DNA of 64,000 nt, taken from contig OY282377.1 in assembly GCA_958295785.1 (NCBI GenBank), forward strand, positions 820,394 through 884,393, in the 5' to 3' direction. The DNA comes from an uncultured Latescibacterota bacterium. Lineage in GTDB: Bacteria; Latescibacterota; UBA2968. The position numbers were made by a program, and so were the translations under genes. The notes beneath the pieces were generated by a model. It had not been told where the DNA came from. It was given only the letters and a program-made list of their open reading frames with translations, and searched no databases. This document shows positions 1-64,000 of the stretch, piece by piece (the first letter of the stretch is position 1; the number at the start of each line of letters is the position of its first letter).

Positions 1-90
1 GCGACGGCTCAACTCTCTGAGAGCAACGGGTATTTCTACCGGATCGATTTTGGCACGTCTCGTTTTGGTATCAAACGCCTGGTCTTTTGA
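1..90 (+). CDS. C-terminal end of an unidentified protein (partial)
   Basis: An open frame enters from the left edge and ends with TGA at 88-90, giving a 29-residue C-terminus ending FGIKRLVF. The next gene starts 55 bases later on the same strand. The fragment is too short to name, and it is called a gene end only because the frame is open from base 1 and the spacing to the next gene is ordinary. Confidence 0.35.
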   Translation, partial: ATAQLSESNGYFYRIDFGTSRFGIKRLVF

Positions 91-145
91 CTATTCGCAT
101 CATCCTTGTTCATCTGTGGTTCCAATTGCATGAGGAAGCGTTTCT

Positions 146-1399
146 ATGATCTCGACGCACTACGATGTCATTGTCATTGGCGGCGGGCCTGCCGGAAGCA
201 CGACGGCGGCTCTGGTGGCAGAATACGGCCACCGCGTGTTGCTGCTGGAACGAGAGGCATTTCCCCGGTTTCAAATTGGCGAATCCCTCATGCCCGGAAC
301 CTATTGGTCGTTCAAACGCCTGGGCATGCTCGACAAGCTCAAAAAAAGTGCCTTTGTCAAAAAATACAGCGTGCAATTTTTTGGCAGTTCGGGCAAAGGC
401 TCTGCGCCCTTTTACTTTTTCAAACACGATTCCCACGAAAGCTCCATCACCTATCAGGTGTTGCGAAGCGAATTTGATCTGATGATGCTGGACAATGCCC
501 GCGAGAAAGGCGCCGAAGTTGTGCAGGGCACGAGCGTACATCAGGTGCATTTCAAAGGCGACAGGGCAACGGGCGTACAGATCAAAAATCGCAACGGCCA
601 GCGCAAAGACGTATTCGCCCGCGTGATAGTCGATGCCACGGGCCGAAGCGCGCTCATCTCGAGAAAGCTGAAAACCAAAACCGTCGAGCCAAAGCTCAAA
701 AAAGCCTCCATTTTCACGCACTTCAAAGGCGGGGTGCGCGACAAAGGCATCGACGAGGGCGCGACCCTGATTTTGCATACCCAAGACAAGGACTCGTGGT
801 TTTGGTATATCCCCCTGCCAGACGATGTGGTCAGCGTGGGCGTTGTCGGCGGCTTGGACACCCTGCTCCAAAAACGCAGTGGAACGCCCCATGAAATTTT
901 TGACGAAGAATTGGAAAAGTGCCCGCCCATGCGCGAACGGCTCGCGTCTGCCAACCCGTTATTCCCCCTGAAAGTCACGCAGGATTTCTCGTACCGATCC
1001 CGCGCTGCCGCGGGCGAGGGATGGGTCTTGGTCGGCGATGCTTTCGGTTTCATCGATCCGGTCTATTCCTCGGGCGTGTTCCTCGCGCTCAAATCGGGCG
1101 AAATGGCCGCAGATGCCATTCACGAAGCCATTGAAAAGCGCGATTTCTCAGCCGAACAACTCGGCAAATGGGCACCGGAATTTCTCCCGGGCATGGAAGC
1201 GATTCGCAAACTGGTCTATGCGTTTTATTCCAAAAATTTCAGTTTTGCCAAATTCTTAAACGCGCATCCCGAATGTATCGACGGCGTGATCAACATCTTA
1301 AAAGGCAATGTCTATCGCGAGGACGTCACCCCCATTTTTGAACCCATGGGGCGCATGTGCGACCTGCCCGAAGATGTGGAGCACTATGCCGATGCGTGA
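146..1399 (+). CDS. FAD-dependent halogenase-type oxidoreductase
   Basis: A 417-residue flavoprotein of the FAD-binding monooxygenase/halogenase superfamily. The N-terminal dinucleotide-binding motif GGGPAG lies at residues 12-17 and GESLMP at about 45-50. A second FAD motif, VGDAFGFIDP, lies near residue 295. The string WFWYIP near residue 217 fits the WxWxIP signature of flavin-dependent halogenases, but related reductases such as the geranylgeranyl reductase group share much of this fold. A halogenase would need a separate flavin reductase, and none is adjacent. The substrate cannot be read from the sequence. It is followed on the same strand by a glycosyltransferase about 150 bases downstream. 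Confidence 0.8.
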   Translation: MISTHYDVIVIGGGPAGSTTAALVAEYGHRVLLLEREAFPRFQIGESLMPGTYWSFKRLGMLDKLKKSAFVKKYSVQFFGSSGKGSAPFYFFKHDSHESSITYQVLRSEFDLMMLDNAREKGAEVVQGTSVHQVHFKGDRATGVQIKNRNGQRKDVFARVIVDATGRSALISRKLKTKTVEPKLKKASIFTHFKGGVRDKGIDEGATLILHTQDKDSWFWYIPLPDDVVSVGVVGGLDTLLQKRSGTPHEIFDEELEKCPPMRERLASANPLFPLKVTQDFSYRSRAAAGEGWVLVGDAFGFIDPVYSSGVFLALKSGEMAADAIHEAIEKRDFSAEQLGKWAPEFLPGMEAIRKLVYAFYSKNFSFAKFLNAHPECIDGVINILKGNVYREDVTPIFEPMGRMCDLPEDVEHYADA

Positions 1400-1552
1400 T
1401 GAACAAGGATCATACCTGCCCGTACGGGCGGTGGTTGGGCGGGTTTGAGAAGCGGGAAATACTGCGCCGAGCGGTTAGTTATCTGCGGTTTCAACCACAG
1501 CAACACCCTGCAGGCCCTTGTCGTCAACTCCGTTTTCTCACACCCCTTCGCT

Positions 1553-2905
1553 ATGTCGTCTCCCATGCGAATTGCCTATATTGCCGCCGGTGCTGCGGGC
1601 ATGTATTGCGGCAGTTGTCTCCACGATAACGCGCTGGCTGTTGCCCTTCAACGCAAAGGGATCGACTTTGCCCTCGTCCCGACGTACACCCCCTTGCGAA
1701 CCGACGAACCGGGCGCGAGCATCGAACAGGTGTTTTACGGCGGGATAAACGTCTATCTCCAGCAAAAACTGGGCATCTTTCGGCACACGCCCTCGTTCAT
1801 CGACCGGTTATTCAACAGCCCAACCCTGCTCGCCCGCCTCGCCCGGTTCGGTGGCACAACCCGCGCAGAAGACCTCGGCGCGCTCACCGTATCGGTCTTA
1901 GAAGGGGAAACCGGCGCGCAAAAAAAAGAACTCGCAAAACTCGTGCGCTGGTTAAAAGAGGACTTCCAGCCGGACTTAGTACACCTGACCAATTCCATGT
2001 TTTTGGGCATGGGCAGAGAAATGAAACGCGAACTCGGCGTTCCGATTTTGTGTTCCCTGCAAGGCGAAGACATTTTTCTCGAAGGCTTGACAGAACCGCA
2101 CAAATCAGCCGCACGCGACCTGCTCCAACAACGCGCCAAAGACGCCGATGGCTTTGTCGCAACGTGCAATTATTACGCCGACTTTATGGCCGATTATCTC
2201 AACGTGTCGCGCAACCGCATCTCTGTCGCGCGCTTGGGCATCAAATTGGACGGGCACGGAGAACGCGATACAGAGCCACCTCCCTCGCCCTTCACCATCG
2301 GTTATCTCGCCCGAATCTGTCCGGAAAAAGGGTTGCACATTCTCGCCGATGCGTTTCACCGATTGACCGAACAGGTCGGCTCGAAAAATGTCAAACTCAG
2401 CGTCGCGGGTTACTTGGGCAAACGAGACGCGGCGTACTTTCAGCAAGTGCGCGAACAAATCGCATCATGGGGCTTGTCCGATGCTTTTGATTATCGCGGC
2501 GAAGTCAGCCGCGCAGAAAAAATCGCCTTCCTCAACAGCATCCACGTCTTGTCTGTCCCAACGCCTTACGAAGAACCCAAAGGGCTGTTTCTCCTTGAAG
2601 CCCTGGCCAACGGCGTTCCCGTCGTCCAGCCCCGGCACGGCATTTTTCCAGAATGGATCAAAGAAACGGGCGGGGGCATATTGGTCAAACCCCACTCATC
2701 AGAGGCATTGGCCGCCGGCCTGTTGCGGATGATGAACGACCCTAAAGGCCGAGAGGCGATGGGACAAAGAGGCAAACGCGCCGTGCATCAACACTTTAGC
2801 GACAACGACATGGCAGAAGCGATGCTGGACGTCTATCGGCGGTATGTCAGTCCGCCCCACCCCCTGCCCCAAGCGGTCAGCGGTAAAAGCGAGATGGAAG
2901 TTTAA
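1553..2905 (+). CDS. Glycosyltransferase family 4 (GT-B fold)
   Basis: About 450 residues with the two-domain GT-B layout of family 4 glycosyltransferases. The N-terminus carries a GMYCGSCLHDNA stretch typical of one GT4 subgroup. The C-terminal half has a donor-site region: GYLARICPEKGL near residue 250, then an E-rich PTPYEEPKGLFLLEALANG segment. It probably transfers a sugar from a nucleotide-sugar donor to a lipid or glycan acceptor in the cytoplasm. The frame stays open upstream to a TTG at 1445, but the conserved fold starts at about MRIAYIAAG, so ATG 1553 (or 1565) is preferred; neither start has a clear ribosome binding site. Confidence 0.8.
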   Translation: MSSPMRIAYIAAGAAGMYCGSCLHDNALAVALQRKGIDFALVPTYTPLRTDEPGASIEQVFYGGINVYLQQKLGIFRHTPSFIDRLFNSPTLLARLARFGGTTRAEDLGALTVSVLEGETGAQKKELAKLVRWLKEDFQPDLVHLTNSMFLGMGREMKRELGVPILCSLQGEDIFLEGLTEPHKSAARDLLQQRAKDADGFVATCNYYADFMADYLNVSRNRISVARLGIKLDGHGERDTEPPPSPFTIGYLARICPEKGLHILADAFHRLTEQVGSKNVKLSVAGYLGKRDAAYFQQVREQIASWGLSDAFDYRGEVSRAEKIAFLNSIHVLSVPTPYEEPKGLFLLEALANGVPVVQPRHGIFPEWIKETGGGILVKPHSSEALAAGLLRMMNDPKGREAMGQRGKRAVHQHFSDNDMAEAMLDVYRRYVSPPHPLPQAVSGKSEMEV

Positions 2906-2927
2906 CCACAAAAGGCGAGCAGTATGT

Positions 2928-2954
2928 GTAGGGGCGATGCCCCCGTGCTCGCCC
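2928..2954. repeat. Short dispersed repeat, GTAGGGGCGATGCCCCC type
   Basis: One copy of a short partly palindromic repeat, core GGGGCGATGCCCC followed by CGTGCTCGCCC. Related copies lie at about 4058-4085, 4107-4133, 42567-42593, 45435-45461, 53935-53960 and 57539-57570, always between genes and in both orientations. It is REP-like in size and placement. Confidence 0.7.
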
Positions 2955-3063
2955 AAAGATACAAGAGGCGAGTTTTCATCATTCTGACGAAAGCATGCCC
3001 CTGTATGCTTAAAGCAGGGGTCAGAATCCAGTGATTTTTCTTTTTTTTTTCAGGAGGATTTAC

Positions 3064-3555
3064 ATGCCGACTTCATCTTCTGGACTTACGTGGTTGATTT
3101 TTGCATTTTTGACCGTTGCATCGTGGGGTTTGTACGGCATTTTTTTGCACGCCGGGCAAACCGCTATGGGCGATCCGGAAAATGGACGCTACAAAGCCTT
3201 TCTCTTCGTGGGCATTGCCTATTTGTTGACCGCCGTCATCGGGTCTCTGATCGTGCTGACGATCAACGGATCGGACTGGTCATTTCCGACAAAGGGCCTC
3301 ACATGGTCATTGCTGGCGGGCATTGTGGGGTCGATTGGCGCGTTTGGCGTTCTCCTCGCGTTTGGCGCGAAAGGCACGCCGCCCGTGGTCATGTCCATTG
3401 TCTTTGGGGGCGCGCCCATCGTCACTGCCATCGTTTCCCTCATCCTGCATCCGCCAGCCGGGGGATGGGGCAGTTTGAACTGGCAATTTATGCTCGGCAT
3501 TGTCCTTGCCGCTCTCGGCGGTTGTTTGGTGACATTGTTCAAGCCCTCATCGTGA
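3064..3555 (+). CDS. Small multi-pass membrane protein, half-size DMT/EamA-like
   Basis: 163 residues with about five hydrophobic segments and short charged loops. The GTPPVVMSIVFGGAPIVTAIVSL stretch, written here only as a landmark, resembles the repeated unit of drug/metabolite transporters, and the length matches one EamA half. Such half-size proteins usually dimerise, and the substrate is unknown. ATG 3064 is chosen because AGGAGG lies at about 3053-3058, a good spacing. The stop overlaps the GTG start of the thioesterase gene (GTGA), so the two are probably translationally coupled. Confidence 0.7.
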   Translation: MPTSSSGLTWLIFAFLTVASWGLYGIFLHAGQTAMGDPENGRYKAFLFVGIAYLLTAVIGSLIVLTINGSDWSFPTKGLTWSLLAGIVGSIGAFGVLLAFGAKGTPPVVMSIVFGGAPIVTAIVSLILHPPAGGWGSLNWQFMLGIVLAALGGCLVTLFKPSS

Positions 3556-3983
3556 CCGAAACCATGCCCAGTGAATTTCACACCACCCGCCGAGTTGCGT
3601 TCTCCGATACAGACATGGCCGGGATTGTACACTTTTCCCGGTTCTTTGTCTTTATGGAAGCGGCCGAGCACGCATTTTTGCGCACGTTGGGCACGAGTGT
3701 TTCAACAGCGTGGAACGGGAACAAAATCGGATGGCCCCGCTTGGAAGCGACCTGCACCTATCTCAGTCCGGCTGTCTTTGAAGACGTGTTGGACATTCAC
3801 CTGAAGGTGATCCGCAAAGGCACAAAATCCCTGACCTATCGGTTTGAATTTTCTCGCGGTGAAACACCCATTGCCCACGGCAAATTGAGCGTGGTCTGTT
3901 GTATCTGCAATCCCGGGGAAAAAATCAGGTCCATACCCATCCCGGATTTCATTGCCGATCAGATTCGAGAAGCAACCACATAA
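3552..3983 (+). CDS. Acyl-CoA thioesterase, 4HBT/YbgC-type hotdog protein
   Basis: About 143 residues with the hotdog-fold thioesterase signature near the N-terminus: FSDTDMAGIVHFSRFFVFME, where the Asp of TDMAGIVHF matches the catalytic Asp of YbgC-type enzymes. Such enzymes hydrolyse acyl-CoA thioesters in the cytoplasm. The start is either GTG 3552, overlapping the stop of the preceding membrane protein, or ATG 3564; no strong ribosome binding site decides. Coupling to a small transporter suggests a shared substrate, but this is inference. Confidence 0.8.
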   Translation: MTETMPSEFHTTRRVAFSDTDMAGIVHFSRFFVFMEAAEHAFLRTLGTSVSTAWNGNKIGWPRLEATCTYLSPAVFEDVLDIHLKVIRKGTKSLTYRFEFSRGETPIAHGKLSVVCCICNPGEKIRSIPIPDFIADQIREATT

Positions 3984-4057
3984 GAATGCAAAAGACGGAT
4001 CGCGGATTAAACGGATTGCGCGGATGAGAGGCAAAGGCAAGAGGCGAGGATAGAAAC

Positions 4058-4133
4058 GTAGGGGCGATGCCCCCGTGCTCGCCCGAATAGACGAAATCAA
4101 TGGAACGTAGGGGCGATGCCTCCGTGCCCGCCC
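4058..4133. repeat. Two tandem copies of the GTAGGGGCGATGCCCCC repeat
   Basis: Two copies of the short palindromic repeat (4058-4085 and 4107-4133) follow a degenerate copy of a second intergenic repeat related to CGGATTAAACGGATTGCGCGGAT at about 3998-4025. The whole 195-base gap between the thioesterase and the ABC transporter is made of such repeats. Confidence 0.7.
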
Positions 4134-4178
4134 GAAGGGATCGCACGCACATAGGGCAACTCGAGGCAGGAGGGCGAA

Positions 4179-4838
4179 ATGGCACTCAAAGTCGAGGCAC
4201 TTTCCAAACATTTTGGCGATGTAAACGTTCTGCGGGACATCTCTTTTGAAATGGCGCGGGGGCAGTCGCTGAGTATTATGGGCCCTTCGGGATCGGGCAA
4301 GAGCACGTTGTTGCACATGCTGGGCACGCTGGATCGGCCATCGTCTGGGCTGATCGAAATCGGCGGGCAAAATCCCTTCGCGTTGCCCGAACTCGCACTC
4401 GCGCAATTCAGAAATCAGGGCATTGGATTCGTGTTTCAAGAACACCATCTCTTGCCGCAATACTCGGTTGTGGAAAACGTCTTGATCCCAACGCTGGCAT
4501 TTGGCAAAACGAGCAGCGATGCGCGAGATCGCGCCCGAGATCTCATTGACCGCGTGGGCCTGTTGCATCGCATCGACCATCGGCCGAGCGAATTATCGGG
4601 CGGCGAGCGTCAGCGCACAGCCGTTGCGCGCGCCCTCATCAACCGCCCGGCATTGCTCTTGTGCGACGAACCCACCGGCAGTTTGGATGGCGTGCGCGCA
4701 GAAGAAATCGCGGACCTGATCTTTGAATTGCACCGCGAGGAAAACAACATCTCGATTTGCGCCACGCACAGCACGGCACTCGCCCATCGCTTTGAGCGAC
4801 AATTTGAACTGCGGGGGGGAACGTGCTTCGAAGCCTGA
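4179..4838 (+). CDS. ABC transporter ATP-binding protein, LolD/MacB type
   Basis: 219 residues, the usual size of a LolD/MacB-class ATPase. Walker A is GPSGSGKST near residue 39, the signature motif is LSGGERQR near 145, and Walker B is ALLLCDEPTGSLD near 165. An AGGAGGGCGAA ribosome binding site precedes ATG 4179. Its end overlaps the start of the large FtsX-type permease by 16 bases, so the two form an operon and probably one complex. This class usually drives lipoprotein or peptide extraction and envelope processes rather than classical solute uptake. Confidence 0.93.
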   Translation: MALKVEALSKHFGDVNVLRDISFEMARGQSLSIMGPSGSGKSTLLHMLGTLDRPSSGLIEIGGQNPFALPELALAQFRNQGIGFVFQEHHLLPQYSVVENVLIPTLAFGKTSSDARDRARDLIDRVGLLHRIDHRPSELSGGERQRTAVARALINRPALLLCDEPTGSLDGVRAEEIADLIFELHREENNISICATHSTALAHRFERQFELRGGTCFEA

Positions 4839-7800
4839 CCTACTTCTGGCGAATCAATCTGGCAGTCGCGCTCGGCATCGCCATCGCCACAGCGGTTTTG
4901 ACCGGCGCGCTGATCGTGGGCGATTCCGTGCGCGGCAGCCTGAAGGACCTGTCCCTGAGTCGCTTGGGCAAAATTGACCACGCGCTCGTCAACGAGCGAT
5001 TTTTCCGCGCGAGTCTCGCACGCGATCTCAAAAGCGATCTCGACGAACGCTTTGCCGATGTGGTCCCGGCCATCAGCCTGCGCGGAACCGCGATACACGC
5101 CAACGCATACACCCGCGCATCTCGCGTTCAAATTCAGGGCATTGACAACCGCTTTGCAAATCTGTTTGATCACCCCTTGCCCGAACTGGAACGCAAGGCC
5201 GCATTCCCACCCGTTGTCATCAACGAATCCCTCCAGCGCGAACTCAACGCGCAAATCGGCGATCCCATTCTCCTGTCGTTTGAACAAGTCGGCAACAGTC
5301 ACCGCGAATCCCTATTTGGTCGCGCGTCAGATGCGGTGCAAACCATCCGCTTGACCCTCGCCGCCGCGTTGCCCGACAAGGGCATGGGACGCTTTGGCCT
5401 CCACACCCATCAGACCGTCCCGCGCAACGCCTACCTCGCGCTGCCCGTCTTGCAACGCGCACTGGGGCAAACCGACCGCGTCAACGCCTTGCTGGTCGCG
5501 GGCGCGCCCGATGCAGACCTTCAAACCGCACTTTCCCGAATCGCAACCCCGGACGATCTCGGCCTGGTCGTCCGCCGTGCAACCGATTACTTCTCTATCG
5601 AAAGCACGCAGTTCATCCTCAAAGCACACACCGCAGAAGCCATTCAAACACTCGCTACCGAACTCAACGCGCCCTCTGTGTCCATCCTCACCTACCTCGC
5701 CAACACCGCGCAAATCGGCACGCGGGAACTGCCCTATTCCACGATCTCCGCGATAGATGCTGGACACCTCGGTTCTTTTGACCTCATAGATGGATCATTG
5801 CAACTCGGCGACAATGGCATTTTGCTCAACGCCTGGGCAGCCGAAGATTTGCAAGCGCGGGTCGGCGATGAGGTCAAAATTGCCTATTACGAAGTCGCGC
5901 CCGGGGAAAAATTTCTCACTCGCTGGGCCACATTCCAACTCAAAGGCATTGTCGCAATGACGGGATTGGGCGCAGACGAGACCCTGTCGCCCGACTATCC
6001 GGGCCTGGGCGATGCCACCGACATGGCCGATTGGGAAGCCCCGTTCCCCATTGACCTAACGCGCGTTCGCCCCCGGGATGAAAATTATTGGGACACCTAT
6101 CGAGACGCGCCCAAAGCCTTTGTCTCTGCCGCGACCGGGCAGCGATTGTGGAAAAGCCGATTCGGCGCGTTCACCGGCATCCGCATCGGCCCCATCGACG
6201 GGCAAAGTCTTGAAACAACGCTTGGGCAATTTCTGGATCGCTTGCCCAATGCCATCGCGCCCGAATCCGTTGGCCTCGCGTTTCAGCCCGTCAAGCAACA
6301 GGGCATTGCCGCGGCGGCGGGCGCGACGGATTTCAGCGGGTTGTTCATCGGCTTCAGCCAATTCCTCATCATATCCGCAGCCCTGCTCGTGGGCTTGTTA
6401 TTTCGCCTGAGCGTGGAACAGCGCGGCAGAGAAGTTGGCCTGCGGATGGTGTCGGGCTACACGGCAAAAAAAATCCGTCGACAGTTCAGCCGCGAGGGTC
6501 TCGCCTTGGCCTGTGTGGGCGGGATATTGGGACTTGCGGGCGGGGTCGCGTACGCGCATCTCATCATGGTCGGCCTGCGAACGCATTGGGTCGGCGCGGT
6601 TGGCACGTCTGAGCTCGCGCTTCACATCCACGCACAGAGTTTGCTGTTGGGCTATGCGATTTCACTCGCTGTCATTTTATCGACAATCTGGCTCACGCTC
6701 CGCCGTTTGGGCGGCATTGCCATTCGCGCATTGTTGTCGGGCATCACCGAAGCCGCGCGTGCAAAACCGCGCACCAGATGGTACGCGCTGATCAGCCTCG
6801 CGCTCGCCGCGGTCGCGCTCACGGGCGCGGTCATGGTGGGGCCATCAGAGGGCGCAACCTTGTTTTTTGCCAGCGGCGCGCTGTGGATGGTTTCTGGCCT
6901 GTGCTTTTTGTCGCTCCATCTCAGGCGCGGGCCTCGTGTGCTCGGCGCAGGTGCGGTTGGCATGGGCATTCAAAACAGCGGGCGACAACCCGTGCGGAGT
7001 TTGCTGTGCGCCTCGCTCATCGGATGCGCGTGTTTTGTCCTCGTTGCAACCGGTGCGAACAGGCGCACGGACCTCGCGCAAAACATCGCCCGTGACAAAG
7101 CCTCGGGCACGGGTGGCTTTGCCCTCATCGCCGAAACAGATGTGCCGGTTTATCACGACTTTCATTCCAAAGACGGGCAATTTGAACTCGGGTTTTCGCA
7201 AGCAGAAGCAGAACGCTTGGATCGGACGCGGATCATCCCCCTGCGCGTTTTGCCCGGCGAAGACGCGAGTTGCCTCAACCTGTACCGCCCCGAAAGCCCG
7301 CGCATTTTGGGCGTTCCCGAATCCCTGATCCAGCGCGGCGGCTTTGCCTTTCAGCAGACCCTTGACGAAATGGAAAACCCCTGGGCCGCGTTGTCTCAAG
7401 ACTTGGGCGCAGGGGTGATTCCGGCTGTCGGCGATTACAATTCCGCCATGTGGATTTTGCACAAACAATTGGGCGGTGATATCGCAGTGCAAAACGAGGC
7501 GGGCGAAGAAGTGAAATTGAGATTGGTGGGCTTGTTAAAAACGAGCATTTTTCAAAGCGAATTGTTGATTTCCGAGAGCCATTTCTTGCAACACTTTCCC
7601 GGGCAAAGTGGATACCGCGCCTTTCTCATCGAAACGCAACACCCCGTTGAACTCACCGCGCTCCTCGAAAACCGCTTAAAAGACATCGGCTTGGACGCCA
7701 CGCCAACCGCGCAAAAACTCGCCCATTTTCAGGCCGTTGAAAACACCTATCTTTCCACCTTTCAAACCCTGGGCGGCTTGGGCTTGCTCTTGGGCACGCT

Positions 7801-8128
7801 CGGCTTGGGCATCGTCCTGTTGCGAAATGTTATTGAAAGGCGCGGCGAATTGGCGGTTCTGCGCGCCTTTGGCTTTCGCCGCGCCGCGCTCTCGCGCATG
7901 CTCCTTGCGGAAAACGGCTTCTTGATGCTCGTCGGCCTCGTCATCGGAAGCCTGGCCGCGCTCATCGCCGTCGCGCCCCATGTCATCGCGTACGGCGCGT
8001 TGGTCCCTTGGGCATCCCTCGGCCTCACCCTCGGCATCATCTACGCCACCGGCCTCATCGCCAGCGCAATCGCCGTCTCCTTCGCCCTGCGCGCCCCGCT
8101 ACTACCCGCGTTGAAGCGGGAAATTTGA
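4823..8128 (+). CDS. Large FtsX/MacB-type ABC permease
   Basis: 1101 residues, a fused double-length permease of the FtsX superfamily. A first transmembrane segment (about residues 12-32) is followed by a large extracytoplasmic MacB-like periplasmic region, then a membrane block at about 510-680. A second periplasmic region follows, and a last membrane block near 970-1095 carries the FtsX-type RGELAVLRAFGFRRAALSRM segment. The same REVGLRMVSGYTAKKIRRQF motif occurs at the first block, so the protein is an internal duplication. The GTG start lies after a GGGGGGA tract inside the ATPase gene. Substrate unknown; envelope lipid, lipoprotein or peptide export is likely from the family. Confidence 0.88.
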   Translation: MLRSLTYFWRINLAVALGIAIATAVLTGALIVGDSVRGSLKDLSLSRLGKIDHALVNERFFRASLARDLKSDLDERFADVVPAISLRGTAIHANAYTRASRVQIQGIDNRFANLFDHPLPELERKAAFPPVVINESLQRELNAQIGDPILLSFEQVGNSHRESLFGRASDAVQTIRLTLAAALPDKGMGRFGLHTHQTVPRNAYLALPVLQRALGQTDRVNALLVAGAPDADLQTALSRIATPDDLGLVVRRATDYFSIESTQFILKAHTAEAIQTLATELNAPSVSILTYLANTAQIGTRELPYSTISAIDAGHLGSFDLIDGSLQLGDNGILLNAWAAEDLQARVGDEVKIAYYEVAPGEKFLTRWATFQLKGIVAMTGLGADETLSPDYPGLGDATDMADWEAPFPIDLTRVRPRDENYWDTYRDAPKAFVSAATGQRLWKSRFGAFTGIRIGPIDGQSLETTLGQFLDRLPNAIAPESVGLAFQPVKQQGIAAAAGATDFSGLFIGFSQFLIISAALLVGLLFRLSVEQRGREVGLRMVSGYTAKKIRRQFSREGLALACVGGILGLAGGVAYAHLIMVGLRTHWVGAVGTSELALHIHAQSLLLGYAISLAVILSTIWLTLRRLGGIAIRALLSGITEAARAKPRTRWYALISLALAAVALTGAVMVGPSEGATLFFASGALWMVSGLCFLSLHLRRGPRVLGAGAVGMGIQNSGRQPVRSLLCASLIGCACFVLVATGANRRTDLAQNIARDKASGTGGFALIAETDVPVYHDFHSKDGQFELGFSQAEAERLDRTRIIPLRVLPGEDASCLNLYRPESPRILGVPESLIQRGGFAFQQTLDEMENPWAALSQDLGAGVIPAVGDYNSAMWILHKQLGGDIAVQNEAGEEVKLRLVGLLKTSIFQSELLISESHFLQHFPGQSGYRAFLIETQHPVELTALLENRLKDIGLDATPTAQKLAHFQAVENTYLSTFQTLGGLGLLLGTLGLGIVLLRNVIERRGELAVLRAFGFRRAALSRMLLAENGFLMLVGLVIGSLAALIAVAPHVIAYGALVPWASLGLTLGIIYATGLIASAIAVSFALRAPLLPALKREI

Positions 8129-8169
8129 CGCGCCCTTTCCCCATTGACGTCCGGTGACGCAAAAACATG

Positions 8170-8204
8170 CCCCCGCCTGTACGTCAACAGACGGGGGGTT
8201 CTCT
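8170..8204 (+). terminator. Possible terminator after the ABC operon
   Basis: An inverted repeat CCCCCGCCTGT/ACAGACGGGGG with one mismatch and a six-base loop is followed by a short TTCTCT tract. It sits 40 bases after the permease stop. The T tract is poor, so this is tentative. Confidence 0.45.
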
Positions 8205-8289
8205 GTTGTACCTTGCGAGAAATCACAATGAGCCGTATCCATCCAACCCATCAAATCGGTTTCATTTGTTGGGCAAGTGCTAATACTAA

Positions 8290-9381
8290 TAGGACTTACG
8301 CAATCCCCATTGGAATATGAGGTGCTTTGAGTTGTTGTCTCAAGAAGTCAGCCATCCCCCGGTATTTGACTTGATAAATGTGTTTGTCCTGTTTGATAGG
8401 CCACCTGCGCGAGTCGAATCCAAACGAACATCGCACACCCAATATGATTTCGTACCATGCGTGCCAACCGACATGGACCCTTTTCAAGCCCGGTCACTTG
8501 TTTGACTTCGCGGTGAAATTGCTCAATTTTCCATCGTTGGTGACACACCTGTTGTACCCCTGAAGAATCGTTTTGAGCATGGTCGTTGGTTACGACATAC
8601 GCCGTGCGTCTGGCAGCAGACGCCACCCGGAATAATTTCACTTTGTGGTCTTTGGGGACCCCTCTGATTTTAATTGGCTTGCCTTGTTTGCGTTGCGCTT
8701 TCGTCCAAGTTAAGCTATCTACGCGCTGGTAGGGGGTTGTGCCTGCCGAATCGTCCACGCGCCGGTTCGTCTTGAGGGGACAAGAATAGGTTTTTTGCAT
8801 CTGCTCTCTGTGTCGCATGACTGTTTTGGTCGCATACCCACTGTCCATCAAGACCCCGGTAAAAGGGAGGCCCTTCTGATAGACCAACGCAGAGCGCATG
8901 TCCTTGAGAGGATCCCATTTGGTTTTGCCATCGCCTTGCGGGTCATAAATCCGATAGTCAATCAGCCAGAACCGATCCTGTTGCGGATTGACATAGACAC
9001 ATGTGACCACCCCAATGCCATTGATGACGCCTTGGGCGTTGCCGCTCTCTTGACGACGCACTCACGCGATCTTGCGCGCGTGTCGCTTGTCTAAAACCGT
9101 GTCATCAAAGATCACATAGCCTTCAGGCGTCAGCGCGATGTGGTCTTTGACGTGTTCCCACACCAAGCGGGGGGGATACGATCACCGGCGAGATAGCGGT
9201 TGATCATATCATGACTGAACCCTTCGCTATGGTCGGCGAAAGGGGTCAGGGTATCGTTGAGGGGACTGCTAAGCAGATACTGACAGTAATCCAAACGCGT
9301 CGGTTGGCGCATTGACACCTCCTCAAAGTGATAAATTTTACGGAATTGCACCCTTTTTTATCTCAGCATGCGTAAGTCCTA
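8290..9381 (-). mobile_element. IS701-like insertion sequence, copy 1 (inactive)
   Basis: 1092 bp bounded by perfect inverted ends TAGGACTTACGCA (8290) and TGCGTAAGTCCTA (ending 9381). It is flanked by a 5-bp direct repeat ACTAA (8285-8289 and 9382-9386). It has the same length as the second copy at 45475-46566. The flanking sequence, rejoined without the insert and one repeat, reads aatactaaattgattttc, which is the end of the MITE-like repeat seen elsewhere in this window, so the element jumped into that repeat. Its transposase gene is broken. Confidence 0.93.
8296..9312 (-). pseudogene. Transposase of IS701-like copy 1, disrupted
   Basis: The reading frame begins MRQPTRLDYCQYLLSS behind a GAGGAGG site, as in IS701/IS4-superfamily DDE transposases. 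It keeps the blocks VLMDSGYATK, YCPLKTNR, YVVTNDH and RWKIEQFHREVKQ. It is broken three times: a one-base deletion near 9170 (GDRIPP then frameshift), an in-frame TGA at 9064-9062 just before the RRQxSGN block, and a one-base insertion near 8378. The TGA is shared with the other copy; the two frameshifts are private. Intact length would be about 338 residues. Confidence 0.9.
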
Positions 9382-9791
9382 ACTAAATTGATTTTCTGTT
9401 GCCCTGATGCGATGCACTATGTTGCCAGCAAATGCTTCCTTTGACGTTACGCAGTCATTCAGAGAAGCCATGGCAAAATGCCATCCCAAAAGACCATCAG
9501 ATAAAACCATCACGCACAGCGCGCAAGTCCATCTCGCAACCCACCTCCCTTTTGCAACCCACCTTGCAGGCCAGCGCATGTCGTACTACTACAAAAGCGC
9601 TTTGCGCTGTGCCAGCCTCTCGGCGCATGAGAGCGGCATTTTTTGCCTACTTTTTTTTGCTGTTGAAAAAAAGTAGGTCGCCGAAGGCATCGAAGGCAAC
9701 AAACGATGCTGTAGGACCAAACGCTTGAGACAAGCAATGCATGATCTCTACGGAACGTCTGTTCCTCATTTCTCATTCATCCCTTTGGTAT
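9382..9791 (-). repeat. MITE-like dispersed repeat, copy A
   Basis: Copy A of the six-copy family, in the opposite orientation to the others. It really begins at 8282 (aatactaa), where IS701-like copy 1 is inserted. It contains the conserved GC hairpin, the T/A-rich palindrome CCTACTTTTTTTTGCTG...AAAAAAAGTAGG at about 9649-9678, and the GAACAGACGTTCC-type stretch. It ends at about 9791 with a shortened TTTGGTAT end. An ORF of 89 codons lies within; see the findings for why it is not called a gene. Confidence 0.85.
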
Positions 9792-9813
9792 AACAACTCC
9801 TCAGTCGTTTGAT

Positions 9814-11334
9814 TTACTTTTTCAGCACGAGTTCATAACACGCCGCTTCCCGATCATTTCGCACGAGCAAATAAGGCGCGGCAAACGCGGGGCTGTTCCA
9901 CGTATGGCTACTCAAAGCCGGAAAGCGCGCGCGTTCGCGGTATCCGAGCGGCGACGCATCCACGAGCGCGACCTCGCCGGATTCGGCCTGAATGAGCAAC
10001 AGATCGCCCACGAGAATGAGTTGCCCGTGTCCATAGCGACCCCGCTTCCATGCGCGTTGCTCATCGCTGAGATCCAAACAGGTCAGAACGCCATCGTCCA
10101 GCCCGTAAATATATCCGTCTTTGTGAACCACATTGGCAAACTTGGCTTTGAGGCGCGGGCTTTTCCATATCCGATTCGCGGTCCATTCCCCTCCATTGCT
10201 TTGGGCAACTTGAATCAACGCGCTCCCAACGCCATATCCCGTTGACACAAAGACCCTGTCCCCGGACAAGGGAATGGGCTGCGCCACATGTTGCGTCATC
10301 CCGCCGGTCCAGGGATAGGCCCATAGCAACGCGCCAGACATGGGATCGTGGCCCGCAACCTGCCCATGGTTAAAAATGAGCACCTGATCCATCCCCGCAA
10401 TCGCGGCCACACTCGGGGAACTGTGACCGGCTCTTGCGCGCCCACCGCCCCAAATAACGGCCCCGGTCTCGCGGTGATAGGCCATCAGCGATTGATCGTT
10501 TTGACCCCCCGGACTCACGATCACCTTCTCGCCCACCACCAGGGGCGAACCGCTCATGCCCCATTCCTTCACGCGCGCGCCGGTTTCTTTTACGGTATCG
10601 CGCGACCAAATTTCTCGGCCCGTGTCCAAATCGAGACACGCGAGTATCCCGGTCGCGCCAAACGCATAAACGCGATTTTTCGACACCGTGGGCGTGGCCC
10701 TCGGGCCAATGCCTGCTATCGCGGTTTCATAACGCGCCCGTACCCGGTGACGCCATTTTTCTTTTCCGGTCAACACATCGTAGCATACCACGGTTTCGTC
10801 TTCGCCCTGCTGTTCCTGCGTCAATGCGGATCGTCCCACAACGGCAAACGATGACCACGCCTCCCCAACCGGCACGCGCCAGAGGAGCTTGGGCGGATTT
10901 TGAATCCAATCAGATGCCAGTTCAGTGCCCCTTAAAATGCCATTGCGATCAGGCCCTAAAAACTGAGGATAGTCCATTTCGGGTTCGCCAGAAAATTTTC
11001 CCACCCCAGACACCGACGCAACAGAAGACCAACGCCACGCCACATGGGGCGCCAAATCACCCGTAAAACCGCGCAGTTGAACCAATGAAACGGTCAGGCC
11101 GATCAGGAGTGCCAGAACGCCCAATCCCCACAATCGGATTTTACCCCTTATTCGGGAAAACGCAAAGAACCAGAGACAGAGCAACATGAAACCGACCGCA
11201 CAGATGAGGATTGTCGGCATCACCTGCATCTGGCGATTCGGCCTGTCGGGAATCCAGATCATCGACAATCCAATAATCATCAACGCGCCGATCAAAACAG
11301 CCGGCCACCAGCGAATGGATTTTGGAATGGGCAC
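9814..11334 (-). CDS. Membrane-anchored PQQ-like beta-propeller protein
   Basis: 506 residues. The first about 100 residues hold three hydrophobic helices (IRWWPAVLIGALMIIGLSMI, a second near 36-58, a third near 68-88). The rest is a beta-propeller of PQQ/WD-type repeats: GPDRNGI, then repeated units such as LTGKEKWRHRV, DTGREIWSRD and ETGAVIWGGG. Proteins of this kind are common in Planctomycetes and related phyla as envelope-bound propellers, and most lack a proven dehydrogenase activity. No PQQ ligand set can be assigned by eye. The GTG start at 11334 follows AAAGGA. Function is unknown beyond the fold. Confidence 0.8.
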   Translation of the reverse strand: MPIPKSIRWWPAVLIGALMIIGLSMIWIPDRPNRQMQVMPTILICAVGFMLLCLWFFAFSRIRGKIRLWGLGVLALLIGLTVSLVQLRGFTGDLAPHVAWRWSSVASVSGVGKFSGEPEMDYPQFLGPDRNGILRGTELASDWIQNPPKLLWRVPVGEAWSSFAVVGRSALTQEQQGEDETVVCYDVLTGKEKWRHRVRARYETAIAGIGPRATPTVSKNRVYAFGATGILACLDLDTGREIWSRDTVKETGARVKEWGMSGSPLVVGEKVIVSPGGQNDQSLMAYHRETGAVIWGGGRARAGHSSPSVAAIAGMDQVLIFNHGQVAGHDPMSGALLWAYPWTGGMTQHVAQPIPLSGDRVFVSTGYGVGSALIQVAQSNGGEWTANRIWKSPRLKAKFANVVHKDGYIYGLDDGVLTCLDLSDEQRAWKRGRYGHGQLILVGDLLLIQAESGEVALVDASPLGYRERARFPALSSHTWNSPAFAAPYLLVRNDREAACYELVLKK

Positions 11335-11392
11335 AGTAGCGTCCTTTGTGTAAAGTGGAGAGTCCCCCGCCCCTCACTGCCCCACCGCGTGA

Positions 11393-11715
11393 GTTGCCTT
11401 CGATGCCTTCGGCGACCTACTTTTTTTCAACAGCAAAAAAAAGTAGGCAAAAAATGCCGCTCTCATGCGCCGAGAGGCTGGCACAGCGCAAATCGCTTTT
11501 GTAACAGAACGACATGCGCCGGCCTGCCAAGTGGGTTGCAAGATGGCTGTTAGTTGCGAGACAGCCTTGCGCGCTGTGCGCGATGGTTTTGTCTGATGGT
11601 CTTTTGGGATGGCCTGGTTGCAATGGCTTCTCTGAATGACTGCGTAAGGTCAAGGGGATCGCTTGCTGGCAACATATCGCATCACATCAGGCCAACTGAA
11701 AATTAATTTAGTATA
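11393..11715 (+). repeat. MITE-like dispersed repeat, copy B
   Basis: Copy B fills most of the gap between the propeller gene and the racemase-like gene. It begins near the GCCTTCGATGCCTTCGGCGA block, contains the palindrome CCTACTTTTTTT...AAAAAAAAGTAGG (11417-11448) and the GC hairpin, and ends with AATTAATTTAGTATAA (11701-11715). The outer left end seen in copies D and F is missing. Confidence 0.85.
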
Positions 11716-11749
11716 AGCGTGCATGACTGCGTTCTGACCGCTGACCGCT

Positions 11750-12877
11750 TTACACCGCGTACGCGATGGATCCATCCGCTCGCAGGGGGGTATGGACTCT
11801 GGTCAAGGGCGCGAAGGGCGCGCCCGGGATTTTGGCGTGGTCGAGTTCAACGCCAATGCCAGGGGCTTCGGGAAGGGGAATATATCCGCCTTCGCGTTTG
11901 TGCGCGCATTTGTACACCGCGTTGTGCTCGCGTTCGTCGTTTTTGGAATATTCCTGCGTGATGAAGTTGGGAATGCTGGCGTCGAGGTGAACCGATGCGG
12001 CGGTGCCCAAGGGGCTGAGAAAATTGTGCGTGACCACCGCGCAGTGATAGGATTCGGCTATGGCGGCGATTTTTTTGCAGTGGGTCAGGCCGCCTGCCAA
12101 CGCCACATCTGGGCGCACATATTGCGGGCCGCCGCGTTCCAAGAGTTCGCGAAATTCCCATATCGTGGTAAAACGCTCGCCATTGCCCAAGGGAACGGGC
12201 ATGCGTTTGGCAATGTCTGCTTGGGTGGTGATGGTGTCGATCTGAATGGGGTCTTCCATAAAGTAAAGGTGATAGGGTGTCAAAGCGTTGCCCAAAGCAA
12301 CGGCGACCATCGGGGTGAGCTTGCGGTGGACTTCCACGATGAGATCCACATCGGGGCCGGCGCCTTCGCGGGTAGCGGCGACAATTTCGACGGCGTTTTG
12401 AATGAGGCGCGATTGCGCTTGATTTTGATACCCGCCCGTAAGCGGATCGAATTTGATCGCGGTAAAACCCTCGGCAACCGCTGCTTTGGCATTGTCGTAC
12501 ATCGCTTCCGGCGTGGGGCCGCCAGCGAGCAGGTGCAAGCGGATTTTGTCGCGGCAGTTGCCGCCGAGCAATTCCCAGACGGGCACTTGAAAGTGTTTGC
12601 CTTTGATGTCGTAGAGGGCAATGTCGATGGCACTGACCGCGCCGCAAAGCGTTGTGCCGCGAAAGGGCGCCATGCGGTAGAGGTGTTGCCAATGGTGTTC
12701 GATACGCAGCGGATTTTGTCCGATGAGGTATTCTTTGAAGATGGCAACCACGCGCTCGACAGCTTCGGGATAGCCCCAACAAGCCGAGGTGCCAATGCCA
12801 GAGATGCCGCTGTCTGTGGTGAGACGCACGACATAGCTGTTGCCGAGGAGGAAGTGTTCGAGTTGGTCAATTTTCAT
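11750..12877 (-). CDS. Mandelate racemase/muconate lactonizing-type enzyme (enolase superfamily)
   Basis: 375 residues with an N-terminal capping domain and a C-terminal barrel of the enolase superfamily. Metal-ligand regions are visible: DLIVEVHRK, YFMEDPIQ, and NGERF with the following segment. The late HNFLSPLGT motif recalls the acid/base His region of sugar-acid dehydratases. The family abstracts a proton alpha to a carboxylate, and here a sugar-acid dehydratase is the likelier role than a true racemase. The start MKIDQLEHF at 12877 is chosen because GGGAGAT lies just upstream; 17 upstream codons in the open frame are not needed. An SDR gene is divergent from it. Confidence 0.88.
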   Translation of the reverse strand: MKIDQLEHFLLGNSYVVRLTTDSGISGIGTSACWGYPEAVERVVAIFKEYLIGQNPLRIEHHWQHLYRMAPFRGTTLCGAVSAIDIALYDIKGKHFQVPVWELLGGNCRDKIRLHLLAGGPTPEAMYDNAKAAVAEGFTAIKFDPLTGGYQNQAQSRLIQNAVEIVAATREGAGPDVDLIVEVHRKLTPMVAVALGNALTPYHLYFMEDPIQIDTITTQADIAKRMPVPLGNGERFTTIWEFRELLERGGPQYVRPDVALAGGLTHCKKIAAIAESYHCAVVTHNFLSPLGTAASVHLDASIPNFITQEYSKNDEREHNAVYKCAHKREGGYIPLPEAPGIGVELDHAKIPGAPFAPLTRVHTPLRADGSIAYAV

Positions 12878-13142
12878 TTTGATCTCCCAAGGTGACAGGG
12901 CACGTATGGACGAATAGGCGAACCCCAAAGTCAGTGGTCAGTCCGCCCCCACGCCAAACCAGTACAAACAATGGAGACGAATCGCAGCCCCCGTGCCCGC
13001 CCAATGGTGAACTAGCCTGAGCACTGGGAACGAGCAGTTGTACCCCGTTGCGGCGTTGTGGAATTTGCCCGTGCGTTGAGGGCTACATTTTTTATTTTAC
13101 GAGATGAAGTCGCAATAAGCAATCAAATACGAGGAGGGCGAG

Positions 13143-13901
13143 ATGCCAAATTTGCGGTTTGCAGCGAAAAAGGAACGGCGGGTGGCACTGGTTACGGGCG
13201 GGGCACGGGGCATTGGCGGGGCAACGGCCCTGCGAATTGCAGCGGAAGGGCGCGATGTCGCGATTGCCGATGTGTTGGCAAATGAGGGCGCAGAGATGGT
13301 CGCAAAAATTGAAGCGGTGGGACAGCGCGGCCTGTTCGTCAAGACCGATGTGACGGATGAGGCCGCGGTTCAGGCGTGTGTGGCGCGAACAGTGGAGATG
13401 TTTGGGCGGCTGGATATTTTGGTGTGTTGCGCCGGCATTTTGGGATGGGAGAAGCCGTTTTTTGAGCAACCTGTGGCGCAGTTTGACCGGGTGATGCGGA
13501 TCAATGTGTACGGCGTTTATCACTTTCATCAGGCCGCAATTCCCCACATGCTCAACGGAGGGTGGGGCCGCTGTGTGACAATCACATCGGGGGCGCGCAA
13601 TGGCAGTCCGAATCAGGTGCCGTATTCCGTGTCCAAAGGCGCGGTGTATTCCTTCATCGGCGCGTTGGGCAATGCCTATTGCAAAGCGGGGGTGTTTGTC
13701 AATGGCGTGGAACCCGGGCGCGCGTTGACAGAGATGGTCGTGCCGAGGTTTTCGCCCGCGTATATCGCCAATCCACCCGGTCAGGCGATGGGGCGATATT
13801 CCGATCCGGAGGAGGTCGCCGAGGTGATTGAGTTCTTGTGTTCCGAGCGCAACACCTATACGACGGGCTCGGTGTGGAGCGTGAAGGGCGGGAGGGGATA
13901 G
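13143..13901 (+). CDS. Short-chain dehydrogenase/reductase (SDR)
   Basis: 252 residues of classical SDR type. The NAD(P)-binding motif is TGGARGIGG near residue 19, NNAG is replaced by CCAGI near 97, and the catalytic residues are the S of TITSGA and YSVSK near 160. GAGGAGGGCGAG precedes ATG 13143. It stands alone between the divergent racemase-like gene and a convergent sulfatase gene, which suggests sugar or sugar-acid metabolism. Substrate unknown. Confidence 0.9.
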   Translation: MPNLRFAAKKERRVALVTGGARGIGGATALRIAAEGRDVAIADVLANEGAEMVAKIEAVGQRGLFVKTDVTDEAAVQACVARTVEMFGRLDILVCCAGILGWEKPFFEQPVAQFDRVMRINVYGVYHFHQAAIPHMLNGGWGRCVTITSGARNGSPNQVPYSVSKGAVYSFIGALGNAYCKAGVFVNGVEPGRALTEMVVPRFSPAYIANPPGQAMGRYSDPEEVAEVIEFLCSERNTYTTGSVWSVKGGRG

Positions 13902-13949
13902 GGAAGACGAGAGGGAATCCACGAAGGGACACTCAACTCGCCGTTGCCC

Positions 13950-15218
13950 CTACAAAGCACTGTGCCATGCGTTGAGGCGGGCGAGGAGGTCGTTGGTCAA
14001 CTCGGGTTTATCGCCTGCGATGTCGGTGGTTTCGTTGGGATCGATATCGAGATTGGACAGGTGAATTTCGTTTTTGTCGAGCAGGAGTTTGTAGCGGTTG
14101 TGCTGAATGGCGCGGGTTTCGCCTTTTTGTCCGCGCGTCCAAAAGAGGTCGGCGTGCGGCGAGGGCGCGTTGTCGGCGATCATGGGCAAAATGTCCATAC
14201 CGTCGAGTTGGTAGGCTTCGGGGTCGCTACCTGCGGCGGTGAGCATGGTGGGGAAGATGTCCATGCCAATGCCAATTTCGTCGATGGTCTTGCCGCCCTG
14301 AACGCGGGCAGGCCAACTCATCAGCGTGGGGACGCGGATGCCGCCTTCCCAAAGCGTGCCTTTGTGCCCGCGCAGGCCACCTGTGTCGCCGCCGGGAAAG
14401 GGAAGGGCTGTGCCATCGGTCCAATTGCGCGGCTCACGCGAAGGGCCGTGGTCGGGCTGAAAAAAGATGCAGGTGTTGTCAAAGAGGTCTAAGCGTTCGA
14501 GTTCGTCGAGGATTTTGCCCAAGGCGTCGTCCATCACCGCGAGCATGGCGGCCATGAGTTGCCGAGCGCGCGACAAGTGGGCAAAGCGTTCCATATACGC
14601 TTCGGGCGCGTGCATGGGATAGTGGGGCGTGTTAAAGGGGATGTACATAAAAAACGGACGCCCATCGCTTTTGGCTTTGTGGATGTGTTCAATGGCTTTG
14701 TCGCGCATGAGATCGACGAAATATTCGCCGTTGCGATACACTTCCCGGCCATCTTCCCAAAGATCGTGGCGCGCCTGTTGGCCCGAGGTCAGTGCCCAAT
14801 AGAACGTGTGGGAGTAGTAGTCGATACAGCCGTTTGTGAAGCCAAACCAGTGGTCAAAGCCGTGGTTGTGCGGCAAAAAAGGTTCGCGGTTGCCCAGGTG
14901 CCATTTGCCCGACATATAGGTCTGATAGCCCAATTTTTTGAGCGCGCGGGGAATGGTGGGCAAATCCGGCGACAGGCCAGCGGCATTGACGCCCACATTG
15001 CCGGGAATGCCCGCGGCAATGGGATATCGCCCGGTGAGAATGCCGCACCGCCCGGCCGAACAGATCGGCGCGTTGGAATACCATCGGGTGAGTTTTGCAC
15101 CCCGAGCCGCGATGCGGTCAAAATTGGGCGTTTGAAAATCGGTCGCGCCCATGCATGAGAGATCGCGGTGCCCGTGATCGTCGCTCATAAAGACGATGAA
15201 GTTGGGTTTGTCGGACAT
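13950..15218 (-). CDS. Sulfatase (arylsulfatase-type, formylglycine)
   Basis: 422 residues of the alkaline-phosphatase-like sulfatase family. The N-terminal metal motif is FMSDDHGHRD, and the formylglycine signature is CSAGR at residues 53-57 (C-x-A-x-R variant of C-x-P-x-R). GKWHLG lies near 108 and FFQPDHGPS near 270. Cys53 must be converted to formylglycine by a separate maturase, and none is in the window. The start at 15218 has AAAGGAA upstream; the open frame continues 18 codons further without support. No clear signal peptide is seen, although many relatives are exported. Confidence 0.92.
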   Translation of the reverse strand: MSDKPNFIVFMSDDHGHRDLSCMGATDFQTPNFDRIAARGAKLTRWYSNAPICSAGRCGILTGRYPIAAGIPGNVGVNAAGLSPDLPTIPRALKKLGYQTYMSGKWHLGNREPFLPHNHGFDHWFGFTNGCIDYYSHTFYWALTSGQQARHDLWEDGREVYRNGEYFVDLMRDKAIEHIHKAKSDGRPFFMYIPFNTPHYPMHAPEAYMERFAHLSRARQLMAAMLAVMDDALGKILDELERLDLFDNTCIFFQPDHGPSREPRNWTDGTALPFPGGDTGGLRGHKGTLWEGGIRVPTLMSWPARVQGGKTIDEIGIGMDIFPTMLTAAGSDPEAYQLDGMDILPMIADNAPSPHADLFWTRGQKGETRAIQHNRYKLLLDKNEIHLSNLDIDPNETTDIAGDKPELTNDLLARLNAWHSAL

Positions 15219-15367
15219 GGGCGTTCCTTTCTTCGGGCGGGCACAGGGCCGCGCTCCTGAAATGGGGTACAATTAGCCGTGGACATCGAAGTGCGTAGGG
15301 TTTGGGGGTGGTTGAGCGGAGACTGACCACTGACCACTTGGCGGCCAGGCCGGGGGCATCTGCTCGT

Positions 15368-15760
15368 CTATTCCAGATCGAGCGCGGCCGAGTTGATGCA
15401 ATAGCGCAGGCCCGTAGGGGCCGGGCCATCGTCGAAGATGTGCCCGAGGTGGGCATCGCAACGGGCGCAGGTAACTTCAATGCGGCGCATGCCAAAACTC
15501 AGGTCTTCGTGCTGGTTGATGCGGGCGGGGTCAATGGCGTCAAAAAAGCTGGGCCATCCGCAGTGCGAGTCGAATTTTTGGTTTGAGCGAAAGAGTTCCG
15601 CATGGCAACACACACAGCGGTACACGCCTTCATCGCGGCAGTCCCAATACATGCCGGTGAAGGCGCGTTCCGTGCCTTTTTGACGACAGACATAATACTG
15701 TTCGGACGTGAGTTGGGCGCGCCATTCTGCGTCTGTTTTGGTGATTTTTTTCTCTGACAT
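15368..15760 (-). CDS. msrB: Peptide-methionine (R)-S-oxide reductase
   Basis: 130 residues, full length for MsrB. It reduces methionine-R-sulfoxide in proteins. The zinc-binding pairs CVCC (near residue 48) and CARC (near 97) are present, with GWPSFF in between. The catalytic residue is Cys in RYCINSAAL near the C-terminus, not selenocysteine. It starts 16 bases after the end of the UGSC-type gene on the same strand and so is probably the third gene of that operon, which links it to a thiol/selenol redox function. Confidence 0.95.
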
Positions 15761-15776
15761 AAGTCATCCTCTTGTT

Positions 15777-16292
15777 TCACGTTGCGAGAACACCTCGCAA
15801 AATGCGTTCAATGGCAGCATCGGCAAGGGCCTGCATTTCTCTATCGGTGCGATCCTGAATGGGATGGGCGACAAAGACGCGGGCCGGATCAAATCCCAGC
15901 GCAACCGACTGGGCATCGGCGGCGTCGCGGAAGGGTTCGGATGCGACAAAGACGGTGGGAATGCCGCGCGCTTCCAAATGGGTCGTATCGTGCACACTGC
16001 ACGTTGTGCAAGACCCTCAATCGGCCAGGCCTTCGACGACCACGTCGCATTCGGCGGCGATTTGCTGCTGGAGTGCGATGGGCGCCGGGCGCGTGAACGT
16101 GGGTTTGACATAGCGGTTGACCGCATAGTTGCGCCGGGTCAAATGCGATGCGATGCGGTCGAGGAACACGTCGCCCCGGCTTTTGGAAATATCCAACAGT
16201 CCAATGGTCAATCCGTCCAGCGACCGGGGGCGTTTGACCCGTTCTCGGTGCGCCGATTTTTGTTCGGAAGTGGGATCGAGCAATTCGCTCAT
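15777..16292 (-). CDS. UGSC-type protein with an in-frame TGA, candidate selenoprotein
   Basis: Read through TGA at 16019-16017, the frame gives a 171-residue protein with position 92 in the string GLAD(U)GSCTTCSVHDT. That is the motif U/C-G-S-C that names the UGSC family of (seleno)proteins, found mainly in uncultivated bacteria. Both halves stay open in one frame, 91 codons before and 79 after. The second half (IPTVFVASEPFRDAADAQS...) continues the fold rather than starting a new one, so a nonsense mutation is less likely than recoding. A hairpin follows the TGA directly (separate entry). ATG 16292 overlaps the stop of the thioredoxin-like gene (ATGA). If TGA is read as stop, a 91-residue truncated product results. 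No sel genes lie in the window. Confidence 0.78.
15980..16019 (-). promoter_or_regulatory. Candidate bacterial SECIS element
   Basis: Immediately 3' of the TGA the transcript can fold as GGGUC (16016-16012) with GACCC (15984-15980), then an internal loop of 8 and 4 bases. Next comes CGUGCA (16003-15998) with UGCACG (15994-15989), closed by a GUG triloop. The apical loop lies about 20 bases after the UGA and starts with G, as in bacterial SECIS elements. The pairs are also coding, so comparison with relatives is needed. Confidence 0.65.
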
Positions 16293-17719
16293 GGCACAAT
16301 CTCCTTTGTGATGGGTTGGCTGCCGCCCCAACTGCTGATGATGGCAGAAAATAATCCCGCGTCTCCTCCTGCGCGAACAATGTGCAATGCGTTGTCTCGA
16401 AATTTGGGCATGGTTTCCTTTTCCTTTGTTCTCTCTTTTGAAATGCCTTCTGCAATGCCGCCCGCGCCTGCGATCAGTCCCGCAATCGGGATTTGGAGAT
16501 ATCGATTTAAGGTGTTGCGGAACCGGGCTTTTGACCATCCCGCGTCTGCATAGCGGCGGGTGTGTTCTGGCGAGATGACCAGCACGGGCGGCGGGCTGTT
16601 TGCGTGTTTGGGATGGCCGTCGGCTTTGAGGCAGGCGGCGAAAGACCGGCAAAGCGCGTCTGGATCTCGAGACGCTTGATCCATGACGGGGGTGACGCCG
16701 CTGCCTGCAAATAGCGTGACTGTGGATGCTTCGGGCGAAAATCCCCGTTCAACCGCGAGGGATTCCCAGGGCGAATCGCCTTCGCGTTCGGCAAAGCAAA
16801 AGGTGTATTTGCCCGGGTTGCCGAGCATGGCGCGATCAATGCCGCCGGGAACGCCGCCGCCGATGTTGCGAATCACGAGTTGCAGGGCGCGCCCGATAGT
16901 CGCATTGGCGCGGTTGCCCTGCCCGAGCGCGTTGATCCGCGCGTTCATGCCAATGTTGCGCGCAATCGGCCCATTGACCACAATCATCGGACCTGCAAAA
17001 AACGTGGTGGCGAGGAGGCCGTGCATGCCAAAGGCTTCTGCGAGGGCGGCTTCGACTGCGGCGAGCACCACGGGCAGGTATTCGGGTTTGCACCCGGCCA
17101 GGACCGCGTTGATGGCGACTTTTTCGACCGTACACGCGCTGTAATTGGGCGGTGTCATTCCCACCCCTTCATCGGGCGAGCGGGTCGTTCCCGTCAGCAT
17201 GTGCAAAATGCGTTCTTCAGTGGGCGGCACCACGGGCAGGCCATCGGTCCAACCGCGTTCAAAACACGCTTCGATTTCGTCTTCAAGCGCGCCGATAGCA
17301 ATGCGCCGGGCCGCGAGTTTGGTTTTGCCAAATTGGATGGCGAGTTTTTCGGGCACACCCGGTTCCGCGCTTTTCGATCCGCATCCGGGCAGAGAGCTGG
17401 GCAAGCTCGCGCCGAGATGCGTGCAGGCAGAGACGGATTCCCACTCGCCGCGATGCCAGCCAATGGCCCGCGCCACTTCTTTCCCATTTTCAAACCGCAA
17501 CAGGGTTGGAACGGTTTCGATACCGAGCCGATAAGAATGTGCCAAACTCGTGTCGTCAATCACCGTTGCAATCCCGCTGGGAAATTCGGGGTTGTCCTGC
17601 GTGTAAACCGCGAGCGCACTGGTCCGCTTTCCAAGTTGCCTGAGCACGGAGACAATGCGCGTGCAGGTCGGGCAGTCCTGTTTCACCACTGCAATTAAGC
17701 CATCGGGTCGTGTGCTCAT
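16289..17719 (-). CDS. Thioredoxin-like protein fused to a UGSC-associated domain
   Basis: 476 residues. Residues about 8-95 look like a thioredoxin-fold domain with the redox pair CPTC at 16-19 and a cis-Pro-like VPTL. From about 150 comes a long domain with GWTDGLPVVPPTEERI, NYSACTVEKVAINAVLAGC, and glycine-rich runs such as RNIGGGVPGGIDRAMLG. I recognise this second domain only as one that recurs beside UGSC proteins in uncultivated bacteria. The start at 17719 is chosen for AGGAGAAG upstream, eight bases away; the frame extends seven codons more. ATGA overlap with the UGSC gene shows translational coupling, which suggests the CPTC pair hands electrons to the selenoprotein. Confidence 0.7.
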   Translation of the reverse strand: MSTRPDGLIAVVKQDCPTCTRIVSVLRQLGKRTSALAVYTQDNPEFPSGIATVIDDTSLAHSYRLGIETVPTLLRFENGKEVARAIGWHRGEWESVSACTHLGASLPSSLPGCGSKSAEPGVPEKLAIQFGKTKLAARRIAIGALEDEIEACFERGWTDGLPVVPPTEERILHMLTGTTRSPDEGVGMTPPNYSACTVEKVAINAVLAGCKPEYLPVVLAAVEAALAEAFGMHGLLATTFFAGPMIVVNGPIARNIGMNARINALGQGNRANATIGRALQLVIRNIGGGVPGGIDRAMLGNPGKYTFCFAEREGDSPWESLAVERGFSPEASTVTLFAGSGVTPVMDQASRDPDALCRSFAACLKADGHPKHANSPPPVLVISPEHTRRYADAGWSKARFRNTLNRYLQIPIAGLIAGAGGIAEGISKERTKEKETMPKFRDNALHIVRAGGDAGLFSAIISSWGGSQPITKEIVP

Positions 17720-17944
17720 GTGTTCTTCTCCTGACTGCATTTCGGTAATTTAAGCTGTGTCGCATTTTCCGCAAAGGCAAAAGTACAGCGCACGCCAGCG
17801 TTTTACTCAACCGTGGGTTGTGGACTCGAAAACCCGTCATTACCTCCTTGACAAATGCGAAATATATCATTACTCAAAATACCGATGATTTTACAAAAGG
17901 GCTTGAAAGATCATCCATGAAAAACGCGGAGCGCGAGGGTGATT

Positions 17945-18173
17945 AATTACGGCGAAGGGTTGCAATGGGAGCTGCGCTGGCCTGCGAGGTTGGCTACATA
18001 ATCGCTGTGGGTTGCGAGACGGCCTTGCGCGCTGTGCGCGATGGGTTTATCGGAGGGTCTTTTGGGATGGCCTGGTTGCCATGGCTTCTCTGAATGACTG
18101 CATAACGTCAAGGGGATCATTGGCAGGTCGCATTCGCATCACATTAGGACAACAGCTATTCAATTTGGTATTA
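17945..18173 (+). repeat. MITE-like dispersed repeat, copy C (5' truncated)
   Basis: Only the right half of the element is present: the GGTTGCGAGACGGCCTTGCG block with the GC hairpin GCGCGCTGTGCGCG, the TCTCTGAATGACTGCATAACG block, and the right end TTCAATTTGGTATTA (18159-18173). It stops five bases before the ATG of the next gene. The 17720-17944 part of this 458-base gap is the leader of the UGSC operon and holds nothing else I can name. Confidence 0.8.
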
Positions 18174-18177
18174 CCCG

Positions 18178-20154
18178 ATGGCACTTCCACAATCGCAACC
18201 CGAACCCACGCGCCCGCGGCGCATTGCGATCCGCGCTGTTCTCCTCGGCGCGGCGACCGCTGCAGGGCTCAACATTTACAGCGATTACACGGGCATGATC
18301 TTGGGGTCTGCCTCGCTGGTCAAATCGCAACTGTCCATGGCCATGCTCTTGCCCTTTGTCGCATGGCTGGCGATCAATCTCGCGCTCAAACTCGCATGGC
18401 CGCGCATGGCTTTGTCCAGCGCAGAGCTTTTGGTTATCTATAGCATGTCGTGGATCGTGGGCACGGTCTCGGCAAGTGGGTGGACGACCTATTGGGGCGG
18501 CGTTGTCAGCACCCCGTTTTACTATGCCTCGCCCGAAAACCGATGGGAAGAAATCCTCTTTGATATTTTGCCCTGGTGGTGTTTGCCCCAAGCGACGCCC
18601 GAAATAATCCGCACGTACTACGAGGGCCTTCCCGATGGCGCGGGCATCCCTTGGCGCGGGTGGCTGGCGTCTTTGCACTGGTGGTTTGCGGTATCTATCG
18701 CCCTCGTTGTTGCCGGCTTGTGCCTCGCGGTCATTTTTCAAAAACAATGGGAAGAAAACGAGCGGCTCACGTTTCCGCTCGCCGCGTTTCCCATTGCCCT
18801 GACCGAGGGCTTTGACGAACCTGGCCGCGTCATTCCCGGCATTTTTTGCAACAAGCTCTTTTGGGCGGGTTTCTTTGTGGTTTTCGGGGTTTTTGCCTGG
18901 AACATCCTCGGGTATTTCGCCATCAGCTTGCCGCGCATTGGCATTTACGACGGTTATCTGACCAAAGAAGTGCCCATCGCACGCGACTTTCCATCGTTCT
19001 ACTTGCGTATCTTGCCGCCCGTTGTGGGCCTGACCTACTTGTGCAATCTCGACATTCTCTTCAGTTTCTGGGCGTTTCGCCTCATCGCCATTGTCAAAGA
19101 AGGGGTGATGTCCCGCACGGGCTTTAATGTCGGGCTTTCCGGGCAACAGGCCGAAGCGGGTGAGGTCCTCATTTTGGAATCTCACGGCGCGTTCATCTTT
19201 CTCGCGCTGTGGGCGATCTGGGTCGCACGCGGCCATTTGCGCCATGTTCTCCGCGCAGCACTTACGGGCCGTGCAGATGACGGTCTCATCGCCTATCGCT
19301 TTGCCCTGCTCGGCTTTCTCGCGGCAACGCTCTTTGTTTTTGGCTGGTTCGTGGCTTTGGGGCTGTCGCCCCTGCTCGCCCTCTTTCACCTCTTTCTGCT
19401 CTACGCCGCCTATTTCACCATTGCCAAATACACCGCAGCCAGCGGTTTTTCCTATCTCTTTCCCGTGGGCGGCAAGGGGGGCGAGATTGTCGAAATTTTC
19501 ACGGGAACCGCAACGCTTACGCAACAAAACGCGGTTGCGCTGGGCATTATCAATTCCAGCGCGTTTTTTGGCAATTCGCGCATTCCCGCGTGGCCCGCGC
19601 TGCCCCATCACCTCAAACTCTTGGGCAATGACTTCCGCCGCCGCTGGGTTTTTTGGACCGTCCTGTTGGCCTTTGCCGCGGGTTTCTTCGGCTCGTGCCT
19701 GTTCATCATCTATTTGGGCTATCATTACGCGGGTCAAAACCTCGGCCTGTCGGGTTTTAGCGGCTCGAATATTCGCACGTATGACCGCATGGTTTCCGCC
19801 ATTGTCGGCGCGGACAAAACGGTTTTTGACCCCGGCAAAATAGGGGTCTGGGTTTTTGGCCTCGCGCAAGCTGGCCTGCTCATGCTCCTTCGCAATCGCG
19901 TCCCGTGGTGGCCCTTGCACCCGCTCGGATTGGCCTTTCAGCGCATGCAAGGCTCGCGCATCTATGCGTTCAGCATCTTTCTCACATGGGCGTCCAAACT
20001 CATTATTTTGCGGATTGGCGGCATCGCGCTCTATCGGCGGTGTGTCCCGTTGTTCTTTGGCTTGGTGATCGGTTATGTGGTCGGCGTTGGCGTTTCCTCT
20101 GTCGTCGATTTCACCTTTTTCCCCGAGGACGGTCATTCTGTTCACGGCTGGTGA
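18178..20154 (+). CDS. Large polytopic membrane protein, DUF6785/DUF6784-like
   Basis: 658 residues with about 13-14 hydrophobic segments. It has a conserved early region (LNIYSDYTGMILGSASLVKS) and a polar loop VSTPFYYASPENRWEEI typical of the DUF6785 group found in Planctomycetes, Latescibacterota and relatives. The family is distantly OPT-transporter-like and its substrate is unknown. The start codon lies five bases after a truncated repeat copy and has no clear ribosome binding site, so the true start or its upstream signals may have been replaced by the repeat. A mirrored frame of similar length on the other strand is an artefact of codon bias. Confidence 0.85.
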   Translation: MALPQSQPEPTRPRRIAIRAVLLGAATAAGLNIYSDYTGMILGSASLVKSQLSMAMLLPFVAWLAINLALKLAWPRMALSSAELLVIYSMSWIVGTVSASGWTTYWGGVVSTPFYYASPENRWEEILFDILPWWCLPQATPEIIRTYYEGLPDGAGIPWRGWLASLHWWFAVSIALVVAGLCLAVIFQKQWEENERLTFPLAAFPIALTEGFDEPGRVIPGIFCNKLFWAGFFVVFGVFAWNILGYFAISLPRIGIYDGYLTKEVPIARDFPSFYLRILPPVVGLTYLCNLDILFSFWAFRLIAIVKEGVMSRTGFNVGLSGQQAEAGEVLILESHGAFIFLALWAIWVARGHLRHVLRAALTGRADDGLIAYRFALLGFLAATLFVFGWFVALGLSPLLALFHLFLLYAAYFTIAKYTAASGFSYLFPVGGKGGEIVEIFTGTATLTQQNAVALGIINSSAFFGNSRIPAWPALPHHLKLLGNDFRRRWVFWTVLLAFAAGFFGSCLFIIYLGYHYAGQNLGLSGFSGSNIRTYDRMVSAIVGADKTVFDPGKIGVWVFGLAQAGLLMLLRNRVPWWPLHPLGLAFQRMQGSRIYAFSIFLTWASKLIILRIGGIALYRRCVPLFFGLVIGYVVGVGVSSVVDFTFFPEDGHSVHGW

Positions 20155-20370
20155 ATGGCCTTTCAAATCGGCGTTTTGGGTATGTGAGCTTGCCTTTTAT
20201 CCGCGTAATCCGTTTAATCCGTGATCTTCGTTCATCTTCGTTCATCCGCGCTGATATTCGCTTTGCCCATTGTGGGACGCGCCTGTGCTGTGGTTGCTTC
20301 TCGCGCTTCATCCTCGTATCTTCGGGAGGCCCCGGGCCCTTTCGCGTCTTTCGCAGTCCCATCTCGCATT

Positions 20371-21534
20371 TTACTCCCGCAACAACTCGGGCAAGCGCGT
20401 TTGCGGATTGATGCAAATGGCGCGTTCGCCATTCAAAAGCGCGATCAAATCCGCGCCCAAAAATTCGTATCGCCAACCGGTGTGCAATGGATTCTCAATT
20501 TCACTTTTTGAATTGTAAATGAGTGCTCTGACCTCTGCACGCGATGCCACCATTGCAATGTCGATTCCCCGTGACAAACACCGACCGCGCAAAAAAGCCA
20601 AGGCGAGATCGAGACGCGCTTCGTCAACGGGGTTGGGCCGTGTAGGCCGCGAGATGGGCGGGCAATTTTGAATGTCTATCGCCGCGCCGCGCCGCGCGAT
20701 CTCCAAAAGGATTCTGCCGTAGTAATTTGCGGTTGCTCTCCCAATGCCCCGCAATTTCTTCAAAGCCTGAATGGATTGGGGTTTGCGCTTGGCAATTTGC
20801 ACGATCACATCATCCATTAGCACGCGGTTTTTGGGGCGGTCGATCTGTCGCGCTTTTTTTTCTCGCCAGGTCGCTAGGTCGCGCACAATGCCCATCTCGC
20901 GTCTCGAAAGCCGCCCCGTGCCTTTTACGCGCATATATTGCTCTTCGGGCACGCGGTCATCGTACAATTTGGCGACATCGTATTGACGGAGTTCATCCGC
21001 CAAATAGCTTTCCCGGCCGCGTTGCTGAATCTCGGCGAGGAGATGCTCGCGCAACGCGGGCAAAAATCGCGCATCATCCAAGGCATACGCGCGTTGGTTA
21101 TCCGATAGGGGCCGCCGCAACCAGTCCGTGCGCGTCTCGGTTTTGGTCAACTGAATATTGAGACAGATACGCAACAAATTGTTCAGCGACAGGGTTGACC
21201 CCAATCCCACAAATCCCGCGGCGCAGCGCGTGTCAAAGATATTGCAGGGCACAGCACCTGTGATTCGCCGTAAAATCCAGAGATCTTGCTGTGCATCGTG
21301 TAGAATTTTCACGGTATCGCGGGCGGAGAGCAACGCGCCCAACCGGGACAGGTCGGGCAATGCGACCGCATCGATCAGGTGACAATCGTCCGCGGCAAAT
21401 CCCACTTGCACAATGCCCAACTGCGGATAATAGGTTTGCTCCCAGACAAATTCCGTGTCTATGCCCACACAGGGCGCGTCCAAGGCGCGGTTGACCAGTG
21501 CTTTCAGCGCGTCGGGCGTATCGATCATCGTCAT
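20371..21534 (-). CDS. rnd: Ribonuclease D
   Basis: 387 residues, the length of bacterial RNase D, a 3'-5' exoribonuclease that trims tRNA and other small RNA ends. DEDD motifs are visible: GIDTEFVW near residue 23, ILHDAQQDLWIL near 78, and YALDDARFL near 148 (DEDDy type). An HRDC domain follows at about 205-285 (REMGIVRDLATWREKKA... LKKLRGIGRA). The ATG at 21534 follows AGGAAAA with normal spacing. It converges with the DUF6785 gene, with a repeat-bearing gap between. Confidence 0.93.
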   Translation of the reverse strand: MTMIDTPDALKALVNRALDAPCVGIDTEFVWEQTYYPQLGIVQVGFAADDCHLIDAVALPDLSRLGALLSARDTVKILHDAQQDLWILRRITGAVPCNIFDTRCAAGFVGLGSTLSLNNLLRICLNIQLTKTETRTDWLRRPLSDNQRAYALDDARFLPALREHLLAEIQQRGRESYLADELRQYDVAKLYDDRVPEEQYMRVKGTGRLSRREMGIVRDLATWREKKARQIDRPKNRVLMDDVIVQIAKRKPQSIQALKKLRGIGRATANYYGRILLEIARRGAAIDIQNCPPISRPTRPNPVDEARLDLALAFLRGRCLSRGIDIAMVASRAEVRALIYNSKSEIENPLHTGWRYEFLGADLIALLNGERAICINPQTRLPELLRE

Positions 21535-21640
21535 AAAAAATTTTCCTGATTGGCGTGTTCAGATGGGACTTTGAACTTATGGCATCCCACACCGAAAATC
21601 AAGCATCGCAGTTCACTGTTGCACTTATCGAGGAGGTTTT

Positions 21641-22555
21641 ATGAACCATCGACAACTCGGCAAAGACGGCCCCGATGTTCCGGTCATTGGCTTGGGCGCG
21701 TGGCCCATTGGCGGCGGTATGGGTGACTTGGACCATAGCGATTGCATCGCCACCGTGCGTGCGGCCATCGACAGCGGCATGACCCTGCTTGACACGGCCC
21801 AAGCCTATCGCACGAGCGAAGCCACATTGGGCAGGGCACTCAAAGACGGCTATCGCGAGCGGTGCTTTCTCGCCACAAAAGTCAGCCGGCAATATTCTCG
21901 CAAAGACATTGAGCACGCCATTGAAAACAGCCTGCGTGCCCTCGATGTCGATTGTGTTGACCTGTATCAAATTCACAGTTGGAACCCGCAATATCCCATT
22001 GAGGAAAGCATGGAAACGATGGCGCGGTTGCAAGAACAGGGCAAAACGCGCTTCATCGGGGTTTCCAACTTCAACGCCGCGCAAATGCAACAGGCGTATG
22101 ACATGGCCCCGTTTCACGCCAATCAGCCGCGCTACAACATGTTTGACCGCGCCATTGAAGCCGAAGACATGGGCTTTTGCAAGCGCACCGGCATTGGCAT
22201 TCTCGCCCACAGCCCTTTGGGCAAAGGCTTGCTCACGGGCAAATACGCGCCCGACCACGTCTTTCCCGAGGACGACGAACGCGCCCGTTCCCCCCGTTTC
22301 CAAGGCGAACTCTTCGCCCGGTATCTCGCAGTCGCAGATCAATTGCAGTCTGTCGCCGCTGAAAAAAATATCACGCTGGTGCAACTCGCCATTGCTTGGC
22401 TTTTGCGCCGAGAGGAAGTGACTTGCGTGCTCGTTGGCGCGAAAAATCCCGACCAAGTCAAAGAACACGTCGGCGCGGCAGAGGTCGAATTTGCGGATGG
22501 CGAATTGGAACGCATCGAAAATATTTTGCAAGAGGCGGAAAGTATCCGCAGATGA
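21641..22555 (+). CDS. Aldo/keto reductase
   Basis: 304 residues of the AKR family (beta/alpha barrel, NADPH-dependent carbonyl reductase). Motifs: LDTAQAYRTSEATLG with catalytic Asp and Tyr near 50-55, KVSRQYS with Lys near 80, VDLYQIHSW with His near 112, and IGVSNFN near 145. The late LVGAKNPDQVKEHVGA segment binds the cofactor. AGGAGG precedes ATG 21641. An amidohydrolase follows after 51 bases, so both may be one transcript for sugar or lactone turnover. Confidence 0.92.
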   Translation: MNHRQLGKDGPDVPVIGLGAWPIGGGMGDLDHSDCIATVRAAIDSGMTLLDTAQAYRTSEATLGRALKDGYRERCFLATKVSRQYSRKDIEHAIENSLRALDVDCVDLYQIHSWNPQYPIEESMETMARLQEQGKTRFIGVSNFNAAQMQQAYDMAPFHANQPRYNMFDRAIEAEDMGFCKRTGIGILAHSPLGKGLLTGKYAPDHVFPEDDERARSPRFQGELFARYLAVADQLQSVAAEKNITLVQLAIAWLLRREEVTCVLVGAKNPDQVKEHVGAAEVEFADGELERIENILQEAESIRR

Positions 22556-22606
22556 ACGCGGATGAGTGGCGGGAGAATAGCATCTCCCATCTCACGGAGG
22601 TTTATT

Positions 22607-23431
22607 GTGATTATCGATCCCCATCTTCACGTCTGGAGCGATGACGAGGAGACCTATCAATATGGCCCCAGTCGCCCCAACCAGCCGGGTTCGGTCGAAC
22701 TTCTGTTTGATACGATGGCAGAAGCAGGGGTCGAAAAAGCCGTTATCGTTCAACCCATACACTATCTTTTTGACAATCGCTACGTCGCCGATTGTCTCAA
22801 GCGGTATCCCGATAAACTCGCGGCGCAAGCACTCGTCGATCCCACATTGCCCGATGCAGCAGATGAACTGGCGCGGTTGCACAAAAAAGAGGGCTTTGGC
22901 GGGATGCGTATTCACCTTTCGCGTTACGGCGATCCATCCGGTCTCGCCGCACGCGACAAAGACGCGCTTTGGGCATGTGCTCGGGATCTCGGTCTGTGTT
23001 TCAACTTGTTTGGCAATGCCTCGGATCATCCGGCCATCGAACCCATCATTGCGCGATTTCCCGAGGTCAATGTCGTGGTCGATCACATTGCGGGCATTCC
23101 CGCTGACGAACCCGATCCCAAGCCCTTGCTCACCAATTTGCTCAACTGGGTGCAATATCCCAATGTCCATATCAAAATTTCCAATGTGGGGCAGCGATCC
23201 AACGAACCCTATCCGCACCGCGATACCTATGATATGATCAAACGCATTTACGATGTCTATGGCGCGGAACGCCTGATGTGGGGCACGGATTTTCCCCATG
23301 TGCTCAAAGGCTGCGGGTACAGGGAATCGCTCGATTTGATCCGCAACCACATGTTCTTCACCGCCGCGGACCTCGAATGGATTCTGTGTAAAACGATATG
23401 CAAACTCTGGTCATTTGATGAGCGGGGATAG
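22607..23431 (+). CDS. Amidohydrolase-2 family metal-dependent hydrolase
   Basis: 274 residues. The N-terminus IIDPHLHVW is the amidohydrolase-2 metal motif (HxH). Further signatures are VVDHIAGIP (His near 165), and WGTDFPHV with the metal Asp near 225. This group includes lactonases and decarboxylases such as 2-pyrone-4,6-dicarboxylate hydrolase and fuconolactonase-like enzymes. The start is GTG 22607, since HxH lies at residues 5-7 from it and ACGGAGG is six bases upstream; the longer open frame lacks support. Confidence 0.9.
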   Translation: MIIDPHLHVWSDDEETYQYGPSRPNQPGSVELLFDTMAEAGVEKAVIVQPIHYLFDNRYVADCLKRYPDKLAAQALVDPTLPDAADELARLHKKEGFGGMRIHLSRYGDPSGLAARDKDALWACARDLGLCFNLFGNASDHPAIEPIIARFPEVNVVVDHIAGIPADEPDPKPLLTNLLNWVQYPNVHIKISNVGQRSNEPYPHRDTYDMIKRIYDVYGAERLMWGTDFPHVLKGCGYRESLDLIRNHMFFTAADLEWILCKTICKLWSFDERG

Positions 23432-23464
23432 AAAAAAAAGAGCCATAACATAAATGTTATGGCT
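23432..23464 (-). terminator. Rho-independent terminator of the hem operon
   Basis: A perfect 11-bp inverted repeat AGCCATAACAT/ATGTTATGGCT (23441-23464). On the minus strand it is followed by eight T. It begins right after the amidohydrolase stop and lies downstream of hemY, so it ends the hem transcript. Confidence 0.9.
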
Positions 23465-23505
23465 ATGACCCCTCCTCCGGCACCTCCCCACAACGGGGGG
23501 AGTCC

Positions 23506-24891
23506 TTATGCCCCCATTCCTCTGGCTAAAATCCGATCTACAGTATCGATGGCTTGGGCGATGCAGTCGGGAATTGCCGAGCCGCGGTAGGCACTGCCGG
23601 TCACGTATAGATTGCCCACTTGTTCGGCGAGGTGCTCTATTTGATCCACGCGGTCCTTATGCCCCACATCGAATTGGGGGCGTCCCTCGCGCCAGCGAAA
23701 AATGCGTGTGAACAGCGGCTCGGCTGTCAGGCCCATCAAGTCTTTCAATTCTTCACGCGACTGGGCAATCAGGGTTTCGTCGTCCAGATCGACCAATTCC
23801 TCTCGCCCCGCGCCCCCCACAAATGTACGCACCAAAACGCCATCGGCGGGCGCGCGGTAATTCAATTTTGTCGAAACCCAAGTGCAGGCCGTGATCCGAC
23901 GGCCCTCGCGCCGTGGCGACAAAAATCCAAAGCCCTCAAAATCGTGTTGCGATGCGACATCGGACTTGCGGTATGCCAATGAAATAGTGGCCGTTGAAAC
24001 ATAGCGAATCTCGCGCAGCGCGTGGCTCAACTCGGGCGCGAAACCAGCCACCAGGTCCGCGGTGACATACGCGGGCGTCGCCAGAACCACAGCGTCTGTC
24101 TCAATCACCTGATCGCCTGCGACCACTTCAAAGCCATCATCCACTTTTCGCACAGACGCAACGGCAACGCCTTTGCGTAAATCCCCATCCAAACGGGTGG
24201 TCAAGGTATCGACCATTTCGCCCAGCCCGCCGATCAATGTTTGAAACGCGGCGGATGCAGACGGGCGTTTTTTTTTCATCGCACGCACGCCTTTGATCAA
24301 GCTGCCATAGCGTTGCTCCAGCGCGACGTACATGGGAAACGCGCTTTGCATGCTCAACCGCGCTGCATCCGCGCTGTGAATGCCCGCCAGCATGGCCCCG
24401 CCAACTCGGACAGCCTCTTCGCCCAATCGCCTGCGAATAAAACTGGCGAGACTTTCATCGCCCTCGTCTTTCCGCCGGGGAATCAAGAGATCCAGACCCA
24501 TTCGGAGTTTTCCAAAGGGCGAAAACAGGGGCGATGTCACGAGGGGCCAGAATTTGGAAGGCACGAGCGAAAAATCTTCCGGAAAGGGCACGAGTTTTCC
24601 GTTTTGCACCAAAAACGTGCGCTGGCGTTCGCGATTTGTGGGGATCAACCGCTCGCCCAATCCCAGGTCTTTGCACAACTGAATGCCCGCGGGTTTTTGC
24701 GCGAGCAACAGATCGGGGCCGCCTTCGATCAAAAATCCATCCACGGATTGCGTGGCAATTTGCCCGCCCCAGCGATCCTCGCGCTCCAGCAAGGCGTACT
24801 GGATTTCACGGCCCAATTCTTTTGATTTTTTTTTAAGATAAAAAGCGGTTGCAAGCCCGGCGATGCCGCCGCCAATAATTGTTAGGTGCAT
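23506..24891 (-). CDS. hemY: Protoporphyrinogen oxidase (HemY-type)
   Basis: 461 residues of the oxygen-dependent FAD protoporphyrinogen oxidase family, which makes protoporphyrin IX in haem synthesis. The FAD motif GGGIAGLATAFYL lies at residues 6-18, followed by a Glu-containing LLEREDRWGG. The C-terminal FAD segment NLYVTGSAYRGSAIPDCI also matches. It lies downstream of hemH and hemE on the same strand, 67 bases after hemH. The start is taken at ATG 24891, where the FAD motif lies close to the N-terminus; no strong ribosome binding site is seen. Some databases call this enzyme hemG. Confidence 0.9.
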   Translation of the reverse strand: MHLTIIGGGIAGLATAFYLKKKSKELGREIQYALLEREDRWGGQIATQSVDGFLIEGGPDLLLAQKPAGIQLCKDLGLGERLIPTNRERQRTFLVQNGKLVPFPEDFSLVPSKFWPLVTSPLFSPFGKLRMGLDLLIPRRKDEGDESLASFIRRRLGEEAVRVGGAMLAGIHSADAARLSMQSAFPMYVALEQRYGSLIKGVRAMKKKRPSASAAFQTLIGGLGEMVDTLTTRLDGDLRKGVAVASVRKVDDGFEVVAGDQVIETDAVVLATPAYVTADLVAGFAPELSHALREIRYVSTATISLAYRKSDVASQHDFEGFGFLSPRREGRRITACTWVSTKLNYRAPADGVLVRTFVGGAGREELVDLDDETLIAQSREELKDLMGLTAEPLFTRIFRWREGRPQFDVGHKDRVDQIEHLAEQVGNLYVTGSAYRGSAIPDCIAQAIDTVDRILARGMGA

Positions 24892-24958
24892 ATTAAAGAC
24901 CACGGAGGACGCGAAGAAAGGCGATCACGGATTCAGCATAAGGCGCGGATTACGCGGA

Positions 24959-25891
24959 TTAAATCACCGCTTCCACGGCATCGGCGATAGCTTCGATAAA
25001 TAGGGGATCGCTATTCATCATCTCGGTGCGCGCGAGGTGGATATCGCATTCTCGTGCAATTTTTTGGCAACCGATGTCGATATCGTAAAGGACTTCGACG
25101 TGATCGCATACAAAACCAATCGGCGCAACGAGGACATGGCGATAATTGCCATCGGCCAGTGCGGGAATGACGTCTTCGATCTGCGGGCCGAGCCAGGGTT
25201 CGCCCGTGTTGGCGGCACTTTGATAGGCAAACATCCAATCAACTGGCCCCAGTTGTTCGGCGATAGCATGGGCGTTGCGTTTTAATTCCTCGTCGTAGGG
25301 GTCGCCCATTTGTAGCAACCGGGCGGGTAAGCTGTGCGCGGAAAATACGATCTTTGCTTTTTGCCGCACGTCTTCGGGAAATTGCGTCAATCCCGCTTTG
25401 ACGTTTGCCACTTGTGCATTGATCAAGCGGGGTTGGTCGCACCAGGAATTGACGCACGCAAACGCAGTCGCACTGTCCGCCCCTTGCTGTGCTTCGCGCA
25501 CTGCGCTGTGATAACGCCCAATGCTCATGCGCGAATAGTGCGGCGCCATCACCAGGGCGACGGCTTTTTCAATGCCATCTGCCTGCATTTTCGCCACGGC
25601 ATCTGCAATGCGCGGTTGCCAGTGGCGCATCCCAATATACGTCTTTGCATTGCGCCCGCGCTTCTTCAACGCTGTCTCGACATTCCCGGCTTGCTCAAAG
25701 GTGCGGTCATTCAGGGGAGACTTGCCGCCGATTTGCGCGTAGCGGTTGCGAAATTCCGCCACAAATTCCGGCGACATGGGCCTGCCCCCGCGGATATCGC
25801 TCAAATAGGCCGGCATATCGTCCAGCGAATCCGGGCTGCCGTAGGCCATGATCAGGACGCCAATGGGTTTTTCGTTCATAAGACCATTCAT
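24959..25891 (-). CDS. hemH: Ferrochelatase
   Basis: 310 residues, the size of bacterial ferrochelatase, which inserts Fe(II) into protoporphyrin IX. Motifs: MAYGSPDSLDDMPAYLSDIRG at the N-terminus, FSAHSLPARL near residue 185 (His region), and VAPIGFVCDHVEVLYDID with the Glu. The ATG at 25891 overlaps the hemE stop (ATGA), which supports this start over the internal Met at 25879. It is the second gene of a hemE-hemH-hemY run. Confidence 0.94.
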   Translation of the reverse strand: MNGLMNEKPIGVLIMAYGSPDSLDDMPAYLSDIRGGRPMSPEFVAEFRNRYAQIGGKSPLNDRTFEQAGNVETALKKRGRNAKTYIGMRHWQPRIADAVAKMQADGIEKAVALVMAPHYSRMSIGRYHSAVREAQQGADSATAFACVNSWCDQPRLINAQVANVKAGLTQFPEDVRQKAKIVFSAHSLPARLLQMGDPYDEELKRNAHAIAEQLGPVDWMFAYQSAANTGEPWLGPQIEDVIPALADGNYRHVLVAPIGFVCDHVEVLYDIDIGCQKIARECDIHLARTEMMNSDPLFIEAIADAVEAVI

Positions 25892-26919
25892 CGCTTGGTG
25901 TATTCATGCACAAAGTCGATCAATTTTCGCACGTTTTCCACGGGGGTGCGCGGCAAAATCCCGTGACCCAAATTAAAAATATGCCCGCGCCTGCCCTGCA
26001 CGGAATCGAGCACGCGCCGCGCCTGCCGCTCGACCTCTTCAAAAGGCGCGAACAACACCACCGGGTCCAAGTTGCCCTGTATGCCCACGTCGCTGCCCAA
26101 GCGATCCCACGCGACATTGAGGTCGATGCGCCAATCGACGCCAATGACATCGCCGCCGGCTTCTTTTATTAATTCAAGGATCCCAGCGGTGCCCGTGCCA
26201 AAGTGGATCAGCGGGGCGTCTGTATTTTGTTTGACTATCGCAAGGGCCTTTTGCGAATGGGGCAAGACGTATTCGCGGTAATCGGCGGGACTCAACGCGC
26301 CGACCCAACTGTCAAAGACCTGCAAGGCTTGGGCACCCGCGTTGGCTTGCGCGATCAGGGAATCGGCGATAGCCGAGGCCATGAGATCCATCAGGCGATG
26401 CCATTGTTTTGGATCGCCGTACATCAGACCCTTGGCGATTTCGTAATTGCGCGACGAACCGCCTTCTATCGCATAGCAGACCAGGGTGAAGGGCGCGCCC
26501 GCAAAGCCGATGAGGGGCACGCGGCCCTCGAGTTCTGCGATGGTCGTCCGAATGGCGTCGCCAGTGTAGGGCATGGCTTCTTCGGCGGGTTTTACAGTCA
26601 GCGCATCGATGTCTGCCCGCGTGCGAATGGGGTTGTGAATGACCGGCCCCGCGCCTTTGACGTAGTCCAGTTCCAACCCCATGGCTTCGAGGATGGGCAA
26701 CAAATCTTGAAAAATAATCGCCGCATCCACGTCGTAGGCGTTCACCGGTTGCATGGTAATCGCAGCGGCCACCTCGGGCGTTTTTACCATCTCGAGAAAA
26801 GGGTAGCGATTGCGATACGTCCAATACGCCTTCATATACCGCCCGGCCTGGCGCATGAACCACACGGGCGTGGCATCTACGGATTCCCTGCGACACGCTT
26901 TCAAAAAACGATCTGACAC
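25888..26919 (-). CDS. hemE: Uroporphyrinogen decarboxylase
   Basis: 343 residues, the size of HemE, which decarboxylates uroporphyrinogen III to coproporphyrinogen III. The N-terminal signature PVWFMRQAGRYM lies near residue 18, the FAGAPFTL segment near 140, and HFGTGTAG near 240. It starts 13 bases after the end of the CoA-transferase beta gene and overlaps hemH, so it may be read from the CoA-transferase transcript. A coproporphyrinogen oxidase gene is not in the window. Confidence 0.95.
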   Translation of the reverse strand: MSDRFLKACRRESVDATPVWFMRQAGRYMKAYWTYRNRYPFLEMVKTPEVAAAITMQPVNAYDVDAAIIFQDLLPILEAMGLELDYVKGAGPVIHNPIRTRADIDALTVKPAEEAMPYTGDAIRTTIAELEGRVPLIGFAGAPFTLVCYAIEGGSSRNYEIAKGLMYGDPKQWHRLMDLMASAIADSLIAQANAGAQALQVFDSWVGALSPADYREYVLPHSQKALAIVKQNTDAPLIHFGTGTAGILELIKEAGGDVIGVDWRIDLNVAWDRLGSDVGIQGNLDPVVLFAPFEEVERQARRVLDSVQGRRGHIFNLGHGILPRTPVENVRKLIDFVHEYTKR

Positions 26920-26932
26920 GCGCTATATCCTT

Positions 26933-27694
26933 TCATCTTCCAATAATGAACCCATTGGGATCGACTTCTTCGCGCAAAACGCGCAACTCTTCTTTTTCAG
27001 GCGGCACGGTTTCTGCGACATGGGCAACTTGACCCAATTCAAACTCGGTGTTTTCCCGCACTTGTTCAACCGTCACGCCGGGGTGCAAACTTTCGACCTG
27101 CATGCGACAGATCTTTTCTTCAAAAGACATCACCGCGAGATCCGTAATTACGCGATAGGGCCCTCCGCCTTTGGGCAAGCCCGCGGCTTCTCGCGCGCCC
27201 GGCCCGGTGAGATAACCGGGCGTGGTCAAAAAATCCACCTTTTCCACAAAGCGCCGACGGTCGTGTTGCGTGATGACCAGGGTGCGCCAGCAAAAACTCG
27301 CAAAATCATTGCCGCCGCCACTGCCCGGAAAACGCACGCTCGGTTTTTGGTAATCGCCAATGACTGTGGAATTTAAGTTGCCGTACGCGTCGATTTGAGC
27401 ACCGCCCAAGAAGGCATAATCCATCACACCGCGCTGACAGGCTTCCATAATATCGCACATGCTGGTCGCCATCAGGGCGCGATGCGTGGTGCGCGAATCG
27501 CCCACGGAAATGGGCATGGCGGGCAACACGGGTGCCAACCCGCCCGCTTCAAACGCCACCAACAACTCCGGCGCATGCGTCTTTTGCGCCAGCATCGCCG
27601 CCGCACACGGCGCGCCCGTGCCAACGCCAACAGTCGCGCCATCTTCCAACAACCGAGACGCCACACAAATCATCAGTTCCATTGCGTTGTACAT
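26933..27694 (-). CDS. CoA-transferase beta subunit, glutaconate CoA-transferase type
   Basis: 253 residues resembling GctB-type family I CoA-transferase beta subunits, which with the alpha subunit move CoA between carboxylates. FEAGGLAP at residues 48-55 holds Glu49, the likely covalent-intermediate residue. GGAQIDAYGNLNSTVIG and GSGGGNDFASF follow. The partner alpha gene lies upstream on the same strand but is separated by repeat copy D. hemE follows 13 bases downstream. The substrate cannot be told from sequence. Confidence 0.85.
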   Translation of the reverse strand: MYNAMELMICVASRLLEDGATVGVGTGAPCAAAMLAQKTHAPELLVAFEAGGLAPVLPAMPISVGDSRTTHRALMATSMCDIMEACQRGVMDYAFLGGAQIDAYGNLNSTVIGDYQKPSVRFPGSGGGNDFASFCWRTLVITQHDRRRFVEKVDFLTTPGYLTGPGAREAAGLPKGGGPYRVITDLAVMSFEEKICRMQVESLHPGVTVEQVRENTEFELGQVAHVAETVPPEKEELRVLREEVDPNGFIIGR

Positions 27695-27746
27695 AGCTTT
27701 CAGCTTTCAGCGGTTAGCGGTCAGGCCGCCCCACGGCCCTTCAAGT

Positions 27747-28175
27747 AATACCAATTTGATTTTTATTTCTCCGTATCCCGCATCCCATCAGGGATAAATG
27801 AGGAATGGGGAACAGACTTACGTAAAGCGTTTGGCCCTACAGCATCGTTTGTTGCCTTTGATGCCTTCGGCGACTTCCTTTTTTTCAGCAGCAAAAAAAG
27901 GAAGCAAAAAATGCCGCTCTCATGCGCCGAGGGGTGCTCTGCACAGCGCAAAGCACTTTTGTAATAGGACGACATGCGCTGGCCTGCGAAGGAAGTTGCA
28001 AGATGGCTGTTGGTTGCGAGACGGCCTTGCGCGCTGTGCGCGATGGCATGATCGGATGGTCTTTTGGGATGGCATTTTTGCAATGGCTTCTCTGAATGAA
28101 TGCGTAACGGCAAGGGAATCAATGGCTGGCAACATAGCGCATCACATGAGGACAACTGAAAATCAATTTAGTATT
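27747..28175 (+). repeat. MITE-like dispersed repeat, copy D (full length)
   Basis: 429 bp bounded by inverted ends AATACCAATTTGATTTTT (27747-27764) and GAAAATCAATTTAGTATTA (28158-28176). It contains the T/A palindrome TTCCTTTTTTTCAGCAG...AAAAAAAGGAA near 27877-27905, the GC hairpin and the ACTGAAAATCAATTT end. It separates the two CoA-transferase subunit genes. Downstream follows TAGGGGGGTAGGTCCCGATA, also found after copy E. Confidence 0.9.
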
Positions 28176-28217
28176 AGGGGGGTAGGTCCCGATAATTTTA
28201 AGACTGCTTCTCAGTGG

Positions 28218-29216
28218 TCAACCCCCATTTTCCAGCCTTTGCAATTCTGTCAGACGAGCTTCTCCACCGCAGATTTGTAGATAGGTTTCAAAACAATCCA
28301 CGCCATACAGGTATTTGTCCAAAAATGCGCGATATGTGTCGGTATCCCGCTCGGCGGCCAGCCACGCCTTGAGGTGCGCTTCGTCTGAAAAGTATTCGCC
28401 GGCCATGTTGCCGGGATACGACCCCCAGGGGACATGGCACACGGCATTGACGCAAAACGCGGGGATCACCGTCGCATTGGGTTCGCGGCGGATCTCATCG
28501 GTGCTCACAACGCGCTCGGCACTCACAATCACATGTTTGGACGCGCGGGACAAATCCCAATCGGCCACGGTAATGCCCCGAATGCGACAATTGCCGTGCG
28601 CGTCGCTCTCGTGGACGTGAATCAGTGCCACATCGGGATACAGCGCGGGCACGGCGATCAGGGGTTTGCCCGTAAAGGGACATGCGATTGTTTTGGCGGC
28701 ACTCTCTTTGAACGTATCGGTGCCCAACATGCTGCGAATCGGCATAAAAGGCACGCCCGTTGCAGCGGCCCGAAACCGACAGGCCAGCGCGTAATTCGAC
28801 CACTCACACACTGCGACCTCGCCGCTCTCCATCAACCGCCGCGCCCGTGCGGACAATCCGCGCGCTTCCAATCCCACAATATAAGCCGCATCCACCCGCG
28901 ACAAAATCCGCTTTCCACTGCGCGTGCCCGCGGCTAAAATCTGAAAATCGTGTGTGGTGGTATGGCCGGCAAATCCCAAGTCCGCGCGCTCCTGCCGCAC
29001 AATCTCGTGCAACAGTGCCGTGGCGATGCGGTTGCCGCCGAATCCGCCAGACGCCACATAGTCCCCGTCGTGGACAAACTGGGCAATGGCATCGGATACA
29101 GACATCAACTTATTGGTCAACGCGCCCTTTTTGTGCCGAAAAAACGCCCGTGCAACGTCGGGGTCGGGATCGGTGAACAGGGGGCCTCGGCCGGTGTTTT
29201 CAGAGTTTGTCATCAT
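28218..29216 (-). CDS. CoA-transferase alpha subunit, glutaconate CoA-transferase type
   Basis: 332 residues of the family I CoA-transferase alpha type (GctA-like). Conserved stretches are ASGGFGGNRIATALLHEI near residue 55, the PFMPIRSMLGTD loop, and IHVHESDAHGNCRIRG near 210. It should pair with the beta subunit gene at 26933-27694, from which it is now divided by a 429-bp repeat. The start at 29216 is the first of two Met codons after AAAGAGAC. It follows the SDR gene on the same strand by 44 bases. Confidence 0.85.
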   Translation of the reverse strand: MMTNSENTGRGPLFTDPDPDVARAFFRHKKGALTNKLMSVSDAIAQFVHDGDYVASGGFGGNRIATALLHEIVRQERADLGFAGHTTTHDFQILAAGTRSGKRILSRVDAAYIVGLEARGLSARARRLMESGEVAVCEWSNYALACRFRAAATGVPFMPIRSMLGTDTFKESAAKTIACPFTGKPLIAVPALYPDVALIHVHESDAHGNCRIRGITVADWDLSRASKHVIVSAERVVSTDEIRREPNATVIPAFCVNAVCHVPWGSYPGNMAGEYFSDEAHLKAWLAAERDTDTYRAFLDKYLYGVDCFETYLQICGGEARLTELQRLENGG

Positions 29217-29260
29217 TTTGCAGTCTCTTTGGGCGAGTACAGAGACATCGCCCCTATACA

Positions 29261-30031
29261 TTACAACGCGGTCCAGCCGCCATCTACCAGCAGGGTATGT
29301 CCCGTAATGAGATCGGCAGCCGGGCTGGCCAAAAACACCACGGCGCCCACCACGTCTTCGGGTTGTCCAACGCGCCCGAGGGGAATGCGAGAAAGCATGT
29401 CTTCGCGCAACTGGGCATTGTCAAATGTCGATTGTGTCAACGGGGTCAAAATAAATGTCGGCCCCACGGCGTTGACCGCTATCCGATGGGGCGCCCACTC
29501 CACGGCCAACACGCGCGTCAGATTGACGACACCGGCTTTGCTCGAACAATACGCCGCGCGTTTGTAATAGCCCACCACCCCATTTTGAGACGCGATATTG
29601 ACAATTTTCCCACCGCCCGTTTCGATCATGGATCGCGCCACGCGCTGCGTCATAAAAAACAGCCCTTTTAAGTTCACGTCCAGCACCCCATCCCAATCGG
29701 CTTCTGTGACGTCGAGCGCGTCTTTTGGGATATTGACGCCCGCATTGTTCACCAGCACGTCAATCCGCCCGTACGCATCCAAAACTCGGCTGACCGCCGC
29801 GTCAATATCCGCGAGATTCGGCAGTTGCAAGGCCAATGGCAATGCCCTGTGTCCCAAATGTTCTATCGCTTCGCACACCCTGTCCAACGCGCCGATCTTG
29901 TGCGGCACTTCGCACACGGCCACATCGGCCCCCGCCTCGGCCACTGCCAGCGCAATGGCCCGCCCAATGCCCGAACCACCGCCCGTGACCAAGGCCACTT
30001 TACCATCCAATCGCATGCTGGGCAAAACCAT
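29261..30031 (-). CDS. Short-chain dehydrogenase/reductase, FabG-like
   Basis: 256 residues of classical SDR type, close to 3-oxoacyl reductases and sugar dehydrogenases. The cofactor motif is TGGGSGIGRA near residue 16, then NNAGVNIP near 93. The catalytic S and Y are in NIASQNGVVGYYKRAAYCSSK. AAGGAG precedes ATG 30031. It is the first gene of the SDR-CoA transferase-hem run, so it may act on an acyl or hydroxyacid substrate of the CoA-transferase. That link is positional only. Confidence 0.88.
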   Translation of the reverse strand: MVLPSMRLDGKVALVTGGGSGIGRAIALAVAEAGADVAVCEVPHKIGALDRVCEAIEHLGHRALPLALQLPNLADIDAAVSRVLDAYGRIDVLVNNAGVNIPKDALDVTEADWDGVLDVNLKGLFFMTQRVARSMIETGGGKIVNIASQNGVVGYYKRAAYCSSKAGVVNLTRVLAVEWAPHRIAVNAVGPTFILTPLTQSTFDNAQLREDMLSRIPLGRVGQPEDVVGAVVFLASPAADLITGHTLLVDGGWTAL

Positions 30032-30127
30032 CGTGAAACTCCTTAAAGGCGGGTGAGACGTAAGACGTGAGAGGTGAAATGCAATTAGCTTTCAGCTAAG
30101 AATCCACATCCCGCGCCGATATGCCTT

Positions 30128-33025
30128 TTACGTCTCGCCGCTCCTGTAAGAAATGTGCTTTTCCGTATGTCGGCAAGAGCCATCGCTTTTGCCGCGGAAA
30201 TTTTTACATCCCCAGAATTGACCGTAAGGCCCTCGCCGCTGAACCATGTCTGCGCCACAGGCCGGGCACAGGGGTAGCCATGAGTCGCAGGCCGGATCGA
30301 GACATACCTTGAAGCGGTCAACGCGCCGCATGGGGTTGTCGCACTGTTGGCATCCGTTTTCGGCGTGTTTGCACAGGGGGTAATGGTTACATCCGTAAAA
30401 CACCCCGGATTTTCCCCGTCTGGCGACGAGGGTACCCGTCTCGCACGCCACACAACGGATGAGATCGGCAGACGCCTGCGCCAAAGGGGTCTCAAATTCA
30501 TTGCGTTCCACGGGATAGTTGTCGTCCAACAACTCGGTCACAAACTCGGAAGCCGCTGCCATATCCACGATCAAATACACGCGCTGTTTGGCGCGGGTCA
30601 GGGCAACGTAAAACAACCGGCGTTCTTCTGCATGCGGAAAATCATCTGGCGCGGGCAACAGGGCTTCGAGCAGGGGATGGGAAATTTTCTGCGAGGGAAA
30701 TCCGTATTTGCCGCGCCCAAGACCCAATACGACGACGTAATCGGCTTCCAACCCCTTCGCGCCGTGAACCGTGTTCGACTCAATGGACAGGGTGGGGTAT
30801 TGCTTCTGCAACGCCGTCATCTCAGCCGCATCTGGCAAATTAAAATGAAATCTGCCGAGCAAATAGACCGAACAGCCTTCTTTCGCCCGTGCGGCGACAT
30901 GTGTCAACACGCGGTGCAGGCGATCATCACAATCCGACTCGTGCGGCTTCGCCTGACGCAATAAAGAGACCGCGGGGCGTTTGACGGTCGCGTGCGTGGT
31001 CAAAGACTTTTTGACCTGCGTCGGATTTTCGAGCACAAACCGCGAGGCAATGTCGCAGATGCTGTTGTTGAACCGAAAGGTTTTTTCCAGGACGGTGATT
31101 TTGGTCGGCCCAAATTTTGCCTCAAATGCCGTTGTGAACCGAATGTCGCTGCCCGTAAAGCGATAAATGGACTGCCAATCGTCGCCCACGCAAAACAGCG
31201 AACACGCATCGGCAGATTTTTTTAGCGCGTTGACGAGGCGGGCGCGCGGGTCGGAGATGTCCTGAAATTCATCGACCAAAATATATCGCCAGTGGGGGAC
31301 AAAGCGACCCGTTTCTACGTATTCGATAGCTCTGCCGATCATGTCGTCAAAGTCGATGTGTCGGTTTTTGGCGAGGAACTTTTGATATGCCTCATAGATC
31401 GGCATCAAAATTTTCAGGGCGTGCCGAAGTTGATCGGAATCGATATTCCGAAGTTGATCCGGGCCGAGCAAACTGTTTTTGTACCGCCGCAACAAATTCG
31501 CGAGCAATTGGGTCAACGCGCCAACCTCGCCAAATTCCCGCAGCGTATCCAGCATCTCATCCGGCGATATGGGATCAAATGCGACGCCGGCCCGCGTCAA
31601 TTTTTCCTCCAGGCCCGCGAGCAAGTTGCCTTCGGTATGTTCGTAGTAATGGGTTTCGATCAGGCGCGTCCCGTGCTTTTTGTGCAGGTCGCGCTTCCAG
31701 GCAATGTCGCGGTGATACTTCTTTTTATCGACAAAAGGCGCGGTATTGCCATCGCGGTCAATGCCCAAGTGCTCGATGTAGATACCGTGCTCGGGCAAAT
31801 AAAAATCGGGCTGGTATTGCCGAAATTTCAGCCCGCGCGTCGCGTGCTCGTAATCGGCTTCGTATCGATATGCGACGCCGAGTTTGAACAGGTGATTGGC
31901 GATCAAACACTCGCCCAGGCTTTTGACCATTTCCCCCTTGAGGGTGCGAATCTCATTTGCAAGAATATGCTCGAAGTACTCGCCTTTGGTTTCAAAATCA
32001 AAGGGATTGACCACTTGGTACAGGTAATAACCGAAATAATCGAGAACCAATTGTTTGTACCTCGGCCTCGCCAACATCTCCTTGAACCACTGATCGACGT
32101 GCTTGTTCAGCAACGCGCCGTCTTGCGCCAAAGGCGAGATCGAGGGCCGCGCGTTTTCGACTGACGCGATGATGTCCATGCCCAATTTGTGGAACGTACT
32201 GGCAACAATGCCTTTTTCGCCCACGCGCTCGTCCAAGCGTTCCTGCATTTCTCGCGCTGCCTTGTTTGCAAATGCCAGCATGAGAATCTGATCGGGTGTG
32301 GCCTGCCCGCTTTTGATCAAAAAGCCCGCCCGCGCCACCATTGTACTGGTCTTGCCCGTGCCCGCGCCGGCCAGCACCAAATTATTGTCTTCGTCTATCA
32401 CACACGCATCGCGCTGGCTCTCGATTAAAGGGTTGCTCTCCACCCGATCAAAATAGGCTGAAAATCGCGCTTTGAGGCGGTTGGCGTATTGGGCGCGAAA
32501 ATTTTCCACCTCCCGATCTGTCCAGTGCGCGATCTCTTGCACGAGCAAAAAATCCGCATGGATGGCGCGATCTAAGCAACTCGCGGCCGGCACGTTGCGA
32601 AATTGATGGAGCGTTTCCCGCGCCAGTGCTTTGGCCTTCAGATAGCGGGACTGCCGCAGATACCCCATGTCCAGCAATTTGTCGAGCTTTTCGGCGCACC
32701 GGCGCACCGCAGGCGCGAGTTTTTGATCGTCTTGCAACCAATGCCGGTAATCCCGCAACCAGTCGAAAAATCCCGCCACCTCTGAGTCGCGCAATCCTTT
32801 GAGTTGTTGCGCCCCGCGATCCGTTTGCAATGCCAATTCTGAAAACAGCCGCCCGCGATGCCATGCTGTTGCTCGCGTCAGATTTTCAATGAACACTTTG
32901 CAGGGGGCGGCGTTTCCCTTTTTCAAAATCAGGCCATCGGATGAAATTGAAAGGATCGCCTTCCTCGCGCCCAAGAGACGCGGGAGCCAGTGTGGGGTTA
33001 GGATTTTGTTTTGGATGGTATTCAT
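30128..33025 (-). CDS. UvrD/Rep superfamily DNA helicase, HelD (helicase IV)-like, with C-terminal zinc fingers
   Basis: About 965 residues. Superfamily 1A helicase motifs: GAGTGKTSTMVARAG (Walker A, near 228), ILVDEFQDIS (DExx, near 575), GDDWQSIYRF, and HGAKGLEADYVV near 790. The middle (about 395-470) carries YQPDFYLPEHGIYIEHLGID, a stretch typical of the HelD-like proteins and reminiscent of a nuclease-like fold. The C-terminus has at least two topoisomerase-type zinc fingers (CVACETG...CNHYPLCKH and CPACGADM...CKNF). Length is greater than E. coli helicase IV, mainly through these fingers. The family is linked to recombination and replication repair. Confidence 0.88.
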   Translation of the reverse strand: MNTIQNKILTPHWLPRLLGARKAILSISSDGLILKKGNAAPCKVFIENLTRATAWHRGRLFSELALQTDRGAQQLKGLRDSEVAGFFDWLRDYRHWLQDDQKLAPAVRRCAEKLDKLLDMGYLRQSRYLKAKALARETLHQFRNVPAASCLDRAIHADFLLVQEIAHWTDREVENFRAQYANRLKARFSAYFDRVESNPLIESQRDACVIDEDNNLVLAGAGTGKTSTMVARAGFLIKSGQATPDQILMLAFANKAAREMQERLDERVGEKGIVASTFHKLGMDIIASVENARPSISPLAQDGALLNKHVDQWFKEMLARPRYKQLVLDYFGYYLYQVVNPFDFETKGEYFEHILANEIRTLKGEMVKSLGECLIANHLFKLGVAYRYEADYEHATRGLKFRQYQPDFYLPEHGIYIEHLGIDRDGNTAPFVDKKKYHRDIAWKRDLHKKHGTRLIETHYYEHTEGNLLAGLEEKLTRAGVAFDPISPDEMLDTLREFGEVGALTQLLANLLRRYKNSLLGPDQLRNIDSDQLRHALKILMPIYEAYQKFLAKNRHIDFDDMIGRAIEYVETGRFVPHWRYILVDEFQDISDPRARLVNALKKSADACSLFCVGDDWQSIYRFTGSDIRFTTAFEAKFGPTKITVLEKTFRFNNSICDIASRFVLENPTQVKKSLTTHATVKRPAVSLLRQAKPHESDCDDRLHRVLTHVAARAKEGCSVYLLGRFHFNLPDAAEMTALQKQYPTLSIESNTVHGAKGLEADYVVVLGLGRGKYGFPSQKISHPLLEALLPAPDDFPHAEERRLFYVALTRAKQRVYLIVDMAAASEFVTELLDDNYPVERNEFETPLAQASADLIRCVACETGTLVARRGKSGVFYGCNHYPLCKHAENGCQQCDNPMRRVDRFKVCLDPACDSWLPLCPACGADMVQRRGPYGQFWGCKNFRGKSDGSCRHTEKHISYRSGET

Positions 33026-33035
33026 ACATATAAAC

Positions 33036-33068
33036 AAAGAAAAAGCCCCCTTACTCCGGAGACTTTTC
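33036..33068 (-). terminator. Possible terminator after clpP
   Basis: On the minus strand AAGTCTCC pairs with GGGGGCTT across a GGAGTAA loop (8 bp with three G-U pairs), followed by TTTTT. It lies 30 bases after the clpP stop. The G-U content makes it moderate. Confidence 0.5.
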
Positions 33069-33097
33069 TTTTAAAAAAAATGAGTGCCCAACGGCAT

Positions 33098-33715
33098 TTA
33101 AGGATCTATCTCGTCGAACCCATTCACAACCCGACCAATCAACCCATACGCCACGGCCTCATCGGGACTCATCCAGTAATCTCGATCCGTGTCTTCCTGC
33201 ACTTTTTCGAGTGGCTGGCCGGTCTCTCGGGCATACATCTCGTTGATCTTTTGCTTGATCTTCAACACTTCCTCGGCCGTGCGCCGCACGTCTTCGGCCG
33301 CGCCTTGAAATTGCATCGAGGGTTGGTGAATCATAATGCGCGAATTTGGCAGGGCCAACCGATCTTCTTTTTTTGCGGCCAGCATAATCACCGTCGCCGC
33401 ACTGGCCGACAGGCCCGCGCTGATAATTTTTACTTCGGGCCGTATAAACCGAATCATATCGTAAATCGCAAACCCGTCATGCACGCTGCCACCGGGTGAA
33501 TTGATAAAAATTTTGATCGGCTTTTCCGGGGCTTCATGATCTAAAAACAGCAACTGACCTGTTACTTTGGCGGTCAGTCTATGATCCACGGAATCGGAAA
33601 TTAAAATCGTGCGGGCGTCCATCAATCCCTTGCCCCAAAATGCAGTACCGTTTTCAGACGCCTCTTCTTCCTCTTCGTTTTCTTCTTCGAAGAGCACCTC
33701 GGCCTCACAAATCAT
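33098..33715 (-). CDS. clpP: ATP-dependent Clp protease proteolytic subunit
   Basis: 205 residues, normal ClpP size. Catalytic triad regions are visible: GLSASAATV with the Ser at the usual position, RIMIHQPS with the His, and TDRDYWMS with the Asp. The start is placed at 33715 because GGAGG lies five bases upstream of ATGATTTGTGAGG; the longer frame to 33796 has no such support. The N-terminus is unusually acidic (EEENEEEEEASE). The partner ATPase (ClpX, ClpA or ClpC) is not in the window. ClpP degrades unfolded or tagged proteins in the cytoplasm. Confidence 0.93.
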   Translation of the reverse strand: MICEAEVLFEEENEEEEEASENGTAFWGKGLMDARTILISDSVDHRLTAKVTGQLLFLDHEAPEKPIKIFINSPGGSVHDGFAIYDMIRFIRPEVKIISAGLSASAATVIMLAAKKEDRLALPNSRIMIHQPSMQFQGAAEDVRRTAEEVLKIKQKINEMYARETGQPLEKVQEDTDRDYWMSPDEAVAYGLIGRVVNGFDEIDP

Positions 33716-33796
33716 CTCGTCCTCCAAAAATAAATGCGACCACAGCATCATAAAAGCAACCGCGAGTGAACGATTCAATTTATCCCATATTCCCAT

Positions 33797-35086
33797 TCAA
33801 GTCAAGGGGTTTGCCGTCGATTGGGCCAGCGCGTCTTCCGGCTTGGGGATGTTCACAAACCATGCGGCGAGGGCAATGAGCAACACGGGCGGGGCCAGCG
33901 CGTAAAACGCGGGGGCATAAGTGCCCGCAGAGCTAAAAGTATCCGCAATAAACCAGGGGCCGATTGCGGACGCCAAAACCGCAAACACCTGTGCGGCCCC
34001 CTGAATTTTGCCCAGATGAAGGCGGCCAAAAATATCTGCCCAAGCCGTAAAAAAAATCACGGAAACCACGCCACCCGAAAAACCGAGCAGGCCCGCGTGT
34101 CCCAGAACTTGCCACGCGGTGTCGAGGTGGGGAAACGCGAGCAAGTAAATGCCAACCGCCAGCATCGCAACGGTCATCAGCCTGCCCAAAGACCAATAGC
34201 GCGCGGCCCAACCCGCCAGAAAATTCCCCAATAACCCGGTCGCCATGAACGCGGCCATCGCGTTTTGAAACGCGGTTTCATCAAACCCGAGTTCGCCCAA
34301 TATCGACTGATTGAACAGCATCACCCCTGCGATGATCAAATTGTAGAGCGCGCTACCGATGGCAAACACCCAAAAAGCCGGGGTCAACAGTGCTTGGACG
34401 AGGGTAAATCCAATCACCGGGTCAGGCACTTTGTCATCTTCGACAAGCTCTGTATCCAGCCCCACGGATTCGGGGTCGCGCCTGACAAATAGCGGGGACA
34501 GACCCGCGACGATCAGCAAAATCCATCCCATGCCCGACCACATCACCCGCCAACCGCGGTTGAGAACCACATCGCCAGCAACGACAATGGCCACGGCAAA
34601 GCCCACGCTCATCAGAACGGCAAAAATGCCCATGGCAATGCTCAAGCGGCGCACGAACCATTTGCCAACAATAGTCAGGCTGACCACAGACAGCGCGCTT
34701 TGCCCTATGCCGCGCATAAAAATGAGCAGAAAAAGCAGGATGCCAAAACTCGCCACATGGCTAAATTGCAATACCAACGCGCTTAGCACAAAGAGCACCG
34801 CTGTCACGACAGCGCGCACCCCAAAGCGATCGATGGCGATGCCGCAGATCACATTGAACAACGCCCCACCGATAGTCGCCCAAAAATTCATCTTCGCAAA
34901 CACGAGTCGGGAAAGGCCCAAATCCGCGATCAAAGGCTCTGTGATCAAGCCAATGCCAACACTTCTGCCCGGCAGCGTTGCGACCATTGCGATAGCCGCA
35001 AAAACCAAATTCACCCAGCCGTAATAAAAGGGAATGCGCGCGGGCCATGCATTGCCAAAAATATTTTTGAACATCAATGCCCCCAT
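33797..35086 (-). CDS. Major facilitator superfamily transporter
   Basis: 429 residues with 12 predicted transmembrane helices of MFS type. GIAIDRFGVRAV between helices 2 and 3 is the usual motif-A position. The first block runs to about 210 and the second from about 240. Substrate unknown. The start at 35086 has AGAGGCG upstream; the open frame reaching 35137 runs into the terminator of the preceding gene, which argues against the longer start. Confidence 0.88.
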   Translation of the reverse strand: MGALMFKNIFGNAWPARIPFYYGWVNLVFAAIAMVATLPGRSVGIGLITEPLIADLGLSRLVFAKMNFWATIGGALFNVICGIAIDRFGVRAVVTAVLFVLSALVLQFSHVASFGILLFLLIFMRGIGQSALSVVSLTIVGKWFVRRLSIAMGIFAVLMSVGFAVAIVVAGDVVLNRGWRVMWSGMGWILLIVAGLSPLFVRRDPESVGLDTELVEDDKVPDPVIGFTLVQALLTPAFWVFAIGSALYNLIIAGVMLFNQSILGELGFDETAFQNAMAAFMATGLLGNFLAGWAARYWSLGRLMTVAMLAVGIYLLAFPHLDTAWQVLGHAGLLGFSGGVVSVIFFTAWADIFGRLHLGKIQGAAQVFAVLASAIGPWFIADTFSSAGTYAPAFYALAPPVLLIALAAWFVNIPKPEDALAQSTANPLT

Positions 35087-35113
35087 GTGAAAATCGCCTC
35101 TAAACACAAAATC

Positions 35114-35153
35114 AAAAAGCTCCAACAAGCCGTTCATTTTGTCGGAGCTTTTG
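35114..35153 (-). terminator. Rho-independent terminator of the TIGR04255 cassette
   Basis: On the minus strand AAAAGCTCCGACAA pairs with TTGTTGGAGCTTTT around a short loop and runs into TTTTTGATTTTG. It lies 17 bases after the stop at 35170. Confidence 0.88.
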
Positions 35154-35169
35154 CTAATTGAAAAGGGGT

Positions 35170-35727
35170 TTAATCTGGTAAAGCAATCCTACCTCTAAAA
35201 TTGTAAAACCTCTGCATGAGATGCTGAACATAGACTGGCGGGACAACGGCAATCCGATCTATACCCCCCTTTGCGATTGCTCGATAAATGCTTAAAGTTG
35301 CAATGCCAAAGACATTTTTGAAATCCATATACAAATCGGGCAGAACGCGATCACTGTTTGCAATCGACGCTTCTTGGAGATGGTGGTACCTTTCGTTTTG
35401 GTTGCTCTTTACATTTCTGAACAAACTCGAATTGAGATTGCTTCTATCGCGAATATTCTCTTCCTCGTAAATTTCACACAAAAAAATCTGGGCAAGTTCG
35501 TTTTGTGGCTTTTGAGGGCCTGTAACCCGCGATACATAATCCCATTCTAAATCACACGCAGGATTCATCACCATTGCCAAGTTATGTTCAATAATATTGA
35601 ATGTTATTTCCAAATCCCCTAGCGGAGCTTGGACAGGCACATCTGCCACAAATTCATGTACACCAAACAATATCTCACCTTGGATCAGGGCGCGATCTTT
35701 CGGGGAAGGTTCATATTCAAATGACAC
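35170..35727 (-). CDS. Uncharacterised protein, third gene of TIGR04255 cassette
   Basis: 185 residues with no recognised domain. Soluble, no signal peptide or membrane segment. Notable are VMNPACDLEWD near residue 53 (a Cys-Asp pair within a hydrophobic strand), a Glu-rich CEIYEEE near 84, and NERYHHL near 112, ending RFYNFRGRIALPD. Base composition is AT-richer than in most neighbours. It starts 10 bases after the small gene at 35737 and is followed by a strong terminator, so three genes share one transcript. Confidence 0.7.
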   Translation of the reverse strand: MSFEYEPSPKDRALIQGEILFGVHEFVADVPVQAPLGDLEITFNIIEHNLAMVMNPACDLEWDYVSRVTGPQKPQNELAQIFLCEIYEEENIRDRSNLNSSLFRNVKSNQNERYHHLQEASIANSDRVLPDLYMDFKNVFGIATLSIYRAIAKGGIDRIAVVPPVYVQHLMQRFYNFRGRIALPD

Positions 35728-35736
35728 GTCATATCC

Positions 35737-36066
35737 TCAACCGTCAAAAACCAATTCTGGTCGAGGAATGGCTTTCCCGACTTTGGCTATTTGGGGGGCT
35801 AACCCTTGGTTCTTCAACTGGAACTGGGCAGGTGGTGGCGATTGCAAATGAAATTGAAAAATATCTGCCAAGGTCTCCAAAGCCTCTTTTAAGCCTTGTG
35901 CTGGCAAACCCGATATGAGCAGATGACACAAGAATCTTTGGATGACTTCAGGCGTCTCTCCCTCTTGCTCATTGGAAAAGTTGATCTCTTGCCCCAGCGC
36001 CCCCACTGTACCACTCAACTTCCAATATCCCTTTTCATCTCGCCCTTCATTTGGGCCCAAGGGCAT
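35737..36066 (-). CDS. Uncharacterised small protein, second gene of TIGR04255 cassette
   Basis: About 109 residues if started at ATG 36066, overlapping the upstream gene's end by 20 bases; a longer start at 36156 would overlap by 110 bases and is less likely. Sequence ELGXINFSNEQEG-like strands and a VIQRFLCHLLISGLPAQGLKEAL helical part suggest a small mixed fold. No known domain. AT-rich like the other two cassette genes. Confidence 0.55.
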   Translation of the reverse strand: MPLGPNEGRDEKGYWKLSGTVGALGQEINFSNEQEGETPEVIQRFLCHLLISGLPAQGLKEALETLADIFQFHLQSPPPAQFQLKNQGLAPQIAKVGKAIPRPELVFDG

Positions 36067-36853
36067 CTCTGAGCTTATTTGAAAGCGTCCACCGGAAGAG
36101 GTTTCCCGCCGTGCGATTAAAGAAATTAAGGATTGCAGGGATTGCATCAAATTCACTCCTTTCTTCGGTATAACAGTCTGTATCTATCAAATACTGCACT
36201 TGGTCATCTCTGTAAATTAGACCGTGTCTAAGTCTTACCTTTGACGTTTCTTTTTTATTAATATCAAATTCTGCTTCAGAATGGATACGGGATGGCGCAA
36301 TCTGAAGATTGGTGTCGCCAAGCAACCCAATAAGAGCGGGATTCAGCAATTCTGCCCACTCCGTCCCATCCAAACCGATTTTCTCTCGGTCAATTATATC
36401 GATGTATCTAAGTCCGATTCTGGTGTAAAAATTGGGTTTGTATTCTTCCTCCAATGCGCGAGCAACGAGATTCATTGCCTCGCTGAAATTTTCCCAACTT
36501 TTGTAGCCATTGTCAGTAAGCGCGATAAAACCCTGAGTCAGATTGACGTGTTTTTCTTTGTTTTCAGATGTAAACCTGTGATTTGGCCCTTCGGAAATTT
36601 TAAGAGAACCGATATTTGAAAGTTGCTCTGCTATGCCCGCGATTTCCGCTGGAAAATATGCGTTTTCTTTCTCGTAATAGGGGTATTGCGACCTGATCCG
36701 ATCTTGAAAATTAGATGGCAATTCGCTTGCAATTCTCAAAATCTCAGGAAATCGCAACTGACAAACAACCTTCTGTAAGGGATTGTTTGCGAATATTATT
36801 CTGTCGGATTCGGGAAAGGCCATATCGCACATCGTTATTTTTTTGAGGGTCAA
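36047..36853 (-). CDS. TIGR04255-family protein
   Basis: About 262 residues from ATG 36832; the frame also has a TTG at 36853. Matches the TIGR04255 group by the N-terminal NNPLQKVVCQLRFPEIL, the ...VNLTQGFIALTDNGYKSWENF block near 100, and YTRIGLRYIDII near 135. The family is known to be sporadically distributed with no function assigned. Here it leads a three-gene, AT-richer operon closed by a terminator, which fits an acquired module. Role in defence, toxin activity or another accessory process cannot be read from sequence. Confidence 0.8.
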   Translation of the reverse strand: MTLKKITMCDMAFPESDRIIFANNPLQKVVCQLRFPEILRIASELPSNFQDRIRSQYPYYEKENAYFPAEIAGIAEQLSNIGSLKISEGPNHRFTSENKEKHVNLTQGFIALTDNGYKSWENFSEAMNLVARALEEEYKPNFYTRIGLRYIDIIDREKIGLDGTEWAELLNPALIGLLGDTNLQIAPSRIHSEAEFDINKKETSKVRLRHGLIYRDDQVQYLIDTDCYTEERSEFDAIPAILNFFNRTAGNLFRWTLSNKLRDALGPK

Positions 36854-36928
36854 TGAACAAAAATGATACGGGCAAAACCCTGGGCGTCAAGCATTTTTTT
36901 GACGCTTTGCCCACCAAATGGGTTTCCG

Positions 36929-37750
36929 CTATCTATCCTTGTCAAAACACGCCTTGAGCTTTGCCAGTCCTTCTTCTGCGACCGCGACAGGGCCCTTTGC
37001 CCAATAGGTCGGGTTGAACAACTCCAAAGACAAGTATCCCGCGTTTTCAAGCCCGGCCACGATTTTGGGCCAAGGTGCCAGTCCATCGCCCGGATAGACC
37101 CGGTCCGCGTCTGTTAGGGCGGCGCGTTGGGGCAGGGCTGGATAATCATTGACATGCACCAAGCCCAATTTGCCCGGCCCCAGGTGTTCCAATCCGTGAA
37201 AATGCCCGCTGCCTTTGTACATGTGATAGATATCAGCCAAAAGCACGGTGTCTGGTCGCCCGCATTCAGCGGCTACGAACAATGCTTCGCCCAAGGTGCC
37301 CAGGGTTTGTGCAATGCCCCAAAACTCCAGCAGGGGTTTGGCCTGAAATTCGGCGACCACGTCTATCAATTCGGCATACCGCCGCGCCACGGAAAACAGA
37401 TCGACCTTGCGGTTTTGAACCCCATAAGGCGGCGCGGCCACATAATCACAGTGGAGCGCGTCTGCCATTTCAAAACAGCGACGGGCTTCTTCAATCCCCT
37501 TGGCACGCGGCGCATCTTCGGGCACTGCCCACTCGAAAAACGCAATCAAATTGACAATTTGAATTTTCCTATCGGCGGCTTTGTCGCGTATATCGATCAG
37601 CGCACCGCCCGCAGAAACCCAGTCGTCAATTTCTTTCACCCACAGTTCAACGCCCTCGTACCCCGCATCGGCCGCAATGTCAATGGCATTGACCGCGGAA
37701 ACCTCGGCGTTGCGAATTGTGCTGGTGTTCAAACAATAAGAAAATCCCAT
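36929..37750 (-). CDS. Sugar phosphate isomerase/epimerase-like TIM-barrel protein
   Basis: 273 residues of the AP-endonuclease-2/xylose-isomerase-like TIM-barrel family. The N-terminal strand FSYCLNTSTIRN, the DAGYEGVELWVKE segment and VHVNDYPALPQ near 215 are typical metal-binding regions. Members interconvert keto/aldo sugars or act on inositols. AAGGAG precedes ATG 37750; a longer open frame into the sulfatase gene is not needed. It ends 13 bases from the neighbouring sulfatase on the same strand, so the pair suggests uptake and breakdown of a sulfated sugar. Confidence 0.88.
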   Translation of the reverse strand: MGFSYCLNTSTIRNAEVSAVNAIDIAADAGYEGVELWVKEIDDWVSAGGALIDIRDKAADRKIQIVNLIAFFEWAVPEDAPRAKGIEEARRCFEMADALHCDYVAAPPYGVQNRKVDLFSVARRYAELIDVVAEFQAKPLLEFWGIAQTLGTLGEALFVAAECGRPDTVLLADIYHMYKGSGHFHGLEHLGPGKLGLVHVNDYPALPQRAALTDADRVYPGDGLAPWPKIVAGLENAGYLSLELFNPTYWAKGPVAVAEEGLAKLKACFDKDR

Positions 37751-37763
37751 GGATTGCGCTCCT

Positions 37764-39152
37764 TTATATACTCGGCAACGGCGCGGTGTCGCCGGTTTCG
37801 CGTTGCCATGAACGGATCGTCGCCGCCATGTTGCGAATGCGGTCTCGGTGTTCGGGCGCGTCAAACAGATTGATTTCCTCAAATGGATCGGCATTGAGGT
37901 CGAACAATTCGCACTGATCGCCGGCGCACAAATTCAGCTTATAGCGGTCGCCGGTCACCACACATCGCCACGGCAGCGTGGCGATGAGATCGATGTCGGG
38001 ATTGCCCAAATTGCGGTCGCCGATCCCATTCCATTCCATAAACGCCCTGTGATCTTTCAAATCGCGTTCCCCGGTCAACGCACCGGCCGCGCTCTCGCCC
38101 TGACAGGCATCTGGAATCGGCACGTCGGCCAAAGCCAAAAGCGTGGGAAGCAAATCCGCATGCCCAAACACGCCATCGATCCGCTTTTGCTCTGCGTTCA
38201 ACCACGGCACGGACAACAACAATGGCACGCGGGCCGACTCCTCGTAAAATGCCCGCTTTTCCCACATGCGATGATCGCCGGCCATCTCGCCGTGGTCACT
38301 CGTAAATGCAAAAATCGTGTTCTCCATCTGCCCGGTTTCCGCAAGTGCCCGCACCATTTTGCCAATGGCGTCATCCACAATTTTCACATTGCCCAAATAC
38401 TGCGCCCGCAACTTGCGCCAGTTCTCATCTCGCGTCATGTCGGTGGCGACAACCCGCGCATCGGTGGTGTTGCGATAAAACGCTGATCGCACGCGGTTGA
38501 ACAGGGAATGACCTTCTGGATGTTTCAAAAATGTCGGCCCCACCGGGAGTTCTTCGGGGTCGTACAAGCCGTCATAAGGCCCTCGGTACGGCGGGTGCGG
38601 CTCAAATGTGCTGGCGACGAGCAGCCACGGTCGCCCTGCATTTTCCCGAATAAACCGCGCTGACTCCTGGCCCACATAAGCCCCGATTTGCGCGGATGCG
38701 GGCATGGTGGCGCGTTGTTGCGGCGTGAACCGGCCGGGCACGTCCGGCGCAAAGCCCCGATCCGATAGCCACTGGTGATAGCCGCCCCCATCGGCAATGC
38801 TGCACCACTCGTCAAACCCGTGCTGACAATTTCCATCATCCCCCAAATGCCACTTGCCCACATAGCCCTTGCGATAGGTGGCGGGCATCATTTCGGCGAT
38901 AGACGAGGTCTCTCGTCTCAGCGGGATGCCATTGACCACACACCCATGGGCATGCGGATAAAGCCCGGTCATTAGCGACCCCCGCGACGGCGTGCAAACC
39001 GCCTGCGTCACATAGGCATTTTCAAAAACAAAACTGCGTGCTGCCAGCGCGTTTTGATGCGGCGATTGAATCCACGCATTGCCATAACACGCCATCGTAT
39101 CCGTGCGCTGCTGATCGGTAATGACAACGACGATGTTGGGTTGATGTGACAT
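37764..39152 (-). CDS. Sulfatase (formylglycine type)
   Basis: 462 residues of the sulfatase family. VITDQQRTDTMACYG near the N-terminus is the metal site, CTPSR at 53-57 is the formylglycine signature, GKWHLGDD is near 103, and TSDHGEMAGDH is near 280. AAGGAG-like GGAG lies before ATG 39152; TTG 39164 also opens the frame but is unlikely. It belongs to a run of sulfatase-fold genes at 37.8-42.5 kb, all on the minus strand. Confidence 0.92.
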   Translation of the reverse strand: MSHQPNIVVVITDQQRTDTMACYGNAWIQSPHQNALAARSFVFENAYVTQAVCTPSRGSLMTGLYPHAHGCVVNGIPLRRETSSIAEMMPATYRKGYVGKWHLGDDGNCQHGFDEWCSIADGGGYHQWLSDRGFAPDVPGRFTPQQRATMPASAQIGAYVGQESARFIRENAGRPWLLVASTFEPHPPYRGPYDGLYDPEELPVGPTFLKHPEGHSLFNRVRSAFYRNTTDARVVATDMTRDENWRKLRAQYLGNVKIVDDAIGKMVRALAETGQMENTIFAFTSDHGEMAGDHRMWEKRAFYEESARVPLLLSVPWLNAEQKRIDGVFGHADLLPTLLALADVPIPDACQGESAAGALTGERDLKDHRAFMEWNGIGDRNLGNPDIDLIATLPWRCVVTGDRYKLNLCAGDQCELFDLNADPFEEINLFDAPEHRDRIRNMAATIRSWQRETGDTAPLPSI

Positions 39153-39274
39153 TGTGTTCTCCAAAAAAGACAGATAAAATGAATCACTTAGAAGTTGTCT
39201 TAAAACGAAAGATGACCCCTCCCCCGGCTCCTCCCTGCAACGGGGAGGGGAGATGTTCTATCCCCTTTTCTTTT

Positions 39275-39679
39275 TAGGGATGAATGAGGAATGAGGAATA
39301 GACGTTCCGTAGAGATCATGCGTTGCTCGTCTCAAGCGTTTGGTTCTGCCTCCATGTGGGTTGCCTTCGATGCCTTCGGCGACCTACTTTTTTTTAACAG
39401 CAAAAAAAAGTAGGCAAAAAATGCCGCTCTCATGCGCCGAGAGGCTGGCACAGCGCAAATCGTTTTTCTGGTAGTACGGCATGCGCTGGCCTGCAAGGTG
39501 GGTTGCAAGAGGGAGAGAGGTTGCGAGACGGCCTTGCGCGCTGTGCGTGATGGCTTTATCGGAGGGTCTTTTGAGATGGTATTTTTCCAATCGCTTATCT
39601 GAATGACTGTGTAACTTCAAGGGAATCAGTTGTTGGTAGCATATCGCATCAGGTCAACAAAAAATCAATTTAGTATTAG
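39275..39679 (+). repeat. MITE-like dispersed repeat, copy E
   Basis: About 405 bp, with the palindrome CCTACTTTTTTTTAACAG...AAAAAAAAGTAGG (39385-39415), the GC hairpin and the right end AAAAATCAATTTAGTATTA (39661-39679). It fills the gap between two sulfatase genes. The left outer end is not recognisable; a CCCCTCCCCCGG...GGGGAGGGG hairpin lies left of it. On the outside are short inverted stretches GTCTTAAAA (39195) and TTTTAAGAT (39698). Confidence 0.85.
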
Positions 39680-39712
39680 GGGGATAGATCCCGATAATTT
39701 TAAGATGGCTTT

Positions 39713-41047
39713 TCAGCATTGCCGTTCAAAATGCCTGCCCTGTTTGGATGCTTGCCATTGGGCCTCGGTGTCGATCTCTGCGCCGGGGTCGCCCTGTTCG
39801 GTCATCCACCGGTCGAGTTCGGCAGACAGGCGTTCTTTTGCCGCTGCATGGGCGGGGTCATCGGCCAGATTGGTCAGTTCGCAGGGATCGTCATCCATGC
39901 GATACAATTGCTCGGCCGGGCGATGCAGGTAGCGGTTCACCACAAAGCGCGTGTGTTCGTTGAACGTCGTATCCACCACCCAAGTCGGCCAGTATTGGTG
40001 CCATTTGTTTGCCCCCATCAAATGCTTTTCGATATAAATTGCCTCGGGCGCGAGATTGCGGATGTAGTGATGCGTGCCATCCGTCACCGCGCGGATCGGA
40101 TAGGGCGGGCCTTCGGGGATGTTGTTGTGCATAAAATAGGCGTGTTCCCGATGCGCGTCTGCATCGCCCAAAAGCACGGGGAGAAAACTCGATCCATCGA
40201 AATCTATCGCCTGTGGATCGCCGCCCGCAGCGCGAATAAGCGTGGGGGTGACATCTTCGTATTGGATGATCGCATCCGTATGGCCCGGCGAAACCCTGCC
40301 CGGCCAGCGGACCACAAACCCCGTGTGGATGCCCGTGTTCCAATTCGTCCACTTGCAGCCGGGAAACTGAGACCCCTGTTCGGACGTGAAAATCACTATC
40401 GTGTTGTCTGCCTGACCGCTCTGCGCCAGCACGTCGAGAATGTCGCCGACCTCCCGATCCAGCACTTCGATCTCTGCGAGGTACTTGGCGTAATCACTGC
40501 GCGTCTCGGGCGTGTCGGCCATATAGGGCGGCAACTTCAGCGCGTCGAGATCAAAATGCTCGGCATTGCCCAAGGTCCACGGCGCGTGCGGTTCAAAAAG
40601 CCCGACCACGAGACAAAAGGGCGCGTCTGGATTTTGCCCCACAAATGCGCGAATCCCCTCAACGCCGAACTCGGGATTGGGATGCACGCACCCGCCCTCA
40701 ATGCCCGGCACATTTTCAAAGGGAAAACTGCGATGGGGGCCGACGTGCTTCTTGCCGCACAGGCCCACCCGATAACCGAGGTCGCCGAGGTAGTGCGGGA
40801 GGCTTTTGGTGCCCGGACGCGCGGCAGAGTGGTTCCAGCACGCCCCGTTGCGGACCGGATGCAAGCCCGTGTAGAGCGCGGTGCGGCAGGGGTTGCACAT
40901 CGCCATGGGCAAATACGCCCGATTAAAAACCAATCCCTCGCGTGCGAGGCGGTCGATATTGGGCGTTTTGACATTTTGCCCGCCGTACAGGGACAAATCG
41001 TTGTAGGTCGCATCATCTGCGATTGCGATCAAGATATTCGGTTTCAC
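39713..41047 (-). CDS. Sulfatase (formylglycine type)
   Basis: 444 residues from GTG 41047, which overlaps the stop of the next upstream gene (GTGA) and has AAAGGGGGG before it; the longer frame to 41272 is inside that gene. The metal motif IAIADDATYNDL and formylglycine motif CNPCR at 51-55 are present. GKKHVGPHRSF lies near 115 and FTSEQGSQFPG near 235. Substrate is unknown. It forms an operon with the sulfatase-fold gene at 41044-42486. Confidence 0.9.
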   Translation of the reverse strand: MKPNILIAIADDATYNDLSLYGGQNVKTPNIDRLAREGLVFNRAYLPMAMCNPCRTALYTGLHPVRNGACWNHSAARPGTKSLPHYLGDLGYRVGLCGKKHVGPHRSFPFENVPGIEGGCVHPNPEFGVEGIRAFVGQNPDAPFCLVVGLFEPHAPWTLGNAEHFDLDALKLPPYMADTPETRSDYAKYLAEIEVLDREVGDILDVLAQSGQADNTIVIFTSEQGSQFPGCKWTNWNTGIHTGFVVRWPGRVSPGHTDAIIQYEDVTPTLIRAAGGDPQAIDFDGSSFLPVLLGDADAHREHAYFMHNNIPEGPPYPIRAVTDGTHHYIRNLAPEAIYIEKHLMGANKWHQYWPTWVVDTTFNEHTRFVVNRYLHRPAEQLYRMDDDPCELTNLADDPAHAAAKERLSAELDRWMTEQGDPGAEIDTEAQWQASKQGRHFERQC

Positions 41048-42486
41048 AATCCCCCCTTTGCGAGGCCCAAGCGGATCGACAATTCTGATGGCGCGTGAAT
41101 CGCGCGCAATTTTTCGACCATCAACTGCTGCAGGCGGGATAGCGTTTCGAGTTCTCGATCTGCGAGATCGCGTTCCTGTTTGGGATCCGATGGCGCGTGG
41201 TACAACCGCGTTTTGTGTTTTTCGGGATGGCGCGCGGGCGTCAATTTGCACCTGAGCACATCGGCATCCCAATCGAATTGATTGCGGTTGGCAATGATGC
41301 TCGAATACGCATACACGGGCGGGTTGGATTCATCCACGCCCTGCAACAGCGCGTATTCGCCATCTGCAATATTGCATGTCCCCGCAAACTGGCCGTACAA
41401 AATCGCATCTCGGCCCGGCGCGCGTTCATCCCGAAGATATGGCATCAGGCTTTGACCGTGCAGGCGCGCCCCTTTGGGCACATCCAAGTCCATCGCGTCC
41501 AACACCGTTGGAAAATAGTCTATCGGTTGCACAAATTGTTTGGGGCGCGTGCCGTGCCCCCATTCGGGATGCCAGACAATTAGGGGAATGCGCGCAATCT
41601 CATCCCACAACACCCAGTTTTTCCCGGTGCGCCCGTGGTCCCCATTGTGCGTTCCGTGATCAGACGCGAGAATCACCATTGTCTCGGCCATCAATCCCAT
41701 GTTCTCGACCTGATCGAGAAAATGACCGACCCATCGATCCACCATCGTGATTTCACCCGCGTAAATCGCCTGCACGCGCTTCAACTCCGCTTCTGTCAAA
41801 TTGCCCGCCACCCAATCGTAAGGCGCGACCGGATACTCATCGACCGCCTCGTCGGAATTGTCGTACAACGCGACGTAATGACGCGGCGGGTCCCATGGCT
41901 CGTGGGGATCAAACGAATCGATCATCAAAAAGAAATCCCGATCCGCATTGTGTTGAACCCACCGCACGGCCCGCGAAAACAACTGCGGCGAAAACCAGTC
42001 GCGCTCTTCTCTGCGGAGATACTGTACATTTCGAAAGTGCGGCTGATCGGGTTTGTTGTGCGGGGGATAATCCAATGTCCGATTTTCAAAGGCGATGTCC
42101 CCATCGGTGACATACCGGTCGCGCTCCTGCCCGCGCACGATATCAAATCCGGAAAAGGGCCGCCAATAGCCACTGCCCAGGTTGCTCGTCCAGTGGTGAT
42201 ACACATCCGTAAAAAAGTAGGACACCTTCCCCGCCGCGTGTACGGTGCCGCCCAGGGTCACATCGTCAGGCTCTAGACCGCCCCATCCGCGCCACGGAAA
42301 TTCGTATCGCCCGGTGGCGATATCGCGTCGGCAAGGTAGCGTGGGATACGACGCCAAATACGCATTGTCAAAAACCGCGGCCCGCTCGGCGAACCGGTCG
42401 ATATTCGGCGTGTGAATCCACGCATTGCCATAGCATCCCGCGTGATCTCGCCGCCATGTGTCCAGCACAATTAAAATGACATTCAC
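41044..42486 (-). CDS. Sulfatase-fold protein lacking the nucleophile Cys
   Basis: 480 residues of the alkaline-phosphatase superfamily. N-terminal LIVLDTWRRDHAGCYG is a normal metal site, but at the formylglycine position the sequence reads TLPCR (49-53) where the gap-free comparison with CTPSR of the 37764 gene needs Cys or Ser. Thr49 therefore replaces the nucleophile, unlike in active sulfatases and more like phosphoesterases that use Thr. ASDHGTHNGDHG near 260 is intact. AGGAGG lies upstream of ATG 42486. It may be a phosphodiesterase or phosphonate-type hydrolase, or an inactive homologue. Confidence 0.75.
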   Translation of the reverse strand: MNVILIVLDTWRRDHAGCYGNAWIHTPNIDRFAERAAVFDNAYLASYPTLPCRRDIATGRYEFPWRGWGGLEPDDVTLGGTVHAAGKVSYFFTDVYHHWTSNLGSGYWRPFSGFDIVRGQERDRYVTDGDIAFENRTLDYPPHNKPDQPHFRNVQYLRREERDWFSPQLFSRAVRWVQHNADRDFFLMIDSFDPHEPWDPPRHYVALYDNSDEAVDEYPVAPYDWVAGNLTEAELKRVQAIYAGEITMVDRWVGHFLDQVENMGLMAETMVILASDHGTHNGDHGRTGKNWVLWDEIARIPLIVWHPEWGHGTRPKQFVQPIDYFPTVLDAMDLDVPKGARLHGQSLMPYLRDERAPGRDAILYGQFAGTCNIADGEYALLQGVDESNPPVYAYSSIIANRNQFDWDADVLRCKLTPARHPEKHKTRLYHAPSDPKQERDLADRELETLSRLQQLMVEKLRAIHAPSELSIRLGLAKGGL

Positions 42487-42875
42487 AACAACCTCCTGTC
42501 TGAATCGCGGATGGTCGCGGATTGAGAAACTGTCTTAAAACCCACATCTCCGCATCTTGTATCTTTGGGCGAGCACAGGGGCATCGCCCCTACATTTCCA
42601 TCCTCGCATCTTACCTGCGATGCCCAATCCGCGTCATCCGTTTAATTTTAATCCGCGATCAAGGCAACGAATAATATCGCACGCAACGGACAAGTGTCAA
42701 GATGTTTGGGCTTGCGCTTTGGGTGGAAATGTGGAAAATTACTTTTGAACGGTTGTACGCATAGGCGGGGGTGCTACAACCATGTGCTGATCCCTGCTCA
42801 AATTCGCAGGGGCAGACTCTGACAGGGGTTGGTGAGGTGTAGCGAGCAATCTGTGAATAGACGGAGGAAACGCGC
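42487..42875. other. Repeat-rich gap before the two-component operon
   Basis: A 389-base gap. It holds a GAGAAACTGTCTTAAAA stretch like those near repeats D and E, the GGGCGAGCAC short repeat (42567-42593), and a CATCCGTTTAATTTTAATCC stretch of a second intergenic repeat family. A CCCTGC...GCAGGG inverted repeat lies near 42790-42813. AGACGGAGGAAAC at its right end is the ribosome binding site of the next gene. No gene seen. Confidence 0.6.
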
Positions 42876-43946
42876 ATGGACACGGATTACAGTGCTTCAA
42901 TTTTGGAGGGCTTGGGCGAGGGTATTGTGGCGTTTGACAAAACGCATCGGGTCGTGATGGTCAATGGGCATCTGATCACATTGATGGGTTGGGACGAGCA
43001 GACCGTTTACGGGGCATTGCCCGAGCAGTTGTTTGCCCAACGGCCCGAACTGTTGCGGACTTTGAACCAGGGGTTGAAAAAAAAAGAATTGGCGTCAGAC
43101 ACAGATCTGGTACATCACAATGCCGACGGGGGGTTGCAGCACCTGCGCGTGAGCACGTCGTTTTTGGATGCCGAGACGCGGACTGGGCTGGTGCTGGTCG
43201 TGCGCGATGTCTCGCAAATGAAGCGGATGGAATGGGAGATTTTTCAAATTGAGAAAATGACCGCGCTGGGCCGGTTGGCCGCTTCGGTTGCCCATGAAGT
43301 TCGCAACCCGCTGGGGGCGATAGACATTCAATTGCAGTTGTTGGCAGAAGACCTCGGCACGTTGACGAACACTGCAAAAGCGCGTCTTTTGGGACGGCTC
43401 AACATTGCCCAAACAGAGATGAAACGCCTCGACCGCATCGTGCATAATTTTTTGCGTTTCTCGCGCACGCCCAAACTCCATTTGCGAGATATGTCGCTCA
43501 ACGACATCGTTCGCCATGTCTTTGAATTGGTCTCTCCCGAAGCACGCGAGCGCGAAATCGCATTGCGTCTGGAACTTTCCGAAAACTTGCCCGTGATAAA
43601 TGGGGACGAAGATCAACTCGGTCAGGCCGTGCTCAATATTGTGGTGAATGCCTTTCAGTCTATGGGCGACGGCGGCGACTTGATCGCCCGAACGCAACCG
43701 GAAGCGGCGCAGGTTTGTCTGACGTTGATGGACACGGGATGCGGGATTCCCGAAGGAGAAGTGGATCGCATTTTCGAGTTTTATTTCACGACCAAAGACG
43801 AAGGCACCGGGTTGGGATTGTCCATTGCCCAGCGCATCATTTATCAGCACGGCGGGCACATCGACGTGGAGAGCAGCCCCGGACAGGGCACGACCTTTTG
43901 GATATATTTGCCCGTGCCCGACGCGCAAACAGAGGAACGGGTATAG
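42876..43946 (+). CDS. Sensor histidine kinase (PAS-HisKA-HATPase)
   Basis: 356 residues, cytoplasmic. A PAS domain at about 1-115, HisKA with the phosphoacceptor in SVAHEVRNPLGAID near 140, then HATPase_c with the N box NIVVNAFQSMGDG, G1 DTGCGIPEGE and G2 GTGLGLSIAQRII. No membrane segment, so the signal is internal, as for NtrB-type sensors. AGACGGAGG lies before ATG 42876. A sigma-54 response regulator follows 27 bases on and is surely its partner. Confidence 0.93.
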   Translation: MDTDYSASILEGLGEGIVAFDKTHRVVMVNGHLITLMGWDEQTVYGALPEQLFAQRPELLRTLNQGLKKKELASDTDLVHHNADGGLQHLRVSTSFLDAETRTGLVLVVRDVSQMKRMEWEIFQIEKMTALGRLAASVAHEVRNPLGAIDIQLQLLAEDLGTLTNTAKARLLGRLNIAQTEMKRLDRIVHNFLRFSRTPKLHLRDMSLNDIVRHVFELVSPEAREREIALRLELSENLPVINGDEDQLGQAVLNIVVNAFQSMGDGGDLIARTQPEAAQVCLTLMDTGCGIPEGEVDRIFEFYFTTKDEGTGLGLSIAQRIIYQHGGHIDVESSPGQGTTFWIYLPVPDAQTEERV

Positions 43947-43973
43947 CCAGTCGTACACCGCTTGAGGCAACTT

Positions 43974-45398
43974 ATGAACGCCAGTGAAATTCGGATTTTA
44001 ATTGCAGACGACGAATACTACATCTGCGAAGGACTGCGGGAGGCCCTGGTCAAAAACGGCTATCGCGTCGACGTGGCCTACGACGGTCACAAGGCAAAAA
44101 CCCTGATGGAAACCCGGGCTTATGACGCCGCGATCATTGACCTCAAAATGCCGGGCCAAGACGGACTCGCACTTTTGAAATGGGTGCGCGAAGCCAATCT
44201 CGACATCGGCATCATCGTCATCACGGCTTACGGCGAAGTGGAAACCGCTGTCGAGGCCATGCGGCGCGGGGCTTATGATTATTTGACCAAGCCCGTGGCC
44301 CTGAAGCGATTGCACTTGTCCTTAGAGCGATTGCTGGACCACCAAGCCCTTGTCGCTGAAAACCGCGCCTTGCGCGCACGGCTGGATTCCAATGGGGGCA
44401 ATAGCGAAATCGTACACAGAAGCGCGGTTATGGAACACGTCTGCGACACCATCGGCCAAGCGGCCATGACCGACGTGCCCGTGCTGATCACCGGGGAAAC
44501 CGGCACGGGAAAAGAACTCGTGGCGCGCGCGATACACCGGGCCAGCGCGCGGCGAAACGCGCCGCTGGTGGCGATGAACTGCGGGGCATTCGCCGAAACA
44601 TTATTTGGTAGCGAGTTGTTCGGATATATCAAAGGCGCGTTCACGGGCGCGACAGCGGACAAGGCGGGGCATTTTGCAGCCGCGGAAGGCGGCACGCTTT
44701 TCTTCGACGAAGTGGGCGAAATCCCCTTGCCCAATCAGGTCGATCTCCTTCGCGTCTTGGAAGAAAAAGCCTATCGCCCGGTGGGCAGCACCAAAACGGT
44801 GAGCGCAGATGTGCGAACCATTTTTGTCACCAATCGCGATCTCGAGCGAGAAGTGGCAAACGGGCGATTCAGAGAAGACTTGTACTATCGCATCAATGTC
44901 GTGCCCATTCGGTTGCCGCCGCTTCGAGCGCGCGTTGAAGACATCCCCCTCTTGATCGACGTGTTTTTTGAAAACCTCTGCGTGTTGCACCACAAACCGC
45001 GCAAGGAATTGACGCCCGAAGCCATGGACAGAGTGCTGGCCTATTTCTGGCCCGGCAATGTGCGCGAATTGAAAAACACCATCGAGCGCGTGGTCGTAAC
45101 CTGCGCGGATCAAAAGGTCGATGTCGATCATCTGCCTTCTCGCGTGCGCGATGCACGAGATGCGACAGACACCATCACAATCCAACTCGGCTCATCGCTT
45201 GCAGAAGCAGAACGCGCCCTCATCGAAAAGACGCTCGCCCAAGGCCCTGCAAATCGCAAAGAGGCCGCGGCGATGTTGGGGATCAGCGTCCGCGCGTTGC
45301 AATACAAGATCAAGGCGTACAATCTGTCCGAAAAAATGCAAAAAGCGAATTTGCCACAAAAAGCACCAAAAGCACGAGCGGGGGACAACTGGCGATAG
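43974..45398 (+). CDS. NtrC-family sigma-54 response regulator
   Basis: 474 residues. Receiver domain at 1-120 with acidic pair D12/D13 and phosphoacceptor D56 (IIDLKMPG). AAA+ domain at about 140-370 has GETGTGKELVA, the sigma-54 contact loop GAFTGA, and FFDEVGEIP. A Fis-type helix-turn-helix closes the protein (KEAAAMLGISVRALQYKIK). GAGG lies before ATG 43974; TTG 43962 is less likely. It activates sigma-54 promoters after phosphorylation by the kinase upstream. Its targets are unknown. Confidence 0.94.
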   Translation: MNASEIRILIADDEYYICEGLREALVKNGYRVDVAYDGHKAKTLMETRAYDAAIIDLKMPGQDGLALLKWVREANLDIGIIVITAYGEVETAVEAMRRGAYDYLTKPVALKRLHLSLERLLDHQALVAENRALRARLDSNGGNSEIVHRSAVMEHVCDTIGQAAMTDVPVLITGETGTGKELVARAIHRASARRNAPLVAMNCGAFAETLFGSELFGYIKGAFTGATADKAGHFAAAEGGTLFFDEVGEIPLPNQVDLLRVLEEKAYRPVGSTKTVSADVRTIFVTNRDLEREVANGRFREDLYYRINVVPIRLPPLRARVEDIPLLIDVFFENLCVLHHKPRKELTPEAMDRVLAYFWPGNVRELKNTIERVVVTCADQKVDVDHLPSRVRDARDATDTITIQLGSSLAEAERALIEKTLAQGPANRKEAAAMLGISVRALQYKIKAYNLSEKMQKANLPQKAPKARAGDNWR

Positions 45399-45474
45399 CC
45401 CGTTCAAAACAAAAAAAGATGCGAAAATAGAAACGTAGGGGCGCGGCCCCCGTGCCCGCCCAAAGATACGAGAT

Positions 45475-46566
45475 TAGGACTTACGCAATCTCCATTGGAA
45501 TATGAGGTGCTTTGAGTTGTTGTCTCAAGAAGTCAGCTAGCCCTCGGTATTTGACTTGATAAATGGTTTGTCCTATTTGATAGGCCACCTGCGCGAGTCG
45601 AATCCAAACGAACATCGCACACCCAATATGATTTCGTACCATGCGTGCCAACCGACATGGACCCTTTTCAAGCCCGGTCACTTGTTTGACTTCGCGGTGA
45701 AATTGCTCAATTTTCCATCGCCTGTGACCCCCCTGTTGTACCCCTGAAGAATCGTTTTGAGCATGGTCGTTGGTCACGACCTACGCCGTGCGTCTATCAG
45801 CAGACGCCACCCGGAATAATTTCACTTTGTGGTCTTTGGGGACCCCTCTGATTTTAATGGGCTTGCCTTGTTTGCGTTGCGCTTTCGTCCAAGTTAAGCT
45901 ATCTACGCGCTGGTAGGGGATTGTGCCTGCCTACTCGTCCACGCGCCGGTTCGTCTTGAGGGGACAATAATAGGTTTTTTGCATCTGCTCTCTGTGTAAC
46001 ATGACCGTTTTAGTCGCATACCAACTGTCCATCAAGACCCCGGTAAAAGGAAGGCGCTTCTGATAGACCCACGCAGAGAGCATGTCCTTGAGAGGATCCA
46101 ATTTGGTTTTGCCATCGCCTTGCGGGTCATAAATCCGATCGTCAATCAGCCAGAACCGATCCTGTTGCGGATTGACATAGACACATGTGACCACCCCAAT
46201 GCCATTGATGACGCCTTGGGCGTTGCCGCTATATTGACGACGCACTCACGCGATCTTGCGTGCGTGTCGCTTGTCTAAAACCGGGTCATCAAAGATCACA
46301 TAGCCTTCAGGCGTCAACGCGATGTGGTCTTTGACGTGTTCCCACACCAAGCGGGGCGGGATACGATCACCGGCGAGATAGCGGTTGATCATATCATGAC
46401 TGAACCCTTCGCTATGGTCGGCGAAATGGGTCAGGGTATCGTTGAGGGGACGGCTAAGCAGATACTGACAGGAATCCAAACGCGTCGGGTGGCGCATTGA
46501 CACCTCCTCAAAGTGATAAATTTTACGGAATTGCACCCTTTTTTAACTCAGCATGCGTAAGTCCTA
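45475..46566 (-). mobile_element. IS701-like insertion sequence, copy 2 (inactive)
   Basis: 1092 bp, the same length as copy 1, with inverted ends TAGGACTTACGCA and TGCGTAAGTCCTA and a 5-bp direct repeat GAGAT on both sides (45470-45474 and 46567-46571). Sequence is close to copy 1 with scattered base changes. The transposase frame is interrupted. It lies between the response regulator and a repeat-rich gap. Confidence 0.93.
45481..46497 (-). pseudogene. Transposase of IS701-like copy 2, disrupted
   Basis: The frame starts at ATG 46497 behind GAGGAGG and would give about 338 residues. It carries the same domains as copy 1, with VLMDSWYATK, YCPLKTNRR and RWKIEQFHREVKQ. Three stops interrupt: TGA at 46248-46246 (codon 84, also in copy 1), TAG at 45933-45931 and TAG at about 45781. 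No frameshift is needed here. Confidence 0.9.
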
Positions 46567-47182
46567 GAGATAAAAAAAAGAAACAGAAGGGCGCAAGTTT
46601 CTGTGCTCATCCAACCCGGCCACCAAACAGTTCGCGGCGTCCGTTGCCGCATCACCCATAGGGACAGGGCTTCGGCTTGGGCATCGTAACTGAGCAGGCG
46701 TCCGTTGCCCCATCACCCGTAGGGACAGGGCCATGTATCTACATCCTCTACGTCTGGTAGCGCGTTGCCGCATCACCCGTAGGGACAGGCCCCCGTGCCT
46801 GTCCGCACACGCACCCCTAAGCAGTCAGCGGGCAGTCTCCGCACAACCCACAAAACTATCGCAGTTGTACATCGTTCTGTAGATTCGCAGATTGGCAATT
46901 CGTTCTAAAACGCAATTTTTGCATTTTGGCGATACGTGCGATGCAATTTTTGCATACAACAGGGCGGGAAAAATGGGAGTGTGGATATAGCCCCATGACC
47001 TATTTGTATTCTAAACAAGAGGTTACGACATTTAATCACATCTTGGCACTCGTATTGCTTATATGTTGCACTGCGTTTGTCGCGGTTTGGCGATGTTTTG
47101 GAGACGCCTCGTTTTAACCCTTGTTTTTACAAACTTTAATGCGTCATCCGCCACCGCGCAATCCGCGTCTTGAGGCTTAAAG
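46567..47182. other. Repeat-bearing gap after IS copy 2
   Basis: 616 bases. Three related units share CGCATCACCCGTAGGGACAGG (46648-46797, roughly every 50-60 bases). The right part is AT-rich. An ORF at 46926-47117 (or ATG 46995) could encode a very short protein with one hydrophobic stretch, but nothing else supports it. No promoter is clear. A CGCAATCCGCGTCTTGAGG stretch near 47157-47175 precedes the next gene. Confidence 0.55.
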
Positions 47183-47719
47183 GTGCAAATTCTGCGTTTT
47201 TTGCATGGGGGCCATGTGATTCCAACACCTCACACAACACTTGAAGACGATGCGTTTCATTTCGAGATTTCGCTTCTCGTACCCAATTTGCAATCGACAG
47301 ATCGCATGGGCGCCATCAAAGAACTGGTGGATCGGCTCTACGGTTGCCGCAAAGTGGTCGATAGTCTGAGGTTCTTGCAAACGATTTTGGATCGCGAAGA
47401 TCAGATCAGCACGGTTTTGGGCCGAGGTGTTGCCCTGCCCCATGCGCGCTGTCGTTCCGTTGCACAGCCCAGTGTGGCGTTGGGCATTTCGCAAACAGGC
47501 GTTGCCTTTCCTCCAGATGCAGAACCCGTTTATGTAATATGCATGGTGGCAATACCCGATGCGGTGCCCGTGCCCTATCTGTCTGTGTTGAGCAATTTGG
47601 CCCTGCTATTCAAAAATTCTGATGTGCGGGCGGGGTTGATGGCCTGCCACACATCGGTGAGCATGTATCAGTTTATGACCGAACACCTCGCGCAATTCTC
47701 GGCACCCCATTCTGTTTGA
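47183..47719 (+). CDS. PTS EIIA-type-2 (PtsN-like) protein
   Basis: 178 residues, or 167 from GTG 47216. The EIIA-fructose/nitrogen active-site region is GVALPHAR with His87, inside a DRMGAIKELVDRL...LDREDQISTVLGRG context, as in PtsN/EIIA-Ntr. Such domains receive phosphate from HPr-type carriers and often regulate rather than transport. No EI or HPr gene is nearby. The gene leads directly to a sigma factor gene (33 bases), which suggests a regulatory link but proves none. The start choice is uncertain. Confidence 0.8.
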   Translation: MQILRFLHGGHVIPTPHTTLEDDAFHFEISLLVPNLQSTDRMGAIKELVDRLYGCRKVVDSLRFLQTILDREDQISTVLGRGVALPHARCRSVAQPSVALGISQTGVAFPPDAEPVYVICMVAIPDAVPVPYLSVLSNLALLFKNSDVRAGLMACHTSVSMYQFMTEHLAQFSAPHSV

Positions 47720-47752
47720 TAGCATCTCCCCATCTTTTTTAGGAGGTTTCCC

Positions 47753-48604
47753 TTGCCTGGAATTATGATTCAAGACAGTGAATCTCTGGATCTGTATCTG
47801 CGAGACATTGCCTCGTCTGAACCCCTTTCGAGCGCAGAAGAAATTGCACTGGCAAAGAAAATCCATAAAGGCTGTCAGAGATCCAGAGACAAACTCGTTG
47901 CATCCAATCTCCGCTTTGTGGTGAGCGTGGCCCGCGAATATCAAAACCACGGCGTGCCCTTGGCCGATTTGATCAGCGCGGGCAATATGGGCCTGATGAC
48001 GGCTGCCGAGCGATTTGATGGCACGCGCGGCTTTAAGTTTATTTCCTATGCGGTGTGGTGGATCCGTCAGGCGATTCACCAGAGTTTGGCGCAGGATTCG
48101 CGGGTCGTGCGGCTGCCCATCAACCGCATTGATTTGCTGCACAACATTTCAAAAGTGTCGCGCGAATTGCGGCAAGCGAGCGAGACCGAACCCGAACCCG
48201 AAACAGTCGCCGAAGAACTCGGCGTGTCGGTCGAAATGGTGCAAGATACGCTCCTGCGTGCGCGCGATGTCTGGTCTCTGGATGCGTCTTTCCGCGAAGA
48301 GGACGACCACAGCCTGTTGCATGTGTTGCCCGACGCAACACAGAAAGCACCCGACGAGGAAGTCGTGGAAAATTCGGTGCGCGAACAGGTCAAAGACGTG
48401 CTCACCTCTTTGGATGACCGCGAGACCGAGGTGTTGCGCCTGTACTTTGGGCTGGGCGGCGAAGAGCCGCTCACGCTGGAAGAGATCGGGGTTCGCTTCA
48501 ATTTGACCCGAGAGCGCGTGCGGCAAATCAAGGAAAAAGCACTCCGCAGATTGCGCCATCCGCGCCGTCGCTCGCAACTCGAGCCCTTGCTGGAAATGAC
48601 CTGA
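47753..48604 (+). CDS. RNA polymerase sigma factor, sigma-70 group
   Basis: 283 residues, with region 1.2 (LDLYLRDIASSEPLS), region 2 (NLRFVVSVAREYQN...LIQEGN-like LISAGNMGLMTAAERFD, then RGFKFISYAVWWIRQAI), region 3 and region 4 (LTLEEIGVRFNLTRERVRQI). No long region 1.1, so it resembles compact principal or group 2 sigma factors. It starts with TTG 47753, six bases from AGGAGG; the ATG 12 bases downstream lies too far from it. A strong terminator follows. Confidence 0.94.
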   Translation: MPGIMIQDSESLDLYLRDIASSEPLSSAEEIALAKKIHKGCQRSRDKLVASNLRFVVSVAREYQNHGVPLADLISAGNMGLMTAAERFDGTRGFKFISYAVWWIRQAIHQSLAQDSRVVRLPINRIDLLHNISKVSRELRQASETEPEPETVAEELGVSVEMVQDTLLRARDVWSLDASFREEDDHSLLHVLPDATQKAPDEEVVENSVREQVKDVLTSLDDRETEVLRLYFGLGGEEPLTLEEIGVRFNLTRERVRQIKEKALRRLRHPRRRSQLEPLLEMT

Positions 48605-48622
48605 TTTTTCGAGAATTGAAGA

Positions 48623-48648
48623 AGAGCACCTTCGGGTGCTCTTTTTTT
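48623..48648 (+). terminator. Rho-independent terminator of the sigma factor gene
   Basis: AGAGCACC, loop TTCG, GGTGCTCT, then TTTTTTT. It lies 19 bases after the sigma factor stop. Perfect stem. Confidence 0.95.
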
Positions 48649-48651
48649 GGC

Positions 48652-48680
48652 TTGACAGGGGACAAATCCAAAAATATACT
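48652..48680 (+). promoter_or_regulatory. Sigma-70 promoter of the lipoprotein gene
   Basis: TTGACA (48652-48657), a 17-base spacer and TATACT (48675-48680). It immediately follows the terminator and precedes the gene at 48723. Both boxes fit the consensus nearly perfectly. Confidence 0.88.
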
Positions 48681-48722
48681 GTATCTGTTCGTTTTGAGGT
48701 GATAACTTGGATGGAGGTCGAG

Positions 48723-49229
48723 ATGAAACGCCTGATGATATTCCTCCTTTTTGCGTTCGCAACGCAGGGATGCAGCGATCGTTTGTCGGATATGCAAAAC
48801 CACTTGGCGGGCACATGGATCTTGCAAAATCGCCAGTTGCACGATGGCACTGTGTTGCGCGAACCGCAGATCAAAGGGGTGCTTTTTTGGCAGCCAATCA
48901 GTTCTCGCAAAGCCCATATCGCGCTCAATCTGCTCGAAGATTTGAAGGATGGCGCGCCCCGGCGATTTAATTATGCCGCCAGCACCTATGAAATTTCCAC
49001 ATCGGCCATTACGCGGGCCAGGTATGTACTGGTGCGCCAGGGCTATCGCTCGTCTGCGGAAGCCCCGATGTCGGTCTATCCCAAAGACAAAAAGGTGAAG
49101 GGCAAAATTACGGTTGAGGGCGACAAAATCGAGATCGCACACGACGACCGGCAATGGGTTTTTGAAGGCAATACCCTGACGACCTCATACAACGGGACCT
49201 GGGTCGATACCTGGACGCGGGTTCAATAG
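48723..49229 (+). CDS. Probable lipoprotein or secreted protein
   Basis: 168 residues starting MKRLMIFLLFAFATQGCSD, a short signal with a Cys at residue 17 that could be lipidated (the box before it, ATQGC, is imperfect). The rest is small and mixed (LAGTWILQNRQLHDGT near 30 recalls lipocalin-like or META-type beta structures, but no firm family). It has its own promoter, GGAGG site and downstream terminator, so it is a single-gene unit. Confidence 0.75.
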   Translation: MKRLMIFLLFAFATQGCSDRLSDMQNHLAGTWILQNRQLHDGTVLREPQIKGVLFWQPISSRKAHIALNLLEDLKDGAPRRFNYAASTYEISTSAITRARYVLVRQGYRSSAEAPMSVYPKDKKVKGKITVEGDKIEIAHDDRQWVFEGNTLTTSYNGTWVDTWTRVQ

Positions 49230-49250
49230 GATGGGATGCGGATCAAAAAG

Positions 49251-49276
49251 AGCGCGGCGATGCCGCGCTTTTTTTT
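49251..49276 (+). terminator. Rho-independent terminator of the lipoprotein gene
   Basis: AGCGCGGC and GCCGCGCT with a GAT loop, followed by eight T. It lies 21 bases after the stop of the lipoprotein gene. Confidence 0.93.
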
Positions 49277-49395
49277 GCCCAATGTGGCGATTCTTAATTT
49301 CGGTGAAACACCCGTGAAACCTGCCCGAAATATAAGAAGCGTAAGTTTGCCCATCATTTTTGTGCTGTTTCACGATTAAAATACAGGTGAGAACA

Positions 49396-50730
49396 ATGGA
49401 TGAAGGCAGCCGAGAATACGTGTTGAACGCCGCGTCAGAACACGGGGTCAAATTTATCCGGCTCTGGTTCACCGACATCTTAGGACTCTTAAAAAGCGTG
49501 GCAATTCCCGTTGAGCAACTCGACGAGGCACTCACCGAAGGCATTGGGTTTGACGGGTCGTCCGTAGAGGGCTTTGCGCGCATTGACGAAAGCGATATGA
49601 TCGCCATGCCCGACCCCAATACCTTTCAGGTGCTGCCTTTTCGCCCGCGGGAAGAAGGCACGGTGGCGCGGATGTTTTGCGACATTCGTCAGCCAGGCGG
49701 GAAACCCTATCGGGGCGACCCGCGTTGGGTGCTGAAAAAAAATCTGAAACGCGCAGGCGATTTGGGCTTTGCGTTTTACGTGAGTCCAGAGATGGAATTT
49801 TTCTATTTTCAAAAGCCCGAAGCCCCGCTCAAAGGCTTAGACGAAGGCGGGTATTTTGACCTGACGCCTTTGGACGTGGCGAGTGATTTGCGCCGGGATA
49901 CCGTGCTGACGCTAGAGAAGATGGGCATTGAAGTGGCGTCCAGCCATCACGAAGACGCGCCCAGCCAGCACGAAATCGACTTGCTCTATACAGACGCGCT
50001 GACAATGGCCGACAATGCGATGACCTATCGCTTGGTGGTGAAAGAGATCGCCGTAAAACACGGGGTTTGGGCAACGTTTATGCCCAAGCCGGTTTTTGGC
50101 GTCAACGGCAATGGCATGCACGCGAATATGTCCCTGTTTCAGGGCGAAAACAATGCGTTTTACGACGGGCAAAATGAGTATCACCTGTCGGAGACAGCCC
50201 GATATTTTATTGCCGGCCTCCTCGCCCATGCCTGTGAAATGACCTTAGTGACCAATCAGTGGGTCAATTCCTACAAGCGATTGGTGCCGGGGTATGAAGC
50301 CCCGCTGTACACGACGTGGTCCGCGGTCAACCGCTCGGACCTGGTGCGCGTGCCCGCCTATTCGCCGGGAAAGGCGAGTACAACGCGAGTCGAATACCGG
50401 TCGCCCGATCCGGCCTGCAATCCCTATTTGGCATTTGCAATTATGCTGGCCGCCGGATTAGAAGGCATTGAAAAACGCTATCCATTGCCCCCGCCCATGG
50501 AAAAAAATGTCGCCGAAATGTCCACCACCGAGCGCGAAAAAGCGGGCATTCAAACCCTGCCCCTGGATCTGTCACAGGCCATTGAACGCGCCGAGCACAG
50601 CGACCTGCTCCGCAATGCCTTGGGCGATCACGTCTTTGGAAAATTCATCGCCAACAAAAAGATCGAATGGGCCAATTACAGGGCACAGGTGACCGGTTAC
50701 GAACTGGATCAGTACCTCAAAATCCTGTAA
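49396..50730 (+). CDS. glnA: Glutamine synthetase, type I
   Basis: 444 residues, a short GSI-alpha-type enzyme (about 25 residues less than the enteric type). It condenses ammonia and glutamate with ATP. IGFDGSSVEGF near 53 is the N-terminal signature, FYVSPEMEFF near 130 holds the metal Glu, and FGVNGNGMHANMSLF near 235 carries the NGxGxH motif. The enteric adenylylation Tyr motif is not seen (the region reads NVAEMSTTERE), as expected for this subtype. AGGTGAG lies before ATG 49396. The two-component system at 42.9 kb is NtrBC-like but is separated by about 4 kb and an IS. Confidence 0.95.
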   Translation: MDEGSREYVLNAASEHGVKFIRLWFTDILGLLKSVAIPVEQLDEALTEGIGFDGSSVEGFARIDESDMIAMPDPNTFQVLPFRPREEGTVARMFCDIRQPGGKPYRGDPRWVLKKNLKRAGDLGFAFYVSPEMEFFYFQKPEAPLKGLDEGGYFDLTPLDVASDLRRDTVLTLEKMGIEVASSHHEDAPSQHEIDLLYTDALTMADNAMTYRLVVKEIAVKHGVWATFMPKPVFGVNGNGMHANMSLFQGENNAFYDGQNEYHLSETARYFIAGLLAHACEMTLVTNQWVNSYKRLVPGYEAPLYTTWSAVNRSDLVRVPAYSPGKASTTRVEYRSPDPACNPYLAFAIMLAAGLEGIEKRYPLPPPMEKNVAEMSTTEREKAGIQTLPLDLSQAIERAEHSDLLRNALGDHVFGKFIANKKIEWANYRAQVTGYELDQYLKIL

Positions 50731-50779
50731 CCCGCGCCCCTACGTTTCTATCCTCGCATCTTTCTCAACGGACACAGCC

Positions 50780-51031
50780 ATGCCCAAAAAGCGCAGACCC
50801 TGCCCACGCGGCTTGTACGACGGTTGCCCGATTCCCCGGGAATTGTGCAGCGAAGATCACATGCGCACAGGCCAATGGCATTGCCTAAAGTTCTTGCGCG
50901 AGTTTGAATGGTTTGTGTTTGGCACCGAGGAGAAAGACGGCACGCCTGCGCCGCTTGTTGCTGCGGCGGAGGAAGAAATTGTATCGCTGGAAGATTTGAT
51001 GCGCGTGCTGGAAGGGAGGGATGGGGAATGA
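50780..51031 (+). CDS. Small uncharacterised Cys-containing protein
   Basis: 83 residues, RRPCPRGLYDGCPIPRELC at the N-terminus with three Cys, a fourth in WHCLKF, and an acidic C-terminus (EEEIVSLEDLMRVLEG). The Cys spacing could bind a metal. It starts 49 bases after glnA and may share its transcript. Possible small regulatory protein; no family recognised. Confidence 0.5.
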   Translation: MPKKRRPCPRGLYDGCPIPRELCSEDHMRTGQWHCLKFLREFEWFVFGTEEKDGTPAPLVAAAEEEIVSLEDLMRVLEGRDGE

Positions 51032-51062
51032 TTGACCAAAAGCGCGCAGGATATTACAACAG

Positions 51063-51101
51063 CCGGGCGTTGTCGTTGAGATGACAACACCCGGTATTTT
51101 T
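51063..51101 (+). terminator. Rho-independent terminator
   Basis: CCGGG-C-GTTGTC and GACAAC-A-CCCGG around GTTGAGAT, followed by TATTTTT. It lies 32 bases after the small gene at 50780-51031 and before the convergent larC gene. Confidence 0.85.
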
Positions 51102-51176
51102 GGAGTTATATTGAGGTTACAACTGCGTAGCAGTTCATCGGCGAATCGATCTATATGCCCGGGCCTTATCCCTATG

Positions 51177-52328
51177 TTACGGTGCGTGTACGGCTTTGTA
51201 AATGTCGAGAATCGGCACTTGTTTTTCACGCGCAATGCGTGCGCAGTCGTCGTATTCGGGCGCGACGCGTTGTTTGCCGCCGATAGTGGCTATTTTGACG
51301 CGGACCGGGCCAAAGGGCGTTTGGAGGGTGTCTGAACGCCGTTCGAGCAGGTGACGCTGAACGGGCAGGCGGCGAATGCCGAGGGTGGTGGTTTCCAAAA
51401 AGATGAGTTCAGCGAGTTCGGTTTCTTTGTTTGGGTCGGCCAGAACCGTGAGTTGAATGCCTGGGCGGCCTTTTTTCATGATAACGGGGGTGAGAAAGGC
51501 GTCGCGCGCGCCGGCTTCAAACAAGCGGTCCATGAGATACCCGTAAATTTCCGGGGACATGTCGTCGATGTTCGTCTCCAACAGAATGGGCGCGTCGGTC
51601 TGCGGCGTTGCGACGAGTTCGCCAATTTCCACGCGCAGGAGATTGGGCACCTGTTTGACCTCGCGCGTGCCCGCGCCATACCCCGTGCTTTCGGTGCAAA
51701 GCTGAACAGGTTCGCCAATGCCCGATGCGAGTGCCGTGAGGAGGGCGGCACCCGTGGGCGTGACGAGTTCATGGGGAATGTCTGTGCGTTCGGTGGGAAA
51801 GCCCTTTGTCATTTCTACAACTGCGGGCACGGGGACGGGCATGGCGCCGTGCGATCCCCGGGTTTGGCCCGAGCCAAACCGGAATTTGGAGGCATAGACC
51901 GCTTCAATGCCGAGGAGTTCCAGACCGACAACAGTGCCGACAACATCGACAATGGCATCCACTGCGCCCACTTCGTGGAAGTGAACCGCGTCAATGGTCG
52001 TGCCGTGAACTTTGGCTTCGGCTTCGGCGAGTTTTTGAAAAACGCGCCCGGCGCTTTTCTTGGCCGAGGGCGATATCGAACTGCTGTCGATGATTTCGAG
52101 GACGTGCTTCAAGTGGCGGTGAACGTGGCCTTCCCGTGCGTGGACATCGACTTTCGTGCCGGCGATGCCGTGTTTTTCAACCCGCCGTCGAGAAATGCCA
52201 AACTCGCGCACGGAGAGTTTGTCGAGTTCGGATTTTAACGCCAAAAAAGAAAGACCCGCATCCACGAGCGCGCCCAAGATCATGTCGCCGCTGATACCGG
52301 CAAAACAGTCGAAATAGGCCACTTTCAT
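51177..52328 (-). CDS. larC: Nickel insertion protein LarC (nickel pincer cofactor synthesis)
   Basis: 383 residues, full length for LarC. It inserts Ni into the pyridinium-type cofactor of lactate racemase and related enzymes. The N-terminus AYFDCFAGISGDMILGAL is diagnostic, then VHFHEVGAVDAIVDVVG near 115 and TPTGAALL near 190. The C-terminal half (ILLETNIDDMSPEIYGYLMD) is fused in the single-chain form. larA, larB and larE are not nearby, so the target racemase is elsewhere. M23 peptidase lies upstream on the same strand after 38 bases. Confidence 0.92.
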   Translation of the reverse strand: MKVAYFDCFAGISGDMILGALVDAGLSFLALKSELDKLSVREFGISRRRVEKHGIAGTKVDVHAREGHVHRHLKHVLEIIDSSSISPSAKKSAGRVFQKLAEAEAKVHGTTIDAVHFHEVGAVDAIVDVVGTVVGLELLGIEAVYASKFRFGSGQTRGSHGAMPVPVPAVVEMTKGFPTERTDIPHELVTPTGAALLTALASGIGEPVQLCTESTGYGAGTREVKQVPNLLRVEIGELVATPQTDAPILLETNIDDMSPEIYGYLMDRLFEAGARDAFLTPVIMKKGRPGIQLTVLADPNKETELAELIFLETTTLGIRRLPVQRHLLERRSDTLQTPFGPVRVKIATIGGKQRVAPEYDDCARIAREKQVPILDIYKAVHAP

Positions 52329-52366
52329 ACCTCAATTTCCCCTTCGACAAAATCGGTCGGCATCCG

Positions 52367-53782
52367 TCACTCTGCTACTGTTGGTACTGTGGGCAAGGCG
52401 GCGGTGACAATTGAACCATTCGCGCGACCTAAGAGCGCGAAATGCTGATCGCGCTGCCGGCGAAAATGCGCCATGTATTTTGCGGGAACCGGGCGACCTG
52501 TGGGGCGGTTGATCGCCCGCGTGGGATTGGTCAGTTTGTATTTGCCATTGACTGTGGCGTAAAAGTTGAAGTGCAGATGAGGGCCTGTGGCGCGACCCGT
52601 CGCACCCACATAACCGATGGTCTGTTTTTGTTTTACGCGCTGCCCCCGTTTCAGGCCCCGAGCATATCTGCTCAAGTGACCATAGCCGGTTTTATAGCCA
52701 TTGTTGTGCTCGACCTCGATGTAGTGGCCGAGCGGGCCTTTGCGTCCTACAAAAGAAACCGTACCATCGGCAATGGCCCAAACCTTTGTGCCGGTGGGCG
52801 CGGCATAGTCCACGCCGTGATGGGGAATATATCTTTTGAGAATGGGATGAAACCGGCGGCTGGCATATTTGGAACTGATGCGGGTAAAGTTCAGCGGCTT
52901 GCGTAGGAAAAGCCCTTGCAGGGATCGGCCATCCGAGTCGTAATAACCGTCTTTGCTATCGGGATCGATATAGAGAACGGCTTGAAAAGACTCTTTGCCG
53001 CCTTTGTATTGGGCCGAGAGAATATCGCCGTAACGCACAAAGGCACCGGATTTGCCGTAGAGTTTTTCAACGACAAAACCAAACTCGTCGCCTTTTCTGC
53101 AATCGTTGTAAAAGTCGATATAATATTCAAAAATGTATTCGAGTTTGTCGCACAGAAACGCGGGATTTTCTCCTGTTTCGCGGAGCGCGTTCCAGATGGT
53201 ATCTTTCACGCGCCCAAATACCACAATGGCTTCTCGGCGCAACGGCAGATTCTCCTGCCGAGCTTTGAGCACGCCATCTATCCGCTCGACAACAAAGCGC
53301 GTTTCACGGTCGCCCCGCTTGGTGTATTCGAGATGCTGAATGGCAGATTGGCTGTCGATCACCAGTGCATAGCGATCCCCTTGCCGAACCACATTCGGGT
53401 TGAATGACGCACGCGGAATGCCCTTGCGTAGCGCGCCGATAAGTTGTCGAACTTCGGTGCGCGAAATGCCTTCGCGTATGAAGGTATCCGTGAGGTTTTC
53501 GTTTCGCGCGATATATCCCGAGATTTTGGTGCCTTCGGCTTTTTGAGCGGCAAATGGCAGGATGAGTTCTGCATCAACCGAAGCGGAAACTTTTTTTTTC
53601 AATTCCACGACGGGTTTATATTCTGTAGCCTCGTTGCCCAGGCCAAAAAGCACGCTGACGCCTATCAGCGTAAGAAAAAAGAACCATCGGCGCGGCTTGC
53701 GCGGTTTGCGCGGCTTGCGTTGCTTGCGCGGCTTGCCCTGCTCGGAGGCTGAGGGGAGACTGCTGTAATCGTACATCTGCAT
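52367..53782 (-). CDS. M23 family metallopeptidase, membrane-anchored
   Basis: 471 residues. Residues 16-31 are a basic cytoplasmic tail of repeated K/R-P units, followed by one transmembrane helix (WFFFLTLIGVSVLFGLG). The middle contains an extracytoplasmic region with LysM-like or OapA-like features, and the C-terminus a peptidase M23 domain with HHGVDYAAP near 320 and HLHF near 410, the zinc-site residues. It probably cleaves peptidoglycan cross-links in the envelope, as MepM-like enzymes do. The basic tail of tandem RKP units is unusual. Confidence 0.9.
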   Translation of the reverse strand: MQMYDYSSLPSASEQGKPRKQRKPRKPRKPRRWFFFLTLIGVSVLFGLGNEATEYKPVVELKKKVSASVDAELILPFAAQKAEGTKISGYIARNENLTDTFIREGISRTEVRQLIGALRKGIPRASFNPNVVRQGDRYALVIDSQSAIQHLEYTKRGDRETRFVVERIDGVLKARQENLPLRREAIVVFGRVKDTIWNALRETGENPAFLCDKLEYIFEYYIDFYNDCRKGDEFGFVVEKLYGKSGAFVRYGDILSAQYKGGKESFQAVLYIDPDSKDGYYDSDGRSLQGLFLRKPLNFTRISSKYASRRFHPILKRYIPHHGVDYAAPTGTKVWAIADGTVSFVGRKGPLGHYIEVEHNNGYKTGYGHLSRYARGLKRGQRVKQKQTIGYVGATGRATGPHLHFNFYATVNGKYKLTNPTRAINRPTGRPVPAKYMAHFRRQRDQHFALLGRANGSIVTAALPTVPTVAE

Positions 53783-54011
53783 GGGGGAGGGACCCTTTGG
53801 AAAAAAATTGTTCCCGTCTGAATGTGCGTCAAACAGTAAGCCATCTCGCCATATCCGTCAACAGCATTATATTGGGGTTGCAACATCGGGCATATCTATA
53901 TGTTGTAATCTGGCACGGGCGTAGCCCACAATCGTGGGGGCGTGGCCCCTGTGCCCGCCCAATCCAATGTAAGTTTTATCGCGTATTGTGAATCCGAACA
54001 GAGGATATAAA

Positions 54012-55064
54012 ATGGCTAACAAAAAAATTGAACTGAAAGGCTTGTTTCCCGAAGAATTGGCGCAGCAGGTGTCCAACATGGGATTGGAGAAATACAGAAC
54101 CCGGCAATTGATCGACTGGCTTTACAACAAAGGCGTCACGGATTTTGAGTCGATGACGAATTTGTCCAAGGCCGTGCGTGTGCGGTTGGATGCACAATTC
54201 AAACTCTTGAAATTGAATCGCATTGGGCAAATTGAATCCGCGTCAAAAGACACCGAGAAGTTCTTGTTTGAACTGCCCGATAAGCGGCGCGTGGAAAGCG
54301 TTTTGATGCGGGATGGCAAACGCCGAACCCTGTGCGTATCGTCACAAGTGGGGTGCCCGCTCGATTGCCAGTTTTGCGCGACCGCACGCATGGGCTTGCT
54401 CCGCAATCTGACAGCGGCTGAGATCGTTGAGCAAGTCTTGTACGCACAGCGATTTTTGCGCGCAAGAGGCGATGAACTGACCCATGTGGTCATGATGGGA
54501 ATGGGCGAACCCCTGCTGAATTTCGATCAGGTGATTCGGGCCATCCGACTGATCAATCTGGATTACGGCGCCGCCGTGGGCATCCGCCGCATTACCCTAT
54601 CAACCGTCGGGCATGTGCCGGGCATTGCAAAACTCGCCCGCGAAAAACTCAAAATTGGACTGGCTGTATCGCTCAACGCAACGACCGATGTGCAGCGATC
54701 CCAAATTATGCCGATCAACCACAAGTGGCCTATTGCCGAACTCCTATCCGCCGTGCGGGCGTACTGCGATCAGATCCGGCGATGGGCAACATTTGAATAC
54801 GTGTTGTTACACGGCTTTAACGACATGCCCGAAGACGCACGCAGATTGATTGACCTCGTGCGCGACATGCCATGCAAGATCAATGTCATCCCCTGGAATC
54901 CCATTGAAGACGCCCCCTTTCAACGCCCTCCTCAAAGCGCGATAGATCGATTCGTCAACATTTTGACCCAAGCGCAATTAACCGCAACCGTGCGCTACAG
55001 CAAGGGAGATGACATTGCAGCCGGATGCGGGCAGTTGTATCAGGAAATGGTCAGTGGTCAGTAG
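54012..55064 (+). CDS. rlmN: 23S rRNA (adenine-C2) methyltransferase RlmN
   Basis: 350 residues, normal RlmN size. Radical-SAM enzyme methylating A2503 of 23S rRNA and A37 of some tRNAs. The 4Fe-4S motif is CPLDCQFC near 115, then MGMGEPLLNFD near 155, and the C-terminal Cys in IAAGCGQLY. AGAGGAT lies seven bases before ATG 54012; GTG 53988 is less favoured. Upstream is the divergent M23 peptidase. Copy F of the dispersed repeat begins right after its stop. Confidence 0.95.
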   Translation: MANKKIELKGLFPEELAQQVSNMGLEKYRTRQLIDWLYNKGVTDFESMTNLSKAVRVRLDAQFKLLKLNRIGQIESASKDTEKFLFELPDKRRVESVLMRDGKRRTLCVSSQVGCPLDCQFCATARMGLLRNLTAAEIVEQVLYAQRFLRARGDELTHVVMMGMGEPLLNFDQVIRAIRLINLDYGAAVGIRRITLSTVGHVPGIAKLAREKLKIGLAVSLNATTDVQRSQIMPINHKWPIAELLSAVRAYCDQIRRWATFEYVLLHGFNDMPEDARRLIDLVRDMPCKINVIPWNPIEDAPFQRPPQSAIDRFVNILTQAQLTATVRYSKGDDIAAGCGQLYQEMVSGQ

Positions 55065-55066
55065 CC

Positions 55067-55503
55067 ATACCAAATTGATTTTAAGTTGTCCGTATTCTGC
55101 CTCCCATCAGGGAGGAATGAGGAACAGACGTTCCGTAGAGATTCTGCGTTGCTCGTCTCAAGCGTTTGGTTCTGCCTCCATGTTGATTGCCTCCGATGCC
55201 TTCGGCGACCGACTTTTTTTCAACAGCAAAAAAAGTAGGCAAAAAATGCCGCTCTCAGACGCCGAGAGGCTGGCACAGCGCAAATCGCTTTTGTAACAGC
55301 ACATGCGCTGGCCTGCAAAGTGGGTTGCAAGATGGCTGTGGGTTGCGAGACGGCCTTGCGCGCTGTGCGCGATGGCATGATCTGATGGTCTTTTGTGATG
55401 GCTTTGTTGCAATGGCTTTTCTGAATGACTGCGGAACGTCAAGGGAATCATTTGCTGGCAATATATCGCACCACATTAAGACAATAGCTGTTCAATTTGG
55501 TAT
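55067..55503 (+). repeat. MITE-like dispersed repeat, copy F (full length)
   Basis: 437 bp with inverted ends ATACCAAATTGATTTT (55067-55082) and CAATTTGGTAT (55492-55503). It contains the GGAACAGACGTTCCG stretch, the palindrome GACTTTTTTTCAACAG...AAAAAAAGTAG (55212-55238), and the GC hairpin. It starts three bases after the rlmN stop and ends where a CAGTGGTCAG stretch begins, the same short sequence as before its left end. Confidence 0.92.
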
Positions 55504-55567
55504 CAGTGGTCAGTCCCTACCCATACGCCAACCCCGTCGTTACTCCGTCGCACGCGCAAGCACAGGC

Positions 55568-55788
55568 GTAGCCAAAGCCGGAGTCCAGTGTTTGGTTTTT
55601 CCCTATGAGATATTGGTTGACTTTGCGCTCAAATTTGCGATTTTTTTCGACGTAACGCCGCGGTGCTCTCGCACGGCATTGTCAAAACACAGCGCGTGCC
55701 TCCCGCGGAAATCGCCCGTGCTATTCGCCAAAAAAGAAACGTAGAACGGAGTCCTGAACAACATACTTATTCGCTGGAGAATGAATGA
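55568..55788 (+). pseudogene. Decayed Gp49/HigB-type toxin fragment
   Basis: Two frames, each open, give one toxin-like sequence if one T is added to the T7 run at 55641-55647. Upstream part reads ...EILVDFALKFAIFF, downstream RRNAAVLSHGIVKTQRVPPAEIARAIRQKRN, which matches the C-terminal part of phage Gp49/HigB-type toxins (LHGFxKKTQKTPxxEIxxA). The 5' part is missing or unrecognisable. The downstream frame stops at TGA 55786-55788, overlapping the ATG of the XRE gene, the usual order for HigBA-type pairs. Confidence 0.6.
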
Positions 55789-56111
55789 TGCGCTCGAAAA
55801 AAACCACAGATGCCGTAGAAATTCTGCACAGACGCTATGTTGCGGGCGACCCGGAGATGGAAGCCTTGCTCAAAACGGAACGGATAAACGCAGAGATCGC
55901 CGCTCAACTTTATCACCTTAGAACCGCGTCTGGCCTGTCGCAACAGGAATTGGCTGACCAGACCGGCATGCCCGTCTCGGTCATTGATAGCCTTGAAAAC
56001 GCCGACTACTAAGGGCACGCATTGGCCGTATTCCGTCAAATCGTCGCCATGCTGAACAAACGGAGCCAAATTTCTTCTGACGCCCGGCGAGAAACCGCCT
56101 CGTCTCGATAA
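55785..56111 (+). pseudogene. XRE-family antitoxin, truncated by a nonsense codon
   Basis: The 75-codon frame (MMRSKKTTDAVEILHRR...) ends at TAA 56010-56012, but in relatives the sequence LExADYEGHSLxxLxxIA continues. Here it reads ENADY-stop-GHALAVFRQIVAMLNK and stays in frame until TAA 56109-56111. One Glu codon became TAA. The helix-turn-helix (GLSQQELADQTGMPVSVIDSLE) is before the break, so a truncated DNA-binding protein is still possible. It overlaps the toxin remnant (ATGA). Confidence 0.78.
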
Positions 56112-56129
56112 CGATTCCGCAAAAAAATT

Positions 56130-56162
56130 AAAGCCCTTCTGCAAAAACAGGAGGGCTTTTTC
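56130..56162 (+). terminator. Rho-independent terminator after the antitoxin remnant
   Basis: AAAGCCCTTCTG and CAGGAGGGCTTT around CAAAAA, with T5 following (one G-T pair). It sits 18 bases after the frame's end. Confidence 0.9.
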
Positions 56163-56788
56163 TGTTCGGATCTGTTCGGATAAAGAAACGCCTCGTCATC
56201 CTCTTTCAGTTGAAAAATGCAATTTTAGCCAACAAGCCGAGTGCGATTACCACTCCGCCCGAATCTACGCAACCGTACGTCCCATTCGGTTTTCTAAAAA
56301 AAATCCGCCCTGCCGATATTTTTCGCAGAGCGGATTCTCGATCTTTGGCATCATCCCTTGCCATCTTGAAAGATGGCCGTGGACCTATCCCCCCGGCCCC
56401 TTTCCTTTAAGAAAAGGGGAGCATAGCTTTCTTTATGGCTTGTATCAAGGGCTATTTTTGATGGCCTTGACCGAGCGCATAAGGCCATCAAAACCCCCGC
56501 ACACTCCCCCTCGCCAAACCGATCCGCTTCCCCCCTTCCTCGCAGGAAGGGGGGTTAGGGGGGTAGGTCCCATCCTGCCGCAGAGTCGGCGGTGGAGAGG
56601 ATGGGATTGCACGGGCGGAGACTGGCTACTGACTGCTAACCGCTACGGGCTAGCACAGGGGCCACGCTCCTACCTTTTCATCTCTCGCCTTTGGGATAGG
56701 TAGAGCGGAGAACGCAGAGGGGCGGAAGGTGTGGGGTTAATCCGCGTAATCTTTTAATCCGCGCAAATCCGCGATTCAGACAAGGGGG
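56163..56788. other. Repeat-rich gap, 56.2-56.8 kb
   Basis: 626 bases without a supported gene. They hold pieces of hairpin repeats CCCCTTTCCTTTAAGAAAAGGGG (56397-56421) and CCCCCCTTCCT...AGGAAGGGGGG (about 56530-56556), TTAGGGGGGTAGGTCCCAT as after repeats D and E, a GACTGGCTACTGACTGC stretch, and AATCCGCGTAATC repeats. Short ORFs in it have no recognisable products. Confidence 0.6.
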
Positions 56789-56998
56789 TTGGTGGCGAGG
56801 AGCGGGGACGAACCGCTTGACAAAGCGCGAGGTATTGCAGATTATTTTCTGACGTTACGCACAGAGCAGCACAGGCGTTGCCTAACCGCCGAGAGCCTGA
56901 TCGATCCGGTCGTGCCATTTGACCGCGTCGAAGCCTATATGCAAATGAACGAACACCCCAAAATAGGCATCAAACTCGGCGTTGACCATTCTGAATAA
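56789..56998 (+). pseudogene. C-terminal fragment of a zinc-type alcohol dehydrogenase
   Basis: A 69-codon frame whose end, SLIDPVVPFDRVEAYMQMNEHPKIGIKLGV, resembles the C-terminus of medium-chain zinc dehydrogenases. No domain for the first about 270 residues is present, so it is a 5'-truncated relic. The TAA overlaps closely with the next gene's start. Moderately sure. Confidence 0.5.
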
Positions 56999-56999
56999 T

Positions 57000-57242
57000 A
57001 TGGCGGACTACAAATTCACCGCGTACTTTGAACGAGAAGTACTGCGTAAACGCCCCTATTTAAAAAAGGAGTGGTGCATCTATGCCATTGAAAATGCTGT
57101 TCGTTCAGAACCTCAAGAACACAATAGATTTCGATTTTGGGCCCCAATTGCCGATTTTGGTGGCCGCTACTTGAGGGTCATTACACTCGAAGACAAAGTT
57201 ACAATTCACAATGCTTTTCCAGATCGAGGTTTCAGACCATGA
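57000..57242 (+). CDS. Small protein of the DUF4258-like toxin-candidate type
   Basis: 80 residues, MADYKFTAYFEREVLRKRPYL..., with RFRFWAPIADFGGRYLRVITLEDKVTIHNAFPDRGF. The beta-rich end and its pairing with DUF2283 fit DUF4258-like proteins that lie next to DUF2283 in putative toxin-antitoxin modules. The TGA at 57240-57242 overlaps ATG of the DUF2283 gene. No clear ribosome binding site precedes the start. Confidence 0.7.
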   Translation: MADYKFTAYFEREVLRKRPYLKKEWCIYAIENAVRSEPQEHNRFRFWAPIADFGGRYLRVITLEDKVTIHNAFPDRGFRP

Positions 57243-57457
57243 GACTCAATTACTACCCGGAAACGGATTCCCTGTATATTGACCTGTCAGAGCGCGTCAG
57301 CGCGGAAAGTTGGGAAATATCGGAAGGGGTTGTCCTCGACTACGATGCGGAGGGCAGGCTCGTTGGCATTGACATCGATCACGCCAGCGAGAAGGTCGAA
57401 CTAAAAAAACTCACACTCAACCAATTGCCCAGCGCGCTCGAAATGATCAGCGCGTGA
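57239..57457 (+). CDS. DUF2283 family protein, candidate antitoxin
   Basis: 72 residues, MRLNYYPETDSLYIDLSER...EGVVLDYDAEGRLVGIDIDHAS, the DUF2283 pattern. It starts on the ATGA overlap with the preceding gene, so the two are co-translated. DUF2283 proteins pair with DUF4258-like ones; activity as antitoxin is not proven. The frame is also open upstream but that part lies inside the previous gene. Confidence 0.8.
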   Translation: MRLNYYPETDSLYIDLSERVSAESWEISEGVVLDYDAEGRLVGIDIDHASEKVELKKLTLNQLPSALEMISA

Positions 57458-57853
57458 TCTCCTTGCGGCACAACGCAGAGGGGGCATGGGTTTTTAATCT
57501 GCGCCATCCGTTTCCTCCGCGATCCGCCTTGTATCTTCGGGCGAGCACGGGGGCATCGCCCGCCCCTACGTTTCTATCCTCGCATCTCGCCTTTCCTCCG
57601 TGTAATCTGCGCTATCCGTGTAATCCGCGATCCACCTTTCGCTTTTCAGACGGCCCCAGGTGCTACGCCTCTGTCCTCTCTACGCTTTGTTCTCTGCTCT
57701 ACTCTCGCCTTTCCTCCGTGTAATCCGCGCCATCTGCTTAATCCGTGATCCGCTTTTACTCTTGAACTATTTTTACATCTGTATTATACTCGGACTTACC
57801 ACGTAACGACATATCGCCCCTCCTCTCCCCATTTTTATAGGAGGCGTTTTTTC
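57458..57853. other. Repeat-rich gap before murA
   Basis: 396 bases: three runs of AATCCGCG/ATCCGTGTAATCCGCGATC-type repeats (about 57490-57535, 57596-57632 and 57714-57750), the GGGCGAGCAC short repeat (57539-57570), then a promoter and the AGGAGGCG ribosome binding site for murA. No gene seen. Confidence 0.65.
57762..57790 (+). promoter_or_regulatory. Sigma-70 promoter of the murA operon
   Basis: TTGAAC (57762-57767), a 17-base spacer and TATACT (57785-57790), 63 bases before the murA start. It is close to consensus. Confidence 0.8.
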
Positions 57854-59146
57854 ATGGAACAGTTTGTTATTGAAGGTGGGCATCCGCTGTCTGGCACAGT
57901 GGTTCCGGCGGGCAACAAAAATGCGACACAACCGCTTTTGGCTGCGACCTTGTTGACAGAAGAACCCGTGGTGCTCAAAAACGTGCCACAGATTGGCGAC
58001 ATCGCCGTTATTGTCGAAATTCTGCGCGACTTGGGCGCGGACGTTCGCAACACGGGCGATCACGAACTCGCGGTTTGCACCAAAGGCGTCAACAAATCCG
58101 CATTGCGCGCAGACCTGTGCCGAAAAGTGCGCGGCAGTTTTATGTTTGCCGGCCCCCTGTTGGGCCGCTTTGGGCAAGCGACCATTCCGCGACCTGGGGG
58201 CGACCGCATTGGCCGGCGGCGCGTGGATACCCACTTGATCGCACTCGAAGAACTCGGCGTGCGCTTCCACACCAACCACATCTACGATTTTCAGGCGCCC
58301 AGAGGTCTCGTTGGCGCGGACATTTTTTTGGACGAGCGCAGTGTCACCGGCACGGAAAACGCCGTGATGGCCGCCGTGCTCGCCCGAGGCACGACCATTT
58401 TGTGCAACGTGGCTTCAGAGCCTCATGTGCAGGAATTGTGTTTTATGCTCAACGCAATGGGTGCTCAAATTTCGGGCATTGGCACCAATGAAATGGTAAT
58501 TGAAGGCGTGTCCAAACTCAGCGGAACGACGCACACAATTGGGCCAGATTACATGGAAGTCGGCAGTTTTATCGGCCTGGCCGGGGCCACCAACAGCGAA
58601 CTCCGCATCGCCAATGCCGCGCCCAAAAACATGCGTAAGACCTTGATGGTGTTTCGACAATTGGGCCTCGAAGTCGAGGTCGATAGACGAGATATTGTGG
58701 TGCCGCCCTTTCAAAAGTTGGAAATTGTGCCCGATGTGGGCGATGCGATTCCGCGCATTGACAATGACCCGTGGCCGGGTTTTCCGCCCGATTTGATGAG
58801 CATTGCCATTGTCGTCGCCACGCAGGCGCGGGGCACGGTGCTGTTTTTTGAAAAAATGTTCGAACAGCGCATGTACTGGCTCGACCGCCTCATTGATATG
58901 GGCGCGAAAATCGTCATTTGCGATCCGCATCGCGCCGTGGTGGTGGGGCCGTCTAAACTCTATGGCGAGCATCTGACGAGTCCCGACATTCGGGCGGGTA
59001 TGGCGCTGATCATCGCGGCTTTGTGCGCCCATGGGCAAAGCGTGATCAGGAATATCGAACAGATCGACCGCGGATACGAACAGATCGATACGCGCTTGCG
59101 GGATTTGGGTGCACGCATTCAGCGGGTGACGGTGGAAGATGGATAA
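57854..59146 (+). CDS. murA: UDP-N-acetylglucosamine 1-carboxyvinyltransferase with Asp at the Cys115 position
   Basis: 430 residues, full length. Adds enolpyruvate from PEP to UDP-GlcNAc, the first committed step of peptidoglycan synthesis. [15 protein letters not shown] near 20, the catalytic loop [13 protein letters not shown] at 113-125, and [10 protein letters not shown] near 307 are conserved. In E. coli the loop has Cys at 115; here it is Asp117 (GAC at 58202-58204), the same change that makes mycobacterial and chlamydial MurA insensitive to fosfomycin. AGGAGGCG lies upstream, and the gene overlaps the cca gene by 8 bases. Confidence 0.94.
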
Positions 59147-60479
59147 CGCAGATGCACGCACGGGCGCGCTGGAAATTGTGCGCCGGTTGCAGGCGCGGGG
59201 GTTTCGCGCGCTGTGGGCCGGCGGATGCGTGCGCGACATGGCGATGGGGCAGCCGCCCCGCGATTACGATATTGCCACAAATGCCGATCTCCAACAGGTG
59301 ATCGGCATTTTTCCACATGCACAAGTAGTCGGCGCGCATTTCGGGGTGGCGCTTGTGCGGTTGGGCCACCACATCTATGAGGTGGCGCGCTTTCGCCGGG
59401 ATTTGGGATATTCAGACGGTCGGCATCCCGATGGGGTGGTGTTTGTAGATGCAGAAGAGGATGCCCTGCGGCGCGATTTTACCATTAACGGCATGTTTTA
59501 CGATCCCATAGCCGATGAGGTGCTCGACTATGTCGGTGGACAGGCCGATATAAAAAAAAAGGTGATCCGCACCATTGGCGATCCGCACGCCCGGTTTTGT
59601 GAAGACCGCTTGCGGATGTTGCGCGCCGTGCGCTTTGCGTGCCGGTACCACTGGCCCATTGAGGACGAAACGCGAAGGGCCATTGGAGAATTGAGCCACA
59701 GTATTGACGCCATCAGTTGCGAGCGCGTCCGCGATGAACTCGTCAAAATCCTGACCGAAGGAGGCGCGCCTTTGGGGGTGTGTTGGCTGATCGATCTGGG
59801 GTTGATGGCTGTTTTTTTGCCCGAAGTGGTCGCTATGGATGGCGTGCCGCAACCGCCTCAATTTCATCCCGAAGGCGATGTGCTGACCCACACCCTGATC
59901 ATGTTGGGCCTGCTACACAATCCGTCTCCGGAATTGGCGATGGGCGTTTTGTTGCACGACATAGGCAAGCCCCCGACCTATCAGGTGCGCGACCGCATTC
60001 GGTTTGACAACCACACAAAAGTTGGGCGCGAGATGACCGAGGCCATTTGCAAGCGCCTGCGCTTCTCTTGTGAACAGACAAAGCATATCGCGGCATTGGT
60101 GGCCGATCACCACAAATTCATGCATGTGCAGGACATGCGCCCGAGCAAATTGAAGCGTTTTTTACGCGCGGCCCGGTTTGAAGACCACATGGAGTTGCAC
60201 CGCGTGGATTGTCTGTCCTGCCACGGCGATTTGGGCAATTACACCTTTTGCAAGACCGCGCTCGAAACCCTGCCGCCAGAACAAATCCGCCCTCTTCCCC
60301 TGATCAACGGTCACGACCTGATCGCGATGGGGCACACCCCCGGCCCTGCGTTTAAGCAGGTGTTGCGGGCGGTTGAAGATGCCCAATTAGAAGGCCGCGT
60401 GACGAGCCGCGCCGCCGCATTGGAATTGGCAAAACAACGCTTTGAATCGCTTTCGCATCCGGAACCGTTTGTCCGTTAA
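59139..60479 (+). CDS. cca: CCA-adding/poly(A) polymerase-type tRNA nucleotidyltransferase
   Basis: 446 residues. Nucleotidyltransferase head with [14 protein letters not shown] and DYDIAT near 50 holding the metal Asp pair, then [13 protein letters not shown] near 110 and the [11 protein letters not shown] helix. A C-terminal HD domain is present ([18 protein letters not shown]). This HD form is closer to bacterial class II CCA enzymes with phosphohydrolase or to PcnB relatives; CCA addition is preferred by size but not proven. It overlaps murA by 8 bases and precedes a small secreted protein. Confidence 0.88.
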
Positions 60480-60542
60480 GTTGTTAAAAAAATGCACGGT
60501 GTTCGGCTATCTATTACCCCCTATTCCCCAAGGAGATGACAC

Positions 60543-61127
60543 ATGGCGAACCGATGGTTTATCGCGTATTGCGCGGGCCTGATGCTGATGGCGATTGGGG
60601 CAGTGCCTGCTTGGGCGACAACCGTGAAGACCTTTGCTTTTGAGGAAATGTGCGAAACCGCGCAGACCATTGTGCATGTCAGATGCCTCGCGCGCAAAAA
60701 CGCCATCTTTCCCAAGCGCAAGGGCATTTTTACCCAAACGCGATTTCGCGTTCTGGAAGTGGTGAAAGGACAGGCCGATTCGGAAATGGTGCTGGTGTTG
60801 CCCGGCGGCGAATGGGAAGGCCGACGCACGTATGTGCCCGGGATACCGCAATTTGCGGCCGACAAAGAGACCGTGCTCTTTCTTTCAAAAACCGATAATT
60901 TTGGCTCTCCATGGCCGGTCGGATTGGGGCAGGGATGTTATCAGGTGCAAGTGGATGAAGGCGAAATTCGCCGCGTGAGGCTCAGGCAAGGGCACACTCC
61001 TTTGCCGCCGGATGTGCGTGTCAAACCCGCGACAACATCGCACATAGACATGGCATTGCGCGATTTTTTGGCTTCTGTGCGCGAAGTGCTCGATCTGCCG
61101 AAAAACGATTCACCATCTAAACAGTGA
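60543..61127 (+). CDS. Secreted protein of unknown function
   Basis: 194 residues. A signal peptide runs to about residue 26 (LMLMAIGAVPAWA). Then VRCLARKNA...FTQTRFRVLEVVKG and VLPGGEWEGRRTYVPGIPQF, a module seen at the front of some secreted matrixin-type proteins, but no protease domain follows here. AAGGAG lies before ATG 60543. Part of the murA operon by position (63 bases after cca). Confidence 0.65.
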   Translation: MANRWFIAYCAGLMLMAIGAVPAWATTVKTFAFEEMCETAQTIVHVRCLARKNAIFPKRKGIFTQTRFRVLEVVKGQADSEMVLVLPGGEWEGRRTYVPGIPQFAADKETVLFLSKTDNFGSPWPVGLGQGCYQVQVDEGEIRRVRLRQGHTPLPPDVRVKPATTSHIDMALRDFLASVREVLDLPKNDSPSKQ

Positions 61128-61141
61128 CAAGGAGTATTTTT

Positions 61142-62227
61142 ATGACCCTACATTTCGACATTCGAGACCTGTTTCGCTGTGTGCGGTTGGGTTGGTCTGG
61201 CAAAAAGATCTGGATTGGACTGCTGGGGCTGATCGCGGCATGGGCCGGTTATTCGGCTTTGTTGCTCATCGCGCATCTTCGCACGGGCAGTTCGGTCGGT
61301 GAAGTGTGGCAACGCTATGGGCTGTTTCCCGGCGCAAGAGCCGGAGAATTTGATCTGTTGGGCACGGGGTTGCACCTTTTGGGCATGGTGATCGTCCTTG
61401 CAGTGGTGTTTGTAACGACCAGCATGATGTGCAAAATCACTTTTCAGCAACTTCGCGGAGATGATTTTTATTCGGTTGGCGACGCGTGGCAATTTGCAAA
61501 AGCCCACTGGCAAGCCGTGTTGTTCGGCCCGCTGACATTGCTTGCCCTGTTTGCCCTGTTTGCTATCGGCGGCATGGTGATCGGGGCGATAGCCGGGTGG
61601 ATTCCCGTCGCGGGCGAATTTCTGTTTGCCCTGTGCTTCATCCCCATCTTTTTTGCCGCATTGTTGGCCGTGTTTATCGGCGTGGTCTTTGTGGTCGCGT
61701 CGGTTATGTCGCCGGCCATTGTGGGCACTGTGGAGGACGATATATTAGAGGTCGTGATCCAATCGTTTTCACTGACGTGGTCGCAACCCTGGCGGTTGGT
61801 TTTGTATTTGGTGTGGATCATTTTTGCCGCGTGGGTCGGCCTGATGTTGTTGGGCGCGTTGGCCACGGCTACTGTTGGCCTCATCCTTTGGGCGTGCGGT
61901 TTGTTTATGGGCGCCAAATTGGACCATCTCTTCTACGTGGCATCGCACTATCTCTTGTACCAGCCCGCGAAATGGGACCAGTTGCTCGCCATTTTTTCCG
62001 TGCTGGGCACGCCGTCGGGCGCAGAGATCTGGAGCGGTGGTATTTTGGGCGCGATGCTCGTCGCGATTAACGGGATCGTCATATCTTATGTGCAAGCGAC
62101 TTATGCTTCGGGATTGTGTTTGATGTACGTGGTTTTGCGGCATCGCAAAGACAATGCAAATCTGCTCGAATGGGACGATGAAATTGAAGAGGAGGCCAGC
62201 CATCATAAGGATTCCGAAACGGCGTAA
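61142..62227 (+). CDS. Polytopic membrane protein of unknown function
   Basis: 361 residues with about six transmembrane helices (near 23-45, 75-100, 125-150, 160-190, 225-270 and 295-325) and an acidic C-tail EWDDEIEEEASH. AAGGAG precedes ATG 61142, 14 bases after the previous stop. No family recognised. Position between a secreted protein and a polyamine enzyme suggests an envelope role, without proof. Confidence 0.7.
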   Translation: MTLHFDIRDLFRCVRLGWSGKKIWIGLLGLIAAWAGYSALLLIAHLRTGSSVGEVWQRYGLFPGARAGEFDLLGTGLHLLGMVIVLAVVFVTTSMMCKITFQQLRGDDFYSVGDAWQFAKAHWQAVLFGPLTLLALFALFAIGGMVIGAIAGWIPVAGEFLFALCFIPIFFAALLAVFIGVVFVVASVMSPAIVGTVEDDILEVVIQSFSLTWSQPWRLVLYLVWIIFAAWVGLMLLGALATATVGLILWACGLFMGAKLDHLFYVASHYLLYQPAKWDQLLAIFSVLGTPSGAEIWSGGILGAMLVAINGIVISYVQATYASGLCLMYVVLRHRKDNANLLEWDDEIEEEASHHKDSETA

Positions 62228-63272
62228 GCCAACCGCTTTTATCGATGGCAGCGCGTTGTTGCGCGAGGTGGCAACCCATGCGCGGTTGGCCGAAGGGGCC
62301 GAGGGCGTGCGCCGCATTTTGCGAACGGTCTTTGTGTCTCGGCAAATTCCCATTCGCAATATTGCACAGCAGGTGGGCCTCCCCGTTCCCGTGGTCGCCG
62401 CCGTGCGGGGCGAATTAGAAAAAAGAGGCATTTTGACGCGAAAAGGCGGGGTCTCGCTCTCCGATGAGGGCCTGAGTGTGGTGCAATCCGAACTGGGGTT
62501 TTCGTGCCGCAAACGCTTTGCGCGACCAAGCGCGCCGCCCACGCCTGCGGTTTTGGACGACGTGCGCGAACGCCTTGCCGAGATCGCCGCAGACCGCCCA
62601 AAGGTCAATGTCAAACTGGATCAATCCCACGCAACGCCCGAAACCGTTCTCAAGCGCGCCGTGTACTTGTACGAACACGACGCCCTCGAAGGCCGAAACG
62701 CGCTCATCCTCGGCGACGACGACCTGACCTCGGTGGCCGTGGGCTTGCTCGCGCAACACTTGGAAATCGCGCTCGGGCAAGTGGTGGTGCTGGAATGCGA
62801 CTGGCGGCTCATTGAGTTTCTCAACGCGGTCACCCAACGAGAAGGCTTGTCGGACATTGCGGTCATGGCTCGGGATTTGCGCGAAGACCTGCCAGCGACC
62901 TTGTGCGGGCAAATGGACGTGTTCGTTACGGACCCGCCCTATACCTTGCCCGGTCTGGCATTATTCGTCTCTCGCGGGGCCGCCGCACTCGCGCCCGAAG
63001 TGGGCAAACAGGGGTTTGTCAGCTTTGGACGCCGCCCGCCCGCTGAAACCGCACAGGCCATGGCCTCGTTGATCCAGATGGGCTTCGCGCCCGTGGAAAT
63101 CGTACCGAAATTTAACGAATACGTCGGCGCGCAAGTGTTGGGCGGGGTCAGCCAGATGATACACCTCATTTCCACCGGGAAGCCACAGCCGCTCGTGACG
63201 GGCACGTATCGCGGCGCGTTGTACACGGCGGATTGCAAAAGGCGGCGACAAAGTGATCGGGCACCCTATTGA
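62178..63272 (+). CDS. bpsA: N4-bis(aminopropyl)spermidine synthase-like protein (BpsA family)
   Basis: 364 residues. An N-terminal winged-helix-like part (GLPVPVVAAVRGELEKRGI) is followed by a Rossmann-type domain with ILGDDDLTSVAVG near 175 and VTDPPYTLPG near 250, the GDDDLTS and DPPYT motifs of BpsA, which makes branched polyamines from spermidine and decarboxylated SAM in thermophiles. Some bacterial members lack proven activity. The start at 62178 lies within the end of the previous gene. The DUF2156 gene starts before its stop, showing coupling. Confidence 0.78.
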   Translation: MKLKRRPAIIRIPKRRKPTAFIDGSALLREVATHARLAEGAEGVRRILRTVFVSRQIPIRNIAQQVGLPVPVVAAVRGELEKRGILTRKGGVSLSDEGLSVVQSELGFSCRKRFARPSAPPTPAVLDDVRERLAEIAADRPKVNVKLDQSHATPETVLKRAVYLYEHDALEGRNALILGDDDLTSVAVGLLAQHLEIALGQVVVLECDWRLIEFLNAVTQREGLSDIAVMARDLREDLPATLCGQMDVFVTDPPYTLPGLALFVSRGAAALAPEVGKQGFVSFGRRPPAETAQAMASLIQMGFAPVEIVPKFNEYVGAQVLGGVSQMIHLISTGKPQPLVTGTYRGALYTADCKRRRQSDRAPY

Positions 63273-64000
63273 CCTATCGCACGGCGGGTATTTGCGCGAT
63301 GTGTTTTTGCGCGCCGACAAACGGGCATGGTGTTATTTCCCGCCCTTTCTCTGTGCGTTTAGCCTCGCGCCCCATCGGGTTGTGCGCGTCTGTGAACTCG
63401 CCGGGTGTACGTGTTTGTTCGTCCAGCGTCCAACGGGGATCGACTTGCTCCTGCCGCCCATTCCCTGTGATGTCGATGCGTTGAATCGGGTTGAAAAAAA
63501 ATTGGCGGATCACCAGCGGGGACGCCTGCCGAGAATTTTGTGGGTCGATGCCCGCGATGCCCAGTTTTTAGACCCCCAACGCTTTGCACTGCGCGACAAA
63601 GACGCCGAATATATTTACGACCCGTCTCAAATCGCTTCGGTCAAAGGACGCCTGTTTCGAGATGTTCGCAAGCGCGTGCGCCGGTTTAAACGCGCCCATC
63701 TGTCGCGCTTTCGCCCCCTCAATGCCCGCGACATACCCCATTGCATCGCACTGTTGAAACACTGGCGGCGACGGCAAGGCAGGCGGCACCCCTTTTTGTT
63801 GGACTGGGGATATACGCAAGCCGCACTCGATCAATTTCACTGTTGGTCAAAAGAGATGTTGCGGGGATGGTGTGTGGAAATAGATGGGCAGGTCGAGGCG
63901 TTCGCGCTAACAGGCGATATGCAGCCCGATTTGGCGCACTTTTTTGTTGCCAAGGCCAATCCCGATTTGCCCGACCTCTCGTATTTTTTGCGCTGGCGGG
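63253..64000 (+). CDS. DUF2156/phosphatidylglycerol lysyltransferase-type protein (partial at window end)
   Basis: The frame from GTG 63253 runs open to the end of the window, giving 249 residues and truncated. It shows DUF2156 features: YIYDPSQIASVKGRLFRDVRKRVRRFKRAH near residue 115-145, written as a landmark only, then LNARDIPHCIALLKHW and a GNAT-like strand WCVEIDGQVEAFALTG. DUF2156 proteins include aminoacyl-phospholipid synthetase C-terminal domains. The start overlaps bpsA by 20 bases with AAAGG upstream, so it is the next gene of that operon. Confidence 0.75.
   Translation, partial: MIGHPIDLSHGGYLRDVFLRADKRAWCYFPPFLCAFSLAPHRVVRVCELAGCTCLFVQRPTGIDLLLPPIPCDVDALNRVEKKLADHQRGRLPRILWVDARDAQFLDPQRFALRDKDAEYIYDPSQIASVKGRLFRDVRKRVRRFKRAHLSRFRPLNARDIPHCIALLKHWRRRQGRRHPFLLDWGYTQAALDQFHCWSKEMLRGWCVEIDGQVEAFALTGDMQPDLAHFFVAKANPDLPDLSYFLRWR

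Follow-up and report, generated by a model that had tools for sequence, protein, structure and literature searches.

A UGSC-family selenoprotein and its nearly obligate, unnamed partner domain in a Latescibacterota genome: possible halves of a thioredoxin-coupled reductase

Gene order and decoding of the in-frame TGA

The window, as the whole 64,000-nucleotide stretch of DNA analyzed here is called, is part of a genome that consists of a single contig of 5.66 Mb and has mostly Candidatus Latescibacterota MAGs as its nearest named relatives. On its minus strand three genes follow one another, encoding a 476-aa protein (referred to below as the partner), a UGSC family protein and MsrB (Table 1), with the first two overlapping by ATGA and with 16 bases separating the UGSC stop from the MsrB start. 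The UGSC gene begins with the ATG at 16292 and runs through 91 codons to an in-frame TGA, following which the frame stays open for 79 more codons up to a TGA stop at 15779–15777; the GGG TCT TGC directly 3' of the internal TGA creates, upon read-through, the motif U-G-S-C at residues 92–95. The first-pass annotation of this DNA had given the coordinates, the overlap, both codon counts and the intergenic gap correctly, and the membership in the UGSC (seleno)protein family that it proposed is borne out by matches of the read-through product to NF041046 (152.6 bits, with a curated cut-off of 125) and to PF24696 (150.6 bits, with a cut-off of 25). A divergent gene for a DUF6785/DUF6784 membrane protein (window positions 18178–20154, plus strand) adjoins the operon throughout the genus.

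Table 1. Positions of the genes and features of the UGSC locus in the window
Feature	Positions	Strand	Remarks
Partner gene	16289..17719	-	476 aa; two fused domains, the N-terminal one thioredoxin-like and the other unnamed (~335 aa)
CPTC motif (Cys16–Cys19) of the thioredoxin-like domain	17663..17674	-	probable electron donor; CxTC conserved
Unnamed C-terminal domain (GWTDGLPVVPPT...), residues 140–476	16292..17302	-	beside or fused to UGSC in relatives
UGSC family selenoprotein gene	15777..16292	-	171 aa; Sec92 followed by Cys95 (second) and Cys98 (third); matches NF041046 and PF24696
Selenocysteine codon TGA (Sec92)	16017..16019	-	Sec/Cys column in homologues; sel genes in the genome
SECIS-type hairpin	15980..16016	-	lower stem 16016–16012/15984–15980; apical stem 16003–15998/15994–15989; GUG loop 15997–15995
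MsrB gene, ordinary catalytic Cys (RYCINSAAL)	15368..15760	-	TIGR00357, 185 bits; genus-specific neighbor

The sel genes that the annotation proposed to look for in the same genome are all present with matches over the cut-offs, namely selA (573 bits) with selB directly behind it (386 bits), a tRNA-Sec (70 bits, anticodon UCA; called tRNA-Sec TCA by ARAGORN) and, about 120 bases from the latter, selD (369 bits). This selD (G000:C1:2160613–2161746) has an in-frame TGA of its own (CGGUASKL) and a similar hairpin after it. The UGSC gene was found in 17 of 60 relatives, each copy with exactly one in-frame TGA, and a tRNA-Sec match of more than 68 bits accompanies it in all 17. In a wider set, the best 80 loci from a search of 84,980 species genomes, the selenocysteine (Sec) codon is TGA in 76, TAG in three and cut by a contig end in one. 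The three TAG codons (L077, L080 and L086, position 9284–9286 in each) belong to Blastococcus, and UGSC genes of this kind fall under the UAG-encoded Sec already known in the UGSC family from the Geodermatophilaceae (PMC5330540), in which they differ from the window's gene with its ordinary TGA. The family alignment, which had been suggested as a further check, holds Sec or Cys in the column of residue 92 in all homologues except fused forms from Vibrio and Sporomusa, which are degenerate and have Met in this place, and Cys95 is invariant among 46 UGSC members.

The RNA after the TGA is predicted to fold into two stems, a lower one of GGGUC/GACCC and an apical one of CGUGCA/UGCACG, the latter capped by a GUG loop that starts 20 nt after the UGA. 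The folding energy of the window's sequence alone is unexceptional, with z-scores of −1.1 to +0.2 in four arbitrary folding windows, and the exact hairpin, the bounds of which were picked after the fold was seen, has a z-score of −2.05. A different picture is provided by 84 homologues compared with 300 randomized sets, in which synonymous codons were drawn from each gene's own usage: 5.81 of the 6 apical pairs are kept as opposed to 3.87 ± 0.10 after randomization, the loop opens with GU in 84 of 84 as opposed to an expected 15%, and the mean MFE is −14.6 as opposed to −8.8 ± 0.3 kcal/mol, none of these three values being attained in any of the 300 sets; because the homologues are related, these counts do not represent independent events. 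The pairing of the lower stem is attained by 34 of the 300 sets in the whole collection and by none of 500 among the close relatives of the window. The search for covarying pairs, likewise proposed earlier, yielded compensatory changes. In L088 both sides of pair 21–27 have changed (TGC/GTG to TGT/GTA), pair 18–30 occurs among the homologues as G-C, G-U or A-U and never as a mismatch, and two plasmid-borne Sec forms combine TGG with GTC and thereby restore the pairing; plasmid-borne Cys forms keep neither loop nor stem, both plasmid observations being direct readings of the sequences. A search of the window against Rfam gave no match at the gathering thresholds and therefore lends no support either way. 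As judged from the homologous sequences, the hairpin after the TGA is preserved by synonymous codon choice far beyond chance, with the apical stem and the GU of the loop selected at synonymous sites, and the SECIS-like two-stem hairpin of the first reading is confirmed.

Under the standard code the 91-codon open reading frame simply ends at the TGA, and the gene might on that account be considered broken, the TGA being a genuine stop and everything downstream of it in decay. That explanation is refuted by a family match that spans the TGA, by the presence of the TGA in 17 of 17 relatives, by the selection acting on the hairpin and by a complete Sec machinery, which leave it with a negligible probability; of the three signs of a broken gene named beforehand, i.e. 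a genome devoid of sel genes, an ordinary residue at the Sec position and a lack of any conserved fold, none was found. Comparative evidence of this kind indicates that the TGA at 16019–16017 is almost certainly read as selenocysteine, which is inserted into the UGSC protein.

The partner protein and the gene neighborhoods

The gene upstream of UGSC had been described as thioredoxin-like, which holds for its N-terminal domain but not for the main part of the 476-aa protein. That main part is an unnamed domain, in which C210, C308, N272, R277 and D295 are conserved across a diverse set; searches against Pfam and NCBIfam gave no family match, and a search of the PDB by sequence gave no solved relative. 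In the structural model of the partner the thioredoxin-like part is poorly modeled, as just a single sequence in the alignment extended over it, and the best PDB match, a class I fumarase (E 0.08, TM-score about 0.2), is not meaningful. A CxTC motif, which marks the thioredoxin-like part, precedes the unnamed domain at a fixed distance in 73 of 79 loci. The open frame of the partner in L043 and L044, which are from the same genus, is devoid of this part, and in Arthrobacter, Variovorax sp. SRS16 and Roseovarius trxA-trxB or trxB adjoin the pair.

The association of the unnamed domain with UGSC was assessed in 558 relatives, which were found by searching with the unnamed domain alone and not with UGSC, and in the best 80 of these UGSC lies directly downstream of the domain in every locus (80/80). 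Within the set of 60 relatives, 13 have the domain, always beside or fused to UGSC (13/13). On plasmids it occurs in 24 records, with UGSC detected by tblastn in 12 and, by profile, a UGSC-like domain in all of the remaining records examined but that of Haladaptatus, which gives a pairing in 23 of 24 records if five from Neorhizobium are judged by the one examined. The two are fused into one protein in L052, in Variovorax boronicumulans and in Neorhizobium. On the evidence of these sequences, UGSC has a conserved and nearly obligate partner in the unnamed C-terminal domain encoded by the upstream gene, and the two very probably form one functional unit.

The fusion in L052 (genome G019, of the same order as the window's; 4496–6382, minus strand) contains a UGSC-like domain with the motif USTC and a TGA, and is followed by an open reading frame the start of which resembles hydantoinase/5-oxoprolinase. 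Short UGSC-related genes with a TGA and a different motif, UCGASSC, are present in L053, L054, L055 and L056, and no partner domain was found within the flanks of this short variant.

In about ten loci from beta- and gammaproteobacteria, selA-selB lie directly downstream of UGSC, joined in six by tRNA-Sec; no selD was found in the flanks of these loci. The arrangement, a compact Sec cassette in which selA and/or selB come right after UGSC, is seen in L062, L066, L072, L084, L112 and L115 and also in L067, L075, L087, L113 and L128. On a Paracoccus plasmid, selB is located near the pair.

The first-pass annotation saw in the adjacency of UGSC and MsrB a meaningful unit of selenol chemistry and methionine sulfoxide repair, a proposal that finds no support in the wider comparison. 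MsrB adjoins UGSC in 3 of the 80 loci (the best 80 of 558 relatives), all of them from the window's genus, throughout which it follows UGSC with a gap of up to about 750 bp (L049). MsrB as a functional partner is rejected on this ground; in the preferred reading it is a local passenger and not part of the UGSC unit. The neighbors elsewhere comprise CoA transferases, lyases, (acyl-CoA) ligases, a thiolase, TRAP/TTT transporters, aconitase X and a frame with a hydantoinase-like start, which point to the catabolism of small organic acids and, since the neighborhoods vary widely, indicate no single substrate.

Predicted fold, kinship and proposed reaction

The AlphaFold model of UGSC is of high confidence (pLDDT 92, pTM 0.86) and has a parallel sheet of five strands that alternate with helices. 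Its best PDB matches are flavodoxin-like or Rossmann-like, with TM-scores of only 0.4–0.5; there is no thioredoxin structure among the 50 matches listed, and no solved relatives were found by sequence. The fold as modeled would be flavodoxin-like and not that of thioredoxin, in which the model disagrees with the thioredoxin-like fold suggested for UGSC in the GOS study (PMC2398784).

A comparison of profiles by hhalign matched UGSC, with its distant members included, to PrdB with a probability of 91.9% (P 6.8e-7) and a score of 50, where 100 column shuffles gave 13.0 ± 2.6 and never more than 22.5; this is one pairwise comparison with a shallow PrdB alignment, and it became strong after the distant UGSC members had been added, a choice made once. 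The narrower UGSC alignment gave a match that is suggestive only (36%, P 3.7e-4). The alignment places the Sec residues of the two proteins in one column and likewise matches their GIPT sequences. The profile comparison thus identifies UGSC as a probable distant relative of PrdB/GrdB (PF07355), the Sec-containing selenoprotein B of D-proline and glycine reductase, which is characterized by a UxxCxxC motif (PMC13188914). In both, a beta strand leads into Sec-G-S/T-C, which is succeeded by a helix and by a strand with GIPT, and both have a separate partner subunit. UGSC differs from PrdB/GrdB in being smaller, in the absence of a PF07355 match and in a partner that is not PrdA-like, PrdA/GrdE being a pyruvoyl proprotein. 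As PF07355 did not match any of 46 UGSC members at E-values up to 10, UGSC lies outside that family, and PF07355 has no match in the window's own genome either. The partner domain was considered as a PrdA homologue and rejected (0.2% probability, with a PrdA alignment of only 3 sequences).

Taking read-through, partner unit and redox mechanism together, we regard it as likely that UGSC provides the Sec subunit of a reductase fed by thioredoxin. In the model proposed here, SelB, tRNA-Sec and the hairpin would insert Sec92 at the TGA, giving the 171-aa selenoprotein, and this product and the upstream protein would make up a single redox enzyme. Substrate binding is most likely the role of the unnamed domain; Sec92 would attack or reduce the substrate, ending as a selenenylsulfide with Cys95, following which the fused thioredoxin-like domain (Cys16-Pro-Thr-Cys19) would regenerate the selenol. 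Thioredoxin is the known reductant for glycine reductase. The redox part of the model, with these roles for Sec92, Cys95 and the thioredoxin-like domain, has in our judgment about an even chance of being right. Given the distant kinship of UGSC to PrdB/GrdB, the best guess for the reaction would be, by analogy, that a small organic acid or an amino-acid derivative is reduced or reductively cleaved.

Two other explanations have to be weighed against the thioredoxin-fed reductase. UGSC could be a general thiol-redox or peroxide-repair selenoprotein, reducing disulfides or peroxides while MsrB repairs methionine, as its UxxC motif, the thioredoxin-like domain upstream and an MsrB gene that follows 16 bases downstream, an order kept throughout the genus, would lead one to expect. 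Outside the genus, however, the neighborhood is devoid of MsrB and is made up of catabolic genes (CoA transferases, lyases, acyl-CoA ligases, thiolase, TRAP/TTT transporters), and the unnamed domain, as well as its fusion to UGSC, would be left unexplained, all of which makes this possibility an unlikely one. Somewhat less probable still is that the two domains constitute a non-redox enzyme or a binding protein, with Sec/Cys serving for binding or regulation only. This would suit the Vibrio and Sporomusa fusions (L157:3323–5008 and L158:3332–5056), which keep both domains and have ADMGT or GDMGT in place of ADUGS; since they carry Met for Sec, part of the family has left Sec redox chemistry. 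Elsewhere, however, Sec/Cys is kept, with Cys95 unchanged throughout the 46 members, a thioredoxin-like domain or thioredoxin genes are attached, and the maintenance of Sec machinery beside the gene is costly. The two fusions read Met-Gly-Thr-Ser where Sec-Gly-Ser-Cys belongs, and adjoin genes for aconitase X and DUF126.

The window's selenoprotein belongs to a family that has been known since 2008, when the GOS study described UGSC and a fusion of UGSC to a conserved domain called “Unknown_1” (PMC2398784), perhaps the very domain that partners UGSC in the window. With the known family (NF041046; PF24696; PMC2398784) the window's gene shares the UGSC motif, the decoding of Sec and the existence of Cys forms; it differs from the GOS fusion in that the partner, with its thioredoxin-like domain, is encoded by a gene of its own that overlaps the UGSC gene, and in that MsrB follows. 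What is worth following up is the nearly obligate unnamed partner, a domain conserved in hundreds of genomes that has no family entry, along with the distant PrdB kinship; the partner, its attached thioredoxin-like domain and the kinship to D-proline reductase give a testable guess, namely a two-part reductase. More tentatively, and with somewhat less than an even chance, UGSC and the unnamed domain may be the halves of a widespread, uncharacterized class of thioredoxin-coupled reductases, akin to D-proline/glycine reductase via the Sec subunit only, which would extend over many bacterial phyla and, with Cys, the haloarchaea, and which some Proteobacteria would carry as a cassette, complete with selA, selB and tRNA-Sec of its own. 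A separate GrdB/PrdB-like selenoprotein candidate is carried by two class-level relatives, with an in-frame TGA (UPNC) in L146 (901–2076, minus strand).

Follow-up and report, generated by a model that had tools for sequence, protein, structure and literature searches.

Recurrent Thr/Cys switches at the formylglycine position in a family of sulfatase-fold proteins that includes one from an uncultured Latescibacterota bacterium

Formylglycine is a costly modification and is taken to define sulfatases of the S1 type. The window analysed here, a stretch of 64,000 nucleotides from an uncultured Latescibacterota bacterium, encodes a sulfatase-fold protein (hereafter the query) with a Thr residue at the formylglycine position, raising the question of whether this Thr is real and by what chemistry such a protein could act. 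The query matches PF00884 over residues 2-333 with an E value of 8.9e-35 in a Pfam search and has a full-length sulfatase fold. There is no N-terminal extension ahead of the first beta strand, suggesting that the protein is probably cytoplasmic. The TGA stop codon of the query gene (41046-41044) overlaps the GTG start codon (41047-41045) of a sulfatase gene with a C-N-P-C-R motif to form GTGA, in agreement with the overlap reported in the initial annotation. The genes of this run are listed in Table 1; the true start of the AP_endonuc_2 protein probably lies inside its ORF, and the MFS transporter possibly belongs to the same uptake and catabolism region as the query. A PAS/HisKA sensor kinase gene at 42876-45398 on the plus strand is divergent from the sulfatase gene run, as is the sigma-54-type response regulator gene after it, a call made from sequence alone. 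An ORF of 104 amino acids at 45931-46245 on the minus strand resembles a transposase fragment and has no Pfam match. In a first look, the window genome, a single contig of 5.66 Mb, gave 106 sulfatase-like candidates.

Table 1. Coordinates of the query gene, its key codon and the genes of the same run in the window.
Feature	Position	Strand	Basis
Thr-nucleophile sulfatase-fold protein (query), 480 aa	41044..42486	-	ORF, GTG start; PF00884 match
Thr49 codon ACG, formylglycine position	42340..42342	-	Codon read; helix 49-58 starts here in the model
Downstream sulfatase, C-N-P-C-R and GKxH	39713..41047	-	ORF, Pfam, alignment
Second CxPxR sulfatase, C-T-P-S-R	37764..39164	-	ORF and Pfam
Xylose-isomerase-like TIM barrel protein (AP_endonuc_2)	36929..37894	-	ORF and Pfam
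MFS transporter	33797..35137	-	ORF and Pfam

The query motif F39-D-N-A-Y-L-A-S-Y-P-T49-L-P-C52-R53 aligns without gaps with F-E-N-A-Y-V-T-Q-A-V-C-T-P-S-R of the second CxPxR sulfatase, and so the initial annotation was correct in placing Thr49 at the Cys position. A Cys residue sits three residues past Thr49, and the same annotation had named Cys52 as an alternative occupant of the nucleophile pocket. This alternative fails because Pro51 and Arg53 fix the register and column 52 is variable, being Ala in 34, Cys in 26, Asn in 22, Thr in 11 and His in 8 of 121 ORFs of the family described below, with other residues elsewhere. Column 49 of these ORFs is Thr in 94 and Cys in 25, with two lacking data, and Cys52 itself corresponds to the latter of the two Cys residues in C-N-P-C-R of the downstream sulfatase. 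Consistently, helix 49-58 begins at Thr49 in an AlphaFold2 model of the query (mean pLDDT 78.5, pTM 0.86). The probability that the assignment of Thr49 is an alignment artefact and that Cys52 is the nucleophile is therefore negligible. Thr is kept in 9/9 same-genus orthologues with 85-86% identity, found in nine of the ten same-genus genomes searched, and its codons are ACG or ACC as against TGC for Cys, thereby excluding a sequencing error.

The query belongs to a family with members in many phyla. Five proteins of the window genome, the query and four others (L002-L005), fall into it, all with Thr. When a family profile built from 18 relatives (alignment A1) was used for scoring, 121 ORFs of a first set exceeded 380 bits, with every other ORF under 230 bits, and 181 ORFs of an enlarged set scored at least 383 bits, the next rows having 334 and 226 bits. 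These scores indicate that the family is discrete. It lies next to formylglycine sulfatases and phosphonate monoester hydrolases in the alkaline phosphatase superfamily, and the query is probably a metal-dependent hydrolase. Among the best 80 of 582 confirmed loci, hosts include Armatimonadota, Planctomycetota, Kiritimatiellota, Sumerlaeota, Chloroflexota, Paenibacillaceae and Bathyarchaeota, among others, and one relative in these 80 loci (L050) is 86% identical to the query. After removal of near-copies with more than 97% identity and of three family ORFs without the motif, 145 distinct members remained, with Thr in 114, Cys in 31 and Ser in none at the nucleophile position. The collection of orthologues proposed in the initial annotation thus shows that Thr in the query is not an isolated case. 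The three motif-less ORFs are one fragment and, twice, the 3' part of a Sumerlaeota gene (L053 4683-6449, L182 1183-2949) broken by one in-frame TAG, which reflects a broken gene, an assembly error or read-through. A family protein of another genome, G664, lies in a frame of 1218 amino acids (L159 1495-4440, L201 2062-5094) instead of the usual 480-510, either by fusion or through a missed stop. The Sumerlaeota genome G063 carries five family genes (L179, L181, L182, L183 and L184) on three branches of the tree.

According to the initial annotation, the active site seems otherwise preserved. Columns with at least 97% conservation in the 145 members include Asp9, Arg53, Asp94, His195, Glu196, Asp199, Asp276, His277 and Lys289, and the claim stands for Asp9, Asp276 and His277, Arg53, His195 and Lys289. 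It does not stand for the Lys of the GKxH motif, whose position is occupied by Asp (Asp94) in 121/121 family ORFs, Cys members included, compared with Lys in 37/41 other sulfatases, nor for the residue after the first metal-binding Asp, which is Thr or Ser in 119/119 family ORFs with data (Thr10 in the query) compared with Asp, Gln or Glu in 37/41 other sulfatases. A His residue at position 97, offset by one from the GKxH His, is present in 105/121 family ORFs. The metal pair is Asp-His rather than Asp-Asn, Asp276 and His277 each being found in 120/121 family ORFs. The metal set of choline sulfatase is described as Asp14, Cys54, Asp296 and His297, with a His201-Lys309 pair (PMC5870055), and the metal-site residues of EfAS are given as D20, C61, D311 and H312 (PMC12421950). 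On alignment with these two enzymes, Asp9, Thr49, Asp276 and His277 should hold one metal, and His195 and Lys289 should serve the leaving group. Residues 94, 190, 193, 195, 196 and 199 of the query form a cluster of acidic and His residues that is mostly absent from other sulfatases, and its residues are invariant or nearly so in the family. The Asp/His/Glu cluster (Asp94, Asp190, Asp193, His195, Glu196 and Asp199) could be a second metal site.

The closest known relatives share some of these features and lack others. Like the S1 formylglycine sulfatases (SulfAtlas S1, PF00884), the query has the fold over its whole length (Z up to 37), the Asp/Asp/His metal ligands and the Pro and Arg of CxPxR, but Thr replaces Cys or Ser, T-L-P-C-R thus departing from the [CS]-x-P-x-R maturation motif, Asp replaces the GKxH Lys, and Thr or Ser replaces the Asp or Gln after the first metal Asp. 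The PehA phosphonate monoester hydrolases/phosphodiesterases (RlPMH and BcPMH; SulfAtlas S1_0) share the fold (Z 33-36) and a His residue as fourth metal ligand, whereas their nucleophile is formylglycine derived from Cys and the query has Thr49 at this position. The best NCBIfam match of the query is PehA (NF045661), with 128.4 bits against a cut-off of 900. Members of the ENPP family (PF01663, which matches query residues 176-357 above the Pfam cut-off) have a Thr nucleophile at the same place of the fold by alignment, but they contain two zinc ions, for the second of which the Asp/His/Glu cluster of the family is a candidate counterpart. Since both sulfatases and phosphonate monoester hydrolases are among the best fold matches of the model (Z 37 to 33), the fold cannot pick the substrate, and a fold search was uninformative in this respect.

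Thr and Cys have switched several times independently within this family. For a careful tree, the 145 members were thinned to 66 rows and the motif columns were removed; in this tree, a clade of 37 rows with a support of 100/99 contains 26 Cys rows and 11 Thr rows. The Thr rows occupy three separate spots in this clade, namely the query group of nine rows (100/98), L184 and L183, the last of which has T-M-P-A-R and is placed inside a C-M-P-A-R group. The well-supported branches of this motif-free tree force at least four Thr/Cys changes, and a single Cys clade is rejected by the AU test (p 4.15e-5). A position of the query group outside the Cys-containing clade is also rejected (p 0.015), a weaker result; the groups were defined after inspection of a first tree. 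An origin of the Cys clade from Thr ancestors is hinted at by an outgroup tree but unsupported. Since joining all other Thr rows is not rejected (p 0.718), and the tree holding them together exceeds the result of the free quick search by 17 log units, either direction at the base is allowed, including four changes from Cys to Thr that start from an ancestor with Cys. Met50 is kept in L183 and L184 (T-M-P), which fits the Cys-to-Thr direction there. The loss of the GKxH Lys and these recurrent switches are the two features that the initial annotation of the active site had missed.

The Cys members bear the formylglycine motif C-M-P-A-R, and if they carry formylglycine, they would need FGE or anSME. 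In 17/17 Cys-member genomes examined, there is either an anSME above the TIGR03942 cut-off (12 genomes) or, in 5 Paenibacillaceae genomes, a PF03781 gene that scores about 281-293 bits, and the FGE Cys signature is present in the one of these five genes that was inspected. A maturase lies in the locus of 5/31 distinct Cys members and of 0/114 Thr members (Fisher p 3.4e-4, ignoring shared ancestry and with mixed flank lengths): FGE is within the Cys loci L055, L056 and L061, and anSME is directly upstream of the Cys member in L166 and L167, with an ATGA overlap in L167. In two Ktedonobacteria clusters (L191 and L192), anSME is a few kb off. His95 shows a similar distribution, being present in 30/31 Cys members and 1/114 Thr members, counts that ignore shared ancestry; for a sign test relating His95 to the identity of the nucleophile, only four independent pairs are available, with three in agreement, none against and one without difference (p 0.25). 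Four of seven small genomes with Thr members lack both an FGE-type gene and anSME, although these genomes may be incomplete. By the same Cys signature, the window genome carries its own FGE, and so the absence of a maturase cannot account for Thr in the window. This explanation is also rejected for the Sumerlaeota genome G063, in which Thr is found in all four genes whose motif can be read (L179, L181, L183 and L184) despite an anSME above the cut-off.

The gene neighbourhoods of Thr and Cys members also differ. When neighbours were probed with 11 proteins in flanks of up to 5 kb around 61 Thr and 18 Cys loci, GHL6 was found in 5/18, a solute-binding protein in 5/18 and an importer in 6/18 Cys loci, as against 0/61, 0/61 and 1/61 Thr loci, respectively. 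Another sulfatase gene is present in 7/61 Thr loci and 4/18 Cys loci. L055 contains, in this order, an ABC sugar importer, the glycosidase-like GHL6, the Cys member, two chromate-transporter halves and FGE, an arrangement that suggests desulfation of an imported sugar. From about position 1 to 8850, L055 and L056 (Cohnella and Paenibacillus) contain a probable operon of importer, GHL6/fucosidase-like protein, Cys member, chromate-transporter halves and FGE (Pfam on L055), and sulfate, once liberated, might leave the cell through the chromate-type transporter. Next to the query, the initial annotation had proposed coupling to an active-type sulfatase. The gene overlap is conserved within the genus, where all nine orthologues are followed by the same C-N-P-C-R sulfatase gene with a frame overlap longer than that in the window, but such a neighbour was not found beside the query-group genes examined in other phyla with the C-T-P-S-R sulfatase as probe, suggesting that the pairing is lineage-specific.

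How might the Thr members act? We lean slightly towards a reading in which the Thr members, the query included, use a Thr alkoxide directly, probably on phospho-esters, without formylglycine. The Cys members would receive formylglycine by maturation and desulfate imported sugars as sulfatases, and the Thr members would undergo no maturation, their Thr alkoxide attacking on one divalent metal held by Asp9, Thr49, Asp276 and His277, with His195 and Lys289 assisting the leaving group. The substrate would most likely be a phospho-ester (a diester, a monoester or a phosphonate ester), because a Thr-sulfate ester cannot leave by the formylglycine elimination route, and the phospho-Thr intermediate would be hydrolysed by water. 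Formylglycine sulfatases are described as releasing sulfate by general-base cleavage of a hemiacetal (PMC5870055), and most ENPP phosphodiesterases are reported to have a Thr nucleophile (PMC11677397). Since Thr cannot carry out hemiacetal cleavage and is the usual nucleophile of ENPP phosphodiesterases, a phospho-ester is preferred, although the position of the query among sulfatase genes fits sulfate chemistry and argues against this choice. The query would probably work on a small molecule that has been imported into the cytoplasm, and the co-translated sulfatase may act on this compound or a related one. The phosphodiesterase-like enzyme suggested in the initial annotation is thus plausible and is the leading reading of the residues at hand, namely Thr, Asp in place of Lys and the other retained site residues.

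It is unlikely, but chemically conceivable in view of choline sulfatase, that the Thr members are true sulfatases without formylglycine, working through a slow Thr-sulfate or by direct attack of water in the pathways of their Cys relatives. Choline sulfatase with unmodified Cys is reported to retain slow turnover (PMC6189696), so formylglycine is not absolutely needed for sulfate hydrolysis. In the tree, the query group sits within Cys relatives, some of which adjoin FGE, sugar importers and chromate-type transporters, and the query gene overlaps a CxPxR sulfatase gene, all of which favour sulfate chemistry. However, the sulfatase Lys is Asp throughout the family, even in the Cys members, 113/114 Thr members lack His95, and few Thr loci contain another sulfatase gene; moreover, a Thr-sulfate ester is chemically ill-suited to giving up its sulfate. 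The Thr members could also be transferases that move a phospho-group between alcohols via phospho-Thr, like lipoteichoic acid synthase and phosphoethanolamine transferases, in which the nucleophile is Thr and one metal is catalytic. However, neither a membrane segment nor a lipid context was seen, and the family retains the His195/Lys289 leaving-group pair of hydrolases, making this quite improbable. The initial annotation had also considered a regulatory homologue. A non-catalytic role of the query in regulating the downstream sulfatase would fit the gene overlap conserved across the genus, but conservation of the metal ligands and of further residues in the active site reaches at least 97% in 145 members from many phyla, and 54/61 Thr loci of the 5-kb set are without another sulfatase gene, leaving such a role very improbable.

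The occurrence of Thr in sulfatase-fold proteins is itself already known: Barbeyron et al. (2016) state that Thr replaces Cys or Ser in 30 of the 59 PF00884 seed sequences and call the PF00884 profile a source of false annotation (PMC5066984). This paper alone was found to state it, in a literature search that was thin on subscription journals. The example motif given there is T-x-N-x-E (PMC5066984), whereas the query keeps T-x-P-x-R and has close relatives with Cys. The same literature search gave no report of recurrent Thr/Cys switching in one family with maturases on the Cys side only. These observations lead to a hypothesis, for which the chances seem about balanced, that one family toggles between formylglycine, which goes with Cys, an additional His95 and, in certain lineages, an adjoining maturase, and plain Thr, and that Thr arose in at least three places in an otherwise Cys-bearing clade, the window lineage included. 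The cost of maturation would have been dropped by re-tooling of the pocket, the Asp/His/Glu cluster perhaps providing a second metal site, and either the substrate would have changed from sulfate to phosphate esters or sulfatase activity would have been retained. Related Thr and Cys members, some of the latter with their own maturase, would allow a direct test of what formylglycine gains. The family bears on the interconversion of sulfatases and phosphoesterases and on the number of misnamed 'sulfatase' genes, and counts of sulfatases in Latescibacterota, Armatimonadota and Planctomycetota that rely only on PF00884 would take in these Thr proteins.
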